Origin: Nitrospiraceae bacterium
Lineage (GTDB): Bacteria; Nitrospirota; Thermodesulfovibrionia; UBA6902
Direction: 5' to 3'
Length of the DNA: 64,000 nt
Assembly (NCBI GenBank): GCA_003599275.1
Contig: QZJG01000010.1
Location: 1 to 64,000, forward strand
Shown here: piece after piece, positions 1 through 64,000 of the stretch
Position numbering within the stretch: position 1 is the first letter of the stretch
Layout: each line of letters begins with the position of its first letter
Notes under the pieces: model-generated
Told to the model about the DNA's origin: nothing
Database searches by the model: none
What the model saw: the letters and a program-made list of their open reading frames with translations, nothing else
Program-made: the position numbers and the translations under genes

Positions 1-614
1 TCATTGACAAAAACCGTATCTGGCTGCGCCGCACAAAAGGGATAGGGGTAATTTCTGCGGAAGACGCGATCAACTGGGGGTTGAGCGGTCCCGCGCTAAG
101 AGGCTCAGGAGTTTCATATGACGTGAGAAAGGCGATGCCTTACGGGGCTTACGACAAGGTGAAATGGGAAGTCCCGACCGGAAAGAACGGCGATATATAT
201 GACCGTTACCGCGTGAGGATGGACGAGTTCCGCCAGTCCAATTCGATCATCAGGCAATGTATTGAAAAACTTCCCTCAGGCCCGATAATGGCCGATGCCC
301 CAAAGTTTACCCTTCCGGCAAAAGACAGGGTCCTTTCCGACATGGAGCATCTCATCCATCATTTTGTGCTGATAACCAAAGGACCCCAGACCGCGCCCGA
401 AGGCGAGATCTATGTCGCAACGGAAGTGCCGAAGGGGGAGCTGGGTTTTTACTTTGTAAGCGACGGGACGGGAAAACCTTATCGAATGAGGATAAGGTCT
501 CCGTCCTTTGTGCATGTGTCGGCATTGCCGAAGATCTGTGAAGGTGAGCTTGTTGCCGACGTAATAGCGAACATCGGGAGTATAGATATAGTGCTTGGAG
601 AATGCGACAGGTAA
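1..614 (+). CDS. nuoD: NADH-quinone oxidoreductase subunit D, C-terminal part
   Basis: The reading frame is open from the window edge (first full codon at 3) and ends at 614, so only the C-terminal ~200 residues are visible. [20 protein letters not shown] near the edge, then [25 protein letters not shown] and the terminal [11 protein letters not shown] are typical of the 49-kDa/NuoD subunit. NuoD lines the quinone-reduction site on the peripheral arm of complex I next to NuoB. It is followed by nuoE on the same strand after a 102-bp gap filled by a palindromic repeat. An internal start is not proposed because the conserved frame continues upstream beyond the window. Confidence 0.95.
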
Positions 615-633
615 GAAAAATGAAAGATTGACA

Positions 634-707
634 AAATCCCCTTTGGTCCCCCTTTTACAAAGGGGGATATATTAGCCCCTCTTTGAAAAAGAGGGGATGG
701 GGAGATT
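634..707. repeat. Nested palindromic intergenic repeat
   Basis: This is a compact element between nuoD and nuoE. It has two hairpins: CCCCCTTT/AAAGGGGG at 648-666 and CCCCTCTT/AAGAGGGG at 676-696. Both sit inside an outer AAATCCCC...GGGGAGATTT frame. There is no U-run, so a terminator role is unlikely. The element also supplies the only purine-rich GGGGAG (698-703) upstream of the nuoE ATG. Confidence 0.65.
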
Positions 708-716
708 TTTAAAAAT

Positions 717-1181
717 ATGTTCAACGAAACAGTCTTAAAAGAAATTGAAGAAATAAGGGCGAAGTTCCCGGACCGTAAGAGCGCCCTTCTGCCTTCGCTT
801 TATATTGCCCAGAGGGAGTTCGGCTGGCTGAGTCAGGAGGCCATGCTGGTCGTTTCAAGGACGCTGAACCTGCCTGAAGCGGAAGTAAGGGGGACGGCAT
901 CTTTTTATGCCATGTTCCGGCATAATCCGGTCGGACGTCATGTCATCCAGATTTGCACAAATGTGTCCTGCATGATCCTGGGAGCGGAAAGGCTGGTGGA
1001 TTTTATCGGCGCCAGGTACGGCGTTCAGCCCAACGGCACATCTCCTGACGGCAGATTTTCCCTCGTGATAATGGAATGTATCGGCGCGTGCGGCACTGCT
1101 CCTGCGATGCTGGTGAATACGGACTTTTATGATGATCTGAGGGAACAGAGGATAGAGGAGATATTGGAAGGATATAAATAA
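717..1181 (+). CDS. nuoE: NADH-quinone oxidoreductase subunit E (24 kDa, [2Fe-2S])
   Basis: NuoE is part of the NADH-dehydrogenase module of complex I with NuoF and NuoG and carries the N1a [2Fe-2S] cluster. The 154-residue product has the thioredoxin-like 24-kDa fold signature: C80-X4-C85 (CTNVSC) and, 35 residues later, C121-X3-C125 (CIGAC). These are the four cluster ligands. Length is normal for the family. The ATG at 717 has only a distant GGGGAG upstream, supplied by the repeat in the gap. nuoF follows after 93 bp, again repeat-filled. Confidence 0.96.
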   Translation: MFNETVLKEIEEIRAKFPDRKSALLPSLYIAQREFGWLSQEAMLVVSRTLNLPEAEVRGTASFYAMFRHNPVGRHVIQICTNVSCMILGAERLVDFIGARYGVQPNGTSPDGRFSLVIMECIGACGTAPAMLVNTDFYDDLREQRIEEILEGYK

Positions 1182-1193
1182 AGGAATGATCTT

Positions 1194-1262
1194 TTGTCAT
1201 TCCCGTGAAAACGGGAATCCAGAAAAAAATAACTGGATTCCGCATCAAGTGCGGAATGACAG
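1194..1262. repeat. GTCATTCCCG-type palindromic repeat
   Basis: The nuoE-nuoF gap holds GTCATTCCCG..CGGGAAT followed by ATTCCGC..GCGGAATGAC, two stem-loops with the outer GTCATTCC/GGAATGAC complement. Related copies lie at 2550-2605, 17668-17745, 20505-20535 and 37360-37390. It is a dispersed intergenic palindrome. Confidence 0.7.
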
Positions 1263-1274
1263 ACAGAAACGGAC

Positions 1275-2537
1275 ATGGAAAAAGTTTTATTAAAAAACAT
1301 CGACAACCCCAACTCCGCTGATATTGAGGAGTACCTAAAAGCCGGCGGATATAAGAGCCTGTCCAGGGCATTGGGTCTCAAGCCGAAGGACGTAATCGAA
1401 GAGGTGAAGAAGTCCGGGCTGAGGGGCAGGGGGGGCGCGGGTTTTCCGACCGCGATGAAATGGAATTTTGCGGCGGCCGACCCCAAATTCCCCAAATATT
1501 TATTGTGCAATGCCGATGAAGGCGAGCCCGGCACATTCAAGGACAGGCCCATTCTCGAAAAGAACCCCCACCTTCTGATTGAAGGCATGGCGATATCGGG
1601 ATATGCGCTCGGCTCCGAATACGGCTATGTATATCTCAGGGGGGAGTATCCTCATGCCAAAGATGTTTTAAATAATGCCATAAAACAGGCGTACGAAAAA
1701 AACTGTCTCGGCGATAATATCATGGGAAAGGGGACAAGGTTTCATCTTGCGGTTTATCAGGGGGCCGGAGCATACATCTGCGGAGAAGAGACCGCCCTGA
1801 TAGAATCAATCGAGGGCAAGAAGGGGCAGCCGAGAAACAAGCCGCCCTTTCCTGTGAATGTCGGGGCATGGGCCATGCCGACTATCGTCAACAATGTCGA
1901 GACCCTTTCCAATATTCCCTGCATAATCGACATGGGAGGAGAGGCGTACTCCAAGATAGGCAGCAGCGATTGTCCGGGCCCGAAATTATTCTGCGTAAGC
2001 GGCTGTGTTGAAAGACCCGGCGTTTATGAACTCCCGATGGGGACCAGCCTCAAAGACATAATTTACAACCATGCAGGCGGAATCAAAAACGGCAGGAAAT
2101 TAAAGGCCGTGATTCCGGGCGGCATCTCAACGCCGGTCCTCCCTGCCGACAAAATAGATTGCCCCATGGACTTTGTCGCCATGCTCAAGGCCGGCAGCAT
2201 GTTAGGCTCAGGCGCTGTAATAGTCATGGATGAGTCCGTTTGTATGGTCAGGATAACGTACAGGGCGCTGAAATTTTTTGAACACGAGTCCTGCGGCAAG
2301 TGCGTCCCCTGCAGGGAAGGCACAGTCTGGCTCAGGAAGGTCCTTGAACGGATAGAGAATGGAAAAGGCAGACAGGGAGACATCGAGCTCCTTTCCGGGG
2401 TGGCGGGGAATATTTATGGCAAGACCTTTTGTCCCTTAGGCGACGGGGCCGCGGGAGTTGTTATGGGAATGCTGAAGCATTTCAGGAATGAATTTGAGGA
2501 GCATATAAGAGACGGCAATTGCAAATTTAACAATTAG
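1275..2537 (+). CDS. nuoF: NADH-quinone oxidoreductase subunit F (51 kDa, NADH/FMN)
   Basis: NuoF binds NADH and FMN and passes electrons to the N3 [4Fe-4S] cluster. In the 420-residue product, GRGGAGFPTAMKW (from about residue 51) is the FMN/NADH-binding glycine-rich motif and NADEGEPGTFKDR follows. C340, C343 and C346 (ESCGKCVPC) plus C386 (FCPLG) are the cluster ligands. Length matches bacterial NuoF. There is no strong Shine-Dalgarno directly before the ATG at 1275, which abuts the dispersed repeat. It sits between nuoE and nuoG in canonical order. Confidence 0.97.
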   Translation: MEKVLLKNIDNPNSADIEEYLKAGGYKSLSRALGLKPKDVIEEVKKSGLRGRGGAGFPTAMKWNFAAADPKFPKYLLCNADEGEPGTFKDRPILEKNPHLLIEGMAISGYALGSEYGYVYLRGEYPHAKDVLNNAIKQAYEKNCLGDNIMGKGTRFHLAVYQGAGAYICGEETALIESIEGKKGQPRNKPPFPVNVGAWAMPTIVNNVETLSNIPCIIDMGGEAYSKIGSSDCPGPKLFCVSGCVERPGVYELPMGTSLKDIIYNHAGGIKNGRKLKAVIPGGISTPVLPADKIDCPMDFVAMLKAGSMLGSGAVIVMDESVCMVRITYRALKFFEHESCGKCVPCREGTVWLRKVLERIENGKGRQGDIELLSGVAGNIYGKTFCPLGDGAAGVVMGMLKHFRNEFEEHIRDGNCKFNN

Positions 2538-2549
2538 AGCCGCTTTTTT

Positions 2550-2605
2550 GTCATTCCCGCTTGCCGGGAATCTTCTCATAGAGGATTCCGAACAAGTCGG
2601 AATGA
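2550..2605. repeat. GTCATTCCCG-type palindromic repeat
   Basis: Between nuoF and nuoG: GTCATTCCCG CTTG CCGGGAATC, then GGATTCCG AACAAGT CGGAATGAC. This is the same family as the copy at 1194-1262. It contains no gene. Confidence 0.7.
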
Positions 2606-2635
2606 CAGGCAATCGATAAGACGTTGAAATAAAAA

Positions 2636-5200
2636 ATGATAACTGTAACCATCAACGAAAAAGAGATAACCCTGGACAAGCCTGTGACCGTACTTGAGGC
2701 TGCCAGGAAGGCGGGCATAAAAATCCCGACCCTGTGCTATCACGAAGCGCTCAAGCCCTACGGCGGCTGCAGGCTTTGTGTTGTAGAGGTCGAGAGGATG
2801 CCGAAGCTCCAGACCTCCTGCACATTGATGGCTGCCGATGGTATGGTGGTGCGGACGGAATCCGAGGCCATCTCTGCCGTGAGACGAGGGATACTGGAAT
2901 TTCTGCTCATCAATCACCCGCTCGACTGCCCATACTGCGACAAGGCAGGTGAATGCGAGCTGCAGGACCTCGTCAATAAATACGGACCGACTGTCGGCAG
3001 GTACAAAGAAGAAAAGAGGAAGGTACCTGAGAGCCACAAGGACCAGATATTAGCGAGGAACATGGAGCGGTGCGTACTCTGCACAAGGTGTGTAAGGATG
3101 TGTAATGATGTTCAGGGCGCGTCCGCTATTTCCATTGTAGGGAGGGGCGGCCATTCGAGGATGGAGCCTTTTTCGTCGGCCTCTTTTAACTGTGAGTACT
3201 GCGGCAACTGTCTTACGGCCTGCCCGGTGGGGGCGATACTGAGCCGTCTGTACATTCACAGCTTCAGGCCCTGGCAGATAGACAGGGAGGTGGAGACGGT
3301 CTGCTCGTATTGCGGCGTAGGCTGTTCCCTCGCTGTGCAGGTAAGGGACGATTCCATAAAGCGCGTAATTCCCAAACCCGGACTGGGACTGAACAACGGT
3401 CTGCTCTGTGCGAGGGGACGTTTCGGCTATGAATACATTAACAGTTCTGAAAGACTCAGGACCCCCCTCGTGAGAAAAAACGGCAGGCTCGAAGAAAGCA
3501 CCTGGAGCGAGGCACTGGAGCTTGTCGCTGAAAGATTGTCCGCGACAAGGAAGGCCTACGGGGGCCCTGCCATCGCAGGCATTGCTTCCCCGAGGTGTTC
3601 AAATGAAGACAACTACGTATTTCAGAAATTTATTCGCATGGCATGCGGCTCAAACAGCATAGATTCGATATCGAGGATGGGATATGCGGCAGCGCAGAAA
3701 TATTTTGAAGACCTCCTTGGACAGGGCATAACGGCCAATATCATAGACGGCATCAAAAATTCCGAAACGGTCCTGGTCATGGGCGGCGATCCGACGGCCA
3801 TTAATCCGATACTCGGCCTCTCGGTCAGGGAGGCTGCAAGACGCGGGGCCAATATCATTGTTCTTGGCAATGCAAAGGGCCTTGAGAGATTCAGCACCCT
3901 TCGGATAATGACGGATGTTTTCAAAGAGGCCGGGGTACTTGAGGCGCTACTGTCGGACATTTATCAGGCAAAAGGCGTGCGCGGTGAAAAATCTGCTATG
4001 GACGAAGGGATAGCGAGGCTTTCCGAAAGGACAGGTGTTAAAGCGGATGTAGAGGGCTTTGAAAAACTGAAGGAGATACTTTTGACCAGCGCTTCCACAT
4101 CCATAGTATTTGGTCCGGAGCTGGTGCAGCGCTCCGACGGACACAGGACGCTCTTTGCCGCAGCCGGTATTACATATTTATTAGAAGCGAGGCTTTATCT
4201 CCTTTCCGAGAGGCCCAATGAGCAGGGACTTATCGATGCCGGTTGCGTGCCGGACATGCTTCCGGGTGGGAGGCCGCTTGATTTATATGACTTCAGGAAG
4301 AAATTTGAGGCGGCCTGGAACGGCAGTATCCCGGGCGAAGACGGGCTTACCATTTTCGAGATGATCGAGGGAACCAGGGACAAAAAAATAAAGGCATTGT
4401 ATATCATGGGTGAAAACCCCGCGTTCAATCTTCCCGGCGGGCTTTATGCAAGGGAAGCACTGAAAGGCCTCGACTTTCTTGTGGTACAGGACATTTTCCT
4501 TACCGAGACCGCGGAGCTGGCGGACGTGGTCCTGCCCGCTCTTGGATGGACGGAGAAAACAGGCACATATACAAATCTCGAACGTAGGATACAACTGCAG
4601 AGAAAGGCCGTGGAGGCGTCATACGGGATGGAGGACTGGAGGATAATCTCCGAGATCTCAGGCAAGATGGGATACCGTATGGATTACTCAGGGCCGGAGG
4701 ATGTCATGGAGGAAATGGCAAGAGTTTCCCCTCTATACAGGGAATTGACCTATCAGGAGATAGGCAAAGGCAATTGTCTCTGGCCATACAATGGAGAGCC
4801 GCTGAGAGGGGAGATAAGCAAAATGCCTGAGGCCGTTTACGCCGCACGCGACTTTAAAGAAGATTTTTATCTTGCCGTAGAGAGGCCCCTGTTTCATTCG
4901 GGCACGCTTTCGGGAAAGTCTCCTGCGCTTATGAGGATATATCCCGAGCCTGTGCTGAAAATGAGTGCAAAGGCCGTGGAAAAACTTGGACTGAAGGAAG
5001 GAGACAGGGTGCAGTTTTTCACTCTGGCGGGCAGCAGGGAGGCCTTTGTCTCCGTTGACGAATCGATAAGGGACAACAGGGTTTATTACAGCAATAATTT
5101 CAGGGGGAACGGGGTATTCAGTTTATTGACTTTCAATATCGATAAAGTGACAAAGGCGCCCGGTCTCGATGGCTGCGAGGTAAAAATCAGGAAGCTCTGA
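2636..5200 (+). CDS. nuoG: NADH-quinone oxidoreductase subunit G (75 kDa, multi-FeS)
   Basis: This is the large electron-wire subunit of the NADH module, 854 residues. In order it has an N-terminal plant-type [2Fe-2S] domain (C34, C45, C48, C62) and the unusual His/3Cys [4Fe-4S] site (H94, C98, C101, C107). Two ferredoxin-like clusters follow (C146/149/152/156 and C186/189/192/196). Next comes the extra N7-type site C223/C226/C230/C258 that starts a formate-dehydrogenase-like molybdopterin fold. The full-length molybdopterin-like region is retained, as in E. coli-type rather than mitochondrial subunits; whether it binds a cofactor cannot be seen. It is followed 21 bp later by nuoH. Confidence 0.96.
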   Translation: MITVTINEKEITLDKPVTVLEAARKAGIKIPTLCYHEALKPYGGCRLCVVEVERMPKLQTSCTLMAADGMVVRTESEAISAVRRGILEFLLINHPLDCPYCDKAGECELQDLVNKYGPTVGRYKEEKRKVPESHKDQILARNMERCVLCTRCVRMCNDVQGASAISIVGRGGHSRMEPFSSASFNCEYCGNCLTACPVGAILSRLYIHSFRPWQIDREVETVCSYCGVGCSLAVQVRDDSIKRVIPKPGLGLNNGLLCARGRFGYEYINSSERLRTPLVRKNGRLEESTWSEALELVAERLSATRKAYGGPAIAGIASPRCSNEDNYVFQKFIRMACGSNSIDSISRMGYAAAQKYFEDLLGQGITANIIDGIKNSETVLVMGGDPTAINPILGLSVREAARRGANIIVLGNAKGLERFSTLRIMTDVFKEAGVLEALLSDIYQAKGVRGEKSAMDEGIARLSERTGVKADVEGFEKLKEILLTSASTSIVFGPELVQRSDGHRTLFAAAGITYLLEARLYLLSERPNEQGLIDAGCVPDMLPGGRPLDLYDFRKKFEAAWNGSIPGEDGLTIFEMIEGTRDKKIKALYIMGENPAFNLPGGLYAREALKGLDFLVVQDIFLTETAELADVVLPALGWTEKTGTYTNLERRIQLQRKAVEASYGMEDWRIISEISGKMGYRMDYSGPEDVMEEMARVSPLYRELTYQEIGKGNCLWPYNGEPLRGEISKMPEAVYAARDFKEDFYLAVERPLFHSGTLSGKSPALMRIYPEPVLKMSAKAVEKLGLKEGDRVQFFTLAGSREAFVSVDESIRDNRVYYSNNFRGNGVFSLLTFNIDKVTKAPGLDGCEVKIRKL

Positions 5201-5221
5201 TATATTTATTCAGGTAAAATT

Positions 5222-6199
5222 ATGACTGCAACCGACATGTTCTGGATTTTCATAAAGACGTTCATCGTGGTAAACGTACTTATGCTTCATGTGGCGTATG
5301 TGGTCTATTTCGAGAGAAAGGTCATCGGCCACATGCAGGCGCGGCTCGGCCCCATGAGGGTCGGCTGGCATGGGCTGCTCCAGCCTATCGCCGACGGGAT
5401 AAAACTCTTTTTCAAGGAAGACATAATCCCTTCAAGCGCCGACAGGGCGGTGTTCTATCTGTCACCCGTTATCGGGGTGATCGCGGCCATTTCCTCTCTC
5501 GCAGTTGTGCCGTTGTGGGAAGGGTTCTCCATTGCAAACCTGAACATCGGTATTTTGTATATGCTGGCGCTCTCTTCCATCGGCGCATACAGCGTTATAC
5601 TTGCGGGATGGGCCTCCAATTCAAAGTATTCGTTCCTGGGGGGCCTGCGTTCATCGGCGCAGGTCATCAGTTATGAGATATCGATGGGACTTAGTCTTGT
5701 CGGAGTTCTGATGTTAGCGGGAAGCGCCAACCTGAGTGATATTGTAAGGGCCCAGTCCGATGCATGGTTTATCCTGTATCAGCCCCTGGCATGTTTTGTA
5801 TTCGTCATGTCCGCCATTGCCGAGACGAACAGGGCGCCCTTTGACCTGCCGGAGGCGGAGACGGAACTTGTGGCAGGATATGTCACTGAATACAGCGGGA
5901 TGCGCTTTGGTCTTTTCTTTATGGCGGAATATGCGGGCATGTTCGCCATGTCGGCGCTGGGGACGATATGCTTTTTAGGCGGCTGGAGCGGACCCGATTT
6001 CGGGATATTCGCACATGTGCCCGGCATTGTCTGGTTTTTGCTTAAGGTCTACGGCTGCATCTTTTTCTACTTCTGGATAAGGGCGACCCTTCCCAGATAC
6101 AGGTATGACCAGCTCATGGACCTCGGATGGAAAATATTTATACCTCTGTCATTAGCGAATATCGTGGTGACGGGGTTGGTGAAGATATTATGGAAGTAG
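5222..6199 (+). CDS. nuoH: NADH-quinone oxidoreductase subunit H
   Basis: This is the membrane subunit at the junction of the peripheral and membrane arms that forms part of the quinone channel. The 325-residue protein has about eight hydrophobic segments. Family motifs include YFERKVIGHMQARLGPMRVG near the N-terminus and ETNRAPFDLPEAETELVAGY in the middle (the acidic loop near quinone). IRATLPRYRYDQLMDLGWK lies near the C-terminus. Length is standard. In most nuo operons nuoI follows directly; here three unrelated genes intervene, the first starting 7 bp after the stop. Confidence 0.97.
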   Translation: MTATDMFWIFIKTFIVVNVLMLHVAYVVYFERKVIGHMQARLGPMRVGWHGLLQPIADGIKLFFKEDIIPSSADRAVFYLSPVIGVIAAISSLAVVPLWEGFSIANLNIGILYMLALSSIGAYSVILAGWASNSKYSFLGGLRSSAQVISYEISMGLSLVGVLMLAGSANLSDIVRAQSDAWFILYQPLACFVFVMSAIAETNRAPFDLPEAETELVAGYVTEYSGMRFGLFFMAEYAGMFAMSALGTICFLGGWSGPDFGIFAHVPGIVWFLLKVYGCIFFYFWIRATLPRYRYDQLMDLGWKIFIPLSLANIVVTGLVKILWK

Positions 6200-6206
6200 G
6201 GAAACT

Positions 6207-7931
6207 ATGACAGTTAACGAATTTTTTAAAAAGATAGGTCTGACTGGTTTGTTTCTATTCAGTATTGTCTTATCCGCTAATGCCAATGCTGCTACTGTTA
6301 TATGGACTGGTGGGGGGACTGACAATCGTGCATCAAATTCTCAGAACTGGTTGGCCAACACAGCGCCTCAATATGGAGATGATGTAGTTTTTAACAGCAC
6401 ATCATCAAAGGATTGCGCATGGGATTTAAATGTTAGGCTGTCATCTTTTGCAGTAAAATCAGGTTACACAGGTAAAGTTACAAAAATATCAGATGCAAGC
6501 CTTACTATTGCAAAGGGTTTTGTTTCTCCAAATGCGCCTGCAGGGCTTACTGCCATTGTTGTATCTTCAAGCCAAATAAATCTTTCATGGACTGATAACT
6601 CTAATAATGAAGCAGGCTTTAAGATTGAGCGGAAGGCCGGCATTGGCGGAACATACACCCAGATTGCATCAGTAGGAGCGGATGTAACTGCATATCCTGA
6701 TACAGGATTAACAGCAGGAACAGCTTACTACTATAGGGTAAGGGCGTATAATTCTTTCGGGGATTCTGCTTATAGCAATGAGGCGAATGCCGCAACCTTA
6801 GTTGTTCAACCAACCGTAATAACCGATTCTGGAATCAGCACAAACGGCAACTCGGCTACATTAAGCGCAACAGTCAACCCTAATGGCTCAGATACTACGG
6901 TTTACTTTGAATGTGGAACAGGTGCATCTTATGACATCAGCACAGCGCCGCAATCAATAGGGAATGGAACGAACGCTATCACTGTGTCAGCCGGTATAGC
7001 CGGACTTTTGCCCGATACTTCTTATAAATGCAGGGTTGTAGTTATTAATCCATATGATACTTTTTATGGCAATGATGTTAATTTTACAACCCCGCCTGTT
7101 ACATTAACCATAATTTCTCCTGTGAACGGCAGCACAATAAACAGACCTGATGTTTTAGTCAGGGGCACGGTTACCAATATAACCGGCAATGAGACAGGGG
7201 TCGTAGCTAATGGAATAGTAGCAACTGATCTTGGCAATCAGTTTGCACTTAATCATGTACCGTTAAATGAAGGTTCAAATACAATAATAGTTACTGCAAC
7301 AGATACAGCAGGTAACACTGCATCAACAGCTATAACAGTCAGCGCGGTAACAACAACGCCTTATGTAAGACTTGATGCAAATATCGAATCGGGCATCCCA
7401 TCGCTTACAACCTATTTCTCAGTTTCAACAAGTATTCCTAATGCGGTATCAACATATCAGATGGATTATGAAGGAGATGCAGTAATTGACTACTCAGGGG
7501 CCTCATTTGACAACATAAGCTTCACATATAATATAGAAGGTGTCTATTATCCGACAATAACTGTTACAGATGACAAGGGGACCAGTTATTCAGACACAAT
7601 TGCAATAGTCGTTTTGAATACAACAGAACTTTATGCGTTGCTAAGTGCTAAATGGGAGGGGGTGATGGATCGTCTAAGCATTAGAGACACAACGACTGCT
7701 TTGACCTATATATCCTCTGACACCAGAGCATCCTATCAGGAGATGTTTAATGCTTTAGTGGATCAGTTGCCATCCATTGTGGCAACACAAACGGAGTTTA
7801 ATATTATTTCCGTAAAGAATAATATAGCAGAATATAAACTTATAACTAATGAAAATGGAACAATATATTCATATGAAGTGATTTTTGTAAGAGATGATAA
7901 TAGTGGTATTTGGCTGATACAGGATTTTTAG
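6207..7931 (+). CDS. Exported multi-domain Ig-fold protein (FN3/Big/PKD-like)
   Basis: The product has 574 residues with a clear signal peptide (hydrophobic core about 11-22, probable cleavage after ANA near residue 28). The domain order read from the sequence starts with a short TGGGTDNRASNSQNW segment resembling autotransporter-associated repeats. An FN3 domain (about 108-198, with INLSWTDNSNNEAGFKIER and YYYRVRAYNSFGDSAYSNE) and a second FN3-like region (about 201-297) follow. Then come a bacterial Ig-like domain (NTIIVTATDTAGNTAS), a PKD-like domain (about 388-470) and a ~100-residue alpha/beta C-terminus. This is an extracellular adhesive or scaffold type, function unknown. The DNA is visibly more AT-rich than flanking nuo genes, and it starts 7 bp after nuoH, so it is probably co-transcribed. 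Confidence 0.8.
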   Translation: MTVNEFFKKIGLTGLFLFSIVLSANANAATVIWTGGGTDNRASNSQNWLANTAPQYGDDVVFNSTSSKDCAWDLNVRLSSFAVKSGYTGKVTKISDASLTIAKGFVSPNAPAGLTAIVVSSSQINLSWTDNSNNEAGFKIERKAGIGGTYTQIASVGADVTAYPDTGLTAGTAYYYRVRAYNSFGDSAYSNEANAATLVVQPTVITDSGISTNGNSATLSATVNPNGSDTTVYFECGTGASYDISTAPQSIGNGTNAITVSAGIAGLLPDTSYKCRVVVINPYDTFYGNDVNFTTPPVTLTIISPVNGSTINRPDVLVRGTVTNITGNETGVVANGIVATDLGNQFALNHVPLNEGSNTIIVTATDTAGNTASTAITVSAVTTTPYVRLDANIESGIPSLTTYFSVSTSIPNAVSTYQMDYEGDAVIDYSGASFDNISFTYNIEGVYYPTITVTDDKGTSYSDTIAIVVLNTTELYALLSAKWEGVMDRLSIRDTTTALTYISSDTRASYQEMFNALVDQLPSIVATQTEFNIISVKNNIAEYKLITNENGTIYSYEVIFVRDDNSGIWLIQDF

Positions 7932-7952
7932 GTATAAAAATATTTCTAAAGA

Positions 7953-8606
7953 ATGAATAACTGGCTCTCAATTAAGAAACTTTTTATATCAAGTACTGGG
8001 ATATTTATTGGTATTTTTCTACTATCATCTGTGAGTTTCGCTGGCTGGCTTATCTATTACAAGCCGGAATTTAGAGGTAAAGTTATAGGTGCAGAGACAA
8101 AAGAACCGATAGAGGGAGCAGTGGTCGTGGTTGTTTATAAGAAACATTCCTTGATAAGCGGACCTGGTGGCGGATATACATCTGTAATAAAAGTCAAAGA
8201 AACTTTAACGGATAAAAATGGAGAATTTTATTTTTCGCCTTATACCACTTTAATTCAGCCCAATTCAATAGAAGATTATGCGGAGTTTATTATATACAAG
8301 CCCGGCTATGGTAGTTATCCCAACTATCAAGTGACTCCTCGTGGACTTAATGCAGTGAGTGAAGAGTTATTTTTCTCAAAGGGGATCGGAAACACGGGCG
8401 AGTTAGAGGCATTGGTTCAGCGAAAGGTAGAATTGATCAGAGTTACCTTTGGCATTGTGGAGCTTCCGATACTCAAGACATGGGAGGATAGGAATAAAGC
8501 CAATATGATTTCACCAACAGACGATGATAATGAGTGGCCGCTTTTACATGAAATGATTAAAAAAGAAGATCAGTGGTTAGAAAACAATAAAGTATGGAGA
8601 GAGTAG
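7953..8606 (+). CDS. Membrane-anchored or exported protein with carboxypeptidase-regulatory-like domain
   Basis: This 217-residue protein has an N-terminal hydrophobic segment (about residues 12-33) that is either an uncleaved anchor or a signal peptide. The segment from about 39 (FRGKVIGAETKEPIEGAVVV) through LTDKNGEFYFSP and FIIYKPGYGSYP follows the carboxypeptidase regulatory-like (CarboxypepD_reg) beta-sandwich pattern. That pattern is common in exported proteins. The C-terminal third is charged and unrecognised. It lies 21 bp after the FN3/PKD gene and overlaps the next gene by 13 bp, so the three form one unit. No enzymatic motif is seen. Confidence 0.6.
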   Translation: MNNWLSIKKLFISSTGIFIGIFLLSSVSFAGWLIYYKPEFRGKVIGAETKEPIEGAVVVVVYKKHSLISGPGGGYTSVIKVKETLTDKNGEFYFSPYTTLIQPNSIEDYAEFIIYKPGYGSYPNYQVTPRGLNAVSEELFFSKGIGNTGELEALVQRKVELIRVTFGIVELPILKTWEDRNKANMISPTDDDNEWPLLHEMIKKEDQWLENNKVWRE

Positions 8607-10567
8607 TGCATTTTAACTATACGGAAAAATGGTATGTATTTATTTTATTACTTATATTGTGCCAATTCCCTATTTTCGCCGTTGCTTTGGAAACGGATAC
8701 ACATAAGAAAATAAATGAGTACATCACTGCAAATACTCTGAATGGTTTTTCACTTGATGCATATTTGAAAAATCAATTGAATTTTTCAAATGGGATAGAA
8801 GAAGAGTTTACATCAAATAAAACAAAAAAAGTTTGGGAATGGGTGCAGTTCGGTGGCGAATACGAGGACATACCATACTGGTGGATGCCTTACCTTCGGT
8901 CCGTCAACCACTTCCACAATCCTTTAACCGGACAGGGTTTCAGCGGCATATGGGGTACAGAGTTTCTTGCTGGTGAGTCCTCTATTCAATGGTCTCAAGA
9001 ACCCATTGGTACACAAAGTCCTGGAGGGCACTACTCCTGGTTTGATGTAAGGGAGTATTTCTATAACGCTCTAACATCAACTAATAAAACAGATAGAGAG
9101 AAAAATTTTACAGATACTTTCAGAGGGCTTGGGCAACTCATGCATTTAGTCGAGGACTTGTCAGTTCCTGAGCATACGAGAGACGACGGGCACTACATAT
9201 TTTATAATTATGAGAAATGGGTTAAAGAAACTATAAAGACTATTGCAGATATTTCACAGTTCACTCCAATTTATTTTGATTCATCAGCAATTGGGAATCC
9301 TAACCCTCTTGCGCCTGTCCCTGTTGCTAATCTTTTTGACACCAAACAATATAATGGGACAAATCCTATTATAACTACCTATTATTCTCAAAATTATTTT
9401 CAAAGAACCATAGGCCTTTCCGAATATACGAATGCCAATTTTCTGAGCCCTGATACTATGTTAACTGCTGACTTTCCCTATCCTAATTGGTCAAGCATAT
9501 ATGAATATGAAGAGATAATTGACAATACAGGGGAGAAGAGAACATATCTTGGCAAGTTTAAAGATGGTGAAAACATAAATCATCTTGCAGCTGGCAGATT
9601 GTTTTATAAATATCTTCCCTCTCCCCTCAGGCATTTAGGGTTAAAGCTTGATAAACGAGTTTATTCTGACTACGCCCAGAAACTCATCCCTCGCGCCGTA
9701 GGCTACTCGGCAGGGCTTTTGGATTATTTTTTCAGGGGGAAAATGGTGGCAGGGATATCGGAGCTTTTTTATGATAGTTTCTGTAATATCATAGGGATTA
9801 AGATGCCATACATTCAAAATTCTACAAATAAGGATGCCATGGGGCCTGGAAATTTAATAGTCTCCTATCAATATAAGCTGCCAGGAGGTGGAGAATTTAT
9901 TTATGGGACTTCAGACGAGAAACCATTGAATGAAAGCATCGGATCATCATACATAAGCTCTTCAGCATTTACTTTCAATTTCAACAACCCTATTCCGCCA
10001 AATGCTCAGGAGATAAAATTAACTCTTATTTTCAAGGGAAAGCTTGGCAATGAAGGCATCTACCCTTATAATAATGAATTTGCAGTGGCAGCACAGGTAT
10101 TACCCGCGATTAATAATAATTGTTCGGTGACTTACAGAGAGTTTGAATCTCTTGTAATTGTTTATCCTGGTTGGCAGAAGGTTGCCTTTAGTTATTTAAA
10201 GATCAATGGTGAGTATCGTTATGAGCCTTTACCCGAAAATCAGGTTTATGTTTTTGATTATCAGAACGTGCATCCCATTTACATTTTCGAACCTGATACT
10301 GTTATGACTATTTGGTGTGAAGATAGCTATCGTAATTTACCCGTTAAAACAGGTGATTGGGCCAAGACAATACTGTATGATTTTTTTGGGGGCCGTTTAA
10401 GGACAGTGATTTTCAATGGCAGCAAGACTGTTTACGATGACATAACAGGAGAAAATCTTGGACCATGTAATAACTGTAACGATGCTGAGCATATTGAATA
10501 CTTTTCTAAATTTGAACCGCATTGTGAGAGACTTACACCATGGGAGGAACCGCCGCCTCCTCCATAA
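8594..10567 (+). CDS. Exported zinc phospholipase C / S1-P1 nuclease-like protein
   Basis: The 657-residue protein has an N-terminal signal-like segment (hydrophobic about 14-31). Immediately after it, ETDTHKKINEYI places a His (H37) as in zinc-dependent phospholipase C-like proteins. The strongest motif is HLVEDLSVPEHTRDDGHY with H184, D188, H194 and H200, matching the H-x3-D-x5-H metal pattern of Zn-PLC/S1-P1 nuclease folds. Further on, YAQKLIPRAVGYSAGLLDYF is a recognisable block of uncharacterised members. The C-terminal ~230 residues look beta-rich and unassigned, ending in a proline-rich tail. A phospholipase or nuclease activity is inference. The start overlaps the upstream gene; nuoI follows. 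Confidence 0.6.
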   Translation: MERVVHFNYTEKWYVFILLLILCQFPIFAVALETDTHKKINEYITANTLNGFSLDAYLKNQLNFSNGIEEEFTSNKTKKVWEWVQFGGEYEDIPYWWMPYLRSVNHFHNPLTGQGFSGIWGTEFLAGESSIQWSQEPIGTQSPGGHYSWFDVREYFYNALTSTNKTDREKNFTDTFRGLGQLMHLVEDLSVPEHTRDDGHYIFYNYEKWVKETIKTIADISQFTPIYFDSSAIGNPNPLAPVPVANLFDTKQYNGTNPIITTYYSQNYFQRTIGLSEYTNANFLSPDTMLTADFPYPNWSSIYEYEEIIDNTGEKRTYLGKFKDGENINHLAAGRLFYKYLPSPLRHLGLKLDKRVYSDYAQKLIPRAVGYSAGLLDYFFRGKMVAGISELFYDSFCNIIGIKMPYIQNSTNKDAMGPGNLIVSYQYKLPGGGEFIYGTSDEKPLNESIGSSYISSSAFTFNFNNPIPPNAQEIKLTLIFKGKLGNEGIYPYNNEFAVAAQVLPAINNNCSVTYREFESLVIVYPGWQKVAFSYLKINGEYRYEPLPENQVYVFDYQNVHPIYIFEPDTVMTIWCEDSYRNLPVKTGDWAKTILYDFFGGRLRTVIFNGSKTVYDDITGENLGPCNNCNDAEHIEYFSKFEPHCERLTPWEEPPPPP

Positions 10568-10639
10568 AATTAAGGTGAAAGAATAAAGAAGAAAAGCAGG
10601 TAGCTTTTGGCTTTATGGTGGATTAAGGAATCTTTAAAA

Positions 10640-11188
10640 ATGACGACACTGGAATTAGTTAAAAAAATACTGTTCATCGAAATCCTTAAAGGGCTCGCCC
10701 TTACGCTGAAGCATTTATTCACTCCGGCGGTCACAAGGCAATACCCTGCCGAGAAGAGAGAGCCATTCCCCGGCTCGCGGGGACTCCATGCCCTTGTGAG
10801 AGATCCCGAGACGGGCAAGGCCAAGTGTGTAGGCTGCGGCCTCTGTGCGGCCATGTGCCCTTCGCAGTGCATCTATATTTATACAAGCGAGGGCGACGAC
10901 CACAAAAAGGTCGTGGACAGATATGAGGTCGAGGTGCTGCGGTGCGTCTTCTGCGCCCTGTGCGTGGAGGCATGCCCTTTCGGCGCGGTCGCACTTACCG
11001 AGCACTTTGAATATTCAGGCTACACGAGAGAAGAATTCTATTATACGAAGGAACGCCTCCTTGAAAACTGGGACAAATATATGGCGGGCGAAAAAGGCAA
11101 AAAATATTTCGAGAAATTCTGGAGGCCGAAATCCGAAGACTTCGGCGCCCCCTCTGTTTTACACGCGGAAGAGAAGGTGGGGCCATGA
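10640..11188 (+). CDS. nuoI: NADH-quinone oxidoreductase subunit I (2x[4Fe-4S])
   Basis: This ferredoxin-like subunit of the connecting module carries N6a and N6b, passing electrons from NuoG to NuoB. The ATG at 10640 is chosen because AAGGA at 10625-10629 is well spaced and the protein (182 residues) then starts like the family. An in-frame upstream start at 10607 would add 11 unconserved residues. Two CX2CX2CX3C sets are visible: C63/66/69/73 and C102/105/108/112, each followed by P. It follows the three-gene insertion and overlaps nuoJ by 4 bp. Confidence 0.95.
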   Translation: MTTLELVKKILFIEILKGLALTLKHLFTPAVTRQYPAEKREPFPGSRGLHALVRDPETGKAKCVGCGLCAAMCPSQCIYIYTSEGDDHKKVVDRYEVEVLRCVFCALCVEACPFGAVALTEHFEYSGYTREEFYYTKERLLENWDKYMAGEKGKKYFEKFWRPKSEDFGAPSVLHAEEKVGP

Positions 11189-11700
11189 CTTTATCTCAGG
11201 GTTTCTTCGCGTATTTTGCGGGGATGATTACCATATTGTCTCTGCTTGTGGTGACAAGGAAGAACCCGGTCCACAGCGTCCTGTGGATGCTGGTAATGTT
11301 TCTCCACATAGCGGGTCTCTATCTTTTGCTGAATGCCGAGTTTCTGGCCGCCATCCAGATTATCGTATATGCGGGGGCCATTCTCGTTCTGTTCCTCTTT
11401 GTCATCATGCTGCTTAATCTGCGCGGAGAGGAGACTGAAAAGAGGTTCCAGAAGCAGTGGCCCTTCGGTCTCGGGGCTGCAGCGGCGCTGGGCGTTTTTC
11501 TTGTCCTGATAACCGGCAATATCACAGTACTTCCTCCGCCGGGGCCGTACACAGTGGAGGCGATAAGGTCGGAAGGCAGCATAATGACGATAGGAAAGGT
11601 ATTATATACGGATTTCCTGATGCCCTTTGAGATAGCGTCGCTGATATTGCTCGTGGCCATAATAGGTGCGGTAGTTTTGGCAAAGAAGAGACTGGAATAG
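11185..11700 (+). CDS. nuoJ: NADH-quinone oxidoreductase subunit J
   Basis: This 171-residue membrane subunit has five predicted helices. The central IQIIVYAGAILVLFLFVIML is the family hallmark, a pi-bulge-containing helix near the E-channel. It starts inside the nuoI stop (ATGA overlap), indicating translational coupling. nuoK follows 10 bp later. It contributes to the proton path at the base of the membrane arm. Confidence 0.96.
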   Translation: MTLSQGFFAYFAGMITILSLLVVTRKNPVHSVLWMLVMFLHIAGLYLLLNAEFLAAIQIIVYAGAILVLFLFVIMLLNLRGEETEKRFQKQWPFGLGAAAALGVFLVLITGNITVLPPPGPYTVEAIRSEGSIMTIGKVLYTDFLMPFEIASLILLVAIIGAVVLAKKRLE

Positions 11701-11710
11701 GAGGTTTTGA

Positions 11711-12013
11711 TTGGTCCCGTTAAACTGGTATATAATCTTGAGCGCGGTAGTGTTCAGTATAGGCGTGTTCGGTTTTCTTTCGAGGCGCAATTTGATAATG
11801 ATATTTATTTCCATTGAGCTTATGCTGAATTCTGTCAACATAAGCCTTGTGGCCTTCAGTCACTATCTGCAGTCCATGAGGGGACAGATACTCGTATTCT
11901 TCGTCATTACGGTTGCGGCTGCCGAGGCAGCGATTGGGCTGGCAATACTGATAGCGTATTACAGAAATCATCCCACTATCAGGGTGGATGAGATAAATTT
12001 ACTGAAAGGGTAG
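11711..12013 (+). CDS. nuoK: NADH-quinone oxidoreductase subunit K
   Basis: This small MrpC-like membrane subunit has 100 residues and three transmembrane helices. [17 protein letters not shown] contains the conserved membrane glutamate, and a second conserved region, [14 protein letters not shown], carries the second one. The start is TTG at 11711, supported by a strong AGGAGG at 11699-11704 with 6-nt spacing. After it comes a 163-bp gap holding a dispersed repeat before nuoL. Confidence 0.95.
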
Positions 12014-12057
12014 AAAGGTTTAAAACACGTGACAAGGTATGAGATGAGTTCCATGAT

Positions 12058-12140
12058 GTCTTTGCGAGGAAAAAATAGCGACGAAGCAATCTCACGTGAA
12101 AAGAGAGATTGCCACGCCCCCTTCGGGTGCTCGCAATGAC
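12058..12140. repeat. GCAATCTC-type palindromic repeat
   Basis: The nuoK-nuoL gap contains TTTGCGAGG...GCGACGAAGCAATCTC followed by GAGATTGC...GCAATGAC, an imperfect ~80-bp palindrome. A related unit (CATTGCGAGG, GCAATCTC, GCGGATTGC) lies inside the MITE-like element at 37415-37617. Confidence 0.65.
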
Positions 12141-12176
12141 AAGTAATTCATCCGGGAGCTAATTAAGGTATAGCAT

Positions 12177-14099
12177 ATGCTGAAATACACTTTGATTCCA
12201 TTACTGCCGTTACTTTCTTTCATCATCAACATCCTGCTCGGCAGGAACGTTATAAAAGACAAGGCGCACTGGATAGCGGTGCCGGCGGTGTTCGGCTCTT
12301 TCATCCTCGCAGTCGGGGCCTTTATGGACGTGCGCGCAGGGAATGTCATAAATATAAACATCTACGAATGGATCGTCTCCGGTAATTTCCATGTCTCTGT
12401 CGGATTTCTCATAGACCAGCTTACCGCAATAATGCTGATCGTCGTAACGTCCATCAGCACTCTTATTTTCATCTATTCAATAGGCTACATGCATGGAGAC
12501 GGGGGATATTACCGCTTCTTCTCTTATCTGAGCCTCTTTGTATTCTCGATGCTCGTCCTTGTTATGGCGAACAATTTCCTCCTCCTTTATTTCGGATGGG
12601 AGGCGGTCGGCCTCTGCTCGTATTTCCTTATCGGCTTCTGGTTCCACAAGAAGTCCGCTGCCGACGCAGGCAAAAAGGCGTTCATCGTCAACAGGTTCGG
12701 CGACTTCGGTTTCGGCCTTGGTGTCATACTTGTCTTTCTTACATACGGAAGCCTCGAATATGTTGAGGTATTCAGAAATGCAAACAGTGTTATGGGGCAG
12801 ACCATAAATATCTTCGGCAGCGATGTCAGCCTTATCACACTGATATGTCTGCTGCTCTTCTGCGGCGCCGTGGGTAAATCAGCCCAGATGCCGCTTCATG
12901 TATGGCTGCCTGATGCGATGGAAGGCCCGACGCCGGTCTCGGCGCTTATACATGCGGCGACGATGGTCACTGCGGGCGTGTTTATGGTGGCCCGCTGCAA
13001 TCCCCTTTTCAGCCTCTCTCACACGGCAATGAACACAGTGGCAATCGTGGGGGGAGTGACAGCGATATTTGCCGCCTCCATTGGACTTGTGCAAAACGAT
13101 ATTAAACGCGTCATAGCATATTCAACCGTGAGCCAGCTTGGGTACATGTTTTTGGCCCTTGGAGTAGGCGCTTACTCTGCGGGTGTCTTTCATCTTTATA
13201 CCCATGCGTATTTCAAGGCGTTGCTTTTCCTTGGATCGGGAAGCGTCATCCATGCGCTTAGCAATGAGCAGAATATGCAGAAGATGGGCGGATTGAAAAA
13301 ATACATGCCCGTGACTTATACGGTTTTTATATTAGCTACACTGAGCATTACAGGCGTCCCCGGATTCGCGGGCTTCTTCAGCAAGGACGAGATACTCTGG
13401 AGGGCCTATTCAAGCGGAGAACTCGGGAAGTTCCTCTGGCTGCTGGCTACTGTTGCGGCCCTTATGACGGCATTCTATTCATGGAGACTTATTTTCATGA
13501 CATTCCACGGCAAGTTCCGGGGCACGCATGAACAGGAGCATCATCTGCATGAGTCACCCAAAGTAATAACCGTTCCTTTAATGGCGCTTGCTGTTGGGGC
13601 AGTTGCTGCAGGGTGGGTGGGGATCCCGCCGCTGCTTATGGAGCACGGAGACAAAATCGGGGAGTTCCTTGGTCCTGTGCTTGGTCATCCTCATGGCGAA
13701 GGCACCCATGCCGAAGAGCTGATGGTCATGGGCGCATCCATATTTGTTGCGTTGGCGGGATGGTATCTGGCATATGTTATGTACGTGAAGAAACCTTATT
13801 TGCCCGGCGAGCTGGGCTCGAAGTTTTTACCCGTTTACGGCCTGCTGTACAATAAGTACTGGATTGATGAGCTTTACAGCAAGGCCTTTGTCCAGCCTGT
13901 TCTTAAATTGTCGGACAAGGTAATTCTCGGGTTCGTCGATAAAGGAATAATTGAAGGCATTGTAAACGGCGTACCCAACCTGATAGGGGCCTTCGGCAGC
14001 AGTTTAAGAAAGATACAGACGGGGTTATTGTCCAATTACGGACTTGTCATGGCAGCAGGGGCGATAGCGATAATAGGGTACATGATTTTCATGGGATAG
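12177..14099 (+). CDS. nuoL: NADH-quinone oxidoreductase subunit L
   Basis: This is the distal antiporter-like proton-pumping subunit, 640 residues with about 16 membrane helices and the long lateral C-terminal helix region. FGWEAVGLCSYFLIGFW holds the key membrane glutamate. Another family block is KSAQMPLHVWLPDAMEGPTP, with its conserved lysine and WLPDAM. HAATMVTAGVFM and TYAYFK-like HAYFKALLF blocks are typical of NuoL/MrpA. A His-rich stretch (HEQEHHLHESP) sits in a loop near residue 445. The ATG at 12177 gives the usual N-terminus. nuoM follows after a repeat-filled gap. Confidence 0.96.
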   Translation: MLKYTLIPLLPLLSFIINILLGRNVIKDKAHWIAVPAVFGSFILAVGAFMDVRAGNVININIYEWIVSGNFHVSVGFLIDQLTAIMLIVVTSISTLIFIYSIGYMHGDGGYYRFFSYLSLFVFSMLVLVMANNFLLLYFGWEAVGLCSYFLIGFWFHKKSAADAGKKAFIVNRFGDFGFGLGVILVFLTYGSLEYVEVFRNANSVMGQTINIFGSDVSLITLICLLLFCGAVGKSAQMPLHVWLPDAMEGPTPVSALIHAATMVTAGVFMVARCNPLFSLSHTAMNTVAIVGGVTAIFAASIGLVQNDIKRVIAYSTVSQLGYMFLALGVGAYSAGVFHLYTHAYFKALLFLGSGSVIHALSNEQNMQKMGGLKKYMPVTYTVFILATLSITGVPGFAGFFSKDEILWRAYSSGELGKFLWLLATVAALMTAFYSWRLIFMTFHGKFRGTHEQEHHLHESPKVITVPLMALAVGAVAAGWVGIPPLLMEHGDKIGEFLGPVLGHPHGEGTHAEELMVMGASIFVALAGWYLAYVMYVKKPYLPGELGSKFLPVYGLLYNKYWIDELYSKAFVQPVLKLSDKVILGFVDKGIIEGIVNGVPNLIGAFGSSLRKIQTGLLSNYGLVMAAGAIAIIGYMIFMG

Positions 14100-14105
14100 G
14101 AATTA

Positions 14106-14225
14106 ACCACTGAAGACACAGAGAATGAAGAATAAATTTTATCCACAGATTTCACAGATAACACAGAGTAGAAGACAAACTTTCTTTATTAAATCTGTGC
14201 CAATCTGCGTAATCTGCGGATGTGG
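14106..14225. repeat. Dispersed CACAGATT-type repeat
   Basis: The nuoL-nuoM gap (14100-14246) consists of CCACTGAAGACACAGAG, ATCCACAGATTTCACAGATAAC and AATCTGTGCCAATCTGCGTAATCTGCGGATGTGG. This is an imperfect inverted arrangement of CACAGATT/AATCTGTG and ATCCACAG/CTGCGGAT units. It resembles the short dispersed repeats seen in many deltaproteobacterial and Nitrospirota genomes. No gene is seen in it. Confidence 0.6.
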
Positions 14226-14246
14226 TCTTTTTTTTGAGGTAACTGA

Positions 14247-15794
14247 ATGGAACATGTGATTTATAATCAACTGAGTTATCCGATTCTCACGTATACGGTG
14301 TTCCTGCCCGTGGCGGGCGCGCTGCTTCTGCTATTCATGAGGAATGCGACTTTGATAAGGCTCACTACACTTATCGTGACGGTCGCCGCTTTCATCATTT
14401 CCCTGCCGCTTTTATCGAATTTCGACAAGACGTCATACAAGATGCAGTTTGTGGAGAAACATGAATGGATACCTTCATGGGGGATCAATTATTTTATAGG
14501 AATTGACGGCATCAGCATACTTTTCATATTTCTCACAACTCTGCTGAGTGTCCTGTGCGTGCTTGTTTCGTGGAAGGCGATTGAGACCAAGGCAAAGGAA
14601 TTTCACATCGCCATCCTTATTCTGGAGGCAGGCATGTTAGGCGTTTTTGTCGCCCTGGATTTCTTTCTCTTCTATATTTTCTGGGAGGCGATGCTGATTC
14701 CCATGTTCCTTCTGATAGGGGTGTGGGGCGGCCAGCAGAGGGTATATGCCGCAATAAAGTTTTTCCTCTATACGCTTGCGGGAAGTGTGCTCATGCTTGT
14801 CGGTATTGTGGTCCTGTACTTCAAGGGCGGCAATACTCTCGATATCCTGACGCTGAGCTCTGTCCGGTATCCGCTGCAATTGCAGTTATGGCTGTTTATG
14901 GCATTCTTTGCTGCCTTTGCGGTAAAGGTCCCGATGTTCCCCTTTCATACATGGCTGCCTGACGCGCATACGGAAGCGCCTACAGCCGGAAGCGTGGTCC
15001 TTGCGGGGGTGCTGCTTAAGATGGGGGCCTACGGCTTCCTGAGGTTTTCGATACCGATGTTCCCTGACGCAACGAGGTTTTTCATGAAGCCGATCCTTAT
15101 ACTGTCCGTTGTCGGGATCATATACGGTGCGCTTGTATGCCTCGCGCAGAAAGACCTTAAACGTCTTATCGCTTATTCGAGCGTAAGTCACATGGGGTTT
15201 GTGACGCTCGGCATCTTTGCCATGAATTCACAGGGAGTGGAAGGCGGGATACTCCAGATGCTGAACCACGGCGTCATCACCGGCGCGCTGTTTTTGATGA
15301 TAGGAATTATTTATGAGAGGACGCATACGAGGCAGATTTCCGATTACGGAGGGTTTGCGGGTCTGACTCCCTGGTACGCGGGATTTTTCATGATACTCAC
15401 CTTTGCCTCCATAGGACTGCCCGGGATGAACGGTTTTATCGGTGAGTTTTTAATATTGTTCGGGGCGTTTAAGGCCCAAAAGGTCATGGGAGTGCTTGCG
15501 GCAACAGGAGTCATACTCGGGGCCGGGTACATGCTGTGGCTTTATCAGAGGGTCTTTTTTGAGAAGACCAATCCCGACTGGACTTCAGGCCATCACCACG
15601 TCCGGGATTTAAACCTGAGAGAGGTGATTACACTGGTCCCTCTGATCGCGCTTATTTTCTGGATAGGATTTTATCCCGACGTCTGCCTCAGTTATATGCA
15701 CTCGTCAGTGGAGCATTTAATCGAAAATATGAACACGAGCGCTTATGCCGGAAAAGACGGCCTGCTTGCACGACATATCATGGAGAGTTTCTGA
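14247..15794 (+). CDS. nuoM: NADH-quinone oxidoreductase subunit M
   Basis: This second antiporter-like proton-pumping subunit has 515 residues and about 14 membrane helices. FYIFWEAMLIPMFLLIGVWG carries the conserved glutamate. KVPMFPFHTWLPDAHTEAPT has the conserved lysine and WLPDAH signature, and AYSSVSHMGFV is also typical. GTG/ATG ambiguity does not arise: the ATG at 14247 follows TGAGGTAA. The stop overlaps the nuoN start by one base (TGATG), a tight coupling. Only one nuoM is present here. Confidence 0.96.
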   Translation: MEHVIYNQLSYPILTYTVFLPVAGALLLLFMRNATLIRLTTLIVTVAAFIISLPLLSNFDKTSYKMQFVEKHEWIPSWGINYFIGIDGISILFIFLTTLLSVLCVLVSWKAIETKAKEFHIAILILEAGMLGVFVALDFFLFYIFWEAMLIPMFLLIGVWGGQQRVYAAIKFFLYTLAGSVLMLVGIVVLYFKGGNTLDILTLSSVRYPLQLQLWLFMAFFAAFAVKVPMFPFHTWLPDAHTEAPTAGSVVLAGVLLKMGAYGFLRFSIPMFPDATRFFMKPILILSVVGIIYGALVCLAQKDLKRLIAYSSVSHMGFVTLGIFAMNSQGVEGGILQMLNHGVITGALFLMIGIIYERTHTRQISDYGGFAGLTPWYAGFFMILTFASIGLPGMNGFIGEFLILFGAFKAQKVMGVLAATGVILGAGYMLWLYQRVFFEKTNPDWTSGHHHVRDLNLREVITLVPLIALIFWIGFYPDVCLSYMHSSVEHLIENMNTSAYAGKDGLLARHIMESF

Positions 15795-17239
15795 TGGACA
15801 CTACAAGCAAACTTTTTGATCTCATCCCTGTATTGCCGGAGCTCACAATGATGAGCGTCGCCCTGGTCCTGCTGCTGCTCGATCTCATCGTAAAGAAAAA
15901 AGAGGTCATCGCCCTTGTCGGGATAGCGGGCGCCCTCGTCGCATTTTACGGCACCTGCAAGCTTTATGGTCTTACCGAACCTCAGAGCGTCTTTGCGAAT
16001 ATGTTTGTGCTGGACGGCTATTCCAATTTCTTCAAGCTGATATTTTATCTGAACGTCATCCTGACGATCTGCATTTCCCTCAAATATATGGCGGTCGAAA
16101 AGGCTTCGCTGGGCGAATATTACGCGCTCCTCTTTTTTGCTACTACAGGCATGATGATTATGGCTTCTGCTGCGGACCTGATCGTATTGTATCTCGGTCT
16201 TGAATTGATGGCGCTCTCTACATACATACTTGCCGGTTTTGTCAGAAAGCAGCCGCGCTCCAACGAGGCCGCGCTGAAATATTTTTTCCTGGGCGCCTTC
16301 TCCTCTGCCTTTCTCCTGTACGGCATTTCTCTCACTTACGGCCTTACGGGGACCACCAATCTCAAGGAGATAGCCGTTGCGCTTCAGACGCTTAATATCA
16401 CAGGCAGCCCCATAGTTTTTTTAGGCGTCATATTTTTTATCGTCGCCTTCGGGTTCAAGATTGCGCTCGTCCCGTTTCACATGTGGGCGCCTGATGTTTA
16501 TGAAGGAGCGCCTACGTCCATAACCGCCTTTATGTCCGTCGGGCCGAAAGCAGCCGGATTTGCGGTCATGGGAAGGGTGCTGTTTGACGCCTTTGGAGGT
16601 CTGCAGGTACAGTGGAGCAGCATACTGATACCCGTGGCCGTTATTACAATGGCCGTTGGAAGCATCATCGCCCTGGCCCAGACAAATATAAAAAGAATGC
16701 TCGCCTACAGTTCCATTGCTCACGCCGGATATATGCTCCTCGGTGTTATCTCCGGTACGCCCGGCGGGCTTACAAGCACCGTTAATTATCTGATGATTTA
16801 TGCCCTTATGAATATGGGGGCGTTTGCGGTAGTAATCATGCTGCGAAGGGAAGGGTTTCAGGGTGAGAACCTTGAAGACTACATGGGACTTGCAAAGGGC
16901 CATCCCCTGGCGTCCGCGCTGATGCTTATCTTCATGTTCTCCCTTACGGGGATCCCGCCTACGGCAGGGTTTATCGGGAAGTTCTATGTCTTTATGGAGG
17001 CGATCAGGGCGGGCCATACGTCTCTTGCCGTCATAGCTGTCATGTTCAGCGTAATATCCGCGTTCTTCTATCTCAGGGTGGTCATGTATATGTACATGAA
17101 AGACCCGAAGGAAGAGGTTGTGCTTACCACGTCAAATTCCATGAACTTTGCACTCGCAGTGACTGCGGTCATGGTTATACTGTTAGGCGTTTTCCCCTCT
17201 CTCCTGCTTGACCTGGTGAGGTCTTCGATTTTGGGATGA
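15794..17239 (+). CDS. nuoN: NADH-quinone oxidoreductase subunit N
   Basis: This third antiporter-like subunit has 481 residues and about 14 helices. YLGLELMALSTYILAGF contains the conserved glutamate. KIALVPFHMWAPDVYEGAPT is the WAPDVYEGAP signature that separates NuoN from NuoL/M, and AYSSIAHAGYMLLG follows. It is coupled to nuoM through a one-base overlap and ends the nuo operon; the next gene is a PilZ protein 62 bp downstream. No convincing intrinsic terminator is seen after the stop. Confidence 0.96.
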   Translation: MDTTSKLFDLIPVLPELTMMSVALVLLLLDLIVKKKEVIALVGIAGALVAFYGTCKLYGLTEPQSVFANMFVLDGYSNFFKLIFYLNVILTICISLKYMAVEKASLGEYYALLFFATTGMMIMASAADLIVLYLGLELMALSTYILAGFVRKQPRSNEAALKYFFLGAFSSAFLLYGISLTYGLTGTTNLKEIAVALQTLNITGSPIVFLGVIFFIVAFGFKIALVPFHMWAPDVYEGAPTSITAFMSVGPKAAGFAVMGRVLFDAFGGLQVQWSSILIPVAVITMAVGSIIALAQTNIKRMLAYSSIAHAGYMLLGVISGTPGGLTSTVNYLMIYALMNMGAFAVVIMLRREGFQGENLEDYMGLAKGHPLASALMLIFMFSLTGIPPTAGFIGKFYVFMEAIRAGHTSLAVIAVMFSVISAFFYLRVVMYMYMKDPKEEVVLTTSNSMNFALAVTAVMVILLGVFPSLLLDLVRSSILG

Positions 17240-17301
17240 CCGTCGGGCCGGCATGGAAAATTTCTCTTGACTAATTAACGCTGTTTCCAGTATGTTTACC
17301 T

Positions 17302-17628
17302 ATGCCTTTGAATGAGAAAAGAAAGGACGTCAGGGTCGCAAAGAGGCTGGAAGTTAAATTTCACTCGACGTCCGAGAATACGGCCATAACCAGCGACCTG
17401 TCCGAGAACGGCCTGTTCATTACGACCTGCAAAGGGGTTGACCCCGGCAACACCATAGACATAAGGCTGCATCTGCCCAATTCGGATGCGCTTTGCATAT
17501 CGGGCAAGGTTGTCAGAAATATAAAAGCATCCCAGGATGTTAACGGCGAATCCAGGAAAGGGATGGGAATCGAGATCATAAATCCTCCGGGGGATTTTAT
17601 AAACTTTATTGGATCTCTTCTTAAGTAG
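17302..17628 (+). CDS. PilZ-domain protein
   Basis: This 108-residue single-domain PilZ protein is a probable cyclic-di-GMP effector. The N-terminal RKDVRVAKR supplies the RxxxR-type arginines and DLSENGLFI matches the D/N-x-S-x-x-G motif, the two elements that bind c-di-GMP in PilZ domains. The beta-barrel pattern continues through ISGKVVRN and GMGIEI. There is no fused output domain, so it probably acts by protein contact. It is downstream of nuoN on the same strand; a functional link is not evident. Confidence 0.85.
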   Translation: MPLNEKRKDVRVAKRLEVKFHSTSENTAITSDLSENGLFITTCKGVDPGNTIDIRLHLPNSDALCISGKVVRNIKASQDVNGESRKGMGIEIINPPGDFINFIGSLLK

Positions 17629-17667
17629 TTAACATTGTTGATCCACGCAAAACCAATGCCTTGTCTG

Positions 17668-17745
17668 TGTCATTCCGGCTTGCCTGCCGGTAGGCGGGTC
17701 CGGAATTTTTCTTGCGGAAGGACTCCCGACAAGCGGGAGTGGCAG
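17668..17745. repeat. GTCATTCCGG-type palindromic repeat
   Basis: The gap after the PilZ gene contains GTCATTCCGGCTTGCCTGCC...GTCCGGAAT and CTCCCGACAAGCGGGAG, a diverged copy of the intergenic palindrome found at 1194 and 2550. A further CCCGGC/GCCGGG hairpin lies at 17781-17797. Confidence 0.55.
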
Positions 17746-17806
17746 TCATAGAGGACATTTTTTTATGAGTGAGTCAATAGCCCGGCAATTAGCCGGGGTG
17801 TCAGGG

Positions 17807-17836
17807 TTGTATTGAATTCCTCTTCTGGTTTATAAT
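17807..17836 (+). promoter_or_regulatory. Probable sigma70 promoter of tRNA-Leu
   Basis: TTGTAT (17807-17812) and a perfect TATAAT (17831-17836) are separated by 18 bp. They end 25 bp before the tRNA 5' end. Confidence 0.5.
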
Positions 17837-17861
17837 TACAGTCGCCGACAATTTCATGAAT

Positions 17862-17947
17862 GCCGAAGTGGTGGAACTGGTAGACACGCACGTTTGAGGG
17901 GCGTGTGGAGCAATCCATGCGGGTTCGAGTCCCGCCTTCGGCACCAT
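17862..17947 (+). tRNA. tRNA-Leu (anticodon GAG)
   Basis: This is a class II tRNA with acceptor stem GCCGAAG/CTTCGGC, discriminator A and an encoded CCA (17945-17947). The D-arm GTGGAACTGGTAGACAC is typical of leucine tRNAs. The anticodon stem CACGT/GCGTG encloses loop TTGAGGG, giving anticodon GAG, which reads CUC/CUU. A short variable arm and a T-arm GCGGGTTCGAGTCCCGC follow. Confidence 0.95.
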
Positions 17948-18147
17948 TCTTTCCTTTTCCCCAGGGGAAGAGCCAAGAGGATGTTTTAAAGTTGACGGAC
18001 AATTTGTCAGGATCCTCCGCTGAATTTCTTCAAACTCTTACCGTTTTGTTTCTTATCGAGGCGTATTTCCTATGGTCTACGTATGGTTTGGGTTTCATGA
18101 AGAAAGGGTGAATGGAACGGCCTTTTCTGGATCAAAGGTGAGTAATA

Positions 18148-18325
18148 AAAATTTGCGATACCCTGTAAGGTAAAAACCTTATCTTTCTTCTGGGGGATTG
18201 AGTAGTTTTTTTGTTCCCTCTGCACTTGAGAGGAAAGCTCTATTGCCACCCTAAACTCCCATTTGTTGACCGATTTGCCCGGTTCTTAGCTTAATCCGTT
18301 TCAGGGTATCGCAACATCATCTTCT
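18148..18325 (-). ncRNA. Structured small RNA, 6S-like
   Basis: On the minus strand a ~175-nt RNA is closed by a perfect 13-bp stem: CAGGGTATCGCAA (18302-18314 on +) with TTGCGATACCCTG (18153-18165). Between the arms lie ~136 nt with local hairpins, including AAGGT/ACCTT next to the 3' arm. A strong sigma70 promoter ends about 7 nt before the RNA, and the closing stem is followed by a U-rich AAATTTTTATT. There is no ORF on this strand and no downstream gene to regulate. Long closing stem, large internal bubble, length and own promoter resemble 6S RNA (ssrS). The family assignment is tentative because conserved central-bubble bases could not be verified. Confidence 0.5.
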
Positions 18326-18331
18326 ACCTTT

Positions 18332-18359
18332 ATTATAGCGCGATTTTGTACTTAGTCAA
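18332..18359 (-). promoter_or_regulatory. Sigma70 promoter of the structured small RNA
   Basis: On the minus strand, TTGACT (18359-18354) and TATAAT (18337-18332) are separated by 16 bp. This places transcription start near 18325, just before the RNA's closing stem. Confidence 0.7.
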
Positions 18360-18434
18360 GAAATGCCTTGCAGCTTTTCTGTTCGATGGAATTGGGAGGA
18401 ATCGAATGGCAGTCCGGGAGTTGAGTCCCCTCTT

Positions 18435-19163
18435 TTACCCCATGTCGCCCAGTTCGTACTGGATGATGCTGATGGCAGATAGCGGCGCTGTTTCGGTGCG
18501 GAGTATCCGGGGCCCGAGTGATGCCGTTATGAATCCTTTCCCCACAGCCGCTTCTGTTTCTTCTTCTGAAAAACCGCCTTCGGGACCAATAAGGAGGACG
18601 ATGTTTTCAACGTCTTTGAGACCGGCCAATATCCTTTTCAGGTTTTGTTCTTTCTGTTCTTCAGAGAAGATGATCCCCGAAAAAAGGGGGAAGGGTGGGT
18701 TGTACAGAAATTTTTCAAATTCAACCGGATCGTCAATCCCGGTTATCTTCTCCCTACCGCATTGTTGTGATGCTGCAAGAGCTATCTTTCTCCACCTGTC
18801 CGTTTTTGCCGTATGCCTGACCTGGGAACGCCCGGTAATCAGGGGGACGATCTTTTTGACGCCCAGCTCCGTTGATTTCTGTATGATGAGATCCATCCTG
18901 TCGCTTTTGGGAAGACCCTGCGCAAGGGTGATCGAAAGGGGAGATTCAGCGGTGTAAGGTTCTTTATTGACCATCACGGCCGTTATTTCTTTCTTGTGGA
19001 CATGCAGGACCTTGCAGATATATTTGTAAGTGGAGCCGTCGAATATTATGAGCCGGTTGCCGGGCCTTATCCTGAGCACCAGCGATAGGTATCTTGCCTG
19101 CTCTCCGGTGATAACTATTTTTTCTTCTGAAAGCATCTCCGCCGGGAGGAATAAGCGGGTCAT
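18435..19163 (-). CDS. rsmE: 16S rRNA (uracil-1498-N3)-methyltransferase
   Basis: RsmE methylates U1498 of 16S rRNA with S-adenosylmethionine. The 242-residue SPOUT methyltransferase has an N-terminal PUA-like domain (ITGEQARYLSLVLRIRPGNR). The knotted C-terminal domain carries LIIQKSTELGVKKIVPL, LLIGPEGGFSEEE and LGPRILRTETAPLSAIS, all hallmark SAM-knot motifs. It lies 22 bp after thiC at the end of the thiamine operon and may be under the same TPP riboswitch. A divergent paralogue is at 38825-39565. Confidence 0.93.
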   Translation of the reverse strand: MTRLFLPAEMLSEEKIVITGEQARYLSLVLRIRPGNRLIIFDGSTYKYICKVLHVHKKEITAVMVNKEPYTAESPLSITLAQGLPKSDRMDLIIQKSTELGVKKIVPLITGRSQVRHTAKTDRWRKIALAASQQCGREKITGIDDPVEFEKFLYNPPFPLFSGIIFSEEQKEQNLKRILAGLKDVENIVLLIGPEGGFSEEETEAAVGKGFITASLGPRILRTETAPLSAISIIQYELGDMG

Positions 19164-19185
19164 TATTGTCCTTCTTTCCTGAAGC

Positions 19186-20487
19186 TTATTTTCTGCGCAA
19201 TGCCTCTTCTACCGTCTTTATGGCGCAGAACTCTCCGCACATGCTGCACACATGCGACTCTGTCGGCGGGACTTCGGCGCGCCACTGTCTGACCTTGTCG
19301 GGATTCAGAGACAGGGCGATCTGACCGTTCCAGTCCAGCGCCTTTCTCCTTTTGGCCATCTCAATGTCCATTTCAATAGCGCCTTTGACGCCCTTTGCAA
19401 CGTCCGCCGCATGTGCAGCGATTTTTGACGCGATGACCCCTTCAATAACGTCTTCGATATTGGGAAGCCTGATGTGCTCGGACGGCGTAACATAGCAGAG
19501 GAAGTCGGCGCCGGCCGCTCCGGCGATGGCCCCGCCGATGGCCGCTGCAATATGGTCGTAGCCCATCGCGATGTCGGTAACGAGGGGACCGAGGACATAA
19601 AAAGGCGCGCCTTTGCATAGCTCCTTCTGCAACTTTATATTAAGCTCCACCTGATTAAGCGGCACGTGTCCGGGACCTTCAATAATTACCTGAACGCCTG
19701 CCGCAACAGCCCTGTCACGCAATTCACTGAGCGTCAGAAGCTCGTCAATCTGGGTCCGGTCCGTTGCATCGGCAAGACAGCCGGGGCGAGCTCCGTCGCC
19801 GAGGCTCAATGTAAGGTCATATTTTCCGGCCATCTCAAGAAGCCTGTCATATTGCTCATAAAGAGGATTCTCCCTGTTATTGTAAATCATCCATTCGACA
19901 AGGAAGGCCCCGCCCCTGCTGACAATGTCGAGTATGCGCCCGTCTTCACGAAGGGTCTGAATAGTTTTCCTCGTCAGCCCGCAGTGAACGGTCACAAAAT
20001 CAACACCCTGTTTCGCATGATTTTCAATAGCGGCAAAAAGTTCGTCCGCGCTCATCTTTGCGATCGATCCCTTGTCCTCCGCAGCCTTTGCGACCGCCTC
20101 GTAAATGGGAACAGTCCCGACTGCGACAGGTGATTTTCTGAGGAGCAGCTTCCTGATGTCATTTATCGGACCGCCTGTTGAAAGGTCCATAACTGCGTCG
20201 GCACCGTATTTCACCAGCGCATCGAGCTTTTGCATTTCGTCGTCGAGAGATATCTTGTCCCTTGACGTGCCGATGTTGGCGTTTATCTTTGTCTTCAATC
20301 CTCTCCCGATGCCGAGAGGTTTTATGTCATGAAAAGTGTTCCTTGCAATGACCGTGAGACCTGATGCAATGTCCTGTGCAAGTTGCTCCGGCCCGATGTT
20401 CTCATCAAACGCAACCTGTTTCACTTCATCAGTAATAATTCCCTTCCTCGCAAGCTCGATTCGCGTATGCTGTAATGCTTTAGTCAT
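19186..20487 (-). CDS. thiC: Phosphomethylpyrimidine synthase
   Basis: ThiC is a radical SAM enzyme that rearranges aminoimidazole ribotide into hydroxymethylpyrimidine phosphate for thiamine biosynthesis. The 433-residue protein contains MDLSTGGPINDIRKLLLRKS, TVHCGLTRKT, SRGGAFLVEWM and SLGDGARPG. At the C-terminus is the noncanonical CX2CX4C cluster motif in CSMCGEFCAIK. Length is that of the short bacterial form without the N-terminal extension. It sits 12 bp after thiE, and AGGAGAAAAT precedes the ATG. The operon is controlled by a TPP riboswitch upstream of the first gene. Confidence 0.97.
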   Translation of the reverse strand: MTKALQHTRIELARKGIITDEVKQVAFDENIGPEQLAQDIASGLTVIARNTFHDIKPLGIGRGLKTKINANIGTSRDKISLDDEMQKLDALVKYGADAVMDLSTGGPINDIRKLLLRKSPVAVGTVPIYEAVAKAAEDKGSIAKMSADELFAAIENHAKQGVDFVTVHCGLTRKTIQTLREDGRILDIVSRGGAFLVEWMIYNNRENPLYEQYDRLLEMAGKYDLTLSLGDGARPGCLADATDRTQIDELLTLSELRDRAVAAGVQVIIEGPGHVPLNQVELNIKLQKELCKGAPFYVLGPLVTDIAMGYDHIAAAIGGAIAGAAGADFLCYVTPSEHIRLPNIEDVIEGVIASKIAAHAADVAKGVKGAIEMDIEMAKRRKALDWNGQIALSLNPDKVRQWRAEVPPTESHVCSMCGEFCAIKTVEEALRRK

Positions 20488-20499
20488 AATTTTCTCCTT

Positions 20500-21225
20500 T
20501 TAGGTCATTCCCGCGCAGACGGGAATCCAGTCATCATTTATTTCTTCCGCTTTTCCCTTAATATCATCCGCTCCCAAAATCTCCGATATCATTGCAGCTC
20601 CATAAGCCCCTGCCTCCATCACTTCTTTCACTCTTTGGCTTTTTATTCCGCCGACTGCGAAGACGGGGATTTTTACTTTGCTGCAAACATTCTTCAGAAC
20701 GTCTATACCGAGCGGTTTGCCGTATTTCAATTTTGACGGCGTCCGGTAAACCGGGCCGAGGGTCAAAAAATCGGCCCCTGCCTTCTCAGCCGCTTTCGCC
20801 TCTTTTAAAGAATGAGTTGAAGCGCCGACCAGGAGTTTTCTCCCCGCAACCCTTTTCACTATGTCCGGAGTAACACTGTTTTGCGTGAGATGGACTCCAT
20901 CCGCGCCGACCGCAAGGGCAATGTCGAATCTGTCATTGATAAAAAGTTTCGCGTTATACGTTTTAGTCAGCTCTCTCATCTTATATGCAAGTTTCAATAA
21001 TTCACGGGTCCCCAAATCTTTCTCTCTCAATTGTATTGCTTTGACCCCGCCTTTTAATGCCTGCCTGCTGGCTGTTATTAAGTGAGAAGTGGGAAGTGAG
21101 AAGTTAGAAGTTTCTTTAAACTGTTTTCTATCAGTAATCAGATAAAGTCTAAAGCCCAAAGCCTGGAGTCTGTGTTTTGTTTTCTTACTTCTTACTACTG
21201 ACTTCTGACTTCTGGCTTGCTTCAC
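20500..21225 (-). CDS. thiE: Thiamine-phosphate synthase with repeat-derived insertions
   Basis: ThiE joins hydroxymethylpyrimidine diphosphate and thiazole phosphate to thiamine phosphate. The TIM-barrel core is clear: [66 protein letters not shown] and FAVGGIK. Three parts look unlike the family. The first 26 residues are basic and come from AGAAGTCAGAAGT-type repeat DNA. An [13 protein letters not shown] stretch comes from a GAAGTGAGAAG repeat, and the C-terminal [10 protein letters not shown] is encoded by a GTCATTCCCG palindrome. The GTG start overlaps the thiG stop (GTGA). The core appears intact, so the enzyme is probably functional. Confidence 0.9.
20505..20535. repeat. GTCATTCCCG palindrome inside the thiE 3' end
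   Basis: GGTCATTCCCGCGCAGACGGGAATCCAGTC has CATTCCCG/CGGGAAT arms and the same ends as the intergenic copies at 1194 and 2550. Here it is translated on the minus strand as the last residues of ThiE. Confidence 0.65.
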
Positions 21226-21992
21226 AGCATGCCCTCTATCGGGCTGCTTGCAGTCGCATAGAGTTTCTTCTGTATCCTTCCCGCCTTATATGCAAGACGT
21301 CCGGCCATAACGGCGTGTTTCATCGCCTCTGCCATGGCGATCGGGTCTTTCGCACCGGCTATGGCGGTGTTGAGCAATACGGCATCGCATCCGAGCTCCA
21401 TTGCAATCGCAACATCCGAGGCAGTCCCCACTCCGGCATCAACTACGATAGGCACCTTTGCCTGTTCAAGTATTATTTTTATATTGTAAGGGTTCCGTAT
21501 TCCAAGCCCCGATCCGATCGGCGCGGCAAGCGGCATGACAGCGGCAGCTCCGGCATCCACAAGCCTCAGCGCCATAACAGGGTCGTCATTGATATAAGGA
21601 AGGACAATGAATCCTTCTTTTGCAAGAATCTCTGTCGCCTTCAGCGTGGCGCAGGTGTCGGGGAACAGTGTTTTTTCATCGCCTATGACTTCCAGCTTGA
21701 TAAGGTCTGAAACGCCCGCCTCTCTCGCTAGCCGCGCATATCTCAATGCGTCCTCCATTGTGTAACAGCCTGCGGTATTGGGAAGTATTTTGTATTTTTT
21801 TGGGTCGATGTAATCAAAGAGGTTCTCGGACTTTCTGTCGAATATATTTGTCCTTCTTACCGCGACAGTAACAACATCTGCGCCTGATGCTTCAATGGCC
21901 TTTCTCGTCTCCTCGAAGTTCTTATACTTTCCTGTACCGACCCACAGTCGGGACTTGAATTCAATTCCCTTGATTATTAGCTTGTCGTTCAT
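21222..21992 (-). CDS. thiG: Thiazole synthase
   Basis: ThiG condenses deoxyxylulose phosphate, dehydroglycine and ThiS-thiocarboxylate into the thiazole phosphate. The 256-residue TIM barrel shows [27 protein letters not shown], the Schiff-base lysine region [43 protein letters not shown] and [20 protein letters not shown]. The ATG at 21992 has AGGAGG at 21998-22003; an in-frame upstream ATG at 22010 lacks this support. It is coupled to thiE by a 4-bp overlap and follows thiS after a repeat-containing gap. Confidence 0.96.
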
Positions 21993-22003
21993 ATGTTCCT
22001 CCT

Positions 22004-22098
22004 GGTACAAGTAGTCGGTAGCAAGTAGTTGGTAGTTAAGGGAAGCGCAACTTCATCCTAATTCCCCTTAACTACTTGCTGCTAACTATTAACTACTG
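22004..22098. repeat. Inverted CAAGTAGT/ACTACTTG repeat between thiS and thiG
   Basis: CAAGTAGTCGGTAGCAAGTAGTTGGTAGTTAAGGG on one arm and CCCCTTAACTACTTGCTGCTAACTATTAACTACT on the other form a long imperfect hairpin around a ~20-nt loop. It occupies nearly the whole thiS-thiG spacer. A T-run is absent, so an RNA-processing or passive-repeat role is likelier than termination. Confidence 0.55.
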
Positions 22099-22102
22099 TC
22101 GT

Positions 22103-22303
22103 TCATCCTCCTCCGACAAAATTCACAACCTCAACCATATCACCGTCTTTAAGGACATACTCATTGAAATTACATTTCTTTATGATTTGCATATTGACCT
22201 CAACAGCGACCCGCGCCGGCTCAATATGCAAAGACTTCAACAAATCGACAACAGTCAAGTTGTCCTGGACTTCCGAATCCGTACCGTTTAATTTAAGCCT
22301 CAT
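22103..22303 (-). CDS. thiS: Sulfur carrier protein ThiS
   Basis: This 66-residue ubiquitin-like sulfur carrier donates sulfur as a C-terminal thiocarboxylate to ThiG. MRLKLNGTDSEVQDNLTVVD starts the beta-grasp fold, and the protein ends VEVVNFVGGG with the essential terminal Gly-Gly. Length is standard. It lies between the thiH-like gene and thiG. No thiF is visible in this window, so the activating enzyme must be encoded elsewhere. Confidence 0.93.
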   Translation of the reverse strand: MRLKLNGTDSEVQDNLTVVDLLKSLHIEPARVAVEVNMQIIKKCNFNEYVLKDGDMVEVVNFVGGG

Positions 22304-22351
22304 ATTCTCATTTGCTCCACATTGCTTGTTGCGTCATTCCGGGCTTTATCA

Positions 22352-23650
22352 TCAAATATGAATGTCTCTTTTTCCTGCTTCAATAAGTTTAATTTTCTCA
22401 GCGAGTCCGTTCGCGCTTTTCGCGATCTCCCCATCCAGCAGCTTCTTCAACCGCCCCTTCACTTCATCCGAAGCGCAGTCTTCCATGTATTCCCTGAGAG
22501 AGAGAAGCGCATTCTCCTGACAGAAGTTTTTAATCGCCCCCTTCTCGGCAAGGTGTCTGAATCTCTCCCCGCTTCTTTTCTCTCTGTAGCAGGCGGTGCA
22601 GAGACTCGGCACAAGCCCCAGGTCCGCAATCTTGCCGATGACTTCTTCAAGGCTCCTCGAATCTCCTATCTCAAACTGTTCTGTGTCGCCTTCCTTTATA
22701 TAACCCCGGGGGCTGGTCCTTGATCCGGCGGATATCTGGGAGGCCCCGATGGACAATAATTCATCTCTCAATTCAGCGGGCTCTCTCGTAGAAACCACAA
22801 CTCCGGCATACGGAAGGGCCAGCCGGTAAATCGCAACTATCTTTTTCAGGTCTTCATCGGAAACTCTACGGCATGTATCAGGCAAATTTGCCCCCTGCGC
22901 AGGCTGAAGCCTGGGAACGGAAAGCGTATGGGGCCCGAATCCGTATTTGCTGATCAGCCTTCTGCAATGCGAGATCAGAGCGGCGACTTCCCACCGCCAG
23001 TCATAAAGGCCGAGAAGCACACCCATGCCGACGTCTTCAAACCCTGCCTCGATCGCCTTGTCCATGACTTCTAATCTTGACGCATAATCCGATTTCGGCC
23101 CTGAGGGATGCATTGATCTGTAAGTCGGGATGTGATAGGTCTCCTGAAAGCACTGATATACGCCGATGCCGGAACCCCTGAGCCTCCTGAAATCCTCCAC
23201 ACTCATCGGAGCCGTGTTTGCATGAAGGATCCGGATGTCCGTATTTTTATAGATTGCATCAATAACTTTTTCCAGGTAATCGATGCCTGCCATCTTTGCA
23301 TGTTCACTGGTCACGAGGAGCAGCCTTTTGTATCCCCGCTTTGCAAGTAAGGAAGCTTCTTCCACTGCTTCATTCACACTCAGTGTCTTTCTCCTTGCAT
23401 CCCGGTTGCCTGTTCTGAAACCGCAATAGCCGCAATCATTCACACACTCATTCGACAGATAAAGAGGGGCGAAAAGGACTATTCTTCTGCCGTATACTTT
23501 TTCCTTTACCCTGCGTGCCGTATCCAATATCTCGTCCCATAATTCTTTGTCCCGCAGATCGAGAAGCGCAGAGACCTCTGTGAGATTCAGGACCTGCATC
23601 TCAAGAGATTTGGAAAGGATTTCCCTGATATATGAAGTGTCAGTTTTCAT
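22352..23650 (-). CDS. Radical SAM tyrosine lyase, ThiH position with HydG hallmarks
   Basis: This 432-residue radical SAM enzyme cleaves tyrosine. The CX3CX2C cluster is C69/C73/C76 (NECVNDCGYCGF). By position, first gene after the TPP riboswitch and just before thiS and thiG, it should supply dehydroglycine as 2-iminoacetate synthase. However, it has the C-terminal CX2CX22C (C351, C354, C377, in SLCTACYREKRSG..NFC) and H241 in GPHTLSVPR. These are the ligands of the auxiliary [5Fe-4S] cluster of HydG, absent from E. coli-type ThiH (~377 residues). So it belongs to the HydG-like branch while sitting in a thiamine operon. Thiazole synthesis is the contextual role; CO/cyanide chemistry cannot be excluded. 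Confidence 0.85.
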   Translation of the reverse strand: MKTDTSYIREILSKSLEMQVLNLTEVSALLDLRDKELWDEILDTARRVKEKVYGRRIVLFAPLYLSNECVNDCGYCGFRTGNRDARRKTLSVNEAVEEASLLAKRGYKRLLLVTSEHAKMAGIDYLEKVIDAIYKNTDIRILHANTAPMSVEDFRRLRGSGIGVYQCFQETYHIPTYRSMHPSGPKSDYASRLEVMDKAIEAGFEDVGMGVLLGLYDWRWEVAALISHCRRLISKYGFGPHTLSVPRLQPAQGANLPDTCRRVSDEDLKKIVAIYRLALPYAGVVVSTREPAELRDELLSIGASQISAGSRTSPRGYIKEGDTEQFEIGDSRSLEEVIGKIADLGLVPSLCTACYREKRSGERFRHLAEKGAIKNFCQENALLSLREYMEDCASDEVKGRLKKLLDGEIAKSANGLAEKIKLIEAGKRDIHI

Positions 23651-23677
23651 GGTTTTATTCCCGTAATTTAAATTGAA

Positions 23678-23723
23678 ATAAAAAACCGTATCCCCTGCGG
23701 AGGCATCTCTTCGGGAATACGGT
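23678..23723 (-). terminator. Attenuator terminator of the TPP riboswitch
   Basis: On the minus strand ACCGTATTCCC pairs with GGGGATACGGT (arms at 23713-23723 and 23685-23695, one G:U pair) around a 17-nt loop. TTTTTT follows. It lies between the aptamer and the first structural gene, so TPP binding would be expected to favour termination. Confidence 0.85.
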
Positions 23724-23737
23724 ATTAATAATTACTG

Positions 23738-23830
23738 CCATTCCCTTTCCTGCGCTGGTATTATCCGGTTCAGGTTCAGAGGGTCTTCCCGATGCTTTGG
23801 AAACTCTCAGGCTCTGATGCCTCCCCTAGG
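23738..23830 (-). promoter_or_regulatory. TPP (THI-box) riboswitch aptamer
   Basis: The minus strand shows the conserved THI elements in order: GGGGAGGCATCAGAGCCTGAGA, GACCCTCTGAACCTGAACCGG, then TAATACCAGCGCAGGAAAGGGA. It is preceded by a sigma70 promoter and followed by a terminator hairpin, and it controls the thiH-like/thiS/thiG/thiE/thiC/rsmE unit by transcription attenuation. Confidence 0.95.
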
Positions 23831-23839
23831 GTAGTTTAA

Positions 23840-23868
23840 AGTATACTGCCTCAAAAAAAATGTGTCAA
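23840..23868 (-). promoter_or_regulatory. Sigma70 promoter of the thiamine operon
   Basis: On the minus strand a perfect TTGACA (23868-23863) is followed after 17 bp by TATACT (23845-23840). Transcription would start a few bases before the riboswitch. Confidence 0.75.
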
Positions 23869-23884
23869 CTTAAAGCGGAACTTA

Positions 23885-23913
23885 TTGACATGAAAGGGCA
23901 AAAATGATAAATT
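23885..23913 (+). promoter_or_regulatory. Sigma70 promoter of the DsbA-like gene
   Basis: TTGACA (23885-23890), a 17-bp spacer and TAAATT (23908-23913) lie 54 bp upstream of the lipoprotein start. They are divergent to the thiamine-operon promoter. Confidence 0.55.
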
Positions 23914-23966
23914 GCAGTGCACGGGATCTCCCGGGGCATACAGATAATTCAAGAGGAGGACATGAT

Positions 23967-24797
23967 ATGAAAAAAATATTTATCGCCTTATACCTGCTGA
24001 GCGCTATGTTTATGGCTGTTGGCTGTACTAATAAGGAAGCGCCGAAAGATACCGGAACAGCCTCCCCGGAGATGCAAGCTTTGAAAGGCATCGGGGACTC
24101 ACAGGCAAATTTACAGAATACGCTTACAGACATCAGGAATGCCCAGGCCGGGATAAAGGATTCACAGGCAGACATTCAGAGCGGGCAAAAAGAAATTCTT
24201 GCGAAGATATCCGAGCTCGAAAAAAAGATATCGACGGTCCAGGCCCAGCCTTCACCTGCAAGGCCGGCGGTTGATTTGAACAAGGTACATAACCTGCCTG
24301 TCGCCCATTCACCGGTGAAGGGTAATAAAAGTGCCCCTGTTACCATCGTTGAGTTTTCCGATTTTCAGTGCCCCTATTGCGCGCAGTTACAGCAGACCCT
24401 CAGCGAGGTCCTCAAGGCTTATCCAAAGGAAGTCAGGCTTGTCTTCAAACACTATCCGCTGCCCTTCCATCAGCATGCAATGAGTGCGGCAAAAGCCACC
24501 GAGGCTGCAAAAGAACAGGGCAAGTTCTGGGAAATGCATGACCTCATCTTTCAGAACTTCAACAAACTCAATGAAGGCATTTATAAAGAGTTTGCCGCTC
24601 AGATCGGCCTGAACGTGGAAAAATTTTCAGCAGATTTTGCAAGCGCCAAATACGATCAGATGATCCAGCAGGACATGGCGCTTGCAAGAAATTCCGGAGT
24701 GACCGGGACGCCGACGCTGTTTATAAACGGAAAGAGAGTGCAGCAGAGGTCTTTTAATGACTTCACTCAGGCCATTGATGCTCTTATAAAAAAATAG
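23967..24797 (+). CDS. DsbA-family thioredoxin-fold lipoprotein
   Basis: The 276-residue lipoprotein starts at ATG 23967, supported by AGAGGAGGA just upstream. It has a lipobox LSAMFMAVGC with the lipidated Cys at 20. A polar, heptad-like helix (about 45-100, DSQANLQNTLTDIRNAQAG) would hold the domain away from the membrane. A DsbA/DsbG-like domain follows with FSDFQCPYCAQL (redox CPYC), a helical insertion and the cis-proline loop TGTPTLFING. It probably oxidises or isomerises disulfides, or serves apo-cytochrome c maturation, in the periplasm; the exact role is not determinable. Nearby multiheme cytochromes make the latter plausible. Confidence 0.85.
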   Translation: MKKIFIALYLLSAMFMAVGCTNKEAPKDTGTASPEMQALKGIGDSQANLQNTLTDIRNAQAGIKDSQADIQSGQKEILAKISELEKKISTVQAQPSPARPAVDLNKVHNLPVAHSPVKGNKSAPVTIVEFSDFQCPYCAQLQQTLSEVLKAYPKEVRLVFKHYPLPFHQHAMSAAKATEAAKEQGKFWEMHDLIFQNFNKLNEGIYKEFAAQIGLNVEKFSADFASAKYDQMIQQDMALARNSGVTGTPTLFINGKRVQQRSFNDFTQAIDALIKK

Positions 24798-24995
24798 ACG
24801 GAAACCTTTCTCTTCCAACTGGAAAATATGTCCATGTCTATCTGTGCAATTTTATTTTCGCTATTTCCCTCGCCGCTTTTCTTTCTTTTTTCTCCCGCAC
24901 CTGTGATAAAATTAAGCAATTTTCCAACTTCATGCTGAAACCTGAAAGTGTCATGCCGGACTTGTTCCGGCATATCCGGTCAGGTCGGAGGGACA

Positions 24996-26006
24996 ATGAT
25001 TAAAGAGGCAATCAGTCTTTTGATAAACGGCAGGGACCTGTCTGAAGATGAGATGAAAGACTCCATGCGGGACATTATGGAAGGGCAGGCGACAGCCGCG
25101 CAGATAGCGTCATTTCTTACAGCGCTCAGGATAAAAGGCGAGACGGTCGAAGAGATAACCGGCGCGGCAAAAGTCATGAGGGAAAAAGTCACAAAGATAA
25201 AGGCGCCCGTTTATACGGTCGATACCTGCGGCACAGGAGGAGACATGTCGCATACGTTCAATATTTCCACCACTGCCGCCATTATTGTCGCCGCATGCGG
25301 CGTGCCGGTGGCAAAGCACGGCAACCGTTCCGTATCGAGCAGTTGCGGCAGCGCCGATGTACTTGAAGCGCTCGGCATCAGGATAGACCTTGAGCCGCAG
25401 AAGGTTGAGAGATGTCTGGAGTCTACGGGTTTCGGGTTTATGTTTGCGCCGCTGTTTCATCCCGCGATGAAATACGCCATAGGGCCGAGAAGGGAAATGG
25501 GAATACGCACCGTTTTTAACATCCTCGGACCTTTAACAAATCCCGCAGGGGCTGAACGGCAGGTAATGGGAGTTTTTGATGATAAACTCACGGAGACGTT
25601 GGCCAGAGTGCTTGCAAATCTCGGGGTCAAACATGCCTTTGTAGTGCATGGTGAAGACGGCCTTGACGAAATAACGAACACGGACAAAACAAAAATTTCC
25701 GAATTGAAGGATGACAGGATTGATACTTATTTCATTGCCCCTGAGGACTTCGGTTTTGAACGGGCAGATAAAAGCGCACTGATGGGCGGTACCGCACAGG
25801 AAAACGCGAAGATCGCGATGGACATACTTGAAGGTAAAAAAGGGCCCCGAAGGGACATTGTCATTATGAATTCGGCGGCAGCGCTGAGAGCAGGTGGCAA
25901 GGCAGAAAACTTTTCTGAGGCTGTCGGTATTGTGTCCGCTGCGATTGATTCGGGGGCTGCGATGAGAAAACTTGAAGAGATAAAGGACGTAAGCAGCAGG
26001 CTGTAA
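24996..26006 (+). CDS. trpD: Anthranilate phosphoribosyltransferase
   Basis: TrpD transfers the phosphoribosyl group from PRPP to anthranilate in tryptophan synthesis. The 336-residue protein shows VDTCGTGGDMSHTFNIST (PRPP-binding glycine-rich loop), VAKHGNRSVSSSCGSADVLE, FMFAPLFHPAMKYAIGPRRE, FNILGPLTNPA and VVHGEDGLDE. ATG 24996 is chosen because GGAGGGAC lies just upstream. An upstream in-frame start at 24948 would translate a GCCGGA/TCCGGC repeat. No other trp gene is nearby. The decaheme cytochrome gene starts 28 bp after the stop. Confidence 0.95.
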   Translation: MIKEAISLLINGRDLSEDEMKDSMRDIMEGQATAAQIASFLTALRIKGETVEEITGAAKVMREKVTKIKAPVYTVDTCGTGGDMSHTFNISTTAAIIVAACGVPVAKHGNRSVSSSCGSADVLEALGIRIDLEPQKVERCLESTGFGFMFAPLFHPAMKYAIGPRREMGIRTVFNILGPLTNPAGAERQVMGVFDDKLTETLARVLANLGVKHAFVVHGEDGLDEITNTDKTKISELKDDRIDTYFIAPEDFGFERADKSALMGGTAQENAKIAMDILEGKKGPRRDIVIMNSAAALRAGGKAENFSEAVGIVSAAIDSGAAMRKLEEIKDVSSRL

Positions 26007-26034
26007 ACAGGGACAGGATTAACGGGTTGAAAAT

Positions 26035-26928
26035 ATGAGGAAGGATTTTTTCAACAAATTTGCGGAGCTGACAGGGAAGGTTTTAGAGCACCTGAAAGGG
26101 ATTGCCCTTGTCATGATTCTCATTATCGCTGTTCTCGGCGTTATTGTCGGCTACAAATATTACAGGCACACACAGGAAGATCCTCAATTCTGCATGTCAT
26201 GTCATCTGATGAAAGAGGCCTTTACGGAGTGGTATGAAGGCAGGCACAGAGGGATAATCTGTCAGAAGTGCCATCAGTTGAGCATACTCGAACAGAACCA
26301 GCTTCTTGCGGCTTATGTTGTAAGGGGCAACAGCAAGACGTTCTCTCAAACCCACGGAAGAGAAAAGCCCTGGACTTCATGCAAGGAATGTCATATGAAT
26401 GAAGCAATTCAGGGGTCTTTGACCCTGAATAAATCCTACGGTCACGCGAGACATGTATTTATACAAAAGGTCGTCTGCAAGACGTGCCATAAAGGCGCGC
26501 TGCATGATTTTCATCCAAATGAAAACGCATGCCGGGATTGCCACCAGGACAAAGGGGTCCACGGACTCGGCATGGAGGCATTCTCGTGCCTCAAGTGCCA
26601 TTCTTATTCGGAGAAAACCCCTTCAATGGTCCCTAAAGACAGATGTGTCGGATGTCATACCGACATGCCGAAAACAGCGCCGATGTCGGGGCTCCTCTGT
26701 CATCAGTGTCACAAGCCGCATGGAGAAATAAAACCAAAGCCCGCTGCATGCGTCAGCGAATGTCATCAGAATGAAACCGCTGTCGGACAGCATGGGTTGC
26801 ATATGAAGAAAGGTCTTGACTGCCTTGACTGTCACAAATCTCATGTGTGGACCGTCGGTCAGGATAAAGCAAAAACCCTCTGCACCCGATGCCATCCCTA
26901 TAAAGAGCCCCGCAAATTTATTTATTAG
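26035..26928 (+). CDS. Membrane-anchored decaheme cytochrome c, NapC/NirT-like N-terminus
   Basis: The 297-residue protein has one N-terminal transmembrane anchor (about 21-42) and ten CXXCH heme sites: CMSCH, CQKCH, CKECH, CKTCH, CRDCH, CLKCH, CVGCH, CHQCH, CLDCH and CTRCH. One additional irregular CVSECH (CX3CH) is present. The first heme region (YYRHTQEDPQFCMSCHLMKE) resembles NapC/NirT/NrfH quinol dehydrogenases, which oxidise membrane quinol and pass electrons into the periplasm. It is longer than NrfH (~150-200 residues, four hemes). It likely feeds the periplasmic redox proteins encoded downstream. Function is inferred from heme content and context. Confidence 0.85.
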   Translation: MRKDFFNKFAELTGKVLEHLKGIALVMILIIAVLGVIVGYKYYRHTQEDPQFCMSCHLMKEAFTEWYEGRHRGIICQKCHQLSILEQNQLLAAYVVRGNSKTFSQTHGREKPWTSCKECHMNEAIQGSLTLNKSYGHARHVFIQKVVCKTCHKGALHDFHPNENACRDCHQDKGVHGLGMEAFSCLKCHSYSEKTPSMVPKDRCVGCHTDMPKTAPMSGLLCHQCHKPHGEIKPKPAACVSECHQNETAVGQHGLHMKKGLDCLDCHKSHVWTVGQDKAKTLCTRCHPYKEPRKFIY

Positions 26929-27036
26929 AACCGTCCTTCTTTTCTTTTTGTAATTCCGCAAAGAAAAATTAATATTTTTGCATCCCTGCAAATTCCCGGC
27001 AGCAATAAAGTTATCAATTTCAACAAGTTAACTGCA

Positions 27037-27050
27037 GGCATAGGATATGC
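27037..27050 (+). promoter_or_regulatory. Candidate sigma-54 (-24/-12) promoter
   Basis: GCAGGCATAGGATATGCATT has GG at 27037-27038 and GC at 27049-27050 with the required 10 bp between them. Flanking bases partly match TGGCAC-N5-TTGCA. It lies ~40 bp before the small membrane-protein gene. A sigma-54-dependent response regulator is encoded 4 kb away. Confidence 0.35.
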
Positions 27051-27089
27051 ATTTGTAAACAGCAGAACAACGAAAGGAGGGTGGGAAAG

Positions 27090-27416
27090 ATGAAAACAGG
27101 AGAAACTGCAAAAAAGGGTTTATATGTGGGCGCAGGCGCAGGGCTCGTACTGTTTGCATTAATTGGCCTGCTACCGGGTTCATTCATTGGTGGGGCGGTT
27201 GGTCTCAGCGTTGCCGGGAGTATATTCGGAATACCAGTAGGCGCACAGTTGATGCCGAGGATTGTAGTTGGAATATTTATGGTCCTGGGGGTAATGACCG
27301 CCGGGTTGGTCTTTGTGGCAGGCAGTTCGCTTGCGGGATGGCTGGCTGGATACGTGATTGATGCAATAAGACATGAAAAGGATGAAGTCACCGATTTGGC
27401 ATCACAGCATAAATAG
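27090..27416 (+). CDS. Small glycine-rich two-helix membrane protein (paralogue 1)
   Basis: The 108-residue protein has two long hydrophobic stretches (about 9-50 and 62-92) rich in Gly/Ala, e.g. KKGLYVGAGAGLVLFALIGL and SLAGWLAGYVIDAI, with a charged C-terminus. ATG 27090 is favoured by AGGAGG at 27075-27080; an upstream GTG at 27081 would overlap the ribosome site. It is clearly related to the protein at 27878-28201 along its whole length (KKGLYVG-x-G-x-GL-x-LFAL-x-GL-x-PGS). Function is unknown; glycine-zipper-like packing suggests oligomerisation. It leads the NrfD gene cluster. Confidence 0.75.
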   Translation: MKTGETAKKGLYVGAGAGLVLFALIGLLPGSFIGGAVGLSVAGSIFGIPVGAQLMPRIVVGIFMVLGVMTAGLVFVAGSSLAGWLAGYVIDAIRHEKDEVTDLASQHK

Positions 27417-27441
27417 AATCATCTCATAGAAGGAGAGTCAT

Positions 27442-27798
27442 ATGAAATTTGTCGCAAGCAGGACAACGGTATCTTTAAGGGGAAACAAAAAGCCGTGTGA
27501 TGAGGCAAGAGAAGATGAGTTGACGCCGCTGGATTTCAGGACCGTTAAGACGCTTGAAGCTGCCAAAAAGAAGGTGTGGTACAAGATGTGGCTTGAAGGA
27601 GGCGCTAATCACAGAGAAGAAGGAGGTGTAATTGTATGCGATAAAAAAGAGAAAGAAAAACAATGGGTCGTTGATATTGAGACACTGGAAGAGCTTATTA
27701 ATTTTCAGAACAGATATGGCGCAATCGTGATTATGGACAGCGCGCCGTATAAAGAAACAAGAAAAGAATTAAAGATACTTCGGCCTGAAGAAAAATAA
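27442..27798 (+). CDS. Conserved-looking hypothetical protein, 118 residues
   Basis: This charged soluble protein has no membrane segment or metal motif. It is preceded by GAAGGAGAG, 25 bp after paralogue 1, and sits between two homologous membrane-protein genes. The sequence has an alpha/beta look: QWVVDIETLEELINFQNRYG and AIVIMDSAPYKETRKELK. No family was recognised. It is an authentic gene by position, ribosome site and codon use; function unknown. Confidence 0.65.
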   Translation: MKFVASRTTVSLRGNKKPCDEAREDELTPLDFRTVKTLEAAKKKVWYKMWLEGGANHREEGGVIVCDKKEKEKQWVVDIETLEELINFQNRYGAIVIMDSAPYKETRKELKILRPEEK

Positions 27799-27877
27799 TA
27801 ATCGTACATGGAGCAGCGTACAAAAATAGAAATACACGCTACACGCTGAGCGATGAATAAAAAAGGAGGAAGCGGAA

Positions 27878-28201
27878 ATGGAAACAAAAGAAATGGCAAA
27901 GAAAGGCTTATACGTTGGAACAGGGATCGGGCTTATCTTATTCGCACTGGTCGGGTTGTTCCCCGGCTCTATGGTCGGAGGCGTGATAGGGCTTAAAATT
28001 GCCGGAAGCATGTTGGGAGCGCCCGTACATGCAACTGTATTGGCCCGGTTGATAGTTGCAGCATTCATGATTATCGGGGTATTGACAGCCGCGATAGCTT
28101 TCATTCTTGGAACGGGTATTGTGGGATGGTTGGTCGGCAGCGTAGCTGACACGGTAAAAGCCCGCCATGAAGTCCCGGCGGAAGCGGCGGCAAAGCGCTA
28201 A
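27878..28201 (+). CDS. Small glycine-rich two-helix membrane protein (paralogue 2)
   Basis: This 107-residue paralogue of the protein at 27090-27416 begins METKEMAKKGLYVGTGIGLI and contains LVGLFPGSMVGGVIGLKIAG and a second helix pair around LTAAIAFILGTGIVGWLVG. It ends in a hydrophilic tail. It is preceded by AAAGGAGGAAG. A gene duplication bracketing the 118-residue ORF is the simplest reading. It immediately precedes the NrfD-like gene, with a 12-bp-stem hairpin between them. Confidence 0.75.
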   Translation: METKEMAKKGLYVGTGIGLILFALVGLFPGSMVGGVIGLKIAGSMLGAPVHATVLARLIVAAFMIIGVLTAAIAFILGTGIVGWLVGSVADTVKARHEVPAEAAAKR

Positions 28202-28206
28202 TTATA

Positions 28207-28244
28207 CGGCGTGCAGCGCATTGTTGCCGGGCCGCTGCACGCCG
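28207..28244. other. Intra-operon hairpin before the NrfD-like gene
   Basis: CGGCGTGCAGCG (28207-28218) pairs perfectly with CGCTGCACGCCG (28233-28244), a 12-bp stem with a 14-nt loop. No U-run follows, and the NrfD Shine-Dalgarno AAAGGAGG is 4-11 nt downstream. It could set differential mRNA stability rather than terminate. Confidence 0.6.
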
Positions 28245-28262
28245 ACGAAAGGAGGAAGGAAC

Positions 28263-29513
28263 ATGCCTGATGATTCTAAATCGTTAAGGGTATCTGAAAT
28301 AGTAAAGGACGTTACCAGGTCTTTTGATTCTACTGTTGCAACAACGTGGTATTCCAATATCCTGGAATTTCTCTCTGGCAGCAGGTCATTTTATGTGCTT
28401 TTGATCTTAAGCGGAATTCTTATTTTTACTTCAGCTATGTCAGGAGTATATGCGATGAACATGGGTTATCGTCACGCCTACGGGGTCACGCGCGAGATAT
28501 CATGGGGAATATTGATCTCGACATATATCTTTTTTGTTGTGACATCCACGGGGCTCTGTATTGTGTCTTCCATAGGACACGTATTCGGAGTGAGGGACTT
28601 CATGCCGATCGCGAAACGGACCGTCTTTCTTGCAATTGTCACCATCCTTGCCGGGTTTACCGTCATCTTCTTTGATGTTGAGAACCCGCTCAGGATGGCC
28701 GTCTACAATGCCATTTCTCCAAACCTGACATCTAACATATGGTGGATGGGGACGTTATACGGCGCATACATGGTTTTCATGATCGTCGAATTCATCCTGC
28801 TCCTGTTGGGCAGCCATAAATACGCGATGTATTCAGGGCTGTTAGGGCTTCTATCGGGGATTGCGGCGCACAGCAACCTCGGAGCGATCTTCGGGATGCT
28901 TCACGGCAGGGAATACTGGTACGGCCCTTATATGCCCATATATTTTATCGCCTCGGCAATGGCATCCGGATGTGCCGCGATTATATTCTTCACGTATCTG
29001 GGATACAAGGTCAATAATGAAATGATGGACAAACCGATGGAGAGATCGCTGGAGGCTGTCGCCAGGTTATGCACGCTTATGGTTGCAGTAATTATATTCT
29101 TTACAGCCTGGAAGATTATTACAGGGCTTGTCGCTGCGCCGGGAAAGGTTGAAGCCATCAAGGCCATGCTCAGCGGCCCGTATTCACTTAACTTCTGGGT
29201 TTTTGAGGTGCTGGCAGGGATGGTTGCGCCGTTTTTCCTGCTGCTGCGCTCCAGGGGCAAAAATATCAACATGATGTTTATTGCTTCGGCCCTGATGATA
29301 ACCGGCATCTTTATAATGAGGTATGACCTGGTGGTAGTCGGTCAGATTGTGCCGTCACATCATGAGCTCGGCGTTATTGACAGTCCGTCATTGCTCCCCT
29401 ACAGCCCCTCTCTTTATGAAATTATGATCGTCCTGGGCGGTATGGGCATTGTGGCAGTGAGCTTTCTCATCGGCGAAAGAATATTCAAAGGGCATAAAAG
29501 CGAGGTCCACTGA
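28263..29513 (+). CDS. NrfD/PsrC-family quinone-interacting membrane subunit
   Basis: The 416-residue protein has about ten transmembrane helices and belongs to the NrfD/PsrC/DmsC-like family. It exchanges electrons between menaquinone and a periplasmic ferredoxin subunit. Supporting segments include GILIFTSAMSGVYAMNMGYR, EISWGILISTYIFFVVTSTG, SNIWWMGTLYGAYMVFMIVE and IVPSHHELGVIDSPSLLPYSPS near the C-terminus. ATG 28263 is chosen over an upstream in-frame start because of AAAGGAGGAAGG. The ferredoxin gene follows after 12 bp, the usual partner arrangement. No molybdopterin or other catalytic subunit is encoded with it. Confidence 0.87.
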   Translation: MPDDSKSLRVSEIVKDVTRSFDSTVATTWYSNILEFLSGSRSFYVLLILSGILIFTSAMSGVYAMNMGYRHAYGVTREISWGILISTYIFFVVTSTGLCIVSSIGHVFGVRDFMPIAKRTVFLAIVTILAGFTVIFFDVENPLRMAVYNAISPNLTSNIWWMGTLYGAYMVFMIVEFILLLLGSHKYAMYSGLLGLLSGIAAHSNLGAIFGMLHGREYWYGPYMPIYFIASAMASGCAAIIFFTYLGYKVNNEMMDKPMERSLEAVARLCTLMVAVIIFFTAWKIITGLVAAPGKVEAIKAMLSGPYSLNFWVFEVLAGMVAPFFLLLRSRGKNINMMFIASALMITGIFIMRYDLVVVGQIVPSHHELGVIDSPSLLPYSPSLYEIMIVLGGMGIVAVSFLIGERIFKGHKSEVH

Positions 29514-29525
29514 GGAGGTGAAAAA

Positions 29526-30281
29526 ATGAAATTTCCAAAACTTGATACTGAAAATCTGAAGAAAGAAAATTCCGCTCAGGTCCCGATGATTGAACGCCGG
29601 GAGTTTCTCAGAATGGGCCTTATCATAACAGGCGTCTTTGCGGGCGGGACCATTCTGTCTGCTGTCCCGCATATGAATAAAGTCTTTGCATCATCACGGG
29701 AGACTGCCGGCAAGTATCCGTATAAACCTCATTACAGTATGGTGATAAGGCAGGACCGCTGCATCGATTGCGAGAGGTGCCTTGAGGCATGCATTATAAC
29801 AAACGACGTCCCTGACTACGGTTACCGCACTGCGATACTTCAAAGAGAAGTCCCGGACGCCGTAGGGCAAAAGCGGGAGTTCATCCCCGTGCTATGCAAC
29901 CAGTGCAACAACCCTCCCTGCGTCAGGGCCTGTCCGGTAAAGGCAACTTACAAGGACAAACAAACAGGCATCGTGATGATGGATTACACAAAATGCATCG
30001 GCTGCAAGGTATGTGTTATGGCTTGCCCGTATAACGCAAGATACTTCAACGAAGAGAGGCACTCTATCGACAAATGCAATTTCTGCTTTGATACCCGGCT
30101 TTCAAAAGGGGAAAGTCTTACTGCATGCGCAGCCGCATGTCCGGCAGGCGTCCGCGTCTTCGGCGACCTCTCGGACCCGGGCAGTAACGTTTACGGACTG
30201 GTCCACCAGATTGAAAAACCGGTATGGGTCCTGCGCCCCGAGGTCGGCGCAAAACCGAATGTATTTTATATGAAAGGGTAA
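29526..30281 (+). CDS. Tat-exported ferredoxin subunit (4x[4Fe-4S], NrfC/PsrB-like)
   Basis: The 251-residue iron-sulfur protein has a twin-arginine-like signal (IERREFLRMGLIITGVF). Four cluster-binding groups follow: CIDCERCLEAC, CNQCNNPPCVRAC, CIGCKVCVMAC, and a last set C-x2-C...C-x3-C (KCNFC, TACAAACPAG). This is the NrfC/PsrB/HybA-type electron-transfer subunit that docks to NrfD on the periplasmic face. A GAGGAGG precedes the ATG. The partner genes are NrfD upstream and a nonaheme cytochrome 11 bp downstream, so electrons probably pass between quinone and cytochrome c. Confidence 0.9.
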   Translation: MKFPKLDTENLKKENSAQVPMIERREFLRMGLIITGVFAGGTILSAVPHMNKVFASSRETAGKYPYKPHYSMVIRQDRCIDCERCLEACIITNDVPDYGYRTAILQREVPDAVGQKREFIPVLCNQCNNPPCVRACPVKATYKDKQTGIVMMDYTKCIGCKVCVMACPYNARYFNEERHSIDKCNFCFDTRLSKGESLTACAAACPAGVRVFGDLSDPGSNVYGLVHQIEKPVWVLRPEVGAKPNVFYMKG

Positions 30282-30292
30282 GGAGAGCAAGC

Positions 30293-31150
30293 ATGAAAAA
30301 AATTTTATTTGTATTGTCGCTTCTTGTATTCGTATCCGGTTACGGGAGGCTATTTGCTTCCGGCGCCATCTCTCACGGCGGCGACATCGTCTACACCAAG
30401 CCGGTGAAGTCCGTAATCTTCAGCCACAAGCTCCATGCAGAAGACAGGGGATTGTCCTGCGGGATGTGCCACAGCGGTCTTTTCGACGCAGTTGCATTAA
30501 AGGCCCAGCAAAAAAACGATTTCAATATGGACTCGCTTTACAAAGGCAAATATTGCGGCTCGTGTCACAACGGGCAGATGGCATTTGCCTCAAACACCCA
30601 GTGCGCGCGCTGTCATGCGGGCGTCAAGGGCCATGCAGTCCATGAGAAAAAAGGGCCGGTAAAGAGCCCGGCTTCCGGGCCGGAAGGTTTATTGATCCTG
30701 GGAAAAGGGGATTCATTTGTAAAGTTCAGCCATGCAAAGCATGCGGCATCTTTAATATGCGGTGATTGCCACTCGGGCGTTTTCCCCATGAGCAGGGACA
30801 AAACAAAGGTGACAATGGAAGGGATTTATCAGGGAGAGTCCTGCGGTTCGTGCCATAACGGGAAAAATGCGTTCTCCTCTTACGAGTGTAAGAAATGTCA
30901 TGAAAAGACGCCTGCGCCGGCTGTGGATTTGACTTATAAGAACAAGGGCACAGGCGCCGTCAAATTCAGCCATGAGTTTCATAAATCCGCATTCAAATGC
31001 GATGAATGCCACAAAAATCTTTTTGCCATGAGAAAAGGCGGCAGCAGGATGAAAATGGATGCCATGTATAACGGCAGGTTTTGCGGGTCATGTCATAACG
31101 GGAACACTGCGTCAAATGTAACGGATTGCGGCAAGTGCCATAAGGGGTAG
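30293..31150 (+). CDS. Periplasmic nonaheme cytochrome c, three c7-type modules
   Basis: The 285-residue protein has a cleavable signal peptide (about 1-22). Nine CXXCH sites fall in three repeated triheme units: CGMCH-CGSCH-CARCH, CGDCH-CGSCH-CKKCH and CDECH-CGSCH-CGKCH. Each unit is preceded by a VxFSHxxH stretch (VIFSHKLH, VKFSHAKH, VKFSHEFH), the pattern of c7-type triheme cytochromes. Start ATG 30293 has AAGGAGAG upstream. It is probably the soluble acceptor or donor for the NrfD/FeS pair. It ends the operon with a terminator immediately after. Confidence 0.88.
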   Translation: MKKILFVLSLLVFVSGYGRLFASGAISHGGDIVYTKPVKSVIFSHKLHAEDRGLSCGMCHSGLFDAVALKAQQKNDFNMDSLYKGKYCGSCHNGQMAFASNTQCARCHAGVKGHAVHEKKGPVKSPASGPEGLLILGKGDSFVKFSHAKHAASLICGDCHSGVFPMSRDKTKVTMEGIYQGESCGSCHNGKNAFSSYECKKCHEKTPAPAVDLTYKNKGTGAVKFSHEFHKSAFKCDECHKNLFAMRKGGSRMKMDAMYNGRFCGSCHNGNTASNVTDCGKCHKG

Positions 31151-31153
31151 GGG

Positions 31154-31195
31154 AAGGCGCGGGAAGGACGGCCCGCGCCTTACGTTTATTTTTCC
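31154..31195. terminator. Intrinsic terminator after the nonaheme cytochrome gene
   Basis: AAGGCGCGGG (31154-31163) pairs with CCCGCGCCTT (31172-31181) over an 8-nt loop, followed by ACGTTTATTTTT. It lies between two convergent genes. Confidence 0.75.
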
Positions 31196-31473
31196 CTTGT
31201 CAGCATCCCGAAAAAACGGTTTATTGCTGAAAAAAATACCCCGCCGATAAAGGCCCCGAAAAGCCCGATAAGGCCTATTGCAAGGAGGACGCCCAGTATT
31301 ACAACGAAATGATGATTGGAGAAACTTGTATTGAATAACCGGTTCAGATCATGGGCGACCGCCTCGCTCCATCCGATGCCCATGCCCTGACCCAGGAGTA
31401 TGTCCATGCTTAACGCCGTTACAAGGCCCAAAACCCCGCCCAAAACAGCGCCGATATAAAAGGGTTTTTTCAC
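31186..31473 (-). CDS. Small two-helix membrane protein
   Basis: This 95-residue protein has two hydrophobic segments (about 4-28 and 55-82) rich in Gly/Leu: YIGAVLGGVLGLVTALSMD and LLAIGLIGLFGAFIGGVFF. The GTG start overlaps the stop of the response-regulator gene (GTGA), so it is translated with it. It resembles in style, not clearly in sequence, the small glycine-rich membrane proteins of the facing operon. No function assigned. Confidence 0.65.
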   Translation of the reverse strand: MKKPFYIGAVLGGVLGLVTALSMDILLGQGMGIGWSEAVAHDLNRLFNTSFSNHHFVVILGVLLAIGLIGLFGAFIGGVFFSAINRFFGMLTREK

Positions 31474-32816
31474 TCCTCAATCCCGTATTTCTTGAACTTC
31501 CTGTAAAGAGTCGCGAGATCGATCTCTAAAGCCCTGGCAGTCTCTTCTTTATTTTTGTTATGTGCTTCATATATTTTCAGGAGAAGATTTTTTTCGTAAT
31601 CGCCAAGATAAGCTTTCAGCGTAGAGGACTCTGCAGTGTGTCCGGCATTCCTGATTTTTTCCGGGAGGTCGGCCGGGGTTATATGCTCCCCTTCAGTGAG
31701 GGCCACAGCCCTCTCTATCACATTTGAGAGCTCCCTGACATTACCCGGCCAGGAATGCATGATCAGCAGTGGCAAAGCCTCTTTAGCAATTCCTTTGACC
31801 TGTTTCCCGTGCTCTTTTGCAAATTTATTTACAAGATGCATGGACAGCATCTCCATATCTTCCTTTCTCTCTCTTAACGGAGGTATCTTGATCTCGATAA
31901 CATTCAACCTCCAGTAAAGGTCTTCCCTGAATTTGCCCTCTTTTATTTTTGATTCTATATCTGCGTTCGTTGCGGATATCAGCCTTATGTCAACGATTCT
32001 CGGCGTTGAATTTCCGAGCGGATATACCTCTCCGGATTCTATGACCTTAAGCAGCTTTGACTGGAGATTTACCGGCATATCTCCTATTTCATCCAGGAAA
32101 AGCGTCCCATGATGCGCAAGAGGGACAAGCCCTATTTTGTCCGATACCGCTCCGGTGAAGGCCCCTTTCTTATATCCGAAGAGCTCTGCTTCGAGGAGGC
32201 CCTCCGGTATCGCAGAGCAATTAATGGAAATAAAGGGTTTGTCTCTCCTCTGACTGTTGTTGTGGATAAGCTCCGCTACAAGCCCCTTTCCCGTCCCGCT
32301 CTCGCCGAGCAGGAGGATATTGCTTTTTGTAGGAATTACCTTCTCGAGGGTGTCAAGAATTTTCAGCATGGATTCGGAATTCGCAACAAATTCCCTGTAG
32401 GTCATGCGCTGGCTTATCTGCTGTTTAAGGGCGATGTTTTCCGTGATCAATCTCTTTTGCTCAAGGAGCTTTTTTATTGCGAGCTTTATCTCTTCATTGA
32501 GGAAGGGCTTGACTATATAGTCGGTGGCGCCTCTTTTCATCGCCTCTACGGCAGACTCAATGGATGCATATGCCGTCATCATTATCACAGCCGTACCGGG
32601 ACTATGCTCCCTGGTCTTTTCCATCACGGTCATACCGTCCGTCTTGCCCATTTTGAGGTCCGTCAGGACTACATCAAAAGAGCCCTGTGTAATTTTTTCA
32701 AGGGCGTCTTCACCGCTGTTGACGGAGCTGACCGAGTAGCCCTCTCTTGTCAGCAGGAATTCCAGCGCCCTGCATATATCAGGTTCATCATCGACTATCA
32801 GGATCTTCGGCTTCAT
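31470..32816 (-). CDS. Sigma-54-dependent response regulator (NtrC/AtoC family)
   Basis: The 448-residue activator has three domains. The receiver (1-~120) carries the phospho-acceptor D53 in DVVLTDLKMGKTDG. The AAA+ domain has Walker A GESGTGKG, the sigma-54-contacting GAFTGA loop, TLFLDEIGDMP and GNVREL. The C-terminal Fis-type helix-turn-helix is NKEETARALEIDLATLYRKF. It activates sigma-54 promoters when phosphorylated. The partner kinase is 87 bp upstream. A candidate -24/-12 site lies at 27037, ahead of the facing membrane-protein/NrfD genes. Confidence 0.95.
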   Translation of the reverse strand: MKPKILIVDDEPDICRALEFLLTREGYSVSSVNSGEDALEKITQGSFDVVLTDLKMGKTDGMTVMEKTREHSPGTAVIMMTAYASIESAVEAMKRGATDYIVKPFLNEEIKLAIKKLLEQKRLITENIALKQQISQRMTYREFVANSESMLKILDTLEKVIPTKSNILLLGESGTGKGLVAELIHNNSQRRDKPFISINCSAIPEGLLEAELFGYKKGAFTGAVSDKIGLVPLAHHGTLFLDEIGDMPVNLQSKLLKVIESGEVYPLGNSTPRIVDIRLISATNADIESKIKEGKFREDLYWRLNVIEIKIPPLRERKEDMEMLSMHLVNKFAKEHGKQVKGIAKEALPLLIMHSWPGNVRELSNVIERAVALTEGEHITPADLPEKIRNAGHTAESSTLKAYLGDYEKNLLLKIYEAHNKNKEETARALEIDLATLYRKFKKYGIEE

Positions 32817-32903
32817 ATGGCGCGTATTTTAACATCATTTTGCAGCCTGTTCAATAAATTATCATCCGGTTTCCGTGTTCGGCAATTATCAGGACACGAA
32901 GGC

Positions 32904-34925
32904 TTATTTCCTGAAAGGTATGGCAATGGTGAAGGTAGTGCCTCTGCCGACTTCGCTTTCAACCGTTACCGTGCCGTTCATTTTTTTGATGATGCTGTAA
33001 CTGACCGCAAGGCCGAGCCCGGTGCCTTTTTCCTTGGTGGTATAAAAGGGATCAAATATCCTCGGTATCTCCTCCTTGGGAATCCCGACGCCGGTGTCTT
33101 CAAATTGGATGACCATACTGTCCTCTTTGGCAAAGCTCCTGATAGTGAGCGTCCCGCCCTCGGGCATGGCGTCAACGGCGTTCAGTGCAAGATTTATAAA
33201 AACCTGCGACATCTGTTTGTCTTCACAGATACAGGTTGTATTGCACAATGCCGGTGAAAGGTCTTTTATAATGGAAATGCCCCTGGCCTTCTTGTCAAAG
33301 TGGATGATATTGACGGATGTTTCTATGATTTCATTTATCAGGCACTCCCTGCTTTCTCCGGTAGGCATTTTGGTGAATCCCGAAAGTTGTTTCAGAATAT
33401 CCGATATCCTGTTTATATGAAAATAAATGGTCTCAAGGTTTTCTTTCTTGAACTCGTCCTTTTCTATCTCTTTCAGTATCTGGACAAAGGAGAATATGGA
33501 TGTCAGCGGATTACCTATCTCATGAGCAATGCCCGCAGAAAGCCTCCCTAAGGACGAAAGTTTTTCCGAATGGACGATTTGTTCTTCCATCTTCTTCATC
33601 TCCGTCACATCCTGTATCAGCCTTATGTATCCGTACACCTCTCCGCCTTCTCTTTTTACGGGGGCGTTTGTTACCTGGAAATACCTTCCTTTCTGTCTGA
33701 AAAGGTCAGAGAGGACAGCGGTATTAATGTCTTTATTGGAGATGTCAAATGCAGATGAACAATCAGCGCATAAATCTTCGCATGTAAGCCCTGTAACATC
33801 GTGCCCTACCATCTCCTGTATTTTTTTGTTGGACCATAAAATTTTCCCATTCGTGTCTATAAGCAAAAGGCCCCCCCCCATGGCGCTGACAATGGTATCG
33901 AGTTTTTCTTTTTCGCTTGCGAGCTCGGATGTCCTCTTTATGACTTTTGTTTCAAGCTCGACTGCATATTTCTCCAGCTCTTCCTTCCTCTTTGCCGTTT
34001 CTTCCGCTTTTATCCTCTTCTTGTTGAATATTATCAGCCAAATGGAGATGATTGCCGTAGTTGTAAAAATAGAGAGTATAAGATATGAATATAGCGTCAT
34101 GCTCTTTTTGGTGGCATAAGTTACCTCCGAGTACGGGGCGGAGGCCGCGATTATCCATGATATGTTGTCTACATTTGCAGTAGAAAAGGCGATGATCTTG
34201 TCTTCTCCTGTCGGAGCGATGTATCTGCCGAAATCCTTTGCCGTGCCTTCTATTATTGTTTTTTCAAGGTTAAAGCTCTCGTGGCATTTAAAACACGTCT
34301 CGTCTGTTTGATAAAGGTTCCTTCCCACCATCCGGGACTGTGTCGGATGATAAAGGAGATTACCGCCCTTATCCATTATCCATGCATACCCCCTGCTTCC
34401 CGTCTTTATTCTGCTGACGAAATGATTGGCTATGTCGTTTATATTGACAGCCAGCAGCGCAGCGCCATCAAATCTGTCCTGTTTATATACGGGGGACACG
34501 GCATAAACCGTAGGGGGGCTCTCTATTGTTGTTACGGAGCCGGGGTTTGTCTTCCTTGCCTGTTCCAGTAAATTCGGGATCGACGGCTTCAATGCTTTCA
34601 TGTCTCCCTTGAAAAAAACAACATCGCCACGTGCGTCTATAATACCTATGTCGGTCCTTATAATTACCTTCCTTTGCAATTCATCGTATATCATCTCGGG
34701 CATTTCAAGCCTGGACAGCATACTGGCTATGTGGAGAACGTCCTGTTTTATGAAAGAAAGGTATGCTGAAATATTGTCGGCTATGGTTTGGGAAAGCAGA
34801 AGCTGCTGCTTGCTGAACTGCTCTGCTATCTCCATCTGCAGAGACTCCTGGAAAAACACGCTGAGGGTTATAAGGGCGGAGATCACAACAATAAGGGTGC
34901 CTATTATTAATATATAGCCCTTCAT
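32904..34925 (-). CDS. Sensor histidine kinase with periplasmic CXXCH heme site
   Basis: This 673-residue kinase has TM1 (about 4-25) and a periplasmic Cache-like domain (about 30-285, with YAWIMDKGGNLLYHP). Inside the domain C211-F-K-C214-H215 is a c-type heme-binding motif (TDETCFKCHESFN). TM2 (about 287-310) and a coiled coil follow. A PAS domain carries a Cys cluster (CEDLCADCSSAF). The HisKA H-box is SLGRLSAGIAHEIGNPLTSI, and the ATPase has N, G1 and G2 boxes (NLALNAVDAM, FEDTGVGIP, KGTGLGL). It lies upstream of the sigma-54 regulator and next to multiheme cytochromes. Sensing of redox state or a heme ligand is inferred. Confidence 0.9.
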   Translation of the reverse strand: MKGYILIIGTLIVVISALITLSVFFQESLQMEIAEQFSKQQLLLSQTIADNISAYLSFIKQDVLHIASMLSRLEMPEMIYDELQRKVIIRTDIGIIDARGDVVFFKGDMKALKPSIPNLLEQARKTNPGSVTTIESPPTVYAVSPVYKQDRFDGAALLAVNINDIANHFVSRIKTGSRGYAWIMDKGGNLLYHPTQSRMVGRNLYQTDETCFKCHESFNLEKTIIEGTAKDFGRYIAPTGEDKIIAFSTANVDNISWIIAASAPYSEVTYATKKSMTLYSYLILSIFTTTAIISIWLIIFNKKRIKAEETAKRKEELEKYAVELETKVIKRTSELASEKEKLDTIVSAMGGGLLLIDTNGKILWSNKKIQEMVGHDVTGLTCEDLCADCSSAFDISNKDINTAVLSDLFRQKGRYFQVTNAPVKREGGEVYGYIRLIQDVTEMKKMEEQIVHSEKLSSLGRLSAGIAHEIGNPLTSIFSFVQILKEIEKDEFKKENLETIYFHINRISDILKQLSGFTKMPTGESRECLINEIIETSVNIIHFDKKARGISIIKDLSPALCNTTCICEDKQMSQVFINLALNAVDAMPEGGTLTIRSFAKEDSMVIQFEDTGVGIPKEEIPRIFDPFYTTKEKGTGLGLAVSYSIIKKMNGTVTVESEVGRGTTFTIAIPFRK

Positions 34926-35045
34926 TTGTGCAGGTATTTTACCAGATTAAATGGAAACTTGATATCAATTTCAGGGCCAATTAAAGAAACGGCGGAATAT
35001 GCCGAAATAATATCAGACACGCTTGATGACAAAACAAAAAGCAGT

Positions 35046-35082
35046 TTGCAGAGCTTAATGAGACAGATAAATCTGATATAAT
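35046..35082 (+). promoter_or_regulatory. -10 element directly before the glucan phosphorylase start
   Basis: A perfect TATAAT at 35077-35082 lies 7 bp before the GTG start at 35090. A -35 match is poor (TTAATG 35055-35060, 16-bp spacing). If used, the transcript would be leaderless or nearly so. Confidence 0.35.
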
Positions 35083-35089
35083 ACTTCTT

Positions 35090-36805
35090 GTGTCAATATT
35101 AGAAAAACATATCACTGAACCAAAGATCGCTTACTTCTCGATGGAAATCGGCCTGCGGGACGATATCCCTACTTACTCCGGGGGCCTGGGGGTACTGGCC
35201 GGTGATACGGTCAAGTCTGCGGCTGACCTTATCCTGCCTTTCGTGCCGGTCACTCTTATCAGCCGTAAAGGGTACTTTCGCCAGGAGATCGACGGCGCAG
35301 GGCATCAGGTCGAACGCCCGGCGGAATGGGAGCCTTCAAAACTGCTTCAAAAGACGACAGAGAAAGTCTACGTCATTATGGAAGGCAGGAAGGTCTTTAT
35401 CCAGTCATGGGTTTATTTTGTCGTGAGCCCGAGGGAGGGAAGCAGCATACCGGTGATTTACCTTGACACCGATTTACCCGAAAATAGTCCCGAAGACAGG
35501 ACCCTGACGGACCATCTCTACGGAGGGGAGGACACCTACAGATTAAAGCAGGAGGCGATCCTCGGCATCGGGGGCGTAAGGATGCTCAGGAAACTCGGCT
35601 TCAAGATAAAGAAGTATCACATGAATGAAGGTCACGCCGCGTTTTTGACCCTTGAGCTGCTCCATAAATTTAAAAAAGACATAGAATCCGTCTGGGATGA
35701 ATCCCAGATATGGGACACCGAAGCGGTTAAAGACCTGTGTGTATTTACGACCCACACACCGGTCGAGGCGGGGCACGACAAATTTTCATATGACCTTTAT
35801 AACAGGGTCCTCGGCGATTATTTCCCTGAAAAAATCCTGAAAAAGTTGGCAGGGGAAGGCAGCATCAACATGACTATGCTTGGGTTCAACCTGAGCAAGT
35901 ACGTAAACGGTGTGGCAAAGAAACACGGAGAGGTTTCCAAGTCCATGTTCCCCGGCTATCAGATAAATGCGATTACGAACGGCGTGCATTCTTATACATG
36001 GACCTGTGACAGTATGAAAAAAATATTCGACAAATATCTTGTCGGCTGGGCCAACGAGCCGGAAATATTTGTGAGGGTCGGCGCGATACCCGATGAAGAA
36101 CTGTGGGAAGCCCACATGGAGGCAAAGAAAAAACTGATTTATTATGTCAACTCCGTCTCGGAAGCCGGGATGGATTCCGACACCCTGACAATAGGCTTTG
36201 CGAGAAGGGCGACCGCTTATAAAAGGGCCGACCTCTTATTTACGGATTTAAAGCGGCTTGAGAAGATAGGCACGGGCAAGATACAGATCGTATATGCGGG
36301 CAAGGCACATCCGAGAGATACGGTCGGCAAGCAGTTGATCGAAAAGATATTTTCCTACGCCCGGCAGTTGCAAGGTAAAATCAAGATTGTCTTTGTACAA
36401 AATTACAATATGGAAGTTGCTTTAAAACTCGTCTCCGGCGTGGATATCTGGCTGAATACCCCGCTAAGACCTCTTGAGGCCTCGGGCACAAGCGGGATGA
36501 AGGCGGCGCACAACGGAGTAATGAATTTCAGCGTGCTTGACGGGTGGTGGATCGAAGGGCATATAGAAGGCTTTACAGGATGGTCGATAGGCCCCGCGCC
36601 TACGGAGATAAGGCCGGACAACAATATGAACAGGATAGACGCTGAAGACCTTTATTATAAACTTGAGAAGATTATAATCCCGCTTTATTACAACGACCGG
36701 AAGACCTGGATCAGGATGATGCAAAACGCCATCGGCAAGAACGCCTACTATTTCAACAGCCACAGGATGATGCGCAGGTACGTCACAGAGGCGTATATAA
36801 GGTAA
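35090..36805 (+). CDS. glgP: Alpha-glucan (glycogen) phosphorylase, short form
   Basis: This enzyme phosphorolyses alpha-1,4-glucan to glucose 1-phosphate using pyridoxal phosphate. The 571-residue product is the short bacterial/archaeal type. It begins with KIAYFSMEIGLRDDIPTYSG and GLGVLAGDTVKSAADL, continues with YHMNEGHAAF, and has the PLP region ASGTSGMKAAHNGVMNFSVL near residue 465-480. The GTG at 35090 gives the family N-terminus, but no Shine-Dalgarno is visible and a TATAAT ends 7 bp upstream. It works in storage-glycogen use; no other glg gene is in the window. Confidence 0.92.
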   Translation: MSILEKHITEPKIAYFSMEIGLRDDIPTYSGGLGVLAGDTVKSAADLILPFVPVTLISRKGYFRQEIDGAGHQVERPAEWEPSKLLQKTTEKVYVIMEGRKVFIQSWVYFVVSPREGSSIPVIYLDTDLPENSPEDRTLTDHLYGGEDTYRLKQEAILGIGGVRMLRKLGFKIKKYHMNEGHAAFLTLELLHKFKKDIESVWDESQIWDTEAVKDLCVFTTHTPVEAGHDKFSYDLYNRVLGDYFPEKILKKLAGEGSINMTMLGFNLSKYVNGVAKKHGEVSKSMFPGYQINAITNGVHSYTWTCDSMKKIFDKYLVGWANEPEIFVRVGAIPDEELWEAHMEAKKKLIYYVNSVSEAGMDSDTLTIGFARRATAYKRADLLFTDLKRLEKIGTGKIQIVYAGKAHPRDTVGKQLIEKIFSYARQLQGKIKIVFVQNYNMEVALKLVSGVDIWLNTPLRPLEASGTSGMKAAHNGVMNFSVLDGWWIEGHIEGFTGWSIGPAPTEIRPDNNMNRIDAEDLYYKLEKIIIPLYYNDRKTWIRMMQNAIGKNAYYFNSHRMMRRYVTEAYIR

Positions 36806-36808
36806 CGG

Positions 36809-37327
36809 CTATTCTTCCGGGGACTTTATTTTTTTACGGAATGACAGGACCGCTTCTCTGAGCCTTTCCCTCGAAGGCTCCCTTTCCTCGATGATCGAGA
36901 TCATGTTTAACAGCTCCGAATCGACGTTTTTCATTACATCTTCCCGGTAGTTATGCAGCTTTTCAAACTCATCGAGTATCTTGTTGACCTCTACAATGAA
37001 CGATCTGATATAGAGGTCGTCATTCCTTCTTACATTAAGTTTCCTCCGGTACTCGCCCGCCACTATAAGTCTTATCTCTGTCTTCAGTCTCTGGAAAGGC
37101 CCTATCAGGCGGTGTGAAAACAGCAGGGTCAACACGATCACGATGAGAAGGTATCCGGCCATAACGACCGCGAACAACAGGGCGCCGTGGCCTATCTTCT
37201 CGCTGAGCTCCCGTGCAAAATAAGTAAAGAATGCCGTGACGAGAAGGGACCAGAGGATTATGAGAGCTATCGAGAGGCGTAGCTCTCTGGAGACAAAATA
37301 TTTCTGCCGTATATGTTTTTCTGACAT
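36809..37327 (-). CDS. Two-helix membrane protein with HAMP-like region
   Basis: The 172-residue protein has two transmembrane helices (about 17-36 and 46-69) around a short periplasmic loop. A HAMP-like linker (RLIGPFQRLKTEIRLIVAGE, with the usual P and E positions) and a coiled coil follow. No kinase, cyclase or methyl-accepting domain follows. It may be a truncated or stand-alone signalling adaptor. It converges on the glucan phosphorylase gene with a 3-bp gap. Confidence 0.7.
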   Translation of the reverse strand: MSEKHIRQKYFVSRELRLSIALIILWSLLVTAFFTYFARELSEKIGHGALLFAVVMAGYLLIVIVLTLLFSHRLIGPFQRLKTEIRLIVAGEYRRKLNVRRNDDLYIRSFIVEVNKILDEFEKLHNYREDVMKNVDSELLNMISIIEEREPSRERLREAVLSFRKKIKSPEE

Positions 37328-37359
37328 CGGTTATATTGTATCATTAAATCCGTATTCAG

Positions 37360-37392
37360 TCATTCCCGATTAAAAACATGCGGGAATGACAT
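37360..37392. repeat. TCATTCCCG palindrome
   Basis: TCATTCCCG ATTAAAAACATG CGGGAATGA is a 9-bp perfect stem and a member of the intergenic palindrome family found at 1194, 2550 and 20505. Confidence 0.65.
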
Positions 37393-37414
37393 TCTGAAGC
37401 GTGCCTTCCATCAT

Positions 37415-37617
37415 TAACAGGCTGCTGAAAAAGTCGGTTTTCAGTGTCATTGCGAGGAACGTTAGTGACGAAGCAATCTCAAACATATTGATTAATGCAG
37501 AAGCGGATTGCTTCACGGAGTTTACCCGGAGCGTAAAGACGAGATTCTTCGCTTCGCTCAAAATGAGCCGCGAAGGGTCCGCAATGATAGCCAAAATACT
37601 TTTTCAGCAGCCTGTTA
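37415..37617. mobile_element. MITE-like element with 20-bp perfect terminal inverted repeats
   Basis: TAACAGGCTGCTGAAAAAGT (37415-37434) and its exact reverse complement (37598-37617) bound a 203-bp segment without a plausible gene. The interior holds a GCAATCTC/GCGGATTGC-type repeat like that at 12058. No target-site duplication is evident. With 37328-37414 and 37618-37746 this accounts for the whole 419-bp gap, in which no gene is seen. Confidence 0.7.
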
Positions 37618-37746
37618 GACGATTAATAATACGATTAAATACATGTTAATTTTATTTCAGAGTTTATGTTAAAATTTAAAGCTTTTTGAGGAAGGTTTTT
37701 CATTTAAGAGGTAAATCGGGACTTAAGAAAAGAGAAAGGAAGGCAT

Positions 37747-38811
37747 ATGTCCAGAACATACAACATTGCTGTAATACCCGGAGACGGGACAGGACCGGAA
37801 GTTATAGCGGAAGGGGTCAAGGTCCTCAACGCGATTTCCGGGAAGGCCGGTTTTAAGCTCAATCTGAATTATTTTGATTTCGGCGGTGAGAGATATTTAA
37901 AGACCGGTGAGACGCTGCCGGACGGCGCAATTGATGAACTCGGGAAATATGACGCCATGTATCTCGGCGCTATCGGACACCCGGACGTTAAGCCGGGAAT
38001 ACTCGAAAAAGGAATTTTGCTCAGACTGAGATTCGAGCTCGATCAATACATAAATCTGCGGCCGGTCAAGCTATATCCCGGTGTGGAGTGTCCTCTCAGG
38101 GACAAAGGTCCGGAGCATATCGATTTCGTCGTGGTCAGAGAGAATACCGAGGGCCTGTACGCCGGCGCAGGAGGCGTGCTGAAAAAGGGGACGCCCGATG
38201 AAGTGGCGGTGCAGGAATCGATCAATACAAGAAAAGGCGTTGAGCGCTGCATACGCTTTGCCTTTGAATATTGCAGGAAGCGGGGAAAGATGAACAAGCT
38301 CACCCTTTGCGGAAAGACGAATGTCCTCACCTTTGCATTTGATCTCTGGGAAAGGACGTTCTATGAAGTGGCAAAGGAGTACCCGGACATAAAACCCGAT
38401 TACGCGCACGTGGACGCTATAACCATGTGGTTTGTGAAGAACCCCGAATGGTTCGACGTCATCGTGACCGACAATATGTTCGGCGATATTATCACTGACC
38501 TCGGCGCCATGATCCAGGGCGGGATGGGCATTGCTGCCGGAGGGAACATAAATCCTCATGGCGTCTCCATGTTCGAGCCGATAGGAGGCTCCGCGCCAAA
38601 GTACAAGGGCAAAAATATGATAAACCCGCTCGCCGCAATCTGTGCAGGAGGGTTAATGCTTGAACATCTTGGCGAAATAAAATCAGGCAGGGAAATAGAG
38701 GATGCCGTAAAGCTGGTCACGGCGAAGCACATAAAGAGCCTCGCAGCAGGACAGATGGGGCTTACCACTTCGGAAGTCGGAGACCTTGTTGCAAAGTATG
38801 TAACGGAGTAG
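37747..38811 (+). CDS. leuB: Isopropylmalate dehydrogenase-family enzyme (LeuB-type)
   Basis: This NAD-dependent beta-decarboxylating dehydrogenase has 354 residues. [14 protein letters not shown] is the N-terminal signature. [71 protein letters not shown] (metal-binding Asp residues) and [16 protein letters not shown] complete the family set. It probably oxidises 3-isopropylmalate in leucine synthesis. The [15 protein letters not shown] substrate loop also occurs in relatives acting on malate or tartrate, so specificity is not certain. A clear AAGGAAGGC precedes the ATG. No leuA/C/D is nearby. Confidence 0.85.
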
Positions 38812-38824
38812 CGCCTGCCCGGGC

Positions 38825-39565
38825 TTACGGGACATCAACGCAAGAATGAATCGACCGGGTCAATATTGAGATAATACCGGGCACTGCGGTTTCAACAGGT
38901 AAAATCCTTTCTCCGAAATTATATTCTTCAAAGCCGCATTCCTTTAATTTTTTTATTTCGTAAGGAATAAATCCGCCTTCAGGCCCGACTGCCAGGGTAA
39001 AGTGTTTTCCCGAAATATCAACAAGCGTATTAGCGGCTTTCGGATGAGCGATGACAGGGATTGTGTTTTTTATTATGTCCGGCAATTCGTCTTCAACAAA
39101 AGGTTTAAACAGAGGTTTCATGAAAAGCTCAGGCAGGACAGTGTCACAGGACTGTTCCAGACTGTTCAGGAAGATATCTTTAATCTTTTCCTTGTCAAGG
39201 ACAGGAGTTTGCCAGTAGCTTTTGTCTACCCGGAATGAATTTATTAAAAATATTTTTTTTACGCCTAAAACAGTTATATGCTTTAAAGTCCTTTTTAAAA
39301 TCTTCGGCCTCGGCAGAGCCAATAATAAAGTAAGGGAGGCCGGCAAAGGAGGGTCTTTATCCAGGGTCACTGAAATGTCAGTGTATTGTCCGGTTATCTC
39401 TATGACTTTCCCGGTCCCCAGCTTACCGTTTATCAGCCCTACTTGCAGGAGATCATTCTTTTTTGATTTTAATATTTCCGAAATATGATCAAACCTGTAA
39501 CCGGACAATCTGATCGTATCTTTATTCTGATAATAATCTGTTTCGTCAAAAAGAATGATATTGAT
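38825..39565 (-). CDS. Second RsmE-family 16S rRNA methyltransferase, apparent ATC start
   Basis: This is a SPOUT methyltransferase paralogous to the RsmE at 18435. The C-terminal knot has LAVGPEGGFIPYEIKKL and FGERILPVETAVPGIISIL. The first conventional start (TTG at 39508) would remove the first PUA strand. The same frame upstream reads NIILFDETDYYQNKDTIRL, an excellent match to family N-termini that normally read MN(L/I)ILL. At the Met position stands ATC (39565-39563), with AAGAGG (39580-39575) 9 nt before it. The frame then runs back to a stop with no ATG/GTG/TTG. The ORF from ATC has 246 residues, the normal size. It is either a rare start codon or a point error. Confidence 0.8.
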   Translation of the reverse strand: MNIILFDETDYYQNKDTIRLSGYRFDHISEILKSKKNDLLQVGLINGKLGTGKVIEITGQYTDISVTLDKDPPLPASLTLLLALPRPKILKRTLKHITVLGVKKIFLINSFRVDKSYWQTPVLDKEKIKDIFLNSLEQSCDTVLPELFMKPLFKPFVEDELPDIIKNTIPVIAHPKAANTLVDISGKHFTLAVGPEGGFIPYEIKKLKECGFEEYNFGERILPVETAVPGIISILTRSIHSCVDVP

Positions 39566-39604
39566 TTTCGGGGTCCTCTTACTCTCAGCCCTGTGTCATG
39601 AACT

Positions 39605-40234
39605 CTAATACCCGCCGCCCATCCCCGGCATGGCAGGCATGGACATTTTTTTGTAACCTGCGGGGACCTCGAAGAGTTTGGGGTCCTGTTTTTCAATTTT
39701 GAGATTCTTGAGTTCTGTCTTCATGCGCATCTTTGTTCCTTCCGCTTTTGCTGACGTGTCCATCTTTACCATTATGCCGTCTTTTGTGTTCCACATGAAT
39801 CCTTCAAATCTGGTCCGCTTCGGATCTGTCATGGTGACCTTGCTCTTGGTCGTATTTATGCCGTTTACAACCTCCTGGCCGATAACGGACTGTTCAATTT
39901 TATAATCCCTGAGGTCCACGGTTTCCTCTTTTGCCTTTCCCTCCTGCATCATCATCTCCATATACATCTTCTGGTCCGGCATCAATATCCAAATCACTTT
40001 CTTGTCCATGCGGCTGATCATGACCTGTTTCATTCCTTCCATAACCTGCTCTCTTCTTTCCTTCTGTGGCGAGCGGAAGATTTTGGACTTCATGGTCGAG
40101 CCCTCTGTTTCCATATACTCGTCAGCGGAATATTCCACCTTTGGCTCCTGATAAGTCTTCTCGACTGCCCAGGCAGTCATGCCGAAAAGTATGGTGATAA
40201 TTAATGTGAACAAAATTTCTTTGCGTCTCTTCAT
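39605..40234 (-). CDS. Exported DUF4412-like protein
   Basis: The 209-residue protein has a signal peptide (about 1-23, ending TAWA). Its predicted mature part is beta-rich: VEYSADEYMETEG, KVIWILMPDQKMYMEM, INTTKSKVTM and FEGFMWNTKDGIMVKMD. It ends with a Met/Gly-rich tail (MSMPAMPGMGGGY). The pattern fits DUF4412/LolA-like periplasmic or outer-membrane-associated proteins of unknown role. GAGGAGG precedes the ATG and a good sigma70 promoter is 30 bp upstream. Confidence 0.7.
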   Translation of the reverse strand: MKRRKEILFTLIITILFGMTAWAVEKTYQEPKVEYSADEYMETEGSTMKSKIFRSPQKERREQVMEGMKQVMISRMDKKVIWILMPDQKMYMEMMMQEGKAKEETVDLRDYKIEQSVIGQEVVNGINTTKSKVTMTDPKRTRFEGFMWNTKDGIMVKMDTSAKAEGTKMRMKTELKNLKIEKQDPKLFEVPAGYKKMSMPAMPGMGGGY

Positions 40235-40264
40235 GGTTTTTCCTCCTCATTAAATTTTGCTATG

Positions 40265-40293
40265 AGGATACCACTATGAAAAATGCCTGTCAA
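40265..40293 (-). promoter_or_regulatory. Sigma70 promoter of the DUF4412-like gene
   Basis: On the minus strand, TTGACA (40293-40288), a 17-bp spacer and TATCCT (40270-40265) lie 31 bp before the start codon. Confidence 0.7.
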
Positions 40294-40375
40294 TGAAAAA
40301 GACGACATGGAATTTTATCTCCGGAATGTGATAAATTAATGGCGTTTAATCACCGGATGAAAGGACCCCTGAAAG

Positions 40376-41395
40376 ATGCTTAAGAAAAAAGACAAGTACG
40401 TGATCGCCGTTGTCGGAGCGACAGGCGCGGTTGGAAACGAAATGGTCTCGGTTTTAGAGGAGAGAAATTTCCCAATGGAAAAACTGAGGCTCTTTGCTTC
40501 AGAGCGCTCGGAGGGCAAGACCCTCAATTTCCACGATAAGACAGTGACCGTCGAGATACTTACTGAAAAGGTTTTTGATGGAATAGACATCGCCCTGTTT
40601 TCAGCGGGCGCGGAGAGGAGCCTTCATTATGCCCCTTTCGCCGCGAGGGCAGGATGCATAGTCGTCGACAATTCGAGCGCATGGAGGATGGACCCCGGTG
40701 TTCCGCTGGTGGTGCCGGAGGTAAACCCGCATGACCTGAAATGGCACAAAGGGATAATCGCAAACCCTAACTGTTCGACAATACAGATGGTCGTTGTCCT
40801 GAAGCCGATCCACGACGCCGCGAAGATAAAGAGGGTTGTCGTGACGACTTTCCAGGCGGTTTCGGGCACCGGAAAGAAGGCGATGGACGAGCTGCTTCAC
40901 CAGACCGCCGACTTCCTGAATTTTAAAGAGCTTAAGGCTGTTGTCTATCCGCACCAGATAGCCTTCAACTGCCTGCCGCACATAGACAAGTTTATGGACG
41001 ACGGCTATACGAAGGAAGAGATCAAAATGGTCAACGAGACCCAAAAGATAATGGGCGATCCATCCATCAGGGTCTCCCCAACCACCGTAAGGGTCCCCGT
41101 GTTCAGGGGACATTCCGAGGCGTTGAACATCGAGACTGAAAAAAAGCTCACCGCTAATGAAGTAAGGTCTCTGCTTTCGACAGCCCCGGGCATAATCGTG
41201 TATGATGCGCCTGAGAAAAATGTTTATCCCCTTCCCACCATTTGCGCAGGAAGAGACGAGGTCTATGCTGGAAGGATAAGGGAAGACAACACCGTGGAAA
41301 ACGGCATCAACATGTGGATCTCCGCCGATAACCTGAGAAAAGGCGCAGCGACCAATGCCGTGCAGATCGCGGAAGTTTTGATCAAGATGGCGTGA
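40376..41395 (+). CDS. asd: Aspartate-semialdehyde dehydrogenase
   Basis: Asd reduces aspartyl phosphate to aspartate semialdehyde, the branch point for lysine, threonine, methionine and diaminopimelate. The 339-residue protein has the NADP-binding VVGATGAVGNEMVSVLEERN and SAGAERSLHYAPFAA. The catalytic Cys is in IIANPNCSTIQMVVVLKPIH, and QAVSGTGKKAMDEL and VRVPVFRGHSEALNIET follow. Length is standard. It is transcribed toward the deaminase gene 44 bp downstream. Confidence 0.96.
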   Translation: MLKKKDKYVIAVVGATGAVGNEMVSVLEERNFPMEKLRLFASERSEGKTLNFHDKTVTVEILTEKVFDGIDIALFSAGAERSLHYAPFAARAGCIVVDNSSAWRMDPGVPLVVPEVNPHDLKWHKGIIANPNCSTIQMVVVLKPIHDAAKIKRVVVTTFQAVSGTGKKAMDELLHQTADFLNFKELKAVVYPHQIAFNCLPHIDKFMDDGYTKEEIKMVNETQKIMGDPSIRVSPTTVRVPVFRGHSEALNIETEKKLTANEVRSLLSTAPGIIVYDAPEKNVYPLPTICAGRDEVYAGRIREDNTVENGINMWISADNLRKGAATNAVQIAEVLIKMA

Positions 41396-41439
41396 ATTAA
41401 GAGTTAGGAGTTTAAAGAGCGTCATTTAAAAGAAAACCA

Positions 41440-42756
41440 ATGCAACAAGTTGACTGCATCATTCGTGCCGACTACCTTCTCACTATGGAAGGCGACCTTT
41501 CCGTCATAAGAGACGGAGCGGTCGCAGTTGCCGGCAGTGATATAATTGACGCGGGAGCTTTCTCCGGCATCTCGAAGAAATACACATCAGACAACATATC
41601 GGATGGAAAGGACAGGGTCGTATTCCCGGGCCTGATAAACACCCATACTCACGCCGCGATGGTATATTTCCGGGGACTGGCCGATGACCTTCCTCTCATG
41701 GAATGGCTGCAAAACCACATCTGGCCCGCGGAAGGGAAATGGATGAATGAAGAGTTTGTAAGCGACGCGGTGGAGCTTGCGTGTCTTGAAATGCTGAAGG
41801 CCGGCGTCACCACTTACAGTGATATGTATTTTTACCAGAACGCAGCCGGAAGGACAATCGAAAAGATCGGAATGAGAGGCGTGCTTGGCGCGGGCGTAAT
41901 CGATTTTCCTTTTACAGGCTATGCCAAAGCCGCGGAGGACTATTTCGTCAACGCCGAGAATCTTATCAATAACTGGAAGAACAGCGAGCTTGTCTCTCCC
42001 TGCATTGCCCCTCACGCTGTTTATACCTGCGGCCCTGATAATTACAAACGCGCCAATGCGCTTTCCGAAAAATACAATGTCCCGATACACACGCATCTTG
42101 CCGAGACGCAGTTTGAAGTCGCCGAATGTCAAAAACGCTACGGCAAGACGCCGGTCGAGTACTTTGAAAGCATCGGCATGTTGACGGAGCGTTTGTCCGC
42201 GGCGCATTGCGTATGGCTTACCGAAAATGAAATTGACTTGTTGGCGAAAAGGAAAGTCGGTGTGTCTCATTGCATTGAAAGCAACCTGAAGCTTGCCTCA
42301 GGGTTTGCTCCCGTGGCAAAAATGCTCAGGGCCGGCGTAAAAGTCTCCTTCGGCACAGACGGCGCTGCAAGCAATAACGACCTGAACATATTAGGTGAAA
42401 TGTCCACCGCCGCAAAGGTACACAAAGCCGTTTCCGGAGACCCGACTGTCGTTGACAGCAGGACAACGCTCTTGATGGCAACGCGAAACGGGGCGGAAAA
42501 TTCAGGTCTCGGTGACAAAGCCGGCTCCATCAGGGCAGGTAAAAAAGCCGATCTGGTTGTCGCAAACCTTTCGCAGCCGCATTTGACTCCGCTCTATGAC
42601 ATTTATTCTCACATTACTTACTGTCTGCGCCCTTCCGATATCGAGACCGTGATGGTCAACGGAAAGATTGTTGTCGGGGACGGCAGGCTCACCACAATGA
42701 ATGAAGTGGAAATACTCGCAAAAGCCAGGTCATGGCAGGAGAAGATTAAAGGGTAA
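41440..42756 (+). CDS. mtaD: 5-methylthioadenosine/S-adenosylhomocysteine deaminase
   Basis: This 438-residue metallo-dependent hydrolase of the amidohydrolase superfamily probably deaminates methylthioadenosine or S-adenosylhomocysteine. Metal and active-site elements are NTHTHAAMVYFRGLADDLPL, HAVYTCGP, IHTHLAETQFE, AAHCVWLTENEIDLL and VSFGTDGAASNNDLN. The protein ends with the usual small beta-domain (AGKKADLVVAN). The tailored MTA/SAH family assignment rests on the first motif. It converges on the chemoreceptor gene, 2 bp apart. Confidence 0.88.
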   Translation: MQQVDCIIRADYLLTMEGDLSVIRDGAVAVAGSDIIDAGAFSGISKKYTSDNISDGKDRVVFPGLINTHTHAAMVYFRGLADDLPLMEWLQNHIWPAEGKWMNEEFVSDAVELACLEMLKAGVTTYSDMYFYQNAAGRTIEKIGMRGVLGAGVIDFPFTGYAKAAEDYFVNAENLINNWKNSELVSPCIAPHAVYTCGPDNYKRANALSEKYNVPIHTHLAETQFEVAECQKRYGKTPVEYFESIGMLTERLSAAHCVWLTENEIDLLAKRKVGVSHCIESNLKLASGFAPVAKMLRAGVKVSFGTDGAASNNDLNILGEMSTAAKVHKAVSGDPTVVDSRTTLLMATRNGAENSGLGDKAGSIRAGKKADLVVANLSQPHLTPLYDIYSHITYCLRPSDIETVMVNGKIVVGDGRLTTMNEVEILAKARSWQEKIKG

Positions 42757-42758
42757 AA

Positions 42759-45245
42759 TCAGGCCCTCTTGAACCACGAAGCCGCCGCGCTCAGGTCTTC
42801 GGCATGTTTGTAGAGCTCGTCCGAGGTCTGCTTGATCTCCGAGATGGAGCCGTTCATTTCTTTTGTAATACGGGCTATGACTTCCATGCTCTGCGACACA
42901 TGTTCGGAGGCGGAAGACTGCTCCTCTGAGGCCGCTGCTATTCTCTGTATCATGTCTGCCTCTTTGTCGGAGGCAGTCACTATCATATCGAGTGAAGACT
43001 TTGCCGACTCCGCTAAATTCATGCCCGACTCCACCTCCGACTTCCCGTGTTTCATGGCACCTATGGATTTTGCTACGGAATCCTGGATTTTTTTGACTAT
43101 GCCTACAATCTCCTGAGTGGAGCCTACTGTGCGCTCGGAGAGGTTCTTAACTTCATCCGCCACCACGGCAAACCCCCTCCCGTACTCGCCTGCGCGCGCT
43201 GCCTCTATGGCCGCATTCAGCGCAAGGAGATTGATCTGCTGGGCTATTTCATTGATGACTACTATTACCTTGCCTATCTCCTTGGAGCTCTCACCGAGGG
43301 ACTCCGCAAGGACGGAGGCGTCGTTTACGGCCGATGAGATATTCGTCATTCCGCTTACGGTCATGGCCACCGCTTCCTTGCCTTTTCTTGCAAGCTCGGC
43401 GGTCTCTTTTGAACTGTCCGAGGTATCTACAGCGGTCTTCGCGACTTCGGCTATGGATTGAGACATCTCCGTCATCGAGGCCGCGGACTGCTCCGTATGA
43501 CTGGTTTGTTCGATTGAGCCTTTTGCGATACTTTCAGCGGAAGACTGAAGCATGATGGATTTCATGGCGAGATTGTTTATTATCGTCGCAATTTCCTGTA
43601 TTATGTTAGTCAGTTTTTCCGAGGCATTATTGAAATGGCCCGCGACTTCGCCGAATTCGTCTTTCCGCTCTGCTGACATCCTGCGGCTGAAATTGCCGTC
43701 GCCGAATTCCCCGGCAAGCTCGACAAGCTCATGGATCGGGGATGTAATTGATTTTGAAAGCGTCTTGCCGAAGATCGTCACAAATCCGAGGATGACAAGC
43801 CCTGCTACTGCAATGCTTACAATATATATTCTCACGACGTTGTTTACGGATTTTACGCTTTTCTCCTGCTCCGCCTGCGCGGACGTTATACCTATTTTAC
43901 CTTTTTCACGCTGGGCCGCCATAATGGTTTTGAGCCTGGCGTTTAAGCTTGCGACCTGCTCATTAACGCTCACGACGTTCCTGAGTTTGTCCATGACTCC
44001 GTTGTGCGGCAGCAGCAGGTTCCTCACCTCGCCCAGGGAGACCATGGCGCTCTTAAGCAGCTTGATGTCATCGTTTCGCTGGAGGGCTGAAAGCACATCC
44101 GTCAGTTTTTTTACTAACGAGTCGGCTTCGTTGAATTGCATCCTTAAATGCCCGGTCAGCCTGTCAAGCTCCGACGATGTTTTCGCCATAAGGGCTTTAT
44201 GAATATGGTGCTGTATTTCGGAGCTGATACCGACAAAGTCACTGTTCATAGTCAGGACGATTGAGGATGTGTCCGAGCTGTTTAATGAATCGTCCAGTTT
44301 TTTGTTTTCCGCAGTGAAGACGTCTGATGATTTCTCATCTATCTCTGCGACTATGGTAGTCAATTGGGCCAATTTCTGCGAAATTACGGTCCGCGCTTGC
44401 AATAGTTTGTTTTTTGCTTCATCATCGGGTTTTTTAAGAAAAGAGTCCTTTAATTCAATCAGCCCGCCTGCTCCGGTGACGTGTTTTGTAATGTCAGATA
44501 TTCCGGAAACAAGCTCTTTGACAACGGTTGTCTCCTTATCGGACTTGGCAAGCTCGCTCTGTGCGACCCAGCGCTGGAAACCGTTATAACGGCTCTGGGC
44601 GATCGTGAGCTCTGTCCTGCTTTCCGCAGCGACTATCTCGAATATGGCCTGCTTGAGGTCCTTGATGGCGGCCACCACGGTCTGAACGTTTTTCATCTTC
44701 TGGGTTGTTCTCTTGACCCTGCTGTTGGATGCCGTGAGCTGCTCCATCGAGCCTTTCTGTAATTTCTTTATCGAGGCGTCCATAACGTCCAGTTTTTTTG
44801 ATATGTCATTCAGCTTTGCCTCCATCAGACCGGCTGCCGCGTTTGCCTCATCCTCCGCCCTGATCTTTTCTTCGGTTATCCGGATAATGTCATTTGTAAT
44901 GGCTGGAAGCTCCCCCAAATCACCCTTTTCCTTTTTTTCACCCTTGAATGCCGCAAGCTCTGTAAATGCCTTTTTTGCCTCATTCAGTGATTTCTCCGCT
45001 TCCGACTTTGAAGTGTTGAAGTCTTCAAGCGATGAGGAAGAAGTCACCTTCAGGAGATTGGAGGTGTGCTCCTGGAATGCCCTTTGCAGCTCAAGGGTTT
45101 TTATCTGGTAAGGTGTCGAGCTTTCGGTAAGCCGGGAGAGATTGCCCTGAACAAACTTCATGCCTATGAGGCTGAAGCCTATTATGAAGACGAACCCTGC
45201 CAGCGTTACCCCTACGTTGAGGAACATCTTGTTTCTGATTTTCAT
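42759..45245 (-). CDS. Methyl-accepting chemotaxis protein
   Basis: The 828-residue chemoreceptor has TM1 (about 9-30) and an unusually long (~440-residue), almost entirely helical periplasmic region rich in Lys/Glu/Ser. TM2 (about 474-496) and HAMP ([20 protein letters not shown]) follow. A long cytoplasmic coiled coil has the signalling hairpin [20 protein letters not shown] followed by [18 protein letters not shown]. No C-terminal CheR-docking pentapeptide is visible. The long helical-bundle sensor differs from Cache or four-helix Tar types; its ligand is unknown. It lies downstream of a PstS-like binding protein gene. Confidence 0.92.
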
Positions 45246-45300
45246 GTATTAACCATATTTATTATGTGAGGCTTCATGCAAAAGTCTTGAGCCGTATGGG

Positions 45301-45337
45301 GGGACACATCCCGATTTCTGGAATCGGGATGTGTCCC
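45301..45337. repeat. 16-bp perfect hairpin
   Basis: GGGACACATCCCGATT, loop TCTGG, AATCGGGATGTGTCCC. It lies between two minus-strand genes (PstS-like and chemoreceptor). No U-run follows on either strand, so it is a palindromic repeat or an mRNA-stabilising structure rather than a clear terminator. Confidence 0.65.
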
Positions 45338-45344
45338 TGCTTTG

Positions 45345-46127
45345 TTAATCCTTTATATACTTCTTGCCTTCCCCGGTGAAAAAATCCAGGACCTTTTTGA
45401 CAGCAGGCGAGGGCTCCCCTTTTGTAATCAGCATGAGCGGCCTGCTGATCTCCTGTGTCTCGACTATCTTTACCTTTCCCTCATTCCCGGGGAGATTAAT
45501 AAACCCTGCGCTTACTGCGCCGATGCCTTCGGGGAACATCGCGACATTGTCGATCTCTTTTCTGGTAGTCTCGACTTCTATCGCTCCGATAACATAAGGC
45601 TCTCCGTCCATTATGGTCTTCTGGAACACCTTCTTTGTCGCGGAGCCGAGATGCGATGTAACGACGATTACCGGCAGGTCAGGGCCTCCGACCTCTTTCC
45701 AGTTGGCTATCTTTCCCGAGTGCAGACCTTTTAATTGTTCCTTTGAAAGCTTTGTGACCGGGTTTGAAGGGTGGATGATCACCTTTATCACGTCGGATGT
45801 GATTACATTCGGTTTAAGGTCGGCCGGCGCATCCTTTCCAGTTGCGGCTTTCATGCTTGCGACTGCATCGGCTAACTCTTCCGAGGCCATCCCTGCGTCG
45901 CATTTGCCGTTCACCAGATCTTCAAGGCCGTTTCCCGTGCCGTTGCCGACAAGCTCGACTTTTATGCCTGTTGCTTTCTCAAGGGCTTCTTTGCCGGGCT
46001 CCATGATCCTCTTTTGTACAGTGGTCGAGCCGTGCAGCATGACGACCTCACCCCACGCAGTGATTGCGGTCAATATAATAGTCAATACTGCGATGAAAAC
46101 AAGTAGCTTCATCCTGCTTCTTTTCAT
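45345..46127 (-). CDS. PstS-like phosphate-family substrate-binding protein
   Basis: The 260-residue exported solute-binding protein uses ATG 46127, chosen for AAAGGAG 8 nt upstream. The signal peptide is KRSRMKLLVFIAVLTIILTA. VMLHGSTTVQKRIMEPGKEA resembles the phosphate-binding loop of the PstS family, and VELVGNGTGNGLEDLVNGKC and AGMASEEL follow the same fold. No pstCAB genes are near. It may serve transport elsewhere, or sensing together with the chemoreceptor encoded downstream; the latter is inference. Confidence 0.82.
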   Translation of the reverse strand: MKRSRMKLLVFIAVLTIILTAITAWGEVVMLHGSTTVQKRIMEPGKEALEKATGIKVELVGNGTGNGLEDLVNGKCDAGMASEELADAVASMKAATGKDAPADLKPNVITSDVIKVIIHPSNPVTKLSKEQLKGLHSGKIANWKEVGGPDLPVIVVTSHLGSATKKVFQKTIMDGEPYVIGAIEVETTRKEIDNVAMFPEGIGAVSAGFINLPGNEGKVKIVETQEISRPLMLITKGEPSPAVKKVLDFFTGEGKKYIKD

Positions 46128-46287
46128 TTTTCTTTCTCCTTTACACATTGTTGATAATTAAAAAAAACTTTTACTGATTGTGTTATCGGATTCGGAAATA
46201 AAAAACTTTAGCGGTCCGGTTTTCTTGTTTTTTATAATGAAGCCGTGCTATAAATTTATATGTCGAATCGCCCAAGGAGACGACCTT

Positions 46288-47940
46288 ATGCTCAATAACA
46301 TCAACCCCGTCAAGACGTCAGCCTGGCAAAAACTCGTGAGGCACTATGAGCTCATGAAGGAAAGGCATATGCGGGACATGTTCAGTGAAGACCCTGAGAG
46401 GTTTTCGAAATTCTCCCTGAGGCACGAAGACATGCTCGTCGATTATTCAAAGAACATTATTAATGAAGAGACCCGTGGCCTTCTCCTCGAACTTGCGCAA
46501 GAGGTAAAACTGCAGGACGCCATCGAGAAGATGTTTTCCGGCGATAAGATAAATGAGACCGAAGGCCGCGCCGTGCTTCACACCGCATTAAGGAATAGCT
46601 CGCAGACGCCGGTTTATGTTGACGGCAAAGACGTGATGCCGGACGTAAATTTCGTATTGCGGCAGATGGAATATTTTTCGGACAAGATAATCTCAGGCGA
46701 GTGGAAGGGTCATACGGGCAAGGCCATGACCGACATTGTTAATATCGGCATCGGCGGCTCCGACCTCGGTCCTGTTATGGTGACGGAGGCGCTGAAGCCG
46801 TATTGCGCGCCGCACATAAAAACCCGCTTTGTCTCCAACATAGACGGGACGCATATGGCCGGGACATTGAAAAACCTTTCTCCGGAGACGACCCTTTTCA
46901 TTATCGCATCAAAGACCTTCACTACGCAGGAGACCATGACCAATGCCCGTACTGCGCGAAAGTGGTTTCTCGATTCGGCAAAAAATGAGGCATATGTCAA
47001 ACGCCATTTTGTCGCGATCTCGACCAACTATGAAGAAGTGACGAGGTTCGGCATCGATCCCGACAATATGTTCCGCTTTTGGGACTGGGTCGGGGGCAGA
47101 TATTCCCTGTGGTCGGCCATAGGGCTTTCGATCGCATGTTCTATCGGCTTTGAGAATTTTACCGCTCTTCTTGAGGGCGCCCATGCGATGGACAGGCACT
47201 TCAGGGAAACGCCTTTTGAGAAGAATATTCCCGTCATACTTGCGCTGACAGGGATATGGTACAACAACTTCTTCGGAGCGGAGACTGAAGCGATACTCCC
47301 TTACGACCAGTACATGCACAGGTTCCCGGCCTATTTCCAGCAGGGCGATATGGAGAGCAACGGCAAGTATGTCGGCAGGGACGGAAGCGAGGTCACTTAT
47401 CAGACAGGCCCGGTCCTATGGGGAGAACCGGGGACCAACGGGCAACATGCCTTTTATCAACTAATCCATCAGGGCACGAAACTGGTCCCCTGTGATTTCA
47501 TAGCTCCGGCACTAAGCCATAATCCCATCGATGACCATCATGCCATACTGCTGTCAAATTTCTTTGCCCAGACAGAGGCATTGATGAAAGGTAAGACAAA
47601 AGAAGAAGTGATTGCAGAATTGAGGGCCTCAGGTAAAAGTGAAGAAGATATCCGGAGGCTTGCGTCCTTCAAGGTATTCAAAGGCAATAAGCCGACCAAT
47701 TCAATATTAGTCAAAAAGATCACGCCCCGGACGCTCGGCAGCCTCATTGCTATGTATGAGCACAAGATTTTTGTACAGGGCGTGATATGGAACATATTCA
47801 GCTTTGACCAGTGGGGGGTCGAGCTTGGCAAACAGCTTGCGAACAATATCCTGCCCGAACTCGGAGATGATAAAAAGATCACTTCGCACGACGCATCCAC
47901 CAACGGCCTGATGAATGCTTATAAAGAGATGCGGAGATAG
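46288..47940 (+). CDS. pgi: Glucose-6-phosphate isomerase
   Basis: Pgi interconverts glucose 6-phosphate and fructose 6-phosphate. ATG 46288 has AAGGAG at 46274-46279 and gives 550 residues, the E. coli-type length; an in-frame upstream ATG at 46180 would add 36 unconserved residues. Signature regions are [58 protein letters not shown], the [16 protein letters not shown] active-site block and [13 protein letters not shown] near the end. Its last 22 bp overlap the convergent bioD. Confidence 0.96.
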
Positions 47941-48632
47941 AGGCTGGTTATTTTCTCCGCAATCCGGTTGAATATTTTCCGGAGCTGCAGCGAATCGGGT
48001 TTCCCCGAATAAGGCACCACACCCAAGACAGGCGTTCCTCCGAGCTTCTCTATCACTTCGGGATTTGTCTTAACAGAGACGTCATCTCTGATTTTAATGG
48101 AATGGTTGATTATCACGCCGGTCACTTTTATTCCATTCTTTTTAGCGGCATCGATTGTAAGCAGTGTATGGTTGATTGTCCCGAGACCGGGGCTTGCCAC
48201 GATTATAAGCGGCAGTCCCAAATCTTTTATCAGGTCAATGAAAAGATACTTCTTATATATGGGGACCATGATCCCCCCCGCGCCTTCGACAATTGTAATG
48301 TCGTATCTTTTTGAAAGTTGCCTGTATGCAGATAATATCTTTTCTTTGTTGATTACAACCCTCTCAAGTTCAGCCGCTACTGCCGGGGCAAGCGGTTGTC
48401 TGAAGCGGTAAGGATTAATAAGATTAAGGGGCTCGTCTGCTTCAGCGGCACAAACCAGTTTAAGCGCGTCTGCGGGAACAAGCCGTCCATTCAGTGTCCC
48501 GCATCCCGTTTCCACAGGCTTCATCGGGCAAACAGTGTACCCCAATTTTTTTATGGCCCTCAGCAAACCGATTGTTACAAAAGTCTTACCGACCCCTGTG
48601 TCAGTGCCTGTTATGAAGATGCCTTTGAACAT
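47919..48632 (-). CDS. bioD: Dethiobiotin synthetase
   Basis: BioD closes the ureido ring of dethiobiotin using ATP and CO2. The 237-residue P-loop protein begins [20 protein letters not shown] (Walker A). It continues with [41 protein letters not shown] and VIINHS. It abuts purN (stop TAA directly followed by the ATG) and overlaps the pgi 3' end by 22 bp in the convergent direction. No other bio gene is visible. Confidence 0.95.
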
Positions 48633-49289
48633 TTAATGAGAAGGGTTTGAATATGGAGGGTTGATGAGGACGGAGTCTTCCCTGCTGCCTTTGATGATTA
48701 CCTTTCGTCCATCTACGGAAAGCCTTCCTTCGGAATAAAGTTTAATCGCGTAAGGGAATATTCTGTGCTCCTGCTTCAATATTCTCTCCGACAGGGTTTC
48801 CTCGGTATCATCATGATATGCAGGGACTGCGGCCTGAATTATGATTGGACCTGTATCCATCCCTTCGTCGACAAAGTGGACGGTACAGCCTGAAATCTGG
48901 GTCCCGTAATCAACTGCCTGTTTTTGCCCGTGAAGTCCGGGGAATGAGGGAAGCAGGGCAGGGTGGATGTTCATGATGCGGTTGCGGTATTTATTGATGA
49001 GCGCCTTGCCGACGACCCTCATGAAACCGGCCAATATGACCAATCCAACGCCTCTCTTTTCAAGCTCCTCTGCGATTCGGAAGTAATACGCATTTTTGTC
49101 AGGGAAATCCTTCGGCTTCAGTACAATTGGTTCGATGTTATGCTTACCGGCCCGTTCAATGGCATATGCGTTTGGGTTATCGGTTATCAGGACGGAGATC
49201 TTCGCCCTGATAAAACCTGATTCGATACTGTCGATGATGGACTGAAAATTTGAGCCCCTTCCCGAGGCAAGAACGCCGAGAGTCAGCAT
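48633..49289 (-). CDS. purN: Phosphoribosylglycinamide formyltransferase
   Basis: PurN formylates GAR with 10-formyl-THF in purine synthesis. The 218-residue protein shows LGVLASGRGSNFQSIIDSI (phosphate loop) and VLITDNPNAYAIERA. It also carries VILAGFMRVVGKALINKY, NIHPALLPSFPGLHGQKQAV (catalytic N/H) and GCTVHFVDEGMDTGPIIIQA. All catalytic residues seem present. It is immediately followed by bioD. purM lies 1.3 kb upstream in another unit on the same strand. Confidence 0.95.
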   Translation of the reverse strand: MLTLGVLASGRGSNFQSIIDSIESGFIRAKISVLITDNPNAYAIERAGKHNIEPIVLKPKDFPDKNAYYFRIAEELEKRGVGLVILAGFMRVVGKALINKYRNRIMNIHPALLPSFPGLHGQKQAVDYGTQISGCTVHFVDEGMDTGPIIIQAAVPAYHDDTEETLSERILKQEHRIFPYAIKLYSEGRLSVDGRKVIIKGSREDSVLINPPYSNPSH

Positions 49290-49381
49290 GGATAATTATA
49301 AACAAAACTGGAGAAACCGTCCACAGTGTCCGTTTATTCTTCACGGTCACGTTGACCGGTCACGTCTGAAGGTCTTTCCCC

Positions 49382-49606
49382 TCAGAGCCTCATATCTTTG
49401 TCAAGTATCGGCACAAAGGGTCTCGGTTCATGGTTGATGAATTCATTGAACTGCTGTACGAATTCGATATAGGCGTCTATGTCTACAATGCCGTCTTTGA
49501 TAAAAGGAGTTTGCCAATGAGAGCGCAGCATTTCCATATCTTTCCTCAGTTCTTCAGACTTGCCGAGTTCGATCAGCTCTTTTTCTGCGTTTTCAGAAAG
49601 AGTCAT
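49382..49606 (-). CDS. Small charged protein paired with nucleotidyltransferase
   Basis: The 74-residue acidic helical protein (LSENAEKELIELGKSEELRK, then DIDAYIEFVQQFNEFINHEP) starts at the base after the stop of the upstream nucleotidyltransferase gene. The Shine-Dalgarno AGAGGAG lies inside that gene, so the two are co-translated. The tight pairing of a small acidic protein with a minimal nucleotidyltransferase resembles toxin-antitoxin-type pairs, but no family was recognised. Confidence 0.6.
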   Translation of the reverse strand: MTLSENAEKELIELGKSEELRKDMEMLRSHWQTPFIKDGIVDIDAYIEFVQQFNEFINHEPRPFVPILDKDMRL

Positions 49607-50152
49607 CTACAGGTCTCCTCTTAATTTTTTACATATATCGTCCATCTTGAATATTTTGCAATACTGCTCTATCAGTTTCCAGTCGAGGTTGTTTTTGTTT
49701 GCAGATATGAGTAATTCTATGTCTGCCATATCAATTTTTTCCCTTGAAGGATCATTAAAAACAGCCTGAAGTTTCAGCCCGATGATATCTTCGGGTATCA
49801 GGGTCTTAATATTCAACATCCCGCTGAAAATATCTTTCTTTACCGCCCGCTGAAGCATTTCAACACTTGTTTCTCTGAAAGCATGGATAAAGTCTATCCC
49901 GCCGAAAACTTTTAAGGGAGAAGTATATTGTGAAACATTTTCAGTTTTCTGATGAATTTCGTAGCCCAGCGCGATCATTATCCAGTGGACCTTTTGCATA
50001 TCGTCCCTATGCACAAGAAAATCCAGATCAATGGTTGACCTTGAGCCTCCCCACAATCCCATCGCAAACCCGCCAATAAGGGCATAACGTATGCCGTCTT
50101 TTTCAAAGGCCGTCAGGAGTTTTTGCAGGATGAGCTTAAAGTCCATTTGCAT
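49607..50152 (-). CDS. Nucleotidyltransferase-fold protein
   Basis: The 181-residue protein has the pol-beta-like nucleotidyltransferase core. YALIGGFAMGLWGGSR is the GG-x(9-13) loop, STIDLDFLVHRDD gives the paired catalytic acids (DxD), and GGIDFIHAF supplies a probable third Asp. PEDIIGLKLQAVFNDPSREK-like text follows as in AbiEii/MNT-type proteins. It may transfer nucleotides to tRNA or protein. A role as the toxin or modifier of a TA-like pair with the downstream 74-residue protein is possible, not shown. Confidence 0.72.
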   Translation of the reverse strand: MQMDFKLILQKLLTAFEKDGIRYALIGGFAMGLWGGSRSTIDLDFLVHRDDMQKVHWIMIALGYEIHQKTENVSQYTSPLKVFGGIDFIHAFRETSVEMLQRAVKKDIFSGMLNIKTLIPEDIIGLKLQAVFNDPSREKIDMADIELLISANKNNLDWKLIEQYCKIFKMDDICKKLRGDL

Positions 50153-50341
50153 AATATCTTATCAATGCGGGATTATAATTACCATCTCTTTTTTAATTAG
50201 CTTATCAAGTTGCTTCGTTTGCAGGACTCTGATAAATTAATAAGCGAAGGTCGGCGGGCCGCATGGATGAAATGGCGGGGTCATGCCTCAGGTCCGTTGA
50301 ATAATGTGACAATCTCATGGATTTTTCGGAGGTGAAGACAA

Positions 50342-50560
50342 TTGAGTAAACTCAGGATCGTGGCAATATTGCTGGTCGTTGCCGGCACGCTTGGGCTGGT
50401 CTATGGTCAATTGACCTACACGAGGGAGACACACGAAACAAAACTCGGCCCGCTGGAGATTAAAGTCAAAGAGAAAGAGACTGTGAGCATTCCCACCTGG
50501 GCGGGAGTGGGAGCGATAGCGGCCGGGGTCATCCTTCTTCTGGCGGACAAAAAGAGGTGA
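50342..50560 (+). CDS. Small two-helix inner-membrane protein
   Basis: The 72-residue protein starts with TTG at 50342, supported by GGAGGTG 7 nt before it. TM1 is about 5-22 (IVAILLVVAGTLGLVYG) and TM2 about 51-67 (WAGVGAIAAGVILLLAD), with a charged loop (HETKLGPLEIKVKEKETV) on one side. The architecture resembles small conserved membrane proteins of the DUF3185 kind, but this is not certain. It stands alone, converging on purM. Confidence 0.65.
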   Translation: MSKLRIVAILLVVAGTLGLVYGQLTYTRETHETKLGPLEIKVKEKETVSIPTWAGVGAIAAGVILLLADKKR

Positions 50561-50581
50561 TCCCTTTCCTGCCGGATCACT

Positions 50582-51616
50582 TTAAATAAATACCACGCAT
50601 CTATCGCCCTTTTCAACCTGTCCTATTATAAATGCATTTTCGCCGAGTTGATTAAGTTTCCCTGCAATCTTCTTTGCATCCGGTGCGCTCACTGCCAGTA
50701 TTAAACCGATCCCCATATTGAAGGTCTTGTACATCTCCGCTTCTTCCACATTGCCCATATTTTGGATTAAATGAAAAACCGGATGGACAGGCCAGCTTCC
50801 TTTTTCAATTACAAGTTTCAATTTTTTATTTTCCGCCACCATGCGCGGGAGGTTTTCTGTGATCCCTCCTCCTGTTATATGAGCGATGCCTTTTACATTG
50901 AAGTTGCGGACGACCTTCAAAACGCTCTTCACATAAATCTTTGTGGGTTTCAGCAGCTCTTCCCCGATTGAACAGCCGAGCTCTTTAATCTGTTTTTTGG
51001 GGCTGTATTTCTTGATATCGAAGAAGAGTTTTCTCGCAAGTGAATATCCGTTGCTGTGGAGCCCGCTCGATGAAAGACCGATTAAAATGTCTCCTGCTTT
51101 AATACCGGAGCCGTTTATAATTTTCTTTCTGTCCACGATGCCGACCGCAAAGCCCGCAAGGTCGTATTCTCCCTTGCCGTAAAATCCCGGCATTTCCGCG
51201 GTCTCCCCGCCGATGAGCGAACAGCCCGCCATTTTACATCCTTCGGCAATCCCACTGATAACGGCAGCGGCGGTTTTTGTCGAAAGCTTCCCCGTCGCAA
51301 AATAATCGAGAAAGAAGAGGGGCTGCGCCCCGCTTGTGAGGATATCGTTTACGCTCATAGCGACAAGGTCTGTCCCGACCGTGTCGTGTTTGTCCATCAT
51401 GAAGGCGATCTTGAGCTTCGTCCCTACACCGTCGGTGCCGCTGACAAGAACGGGCTCGCTATAGCCGGCTTTGTCTATTTTAAAGAAGGCCCCGAAAGAA
51501 CCTATCTCATTTATCACATTTTTAGTGAAGGTGGCGCGCGCCATCGGTTTGATGACGTCCACCAGGCTGTCGCCCTTATTTATGTCAACGCCGGATTTTT
51601 TATATGTCAGTTTCAT
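50582..51616 (-). CDS. purM: Phosphoribosylformylglycinamidine cyclo-ligase
   Basis: PurM makes aminoimidazole ribotide, which also feeds ThiC. The 344-residue AIR-synthase family protein has YKKSGVDINKGDSLVDVIKP, VSGTDGVGTKLKIAFMMDKH, DLVAMSVNDILTSGAQPLFF, LIGGETAEMPGFYG and GIAHITGGGITENLPRM. ATG 51616 restores the family N-terminus; longer in-frame starts would translate rnc DNA (Arg/Lys-rich). It overlaps rnc by 17 bp. Same strand as rnc-fabF-acpP-fabG. Confidence 0.95.
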   Translation of the reverse strand: MKLTYKKSGVDINKGDSLVDVIKPMARATFTKNVINEIGSFGAFFKIDKAGYSEPVLVSGTDGVGTKLKIAFMMDKHDTVGTDLVAMSVNDILTSGAQPLFFLDYFATGKLSTKTAAAVISGIAEGCKMAGCSLIGGETAEMPGFYGKGEYDLAGFAVGIVDRKKIINGSGIKAGDILIGLSSSGLHSNGYSLARKLFFDIKKYSPKKQIKELGCSIGEELLKPTKIYVKSVLKVVRNFNVKGIAHITGGGITENLPRMVAENKKLKLVIEKGSWPVHPVFHLIQNMGNVEEAEMYKTFNMGIGLILAVSAPDAKKIAGKLNQLGENAFIIGQVEKGDRCVVFI

Positions 51617-52322
51617 GCCTTTCACTGATCCTTTGCAGTCCTTCCTCCGCGGCCTTTTGCGCCGCGGCCTTTTTTGTTTTTCCCTTTCCCGAGCCCATGA
51701 AGTCATCATTTATGAAGACCTTTACCTCGAAGGTCTTTTTGTGCTCGGGACCTTCTTCTTTGTGAATGACGTACTTCGGCAGCACGCCGTATTGCGCCTG
51801 GGATGTTTCCTGGAGCTTTGTCTTGAAATCGAAGACGAAGTCTTTTTCTGCAAGATCGTCTATCCTGTGCGCCAAATGCGCCAGGCTGAAGGCCTTTGCC
51901 TTCTTGTATCCACCGTCAAGATAAATCGCAGCTAAAAGCGCCTCGAAGGCGTCGGCAAGCAGGGAGTCTTTTTTCCTGCCCCCGGTCATTTCCTCACCTT
52001 TGCCGAGACGAAGGTATGTGCCGAGGCTGATTTTTTTTGAGATGTCCGCCAATGTCGACTCCTGTACGGCGTAGGCCTTGACCTTGGAGAGATTTGCTTC
52101 GGTATATTTAGTATAAGTGCTGTAGAGATATTCGCTCACAATCAGCTCGAGGACGGAGTCTCCCAAAAATTCCATGCGCTCATTAAACAACGGGACGTCT
52201 TTGCGTTTTTCATGGGCATACGATTTATGCGTAAGGGCCTCTTTAATGAGGGCCTTCTTTTTGAACTTGTAGCCTATGATGTTCTCAAGATCGGCTAAAT
52301 TTTCTGAGGAGGATACATGCAT
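51600..52322 (-). CDS. rnc: Ribonuclease III
   Basis: This enzyme cleaves double-stranded RNA in rRNA and mRNA processing. The 240-residue protein has the signature NERMEFLGDSVLELIVSEYL (catalytic E/D) and DAFEALLAAIYLDGG (second acidic pair). The C-terminal dsRNA-binding domain reads FKTKLQETSQAQYG...GSGKGKTKKAAAQKAAEEGL. The start is set at ATG 52322 (38-bp overlap with fabF); an upstream in-frame start at 52358 is possible. The fabF-rnc-purM overlaps suggest one transcript. Confidence 0.94.
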   Translation of the reverse strand: MHVSSSENLADLENIIGYKFKKKALIKEALTHKSYAHEKRKDVPLFNERMEFLGDSVLELIVSEYLYSTYTKYTEANLSKVKAYAVQESTLADISKKISLGTYLRLGKGEEMTGGRKKDSLLADAFEALLAAIYLDGGYKKAKAFSLAHLAHRIDDLAEKDFVFDFKTKLQETSQAQYGVLPKYVIHKEEGPEHKKTFEVKVFINDDFMGSGKGKTKKAAAQKAAEEGLQRISERHETDI

Positions 52323-53529
52323 TGGTCCCGCCGAATCCGAATGAGTTGGACATAGCAATATTTATATCAAGGGGTCTTGCCTTGTGAGGGACATAATCGA
52401 GGTCGCATTCAGGATCGGGGGTTTCGAGATTAATGGTAGGCGGCACAATACCGTTGTATACGCTGAGCGCGCAGATTGCCGCCTCCACCCCGCCTGAAGC
52501 GCCGAGGAGATGTCCTATCATTGATTTTGTTGAGCTGACGCAAAGACTGTATGCGTGTCTGTCAAACACCTTTTTGATGGCGGTTGTCTCTATCTCGTCT
52601 CCGTATTTTGTAGAGGTCCCGTGGGCGTTTATGTAGTCTACTTCTTCAGGACGTATCCCCGCGTCTTTCAATGCGGACACCATGCATCTTGCCGCGCCTT
52701 CACCATCGGGGGCCGGGCTTGTTATATGGTACGCGTCGGAGTTCAGTCCATACCCTATGATTTCAGCATAAATCCTGGCCCCCCTGTTCAACGCGTTTTC
52801 CATCTCTTCAAGGACAACTATCCCGGCGCCTTCCCCCATGACAAATCCGTCCCTGTCCCTGTCGAAGGGCCTGCTCGCCTTTTCGGGTTCATCATTTCTT
52901 GTCGAGAGGGCCTTCATGGAAGTAAACCCTGCAATGCCGAGAGGAGTTATTACCGCCTCTGTGCCTCCGCATATCATTGCATCCGCGGTGCCGTGCTGAA
53001 TCAACTTGAAGGCGTCGCCTATCGAGTGTGTGCCGGTCGCGCAGGCGGTCGCAACGGCGGAATTGGGGCCTTTGACACCGAAACGGATGGATATCTGTCC
53101 GGAGGTGAGATTGATTATCGTCATCGGGATAAAGAAAGGCGAAACTCTTTTCGGTCCTTTTTCGAGGAGGGTCTGGTTATAGTGCTCGATTGCGGAAAGT
53201 CCGCCTATGCCGGCCCCGACAATTACCCCGATCCCCGTGGCATTTTCTTTTGTGACCTTAAGCCCCGAGTCTTCCATCGCCAAAGTTGCAGCGGCAAGCC
53301 CGAAGTGGATAAACCTGTCCATTTTTTTTTGCTCTTTGAGTTCAATGAACCTGTCTATCTCGAAGTCGGGGACTTCTGCTGCTATCTGACAGGGCAGACC
53401 GTCGGGATTAAAATGGGTTATCTTCCTCACGGCAGAACGCCCTTCGAGGAGGCTTTTCCAGGATTTTTCCGTCCCTGTGGCAAGGGGGGTTATCATTCCC
53501 GCCCCCGTTATTACGACTCTTCGTTTCAT
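52285..53529 (-). CDS. fabF: Beta-ketoacyl-ACP synthase II
   Basis: FabF condenses malonyl-ACP with acyl-ACP in fatty-acid elongation. The 414-residue thiolase-fold enzyme contains VVITGAGMITPLA, the nucleophile Cys in NSAVATACATGTHSIGDAFK, INAHGTSTKYGDEIET (first His) and SSTKSMIGHLLGASGGVEAA (Lys/second His). It ends SNSFGFGGTNACILL. ATG 53529 follows acpP by 8 bp. It belongs to the acpP-fabF-rnc unit found in many bacteria. Confidence 0.96.
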   Translation of the reverse strand: MKRRVVITGAGMITPLATGTEKSWKSLLEGRSAVRKITHFNPDGLPCQIAAEVPDFEIDRFIELKEQKKMDRFIHFGLAAATLAMEDSGLKVTKENATGIGVIVGAGIGGLSAIEHYNQTLLEKGPKRVSPFFIPMTIINLTSGQISIRFGVKGPNSAVATACATGTHSIGDAFKLIQHGTADAMICGGTEAVITPLGIAGFTSMKALSTRNDEPEKASRPFDRDRDGFVMGEGAGIVVLEEMENALNRGARIYAEIIGYGLNSDAYHITSPAPDGEGAARCMVSALKDAGIRPEEVDYINAHGTSTKYGDEIETTAIKKVFDRHAYSLCVSSTKSMIGHLLGASGGVEAAICALSVYNGIVPPTINLETPDPECDLDYVPHKARPLDINIAMSNSFGFGGTNACILLRKFSRS

Positions 53530-53537
53530 CAATCCGT

Positions 53538-53774
53538 CTAACTGCCCGATTTCTCTTCTATATACTTAATGGCGTCCTGGACTTTCAATATTTTTTCAGC
53601 GTCTTCGTCAGGGATTTCAATATTAAATGACTCTTCAAAAGCCATTACCAGCTCAACCGTATCGAGCGAGTCCGCGCCGAGGTCATCGACAAATGATGCT
53701 TCAAGTGTCACTTTTCCCATATCGACTCCAAGCTGTTTTGCTATTATCTCCTTTACTTTTGCTTCAACTGACAT
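53538..53774 (-). CDS. acpP: Acyl carrier protein
   Basis: The 78-residue acidic carrier has the phosphopantetheine attachment Ser in [18 protein letters not shown] (DSL motif). Helix III is [21 protein letters not shown] 53774 has GGAGG 6 nt upstream; a TTG one codon earlier is less likely. It lies between fabG and fabF. A TATAAT at 53827-53822 and a CCGGCAAC/GTTGCCGG hairpin at 53868-53888 in the 124-bp upstream gap suggest a separate start of transcription. Confidence 0.97.
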
Positions 53775-53821
53775 CAAGCACCTCCGGTATTAATGATTAA
53801 TGCTGATTACGTAGATGTAAA

Positions 53822-53827
53822 TTATAC
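53822..53827 (-). promoter_or_regulatory. Possible -10 element for acpP
   Basis: TATAAT on the minus strand lies about 48 bp before acpP. No good -35 was found at the proper distance, so this is weak. Confidence 0.3.
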
Positions 53828-53898
53828 ATATTTGCAATAAATTTTTCTTCTCTGCTGTTTGGTCCAGCCGGCAACCGGTTGTTGCCGGTAAACAGGAG

Positions 53899-54639
53899 CT
53901 ACATATACATCCCGCCGTTTATATGGATTACCTGCCCGGTTATGTAATCCGCTTCCGCGGAAGCGAGGAATATTACGGCATTAGCAACGTCTTCAGGCGT
54001 GCCGAATTCTCCAAGGGGGATGGCCTTGCGCATCTCATCCTTTACTGCATCGGTGAGCACGTCGGTCATTGCAGTCTGAATAAAGCCGGGCGCAACGGCA
54101 TTGGCCCTTATTCCGCGGCTCGCGTATTCTTTGGCGATGGTCTTTGTAAGCCCGATAAGCCCGGCCTTGGATGAACTGTAGTTTATCTGCCCCGGATTGC
54201 CCATGAAGGCGACCACCGAGGATATGCTTATGATCTTGCCGTAGCGCTGCTTTGCCATTATCCTGACCGCTTCTTTGCTGCAAAGGAATGAACCTTTAAG
54301 GTTGATGTTTATTACCGCGTCCCAGTCTTCTTCTTTCATACGGAGCAGGACCGTGTCTCTTGTAATCCCTGCATTGTTGACGAGTATGTCGATTCTGCCG
54401 AATTCTTTTACGGACGTCTCAAAGGCCTTTGCTACTTCGTCCTGTTTTGAGACGTCAAGTCTGACCGCGATGCTTTTCACGCCCAGTGCGCAAATTTCCT
54501 GGGCGGTCTTTTCCGAGTTTTCGATATTTACATCCGCCACACAAATATCGGCGCCTTCCCTTGCCATACCGAGGGCGATAGATTTGCCGATGCCCTGGGC
54601 CGCGCCCGTGATAACTGCCTTTTTGCCTTCAAGTCTCAT
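53899..54639 (-). CDS. fabG: 3-oxoacyl-ACP reductase
   Basis: FabG is an NADPH-dependent reductase of fatty-acid elongation. The 246-residue short-chain dehydrogenase has VITGAAQGIGKSIALGMARE (cofactor loop), LVNNAGITRDTVLLRMKEED and catalytic S-Y-K (ISSVVAFMGNPGQINYSSSK). It ends in VIFLASAEADYITGQVIHIN. Length is standard. It is the first gene of the acpP-fabF-rnc-purM cluster on this strand; fabD and fabH are not adjacent. Confidence 0.96.
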   Translation of the reverse strand: MRLEGKKAVITGAAQGIGKSIALGMAREGADICVADVNIENSEKTAQEICALGVKSIAVRLDVSKQDEVAKAFETSVKEFGRIDILVNNAGITRDTVLLRMKEEDWDAVININLKGSFLCSKEAVRIMAKQRYGKIISISSVVAFMGNPGQINYSSSKAGLIGLTKTIAKEYASRGIRANAVAPGFIQTAMTDVLTDAVKDEMRKAIPLGEFGTPEDVANAVIFLASAEADYITGQVIHINGGMYM

Positions 54640-54781
54640 TATACCTCCGCGTCAAATGCAAAATTATAACAAACCGGAAATGAAAGAAACGGACTATTAT
54701 AAAAGTTCAGTTTCAATTAGGCAATACAAAACAGGCCATCCGACCGGAAACATGACAAGAAGAGGAAATGATAAAGAAAAG

Positions 54782-54854
54782 TGGACGGTAAGGGATTCGA
54801 ACCCTCGACCCCCACGTTGCGAACGTGGTGCTCTCCCAGCTGAGCTAACCGCCC
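54782..54854 (-). tRNA. tRNA-Ala (anticodon CGC)
   Basis: On the minus strand the acceptor stem GGGCGGT/ACCGTCC has the G3:U70 pair that marks alanine tRNAs. The D-arm is TTAGCTCAGCTGGGAGAGCA. Anticodon stem CCACG/CGTGG around loop TTCGCAA gives CGC, reading GCG. The T-arm is GAGGGTTCGAATCCCTT and CCA is not encoded. A TATAAT lies at 54879-54874. Confidence 0.95.
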
Positions 54855-55138
54855 TCACATAAAATTACGATACATTATAGCCTAAGCTCCCCGGATTTAT
54901 AAATGGGTTTTGATAGCGGGCGCATCCGGAACTGAATGAGCAGGACTCCGGAAAGTTGCGTTTTCCTCAAATTGACGTATTACTTTTATGTAAAGTAATA
55001 TACAGCAGGAGATTTCCCTGATAACCTTCTGAATAAAATGGGGTTTTTGTATTCCGGCATTAAAGATTATTTTACGGGGAGTTTTCCTTTTCCCGGGCAG
55101 CTCTGTCCGGTGTTGAAATTTAGATTAAAATAGAAGTC

Positions 55139-58100
55139 ATGGTCAGCGTAAAGAGCAGAAAGACAAAACCATTATTATATACGGCGCTGGTTGTCCTTTT
55201 GTTGGGCGGGTTCTTTTTCCTTCTGAGGGGGCCGTATCTGTCCAATTCCATAAAGAGGATCATTATTCCGGTGCTCGAAAACGCTACGAGAGAGAGGATA
55301 ATAATCGATAGCGCGGTCATTAATCCTTTCCCTTTCTATATCCAGGCGAAGGGGCTGAAGGTATTTGACAGGGACGGCAACCGCCTCCTGTGGGTCACCA
55401 AAACCAGGGCGTACATGGACCTTTTCGGCCTGCTTTCAAGGGACATAAATATAAGGAAACTGACGGTCAAGGAACCCGATCTGAATGCCGATGAGGACAC
55501 GCTGAAAAGGGTTTGGGACAATATTAAGGCTTCGGCTTCCGGAGAGAGGGACATGGAATACGAAATCAGCCTGAAGAATATCCAATTGACGGAAGGCAAG
55601 TTCAATTTCACCGGCAAAGATGGACTTAATGTTTCAGGTGACGATGTGTTCCTCGAGATGAATACGAAGAACAGGGTTTTTACCGATTTCCGGATCGGAG
55701 AGGTCGCGCTCGGGTTGCCTTCTTCCAGTGAAATATTAAAAGGCGGATTAAGCGGGAAGATAAAAATAAAAGATGACGGGATCGAGGTCGCGGAAATGGA
55801 AGTGCGTTCTTCCGGTTCCTCTTTGCAGGCAAAGGGCATCGTGCACCTTGAGAAGGGCAGCATAAGAGACGGCAGTTTCTCCGGCAGCGCCGAGATACAC
55901 GCGGATACGCTTCGCAATTTGTTAGGTCTCAAGACGGAGAAAGAGGGCGTTTTCGCTTTTGACGGTTCGGTTGGCATTACGATGGACGGCGCTTCACAAA
56001 CACCGAGGTTCTCCGTTGACTTGAATACCGACAGCCGGTTTTACATCGAGACATTGATGGAGATATTAAAGGTTGAGGAAAACATCACCGGCAGTCTCTC
56101 TTTAAACGGCAGAATCACAGGCACATTCCCGGAGTTGACGGGTGAGGGAAAAGTGGAGCTCAAAGACGCGGTAATCGACACCTTCCCCTTAGATGATGCG
56201 TCCGGCAGGATAACATACGGCGATAAAAAATTTACTCTTAACGATTTTACGGCACATACCTATAATGGAGAACTTAAAGGGGACGCCTCTCTTGTGGTCC
56301 CCCAGGGAGATTATGAAGTCACTGCAGGCGTGTCCGGAGTCGGCAGTCCGGAATTTTTTAAATTCATAGAATGGGCGCCACCGTTTCCAAAAGGGGAGAT
56401 CGGCGGGCGTTTCCGGTTAAGACAGAATCAGGGACAGGGAATGGAGATTGCCGCGGGCCTGAATTATCTTAACACTTCCGCGCCCGACGGAGACGTGTTC
56501 GGCAGATTGCATACCATTAAGGCCAATATACATCTGAAGGACGACATCCTCAGATTTGACAACTCCGTCCTTTCTACTCAAGCCTCGTCTCTCTTTCTTG
56601 ACGGGAACGTGGATTTCGCAAAAGAAACAATAGGCCTTAACCTGGTACTCGAAAGCAGTGACGTCGGGGACCTGACGGCGCCCCATTACACGAGGCTTGT
56701 TGCCCCGGCAAGATTCAAAGGTAAGGCGACAGGGCCAATCGATGGGCCCATGATTGCGGGAAGTCTCGAAATGGGTCCGGGCAGCGTTCATGGTCTGGCC
56801 TTTACCGCAGCGTCTTCCGATCTAATCTACAAAATCCGTTCACTGGCAGTCTCCCGGCTGAGAGTTAAACACGACAAAACATCCTACGATGCCTCCGGCG
56901 TAATCGAATTCAGAAACGCGAAGGAGCTTTTTACATTCACCGGTCCGTTTTACAAAGCGAAACTCTCGGCAAAAGACGCCGACATCAAACCCCTGGTCCG
57001 GGCGCTATATAAAGATGTCCCCGTGAGCGGTCACGCGACAGGCTCGATTTCATTTGAGGGAGATCCGAAAAACTTTTCTGCTGCGGGAGAATTTGTCTTC
57101 AGGGACAGCGTCGCATACGGGCAGCAATTCGATGCGGTAAAAATAAAAACGACTTTGCAGCCGGGAAGTATGGAGTTTCATTCGATCACAGCGGAAAGGG
57201 GCGGGTCCGTGCTTACGGGCCGAGGGTCCCTGTCTTCCGGCGGGAAATTTACTCTCATCGCCTCGTCGCAAAAAGTGGACACACGCGATATCAATCTGCT
57301 CGGTAAATATCCTTTCGATGCAAGCTTCGGCCTCAATGTCAGCGGTTCCGGCGCAATCGAGAGGCCTGATATAAAATTTTCCCTTAAGATACTCGAAAGC
57401 TCGTTCGGCGGCATGCAGACGGGGAAAGGCTCGATCAGCGGCAGGCTGAAAGAAAAAGACCTCTCGGCGGCTGGGACCTTTTTTAACGGGATTGTGACTG
57501 CTGATGCAAAAGCAACTCTCACGGGCAAGGTCCCCTGGAGCGCCGATGTCAGCCTCCACAGGGGGGAATATGATTTTCTTTTAGCGAAGTTTATGAAAGA
57601 TGTCCCAAAAGACCTCGCCCTTTCTCTTGAGGGGAACATCGGGATTAAAGGCGAAGGCGGCGGTAAGGTCTCATTGTCAACGAGATTGCATTCGGTGGAT
57701 TTTACGCTTTACGGATATAATTTCAGAAACACCGACGACGTTGTCCTGGATTTTGCGGACGGCGGGTTTGCGATAAAGTCATTTTCCCTGGCGGGCGACA
57801 GCGCGGAGCTGACTGCTGAAGGCGTCCTGAAATTAAACGACCGGTTTGACGTAAAGGTAAAGGGCAACATGAATGTCGCCCCTCTGAGGGCGTTCTCCGA
57901 CAAAATTGCGTCGTTGAGGGGAAGGAGCAGTTTTAACATTAATATCGCCGGCCCCTGGGAAACGCCCGATGTTACAGGTGATGTAAAAGTTGTCGATGTC
58001 ATCGCATCACTTAAAGAATATCCCTACAAAGCAGGCCCCCTGAACGGGACCTTCTTTCTGAAAAAGGACAGGATCGTTTTTGATTCGGTAAGGACCGGCT

Positions 58101-59122
58101 TCGGGGGAGGCGTCATAGAAGTGTCAGGGGTCGGATACCTCAAGAGGCTGTCGGTAAAGCGGCTCTTCATTTCCTCGATAGTTACGGGCGTCAACATAAG
58201 GCCGATGGAAAAGGTGAGCGCCACCGTAGACGGCAGGCTTTTCTATGAGAGGTCTGCGGCAGGCTCCACCCTTTCAGGAAATCTGGACATAAAGAAGGCC
58301 AGGTATGAGAAGGCAGTCGAGTGGAACAGGTGGATACTCGGGCTCAGGGACCTCAACAACGATACGGCGCGTTATCCCGCTTTTCTGAAAGAGACCGAAT
58401 TCAACGTACATGTTTCCGGAACGGACAATATTGTCATAGATAACAATATCGCAAAGACACAGGTAAAGATGGCCCTCACGTTTACCGGCAACGTTTCGAG
58501 GCCGGGACTTGTCGGCAGGATCGAAGCAAGCGAAGGCGTTATATATTTCAGAGGCAACGAATTCAAGCTCCTTGAAGGAAGCAGCGTGGATTTTGCGGAC
58601 CCTAACAGGATTACCCCTGTTTTCCATATATTGGCTGAGACATACAGCGGCGAATATTATGTTAAGCTCCATCTGGATGGAACGATAGACAAGTTCTCTA
58701 TGTCGCTTTTTTCCGATCCCCCTTTGAGTGAAATGGAAATACTTACGCTGCTGACTTTCGGACAGGCGGGCAGGGACGCAAGAGGCATTGAAGGCGGCAT
58801 AGCAGCGGGTGAGGCGGCCTCGGTGCTCACAGAGGGGCTTCAGGACGTGGTGCAGGAAAAATTCCGGAGCATTACCGGGTTTGAACAATTCAGGGTTGAG
58901 CCGCACGTGACCTCTGCGGGCGCGGTCAGTCCCAGGGTGACGATCGGGAAGCGTCTGCTGGAGGACAAGCTGTTCGTGATATATTCGACCTCGTTAGGCA
59001 CTACCGAGGAAAACATCATAAAACTTGAGTACCGTCTTGACAGGAATATATCGATAGTAGGGTCCAGGGATGAGATAGGCAGCGTCGGCGGTGACCTTAA
59101 ATACAGGTTCGAATTTAAATAA
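55139..59122 (+). CDS. tamB: TamB/AsmA-like envelope protein (DUF490)
   Basis: The 1327-residue protein has one N-terminal transmembrane anchor (about 12-29). A very long beta-strand-rich periplasmic region follows, typical of the bridge-like AsmA/TamB lipid-transfer family (e.g. LFGLLSRDINIRKLTVKEPD, the AsmA-like start). The C-terminal DUF490/TamB region reads GVIYFRGNEFKLLEGSSVDF, LSEMEILTLLTFGQ and VTIGKRLLEDKLFVIYST. It is expected to span the periplasm and aid outer-membrane protein or phospholipid transport with its Omp85 partner, encoded 51 bp downstream. Length is similar to E. coli TamB (1259). Confidence 0.88.
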   Translation: MVSVKSRKTKPLLYTALVVLLLGGFFFLLRGPYLSNSIKRIIIPVLENATRERIIIDSAVINPFPFYIQAKGLKVFDRDGNRLLWVTKTRAYMDLFGLLSRDINIRKLTVKEPDLNADEDTLKRVWDNIKASASGERDMEYEISLKNIQLTEGKFNFTGKDGLNVSGDDVFLEMNTKNRVFTDFRIGEVALGLPSSSEILKGGLSGKIKIKDDGIEVAEMEVRSSGSSLQAKGIVHLEKGSIRDGSFSGSAEIHADTLRNLLGLKTEKEGVFAFDGSVGITMDGASQTPRFSVDLNTDSRFYIETLMEILKVEENITGSLSLNGRITGTFPELTGEGKVELKDAVIDTFPLDDASGRITYGDKKFTLNDFTAHTYNGELKGDASLVVPQGDYEVTAGVSGVGSPEFFKFIEWAPPFPKGEIGGRFRLRQNQGQGMEIAAGLNYLNTSAPDGDVFGRLHTIKANIHLKDDILRFDNSVLSTQASSLFLDGNVDFAKETIGLNLVLESSDVGDLTAPHYTRLVAPARFKGKATGPIDGPMIAGSLEMGPGSVHGLAFTAASSDLIYKIRSLAVSRLRVKHDKTSYDASGVIEFRNAKELFTFTGPFYKAKLSAKDADIKPLVRALYKDVPVSGHATGSISFEGDPKNFSAAGEFVFRDSVAYGQQFDAVKIKTTLQPGSMEFHSITAERGGSVLTGRGSLSSGGKFTLIASSQKVDTRDINLLGKYPFDASFGLNVSGSGAIERPDIKFSLKILESSFGGMQTGKGSISGRLKEKDLSAAGTFFNGIVTADAKATLTGKVPWSADVSLHRGEYDFLLAKFMKDVPKDLALSLEGNIGIKGEGGGKVSLSTRLHSVDFTLYGYNFRNTDDVVLDFADGGFAIKSFSLAGDSAELTAEGVLKLNDRFDVKVKGNMNVAPLRAFSDKIASLRGRSSFNINIAGPWETPDVTGDVKVVDVIASLKEYPYKAGPLNGTFFLKKDRIVFDSVRTGFGGGVIEVSGVGYLKRLSVKRLFISSIVTGVNIRPMEKVSATVDGRLFYERSAAGSTLSGNLDIKKARYEKAVEWNRWILGLRDLNNDTARYPAFLKETEFNVHVSGTDNIVIDNNIAKTQVKMALTFTGNVSRPGLVGRIEASEGVIYFRGNEFKLLEGSSVDFADPNRITPVFHILAETYSGEYYVKLHLDGTIDKFSMSLFSDPPLSEMEILTLLTFGQAGRDARGIEGGIAAGEAASVLTEGLQDVVQEKFRSITGFEQFRVEPHVTSAGAVSPRVTIGKRLLEDKLFVIYSTSLGTTEENIIKLEYRLDRNISIVGSRDEIGSVGGDLKYRFEFK

Positions 59123-59173
59123 TGACGGGGCCGGGAAGCGCAGAAGAACGCAAGTGAGGAACTCGTAATAAAT

Positions 59174-61861
59174 ATGAAATATATAAGACTGATTATATTG
59201 TCCATTTCGATTTTTCATATTGCGCCGTCAATCACTTTTGCTGCGAATGCCCCCGTAATTACGGCGATCGAGGTGGAAGGCCTCGACCGCATTGAGAAGG
59301 AAGAATTGATAGACATGATCTGTTTCAGGACGGGAGACGTTTTTGACGGGGAGGCCCTGAGAACCGGCATCAGGAGGGCCTTTAAGAAGGGCATCTTCCT
59401 TGATATACAGGCCGTTGCCGACACATACGACGGCGGGATACGACTGAAATACATTGTCAGGGAAATACCGGTCATCAGGAGCCTGAAGGTCCAGGGAAAT
59501 AAAAAAATCTCCGTCAAGAATATAAGGGACATTCTGCCTTACAGGGAAGGGGAGGATTTCAGGGAAGAACATCTGGGCAAGGCTGAAAAGGCCCTGCTCG
59601 ATCTGTATAACAGGAAGGGGTTTCACGGCGCGGAGGTTGTCATCGTTGTTGACGCAGCCGGCAAGAAATCCGGCGTAGACATGTACGTGCATATACGCGA
59701 GGGAAAGCCGCTCATTATCAATAAGATTGAGATCGATGACGATTTCAGGTCAAGGTTGAAAATAGCTGAAGGGGATGTGTTTGACAGGGACAAAGTGGAG
59801 CAGGGCATGAAAAGGCTGGAAGAGTACCTGCTACGTGAGGACTACTATGATCCCGTCATAGGACCTTACGAATTCAGCGGGGGAAAACTCGTCATACCCG
59901 TCAGGAAAGGCCCCAGGCTCGAATTGTCGTTTAAGGGCAACTCCGTCATCAGCTCAAAAAAGCTCGGAAGCGAGGCGCCTTTCCTTGAGACGCGGGAGGT
60001 CTCGGATGAGACGGTGCAGGAGGCGATAGACCGCATGAGAAATCTTTATCTGAGCAAAGGATACCATTACTCACAGATCGCCGCCGGTGTGGAGGCCGGA
60101 GAGGACATAACGAGAGTTGCTTTTATCATACATGAAGGGGAACGGGTCCTCCTGAAAAAGATAAACTTTGAAGGGACAAGTTTCTCACACAAGGCCCTCA
60201 GGAGTATCGTGCACTTTGAGGAAGGAAAGCCGTACAACGAAAATCTTTTATCCGAAGGTGAGGAGTCGATTTTAAAATTTTACAATGCACTCGGTTATCT
60301 TAAGGCCGGGATAAGTGCGATAGAGAAAAACTTTACCAGGGAAGGCAGAGAGGTGGAGGTCACGATTGTCATAGAGGAGGGGCCCCAGACGAAGACCAGG
60401 GAGATAAGGATCGCCGGTAATAAAGAAATCGGCGAGCAGGAGATTTATAATGAATTACAGTCTCTCAAGGGCTCGCCCTACAACGTAATCGATATCAGTG
60501 ACGCGAGATACAGGGTGCTTTCCCTGTACGGCAGGCGTGGTTATCCGGATGCGAAAGCAGACGTCGAAAGCAAGGTCGATAACGAAGACGCCATAGTCAC
60601 TTTCAGGATAACCGAGAACAGGCCTTCTGTCATCGGCAAGATCATATTGACTGGCAACAACAGGACAAAGGCAAAGATCATAAAACGGGAATTTACCATA
60701 AAGGAAGGCGAGACCTACAACTACGACGAGCTGTTAAAGACCAGGCAAAAGCTTTACAGGCTCGGGATCTTCAACGAGGTGTCTATTGAGACGCTTACGC
60801 CGCCGAGAGAAGTGGACCACATGCTTGCGAGAGACATGATGGTTTCCTTAAGGGAAGGCAAGGCCGGTTCAGTGGAGGTGAGCCTCGGTTACGGCGACTA
60901 TGAACGGTTCAGGACTTCTCTCGATTTCAGTTACCGCAATATCGGCGGCTACAACAGGCAGGCGGGCTTCAGGGCGGAGGCAAGCTCGGTCAAACAGAGA
61001 TTCACCCTTTCATTCAGGGAGCCGTGGCTGTTTAACCAGCCTGATTTGCCTTTCAGCGTTCTGTTATCAAAGGAGGACACCAGGTCGGTCAATCTCGATA
61101 CGAAAGATGTGCTTTACGAAACAGACAGGCTCAGTCTGCTTTTTGGCGTGGAGAAAGAGATAAGGAAAGGCTGGAAAGCGAACCTGAATTATGAATATGC
61201 CTTTGTCGACACCAAGGACGTCCAGCCCGGCGTCATTCTGAGCAGAGAGGACAGCGGCACCCTCGGCATCGGCAGCATTTCTCCTGCATTGTTTTACGAT
61301 ACCCGTGACGACCCGTTTGATCCCACGACGGGTTTTCTGCAAGGCATAGTGATAAAGCTTGCGTCGAAGGCGCTGTTATCCGAGACCGAATTTATAAAGG
61401 GGACTTTTCAGAGCTCCTGGTTTTTTCCCGCGGGGAAGGGCGTTGTTTTTGCCTTCTCTCTGAGGGGAGGCGCGGCTTACAGTTATGACAATATCAAGGA
61501 ATTGCCCCTTGTTGAAAGGTTCTTTCTCGGCGGAAGGACGACCGTCAGAGGTTACAGCAACGACACCCTCGGCCCCAAGGGCGCTGACGACACGCCTACC
61601 GGCGGCAACGTCTTCTGCGTAGTAAACAGTGAATTCAGGGTCCCCATCGGGAAAGGCTTTGGTCTTGTTCCCTTCCTCGATGCGGGGAATGTGTGGCAAT
61701 TGGCCGAAGATATCAGGCCGGAGCTGAAATATACGGCGGGGATCGGATTGAGATATAAGACGCCCGTAGGCCCGGTCAGGATAGACTACGGACACAAGAT
61801 GAACAGGGAGAGCGGTGAAAGCTCCGGGGAGCTTCACTACAGTTTCGGACATGTGTTTTAA
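59174..61861 (+). CDS. bamA: BamA/Omp85 outer-membrane assembly protein with about seven POTRA domains
   Basis: The 895-residue protein has a signal peptide (about 1-24). Seven POTRA-like repeats were counted by eye, starting near residues 28, 99, 180, 248, 326, 408 and 485. Typical starts are RSLKVQGNKKISVKNIRDIL, IRIAGNKEIGEQEIYNELQS and IILTGNNRTKAKIIKREFTI. A 16-strand barrel follows with the L6 VRGY motif (GGRTTVRGYSNDTLG) and a terminal aromatic-ending strand (ELHYSFGHVF). It inserts beta-barrel proteins into the outer membrane. E. coli BamA has five POTRAs and ~810 residues. It pairs with the upstream TamB-like gene; no separate TamA is present here. Confidence 0.92.
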   Translation: MKYIRLIILSISIFHIAPSITFAANAPVITAIEVEGLDRIEKEELIDMICFRTGDVFDGEALRTGIRRAFKKGIFLDIQAVADTYDGGIRLKYIVREIPVIRSLKVQGNKKISVKNIRDILPYREGEDFREEHLGKAEKALLDLYNRKGFHGAEVVIVVDAAGKKSGVDMYVHIREGKPLIINKIEIDDDFRSRLKIAEGDVFDRDKVEQGMKRLEEYLLREDYYDPVIGPYEFSGGKLVIPVRKGPRLELSFKGNSVISSKKLGSEAPFLETREVSDETVQEAIDRMRNLYLSKGYHYSQIAAGVEAGEDITRVAFIIHEGERVLLKKINFEGTSFSHKALRSIVHFEEGKPYNENLLSEGEESILKFYNALGYLKAGISAIEKNFTREGREVEVTIVIEEGPQTKTREIRIAGNKEIGEQEIYNELQSLKGSPYNVIDISDARYRVLSLYGRRGYPDAKADVESKVDNEDAIVTFRITENRPSVIGKIILTGNNRTKAKIIKREFTIKEGETYNYDELLKTRQKLYRLGIFNEVSIETLTPPREVDHMLARDMMVSLREGKAGSVEVSLGYGDYERFRTSLDFSYRNIGGYNRQAGFRAEASSVKQRFTLSFREPWLFNQPDLPFSVLLSKEDTRSVNLDTKDVLYETDRLSLLFGVEKEIRKGWKANLNYEYAFVDTKDVQPGVILSREDSGTLGIGSISPALFYDTRDDPFDPTTGFLQGIVIKLASKALLSETEFIKGTFQSSWFFPAGKGVVFAFSLRGGAAYSYDNIKELPLVERFFLGGRTTVRGYSNDTLGPKGADDTPTGGNVFCVVNSEFRVPIGKGFGLVPFLDAGNVWQLAEDIRPELKYTAGIGLRYKTPVGPVRIDYGHKMNRESGESSGELHYSFGHVF

Positions 61862-61908
61862 ATTTAGCGTGTTGCGGTTAGCGTTCAGCGTGTAAGGAGA
61901 AAAGAGTT

Positions 61909-62487
61909 ATGAGTTTGAATTTGGGAGTGGGAAAAAACATTTCGGTCATCATTTCACTGGTTGTCACCTGTTACTTGTTACTCGTCCCTTGTCCCCCGGA
62001 ATCGAGTCGTATCGACTTGTCCCTTGTCCCTGCGGCTTACTCTGAGGTCCTCGAAAGGATTGTGGCGATTGTAAACGATGAAGTGGTCCTGCTGAGCGAA
62101 TACCGGGAGGTCTTTGAGGCCGCGAGGAAAACGGACGCTTCAGTGGAAGGAGACCGGGTCCTTGACGAGATGATAAACAGGATACTGATTCTGGAACAGG
62201 CCAGGCGGTTGAGATTGGGGAGCTCCGGCGACGTTGCGGATGACGATGCGCTGGTGAAGGAATATATTGACAGAAGGATAAGGCCCCTGGTACATATACC
62301 CATAGAAGAAATCGAAGACTATTACATAAAAAATATTGAACGGTCCGGTAACAAGGAATTCTATGATGTCAAGGATGAAATAGAGAATATCCTGTCGGAG
62401 GGATATTTGCAAAGGAAACTTGCCGGGCATATTCAGGAGCTGAGAAAGAAGGCGTTCATAAGGGTGCAACTTAATAACGCGGAGTGA
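61909..62487 (+). CDS. SurA N-domain-like periplasmic protein without PPIase domain
   Basis: The 192-residue protein has an N-terminal hydrophobic export signal (about 10-28). A SurA/PpiC-type chaperone segment follows: LERIVAIVNDEVVLLSEYRE, then DRVLDEMINRILILEQARRL and a helical C-terminus (EILSEGYLQRKL-like). No parvulin domain is present, so it would act as a holdase only. AAGGAG lies 10 nt before the ATG. Part of the signal region (LLLVPCPPESSRIDLSLVP) is encoded by tandem CTTGTCCC repeats. Position after tamB and bamA supports a role in outer-membrane protein delivery. Confidence 0.75.
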   Translation: MSLNLGVGKNISVIISLVVTCYLLLVPCPPESSRIDLSLVPAAYSEVLERIVAIVNDEVVLLSEYREVFEAARKTDASVEGDRVLDEMINRILILEQARRLRLGSSGDVADDDALVKEYIDRRIRPLVHIPIEEIEDYYIKNIERSGNKEFYDVKDEIENILSEGYLQRKLAGHIQELRKKAFIRVQLNNAE

Positions 62488-62502
62488 AGCCGGGTCGATT
62501 GA

Positions 62503-62976
62503 TCAAAGCTCCTTTATTACCGCAAGCTCATTGCATTCCGGAAATTTGTGACATTTGAGGCACTCTCCCCAGATCTTTTGCGGAAGGGCGTTCTTATCGA
62601 CGTCATGAAAACCCAGCTCCCTGAAAAACCCCGGTTGATAGGTCAGGGCAAATACCTTCTCCAGGCCGAGCGCCTGTGCTTCCACAATGCATTTTTTTAC
62701 AAGTTTTTTGCCGATGCCTTTTCCCTGGTAAGCGGTTGATACGGCAACGGACCTGATTTCCGCAAGGTCTTCCCACAAAATATGGAGAGCTGCAACCCCG
62801 ACGATCTTTCCGTCATCAAGGCATTTAAAAAAGTCGCGTATGTTCTCATATATTTCGTTCAGGGAACGAGGGAGCATCTCATCTTTGCGGGCAAACTGGT
62901 TGACGAAGGCATGTATGGTCTTTGCATCTTTGATGACGGCTTTTTCAATCCGGAGTTTTAAAGCTTTCTCTTTCAT
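62503..62976 (-). CDS. GNAT acetyltransferase, short ArgA-like
   Basis: The 157-residue GNAT protein has the acetyl-CoA loop SVAVSTAYQGKGIGKKLVKK (Q/R-x-x-G-x-G). The tail is FFRELGFHDVDKNALPQKIW and CLKCHKFPECNELAVI. This C-terminal Cys-containing ending is typical of stand-alone ArgA-like N-acetylglutamate synthases that lack the kinase-like domain. Arginine synthesis is therefore the best guess; substrate is not proven. It overlaps the 3' end of the upstream Ppx/GppA gene by 32 bp. Confidence 0.78.
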   Translation of the reverse strand: MKEKALKLRIEKAVIKDAKTIHAFVNQFARKDEMLPRSLNEIYENIRDFFKCLDDGKIVGVAALHILWEDLAEIRSVAVSTAYQGKGIGKKLVKKCIVEAQALGLEKVFALTYQPGFFRELGFHDVDKNALPQKIWGECLKCHKFPECNELAVIKEL

Positions 62977-63973
62977 CGGTCCCGCTTAATTCCTTATGGA
63001 GCTCAATGAGAATCCCTTCTCTCAAGCCATAATCGCTGACGATAATCTCCCGGAAACCTGAAATCTCCATCAGCTTTAAAAGTATAAGTGTTCCCGGCAC
63101 TATAATGTCAAGCCTTTCGGGTCCGAAGGGCAGGAACTTTGCACGTTCAACGGAAGTAATGCCTGAGATAGCTGAAAAAATACTCTTTACCTTTTCCAGT
63201 GTCAGTCTTGTCCGGTGGACCTTTTTATGTTCAAACCTGTCGAGTTTTTTCATCACGGCTGCAAGGGTCGTGATTGTGCCCGCCGTGCCGATAAAGACAG
63301 TTCCGGGTTTTGAGTCATGGGTTATGAGTTTCAGGTATGGTTTCATGCTTTTCCCGAGTCTCAGTGAAACACATCTGTCCATGGCGGTTAAATCTTCTTT
63401 CAAAGGAGGGTCGTGCCTCATATACTTGCCTGCCAGATAAACAACACCGAGGTCTATGCTTTTAACAATGACGGGTTTGCCGCGTCTTGCGAATATAAGC
63501 TCCGTGCTTCCGCCTCCTATGTCGGTCATGAGGGCGGTTTCGGGGGCGGCGATGTCTGTCAACATGCCTGAAGCAGTCAGCCTGGCTTCTTCTTCGCCGC
63601 TGATTATTTTTATGTCGAGCCCGGTGAGTCCTTTTGCCTTTCCGATAAAGTCATCGCTGTTTTTCGCCTCCCTGAGAGCGCTTGTGGCAACCGCCGATGT
63701 TTTATAGACCCTGTGCCGGTCGATACTGTCGCTGAATTTCCTGAGGGCCGCCAGACCCCCTGTTATCGCCTGCTTCTTGAGAAGGCCGTCACTTTCGAGA
63801 CCCTCTCCAAGTCTTGTGATTATCCTGTCGGAGAAGATTTCCCTGATTGAAAAAGTATTTTTGAGCGGATTAAACCGAACATTTGCTATCAGTAGTCTGA
63901 AGGTGTTTGTTCCTATGTCAATGGCTGCGAGCGGTCCGGTTTTCACAATGCATGAATTATAACCTTTCAGCAT
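62945..63973 (-). CDS. ppx: Ppx/GppA exopolyphosphatase / pppGpp phosphohydrolase
   Basis: This ASKHA-fold phosphatase degrades polyphosphate or pppGpp. The phosphate-1 loop is AAIDIGTNTFRLLIANV and phosphate-2 is ALMTDIGGGSTELIFARRGK. YKTSAVATSALREAKNSDDF, KIISGEEEARLTASGM and FIGTAGTITTLAAVM complete the family pattern. At about 342 residues it is the short form without the C-terminal HD-like domain. The start is ambiguous: ATG 63973, TTG 63985 and GTG 63946 are in frame, and the last would begin right before the conserved core. Confidence 0.88.
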   Translation of the reverse strand: MLKGYNSCIVKTGPLAAIDIGTNTFRLLIANVRFNPLKNTFSIREIFSDRIITRLGEGLESDGLLKKQAITGGLAALRKFSDSIDRHRVYKTSAVATSALREAKNSDDFIGKAKGLTGLDIKIISGEEEARLTASGMLTDIAAPETALMTDIGGGSTELIFARRGKPVIVKSIDLGVVYLAGKYMRHDPPLKEDLTAMDRCVSLRLGKSMKPYLKLITHDSKPGTVFIGTAGTITTLAAVMKKLDRFEHKKVHRTRLTLEKVKSIFSAISGITSVERAKFLPFGPERLDIIVPGTLILLKLMEISGFREIIVSDYGLREGILIELHKELSGTDERESFKTPD

Positions 63974-64000
63974 TCTGTCCGACAATCGTCGTGATTAACG

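Follow-up and report, generated by a model that had tools for sequence, protein, structure and literature searches.

The insertion of genes into operons is common. Phylostratigraphy in E. coli and B. subtilis has identified newer genes inserted into pre-existing operons (PMC12218254). The cassette described here, located in the nuo operon, resembles these insertions: new genes are found in an old operon and are probably under its control. Unlike them, it brings three genes together, lies inside a gene and appears to have captured the initiation region of its host gene. Literature searches returned nothing relevant on a three-gene exported module of this type, or on insertions in nuo.

A three-gene cassette between nuoH and nuoI

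The window, i.e., the whole stretch of 64,000 nucleotides that was analysed, is part of contig C13 of a draft genome (3.05 Mb, 74 contigs, about 89% complete). Three intact open reading frames on the plus strand, c1 to c3, separate nuoH from nuoI. The features are the following:

5222-6199, plus strand: nuoH, upstream neighbour, intact (PF00146, E 1e-127; 88-80% identity to same-genus NuoH)
6200-6236, plus strand: putative captured nuoI initiation region, i.e., the gap after nuoH, the start codon and the first 10 codons, MTVNEFFKKI (NuoI-start PSSM and DNA identity)
6207-7931, plus strand: c1, modular protein of 574 aa, predicted to be exported (Pfam; homologues in G041 and G018)
7599-7928, plus strand: C-terminal domain of c1, ~105 residues, signature of the module, predicted NTF2-like fold (alignment of 14 copies, AF2, Foldseek)
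7953-8606, plus strand: c2, 217-aa protein, predicted to be exported, with a CarboxypepD_reg-like (transthyretin-like) domain (Pfam, below the cut-off, E 7e-4)
8594-10567, plus strand: c3, Zn-phospholipase-C-like protein of 657 aa, predicted to be exported, overlapping c2 (invariant residues, PDB profile match)
10568-10639, plus strand: 72-bp right flank, in which AAGGA precedes the surviving nuoI (no more similar to the nuoH end than expected by chance)
10640-10669, plus strand: second nuoI 5' end, MTTLELVKKI, opening the surviving gene (NuoI-start PSSM 20.2)
10640-11188, plus strand: nuoI, downstream neighbour, intact (TIGR01971, above the cut-off; 76-85% identity to same-genus NuoI)

An earlier note on this DNA had described an AT-richer block of three same-strand genes that splits nuoH from nuoI, and this description is accurate, as are its spacings: 7 bp between nuoH and c1, 21 bp between c1 and c2, a 13-bp overlap of c2 and c3, and 72 bp between c3 and nuoI. 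The cassette genes have a GC content of 0.38-0.40 and a GC3 of 0.31-0.36, the lowest GC3 of all genes in the window, compared with 0.57-0.66 for the nuo genes, and the composition jumps abruptly at both cassette edges. The AT-richness is less telling as a proof of foreign origin, since the module has a low GC content (0.385-0.436) in most hosts; the contrast with the host is largest in the window copy.

Compared with shuffled sequence, the region is not enriched in promoter- or terminator-like sites, and none is convincing at either edge. This absence is compatible with read-through, but it is not evidence for it. Read-through from nuo into the cassette would be the simplest expectation.

The left edge and the start of nuoI

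The earlier note had proposed a comparison of nuoH-nuoI junctions in related genomes. NuoH was taken from 40 of 41 genomes of the same genus, family, order and class, together with 80 loci of the collection, partly from the same genomes. The names of these relatives, Nitrospiraceae and Thermodesulfovibrionia, assign the organism, an uncultured bacterium, to Nitrospirota. The cassette is absent between nuoH and nuoI at the roughly 110 other NuoH loci examined, and no sister strain sharing the junction was found among the relatives; one genome carries the insert. At every readable locus, nuoI lies directly after nuoH (gap about -7 to 320 bp) without cassette genes; hence, as judged from the NuoH loci compared, the insertion is derived and, so far, unique.

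In the relatives, nuoI starts with ATGAC(T/A)GTTAA(C/T)GAATT..., encoding MTVNEFVKKI or a similar peptide. The start of c1 is ATGACAGTTAACGAATTTTTTAAAAAGATA (MTVNEFFKKI), located 7 bp downstream of nuoH, where the nuoI of relatives starts. On a PSSM built from 29 NuoI starts, with 1,928 ORF starts as background (mean -16.7, standard deviation 6.6), the c1 start scored 23.7, among the genuine NuoI (about 20-29), and the best clearly non-NuoI start scored 4.8. One background start, MTFNELTKRIFM, reached 16.3 and presumably belongs to a more distant NuoI. The likeness extends to the DNA: the c1 5' end is identical to the nuoI of relatives at 23 of 27 nt, and the mean identity to 29 relatives is ~0.8 up to nt 30 and ~0.25 beyond (0.64-0.89 per 6-nt block up to nt 30, 0.14-0.37 from nt 31). 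At other sites, the homologues of c1 differ in their N-termini, and their alignment to c1 mostly begins at about residue 15. Given the NuoI-type start, the collapse of identity at nt 30 and the other N-termini of the homologues, the left junction of the cassette is placed within nuoI, after codon 10, with c1 carrying what the alignments indicate to be the old nuoI start. By inspection, the gap before the c1 start (TAGGGAAACT) resembles the pre-nuoI gap in G006.

The putative signal peptide of c1 would thus be chimeric, with a nuoI-derived n-region followed by its own h-region, GLTGLFLFSIVLSANANA. Apparently, the module took over the start codon of nuoI together with its ribosome-binding site, and both are now joined to the module's signal peptide. 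The best explanation, with a probability of roughly 0.7, is that a recurrent c1-c2-c3 module entered the nuo operon inside nuoI, right after codon 10, and captured the nuoI start, with a complete nuoI downstream. At the left junction, the ribosome-binding site, start codon and 10 codons of nuoI would have been joined in frame to the c1 signal peptide, replacing only its charged N-terminal stretch; as the initiation region is fused in frame, c1 would be started from the old nuoI site. At the right junction, a full-length nuoI with a start of its own would have been kept, or regained later. As a likely consequence, the nuo promoter drives the genes of the three putatively exported proteins, and a new initiation site serves nuoI. 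Complex I is presumably functional.

The interpretation of the earlier note is retained in part. A derived insertion of exported proteins is supported by the absence of the cassette in relatives and by the recurrence of the module elsewhere; its site would be inside nuoI and not in the intergenic gap. Joint expression with the respiration genes, which the note also proposed, would be a likely consequence.

It is unusual for an insertion to lie inside a core gene of complex I and still to show how the incoming genes came by their translation start. The cassette offers a testable example of how foreign exported proteins may be coupled to a housekeeping operon in a single step.

The right edge and alternative histories

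The surviving nuoI is complete and has its own NuoI-type start, so that a diverged repeat of ~30 bp, made of two copies of the nuoI 5' end (6207-6236 and 10640-10669; 20 of 30 nt identical), flanks the insert. By homology, this repeat is considered real and diverged, and the statement in the earlier note that the edges carry no terminal repeat was wrong. Beyond these copies, toward the nuoH end and the gap, the similarity was no better than in shuffled sequences. With 10 of 30 positions different between them, the two starts do not represent a fresh target duplication, and no exact short target duplication was found. Codons 3-4 of the surviving start are atypical compared with most relatives, and the sequence is typical from codon 5 onward; hence, the insert might also have supplied the first four codons. 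The data agree equally with an old duplication, with recombination involving a related strain and with the recruitment of a new start.

A tentative alternative, which concerns the right edge only, is that nuoI was disrupted, or that the module came joined to nuoI, and that recombination with another species of the genus gave an intact gene while the captured start was kept. The difference of 10 of 30 nt fits the range between species of the genus (mean 7.4 differing positions, 0-13), and the surviving start resembles the MTT-type starts of G008 and G014. Moreover, a second complex I cluster, on contig C36, may have tolerated a transient loss of nuoI. However, the rest of nuoI and the downstream genes are as similar to the genus as the upstream genes, a recombination breakpoint was not demonstrated, and an old duplication followed by drift explains the data equally well. 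The C36 cluster (G000, L185) is divergent: its NuoH is 55% identical, and within the genus a similar cluster is found only in G004.

It is improbable that the junctions arose as artefacts during assembly of the genome from a metagenome. The draft state of the genome and the abrupt composition jump at both edges speak for it; two false joins would be needed, however, and yet a plausible signal peptide is kept in frame at the left junction and nuoI is intact at the right. Furthermore, no long exact repeat able to mislead the assembler was found at the edges.

The reading of the earlier note, in which the cassette occupies the nuoH-nuoI gap with its own start and the likeness to nuoI is due to chance, is very unlikely. 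Signal-peptide n-regions are short and lysine-rich, and some likeness to KK-containing starts is possible. However, no start other than recognisable NuoI-type ones comes near the PSSM score of c1, the match holds for protein and DNA, and it combines the exact position after nuoH with a sharp boundary at nt 30.

The same note had seen no transposase or integrase, and indeed none of the three genes of the insert is a recombinase. Terminal inverted repeats at the insert ends were not found beyond chance. A transposon or insertion sequence was rejected, in the absence of a transposase or integrase, terminal inverted repeats and an exact target duplication. Viral carriage of the module was also rejected, as no relatives of c3 were found on viral contigs in IMG/VR. 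There is only a slight chance that the module represents a mobile unit of a kind so far overlooked, which inserts at the 5' ends of genes, seizing the start codon and ribosome-binding site for its signal peptide while the target gene keeps a working start. If this were true, the module could spread through essential operons without killing the host. Among the other module copies, inspection of the N-termini revealed none that uses the start of a neighbouring gene.

The module elsewhere and its predicted proteins

The cassette belongs to a family of modules in which an Ig/FN3 protein with an NTF2-like C-terminus is followed by a CarboxypepD_reg-like and then by a Zn-PLC-like protein. The c1-c2-c3 order is kept at about ten other sites, in G018 (three contigs), G009 (a tandem series), G008, G041, G049, G019, G048 and G047 (two copies), and partial copies are present in G014 and G001. 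The copies of G019 and G048 and one of those of G047 have common flanking genes and may represent a single inherited site. Across the class, relatives of c3 occur in 45 of 230 genomes and in 35 of 115 genera: the family is patchy and often multicopy. The nuo insertion draws attention to this patchy family of three-gene exported modules in the lineage.

These modules are like the window copy in order, domains and predicted export. The difference lies in the location: the other copies are at non-nuo sites and, by inspection, lack a captured neighbour start, whereas the window copy combines a nuo site with an apparently captured start. In the c3 tree, the window copy groups with G018, which is of another genus, and not with G009 or G008 of its own genus (support 100/99); the window module is 60-75% identical to G018. 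For c2, the comparison with G018 gives a dN of about 0.2, a dS of about 1.0-1.2 and a dN/dS of about 0.17-0.19, which points to purifying selection on the module genes. An ancestral presence of the cassette in nuo, followed by its loss in the relatives, can practically be dismissed: the intact ORFs, and nothing more, speak for it, against its absence from nuo in all nine other members of the genus and all family and order members examined, its low GC3, and closest relatives that lie in another genus at non-nuo sites.

Some hosts carry degenerate or repeated sets. In G018, tandem c2-c3 copies with a truncated c3 are found (L188, 7713-14349), and G009 has a series of c1-c2-c3 sets (L191, 13437-19901, and L192, 1-2979), which suggests that the module has duplicated locally and decayed more than once. 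Small toxin-antitoxin-like (PIN-type) gene pairs lie beside module copies at L188, L189, L190, L197 and L203.

All three cassette proteins have hydrophobic N-termini, as read directly from the sequences. The gene identities given in the earlier note are confirmed for the FN3 domain of the first gene, which is above the Pfam cut-off, and remain below it for the CarboxypepD_reg and Zn_dep_PLPC matches of the second and third. In c1, FN3 (E 9e-12) and Glucodextran_B (E 1e-9) exceed the cut-off, and the protein consists of FN3, Glucodextran_B/Ig-like, PKD-like and C-terminal NTF2-like domains. Its homologues are 60% identical over residues 15-573 in G041 and 61-64% identical in G018. The C-terminal domain is conserved in 14 copies and was modelled by AF2 with a pLDDT of 92; Foldseek matched it to NTF2-like proteins with a probability of ~1, but an E-value of about 1e-3. 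Most likely, c1 serves in binding, as a modular protein of the cell surface or the extracellular space. The second protein, c2, is 74% and 70% identical to the G018 copies and is most likely a small partner protein.

For c3, the match to PF00882 (Zn_dep_PLPC) scored 13.3 bits, below the gathering cut-off of 26.8. In 15 copies, H37, E91-D92, N105-HFH108, H184xxxD188xxxPxH194, D198xH200 and E207 are invariant; the His, Asp and Glu residues among them are presumably zinc ligands in the expected family pattern. A profile comparison with the PDB identified phospholipase C 8cqm (E 0.0065), aligned over HLVEDxxVPxH. AF2 modelled c3 poorly (pLDDT 62.5), and Foldseek gave no convincing match, with a PLC at rank 27; the structural matches were set aside because the model is too weak. 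The PF00882/8cqm superfamily has HxxxDxxxPxH, D...HFxNP and further His/Glu in zinc-ligand order, as does c3, which differs from it by the sub-gathering Pfam score and a large extra C-terminal region. The most probable role of c3 is that of a secreted phosphodiesterase that depends on zinc and belongs to the phospholipase C / S1-P1 type.

In most same-genus relatives (L006-L016), the nuoH-nuoI gaps (52-134 bp) contain short palindromic REP-like repeats. As these differ among the gaps, the junction seems often to accept small insertions. In genus g2, an 851-bp gap separates nuoL from nuoM in G010 (L183), with the same gap length in G024 (L186). In G010, it holds a gene for a 278-aa exported protein (L183, 7549-8385, minus strand), whose sequence, judged by eye, resembles an alpha-type carbonic anhydrase. 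In this family, nuo may have received exported proteins on more than one occasion.

Elsewhere in the window, a TPP riboswitch (RF00059) is located at 23730-23837 on the minus strand, upstream of the gene at 22352-23650, which is probably thiC.

Follow-up and report, generated by a model that had tools for sequence, protein, structure and literature searches.

A HydG-type tyrosine lyase as the proposed iminoacetate synthase of a TPP-riboswitch-controlled thiamine operon

The thiamine operon of a Nitrospiraceae bacterium contains, directly behind its TPP riboswitch, a gene for a protein with the full architecture of HydG. This protein, P0001, is very probably the organism's iminoacetate (dehydroglycine) synthase, and thus would fill the role of ThiH. 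Activity as a dehydroglycine synthase is the reading that most likely follows from the chemistry of the family together with the logic of the genomes. By the features tested, P0001 differs from the usual HydG as well as from the usual ThiH. The window analysed is a stretch of 64,000 nucleotides from contig QZJG01000010.1, and its features are collected in Table 1 with those of related loci.

The protein and its operon

The interval named in the original prediction stood as an open reading frame, but its strand, which had been omitted, is minus: the plus strand holds stops, and the gene is the complement. The motifs ascribed to the protein were all found, namely the radical SAM CX3CX2C (C69, C73 and C76), the C-terminal CX2CX22C (C351, C354 and C377) and H241 within GPHTLSVPR. 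A misread frame was ruled out, the reading frame, fold and conservation all being clean. P0001 scored 429.7 bits against the NCBIfam HydG model TIGR03955, above the cut-off of 312.15, and 300.8 bits against the ThiH model TIGR02351, below the cut-off of 380. The closest PDB sequences were two HydG structures, 4wcx and 4rtb, followed by the ThiH structure 7pd1. An AlphaFold model built on an alignment of 50 sequences (mean pLDDT 93.3) superposed on HydG 4wcx over the whole chain (TMq 0.96, 442 columns) and on ThiH 7pd1 over 350 columns (TMq 0.76). This gap is explained by the C-terminal cluster domain, which is absent from ThiH.

The gene had been predicted to be the first after a TPP riboswitch and to lie upstream of thiS and thiG, and profile matches bore this out. 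The order on the minus strand is riboswitch, P0001 gene, thiS, thiG, thiE and thiC. The riboswitch lies on the same strand as the gene, 79 bases upstream of its start codon. The intrinsic-terminator hairpin 3' of the aptamer has a predicted folding energy of about -20.6 kcal/mol, and its loop contains GATGCCTCC, a 9-base perfect complement of GGAGGCATC on the 5' side of the aptamer (23824-23816). Judged from the sequence, GATGCCTCC is a ready-made antiterminator and the expression platform is intact. The reading frame of thiG is still open at a TTG upstream of its ATG, at 22010.

Inspection by eye added two observations on the window. At its C-terminal end, the thiE frame seems to read through a dispersed palindromic repeat, and a piece resembling this, VIPTEVGIQ, occurs inside the HypC-HydE-HydG frame of locus L085, which is described below. 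Elsewhere in the window, genes for a multihaem cytochrome c, an NrfD-like membrane protein and a 4Fe-4S protein are clustered; by their apparent content these probably form a quinone-linked electron transfer unit.

Table 1. Positions of the features discussed, in the window and at related loci
Feature	Sequence	Position	Strand	Basis or remark
HydG-type tyrosine lyase P0001, proposed iminoacetate (dehydroglycine) synthase	window	22352..23650	-	432 aa, ATG start
TPP riboswitch aptamer	window	23730..23837	-	RF00059, 64.4 bits, gathering threshold 54.3
Expression platform	window	23680..23723	-	terminator hairpin 23723-23685, T run 23684-23680
Antiterminator element GATGCCTCC	window	23699..23707	-	in terminator hairpin loop
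thiS, sulfur carrier protein	window	22103..22303	-	TIGR01683, 72.5 bits, cut-off 37.45
thiG, thiazole synthase	window	21222..21995	-	PF05690, 377.6 bits; ATG start
thiE, thiamine phosphate synthase	window	20500..21225	-	TIGR00693, 192.4 bits, cut-off 145.1
thiC, phosphomethylpyrimidine synthase	window	19186..20487	-	NF009895, 629.7 bits, cut-off 410
Repeat-like C-terminal end of thiE frame	window	20500-20540		by eye
Cytochrome c, NrfD-like and 4Fe-4S gene cluster	window	26035-30281	+	by eye
thi-operon copy without auxiliary motif	L082 (genome G054)	5729-7066	-
HypC-HydE-HydG single frame	L085	6285-9062	-	926 aa
HypC-HydE-HydG single frame	L088	826-3654	-	943 aa
HypC-HydE fusion and HydG beside [NiFe]-hydrogenase subunits	L209 (genome G442)	6436-9155, 10395-12468	-
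HypC-HydE fusion and HydG beside maturation protease and HypB	L208 (genome G434)	4554-7739	+

Conservation of the thiamine link and the search for hydrogenase partners

We examined a set of 41 genomes that comprises the organism's own genome, G000 (88.6% complete), and its relatives. An orthologue of P0001 with 69% identity or more was present in 31 of the 41, and thiS and thiG adjoin the gene in all 31 (30/30 at loci L002-L031, plus G031). Since the motif and the gene order recur in 31/31 orthologues, the arrangement does not reflect chance. The riboswitch was likewise conserved. In three sets of loci, which partly come from the same genomes, a TPP riboswitch scored over threshold at 17 of 20 (absent from L013, L019 and L020), 14 of 16 (absent from L029 and from L024, which is at a contig end) and 11 of 12 (absent from L104).

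A scan of GTDB species genomes yielded at least 558 confirmed relatives, of which the best 80 were analysed. Among these 80, the gene was adjacent to thiG in 42 and to hydF in 24, to both in none and to neither in 14. Twelve of the 14 were in genomes with HydF elsewhere; of the others, L156 adjoins a ThiS-ThiF fusion and L168 (the same locus as L209) is of the [NiFe] kind described below. HydF was searched for in 47 genomes from these best 80 and was found in 37. The ten without it were nine thi-linked genomes and the genome of L168. Among the best 80 of at least 558 relatives, the thi-linked genomes bear names from Nitrospirota, 'Deltaproteobacteria' (Myxococcota), Proteobacteria (Pseudomonadota), Bacillota and some Deferribacteres. 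In family f24, the gene adjoins a ThiS-ThiF fusion in 6/6 genomes.

Only one of the ten thi-linked genomes searched contained HydF, that of Moorella mulderi DSM 14980. There, the thi-operon copy L108 comes after a TPP riboswitch, thiE, thiS and thiG, and no canonical ThiH over cut-off was found in this genome. A second copy, L207, grouped with HydG 4wcx in the 131-row tree described below, and its neighbourhood resembles hydE-hydG by eye. With a thi-operon copy and a HydG-branch copy, this cultured bacterium is a natural two-copy test case.

In G000, one HydG-family match and one ThiH-family match were obtained, and both were the same gene. No second gene of the ThiH/HydG family was found in this 88.6% complete genome, and a separate ThiH or ThiO was rejected there, none being over cut-off. 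Because of this level of completeness, the absence of HydF or ThiH from G000 alone is weak evidence, and the argument is built on the set of 41 genomes. In these, neither HydF nor ThiO was found over cut-off (0/41 each). HydA (TIGR02512) was found in 0/64 HydF-less carriers of a HydG-family gene, G000 among them, and in 5/5 HydF-bearing genomes used as a control. The same picture was obtained in a phylum sample of 395 genomes, in which HydG-family matches were counted at E <= 1e-80: 53 genomes carried a HydG-family gene (52 over cut-off), eight carried HydF, all of them together with HydG, and 45 of the 53 carriers were without HydF. TIGR03955 was passed by 44 of these 45, and so the model labels the thi-linked branch as HydG. 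ThiH and HydG have been described as similar enough to confuse phylogenetic profiling (PMC3226654).

The original prediction had offered two readings, a HydG-like enzyme serving as iminoacetate synthase or one enzyme serving two pathways. The former is strongly supported by the lack of HydF, HydA, ThiO and a second ThiH/HydG gene at the scopes given above, and by the conservation of the TPP riboswitch and thi operon across orthologues. The latter found no support as far as the H-cluster is concerned, since an [FeFe]-hydrogenase that the enzyme could serve is lacking. Of the two outcomes that the prediction had named as refuting it, neither came up: a distinct ThiH or ThiO together with HydF and HydA was not found, and the tree described below keeps P0001 apart from canonical ThiH.

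Phylogeny, tyrosine pocket and auxiliary-cluster site

To place P0001 among its relatives we built a quick tree of all 131 rows, and a careful tree with a topology test on 81 rows, which left out near-copies, thinned clades, fragments and L082. The outgroup of the 131-row tree consisted of nine canonical ThiH sequences, 7pd1 included. In this tree, the thi-linked and f24 rows lay apart from all hydrogenase-linked rows (SH-aLRT 100 for the hydrogenase-linked branch). In the 81-row tree without L082, the thi and f24 rows formed one group (bootstrap 94, SH-aLRT 100, present in 96% of bootstrap trees). P0001 did not fall among the canonical ThiH, and CX2CX22C and the histidine were lacking in all nine of those, in agreement with the earlier claim that E. 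coli-type ThiH is devoid of the motif.

The position of the thi-linked rows differed between the trees: they were basal in the 131-row tree, with L082 in, and inside HydG in the 81-row tree, with L082 out. The basal position favours the thi-linked branch as the ancestral one, from which HydG was recruited for hydrogenase maturation. The nested position speaks against this, and forcing the hydrogenase-side rows into one clade was not rejected (p-AU 0.342, 81 rows); the ThiH outgroup is on a long branch. We consider the thi-ancestral origin possible, while leaning slightly away from it; in the reverse course of events, thiamine synthesis would have taken HydG back.

The two sides also differ in a residue fingerprint, counted without L082 and with gaps skipped. 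Positions 143, 164 and 285 are H, V and V in 58/58 filled thi-side rows versus N, T and I in 57/57 hydrogenase-side rows. At position 141, I stands in 57 of the 58 thi-side rows and M in the remaining one, compared with R in 57/57 on the hydrogenase side. P0001 carries I141, H143 and V164 and not the R/N/T of the HydG branch. Positions 141 and 143 are near N145, the site of the tyrosine-carboxylate contact made by E158 in ThiH. Two other assignments were tried and rejected. HydG 4rtb from Carboxydothermus was considered as the thi kind, as it has no glutamate at TcThiH position 128 (like P0001), but its R/N fingerprint places it on the hydrogenase side. The ThiH-type E158 does not discriminate between thi and hyd rows, with E in 10/47 Hyd-linked rows and N in 53/53 filled thi rows.

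Five tyrosine-binding residues that make phenolate and amino contacts are common to ThiH and HydG (PMC9046217). T299, R300, R306, S318 and S321 of TcThiH correspond to T288, R289, R295, S307 and S310 of P0001. Where ThiH has the carboxylate contact E158, P0001 has N145. In HydG, a glutamate at position 128 is described as offsetting the absence of this residue (PMC9046217); position 128 is V in P0001 and likewise in 34/47 Hyd-linked rows.

P0001 thus shares with HydG (TIGR03955; 4wcx, 4rtb) the radical SAM TIM barrel, the C-terminal CX2CX22C domain, the dangling-iron histidine and the tyrosine pocket. Unlike HydG, it has no HydF or HydA partners, is encoded in a TPP-controlled thi operon, departs from the hydrogenase-side fingerprint and belongs to a separate group. 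With ThiH (TIGR02351; 7pd1) it has in common the operon position, the TPP control, the tyrosine-binding residues and, presumably, the reaction. It is set apart from ThiH by its score below the family cut-off, by the C-terminal cluster domain and by the asparagine in place of E158. The glycine oxidase ThiO would fill the same metabolic step and, as noted above, was over cut-off in none of the 41 genomes.

In HydG, the histidine holds a dangling iron, and canonical ThiH works without an auxiliary cluster. Hydrogenase maturation requires the auxiliary cluster of HydG (PMC9431212), and the dangling iron and an Fe(CO)2CN synthon have been described (PMC6212873). CX2CX22C and the histidine were kept in 52 of 54 distinct thiS/thiG-linked rows, all but L082 and L166 (a fragment), and in 6/6 ThiF-linked f24 rows, compared with 0/9 canonical ThiH. 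The ligands were retained at identities as low as about 50%. Estimated from ten genus- and family-level orthologues, and rough because synonymous sites are near saturation, pN/pS was 0.158 for the cluster-binding stretch (residues 346-382), 0.163 for the barrel and 0.217 for the tail (383-432). The site is therefore constrained in these orthologues although no [FeFe]-hydrogenase (HydA) was found in the HydF-less carriers searched. Because the ligands are kept and purifying selection is as strong as that on the barrel, the auxiliary cluster is probably functional in thi-linked members. Retention of the histidine, and not of the cysteines alone, points to a dangling iron. At L082, a thi-operon member under TPP control, H241 and the exact CX2CX22C are gone, and its row lies on a long branch; either the site is dispensable for the thiamine role in some lineage, or L082 is unusual.

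These data bear on three other accounts of P0001. That it is a relocated ordinary HydG, which matures an [FeFe]-hydrogenase and stands in the thi operon by chance, agrees with its score over the HydG cut-off, its HydG 4wcx fold and its auxiliary-cluster ligands. This account is extremely improbable, and for practical purposes refuted, since HydF and HydA are absent at the scopes searched; the thi linkage in every orthologue, its recurrence in several phyla and the separate grouping of the thi members in the 81-row tree also oppose it. Alternatively, P0001 may be bifunctional and make not only dehydroglycine for thiamine but also CO and/or cyanide that would be used elsewhere, for instance in [NiFe]-hydrogenase as its CO ligand. 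The conserved cluster ligands and dangler-iron histidine would suit such an enzyme, HypD, HypE and HypF are present in G000, and where [NiFe]-hydrogenases obtain their CO is described as known in part only (PMC6802093). However, G043 (97% complete) carries a thi-side member, and a search of this genome found none of HypF, HypE and HypD, so that this member cannot depend on [NiFe] maturation. The R/N of the HydG branch at 141 and 143 is also missing, and we regard bifunctionality as very unlikely.

A third account accepts the iminoacetate synthase and takes its auxiliary site for a remnant, or for a purely structural cluster without chemistry. It draws on canonical ThiH, which works with the motif lacking in 9/9 sequences, and on the loss of the motif from L082 within a thi operon. 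We consider it unlikely, though it deserves more weight than the preceding two, given that motif and histidine persist in nearly all thiS/thiG-linked and all ThiF-linked rows down to about 50% identity, that constraint on the cluster stretch equals that on the barrel, and that the histidine, implying a dangling iron, is kept besides the cysteines.

As an iminoacetate synthase, P0001 would act by the established chemistry of ThiH and HydG. The [4Fe-4S] cluster of the CX3CX2C motif would cleave SAM, and a 5'-deoxyadenosyl radical would abstract hydrogen from tyrosine bound by T288, R289, R295, S307 and S310. Tyrosine would then yield p-cresol and dehydroglycine, the latter of which would pass to ThiG to be joined with DXP and ThiS-thiocarboxylate to form the thiazole. 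Dehydroglycine hydrolyses and needs protection between ThiH and ThiG (PMC9046217). C351, C354, C377 and H241 may bind a [4Fe-4S] cluster that, as in HydG, has a dangling iron. By analogy, this iron could in the thi branch hold or gate dehydroglycine until ThiG takes over, with no Fe(CO)2CN synthon being formed; this assignment is uncertain. The change from R/N to I/H at 141 and 143 is proposed to damp the breakdown of dehydroglycine to CO and cyanide.

A [NiFe]-linked HydG branch and wider meaning

A HydG with the R/N fingerprint was present in 8/8 genomes of family f28, four of which are 95-100% complete and the others 70-81%. HydF, HydA, HypF and HypD were not found in any of the eight, and no HypE was over cut-off; four gave HypE-family matches of 58-119 bits, below the cut-off and similar to those in some genomes with true HypE. 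At L083, L085, L087 and L088, HydG follows an apparent [NiFe]-hydrogenase operon of group 3-like type, which also encodes a maturation protease and a HypC-HydE fusion. At L085 and L088, HypC, HydE and HydG form a single frame (Table 1), and the three domains of the L085 fusion were confirmed by profile. The hydrogenase large subunit keeps RICGIC and DPCISC in 3/3 f28 loci checked. Similar arrangements were seen at L209 and L208 (Table 1), in whose genomes HydF, HypF and HypD were not found and no HypE was over cut-off. The genome of L208 carries both this [NiFe]-linked kind of HydG and a thi-operon copy. Judged from this gene content, HydG and HydE may provide a route by which the Fe(CO)(CN)2 centre of [NiFe]-hydrogenase is made. 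No description of HydG in [NiFe]-hydrogenase operons, or of HydG-type enzymes in thi operons, was found in the open-access PMC literature, outside of which subscription papers and preprints largely lie.

A further variant was noticed in family f12 (genus g33), where HydG lies beside HydF at L047, L049, L050, L051 and L053. In these five Hyd-linked rows the pocket residues are altered (T to A, S to D and S to T), and the second auxiliary-cluster cysteine is replaced by G in four of the five. HydA was present in both f12 genomes searched. Going by these replacements, the substrate or chemistry of the f12 HydG may differ.

Tentatively, and with some doubt, the HydG fold could be seen as a supplier of general use that serves three separate clients: the vitamin B1 thiazole, where the iron of the thi branch would hold dehydroglycine for ThiG, the [FeFe] H-cluster, and the Fe(CO)(CN)2 centre of a [NiFe]-hydrogenase in genomes that lack HypD, HypE and HypF. 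The HydF-less, [NiFe]-linked branch is perhaps a larger lead than the thi branch, being a possible further source of CO and cyanide ligands. For the phylum, the rule that HydG means [FeFe]-hydrogenase is broken. With 45 of 53 carriers lacking HydF, annotation and surveys of hydrogen metabolism that are based on HydG are wrong there. The same fold and ligands with another client offer a natural contrast for finding the residues responsible for converting dehydroglycine to CO and cyanide, and a single cultured bacterium, Moorella mulderi, contains both kinds of enzyme. These findings also allow a test of whether thiamine synthesis or hydrogenase maturation was the use for which the auxiliary iron site first evolved.
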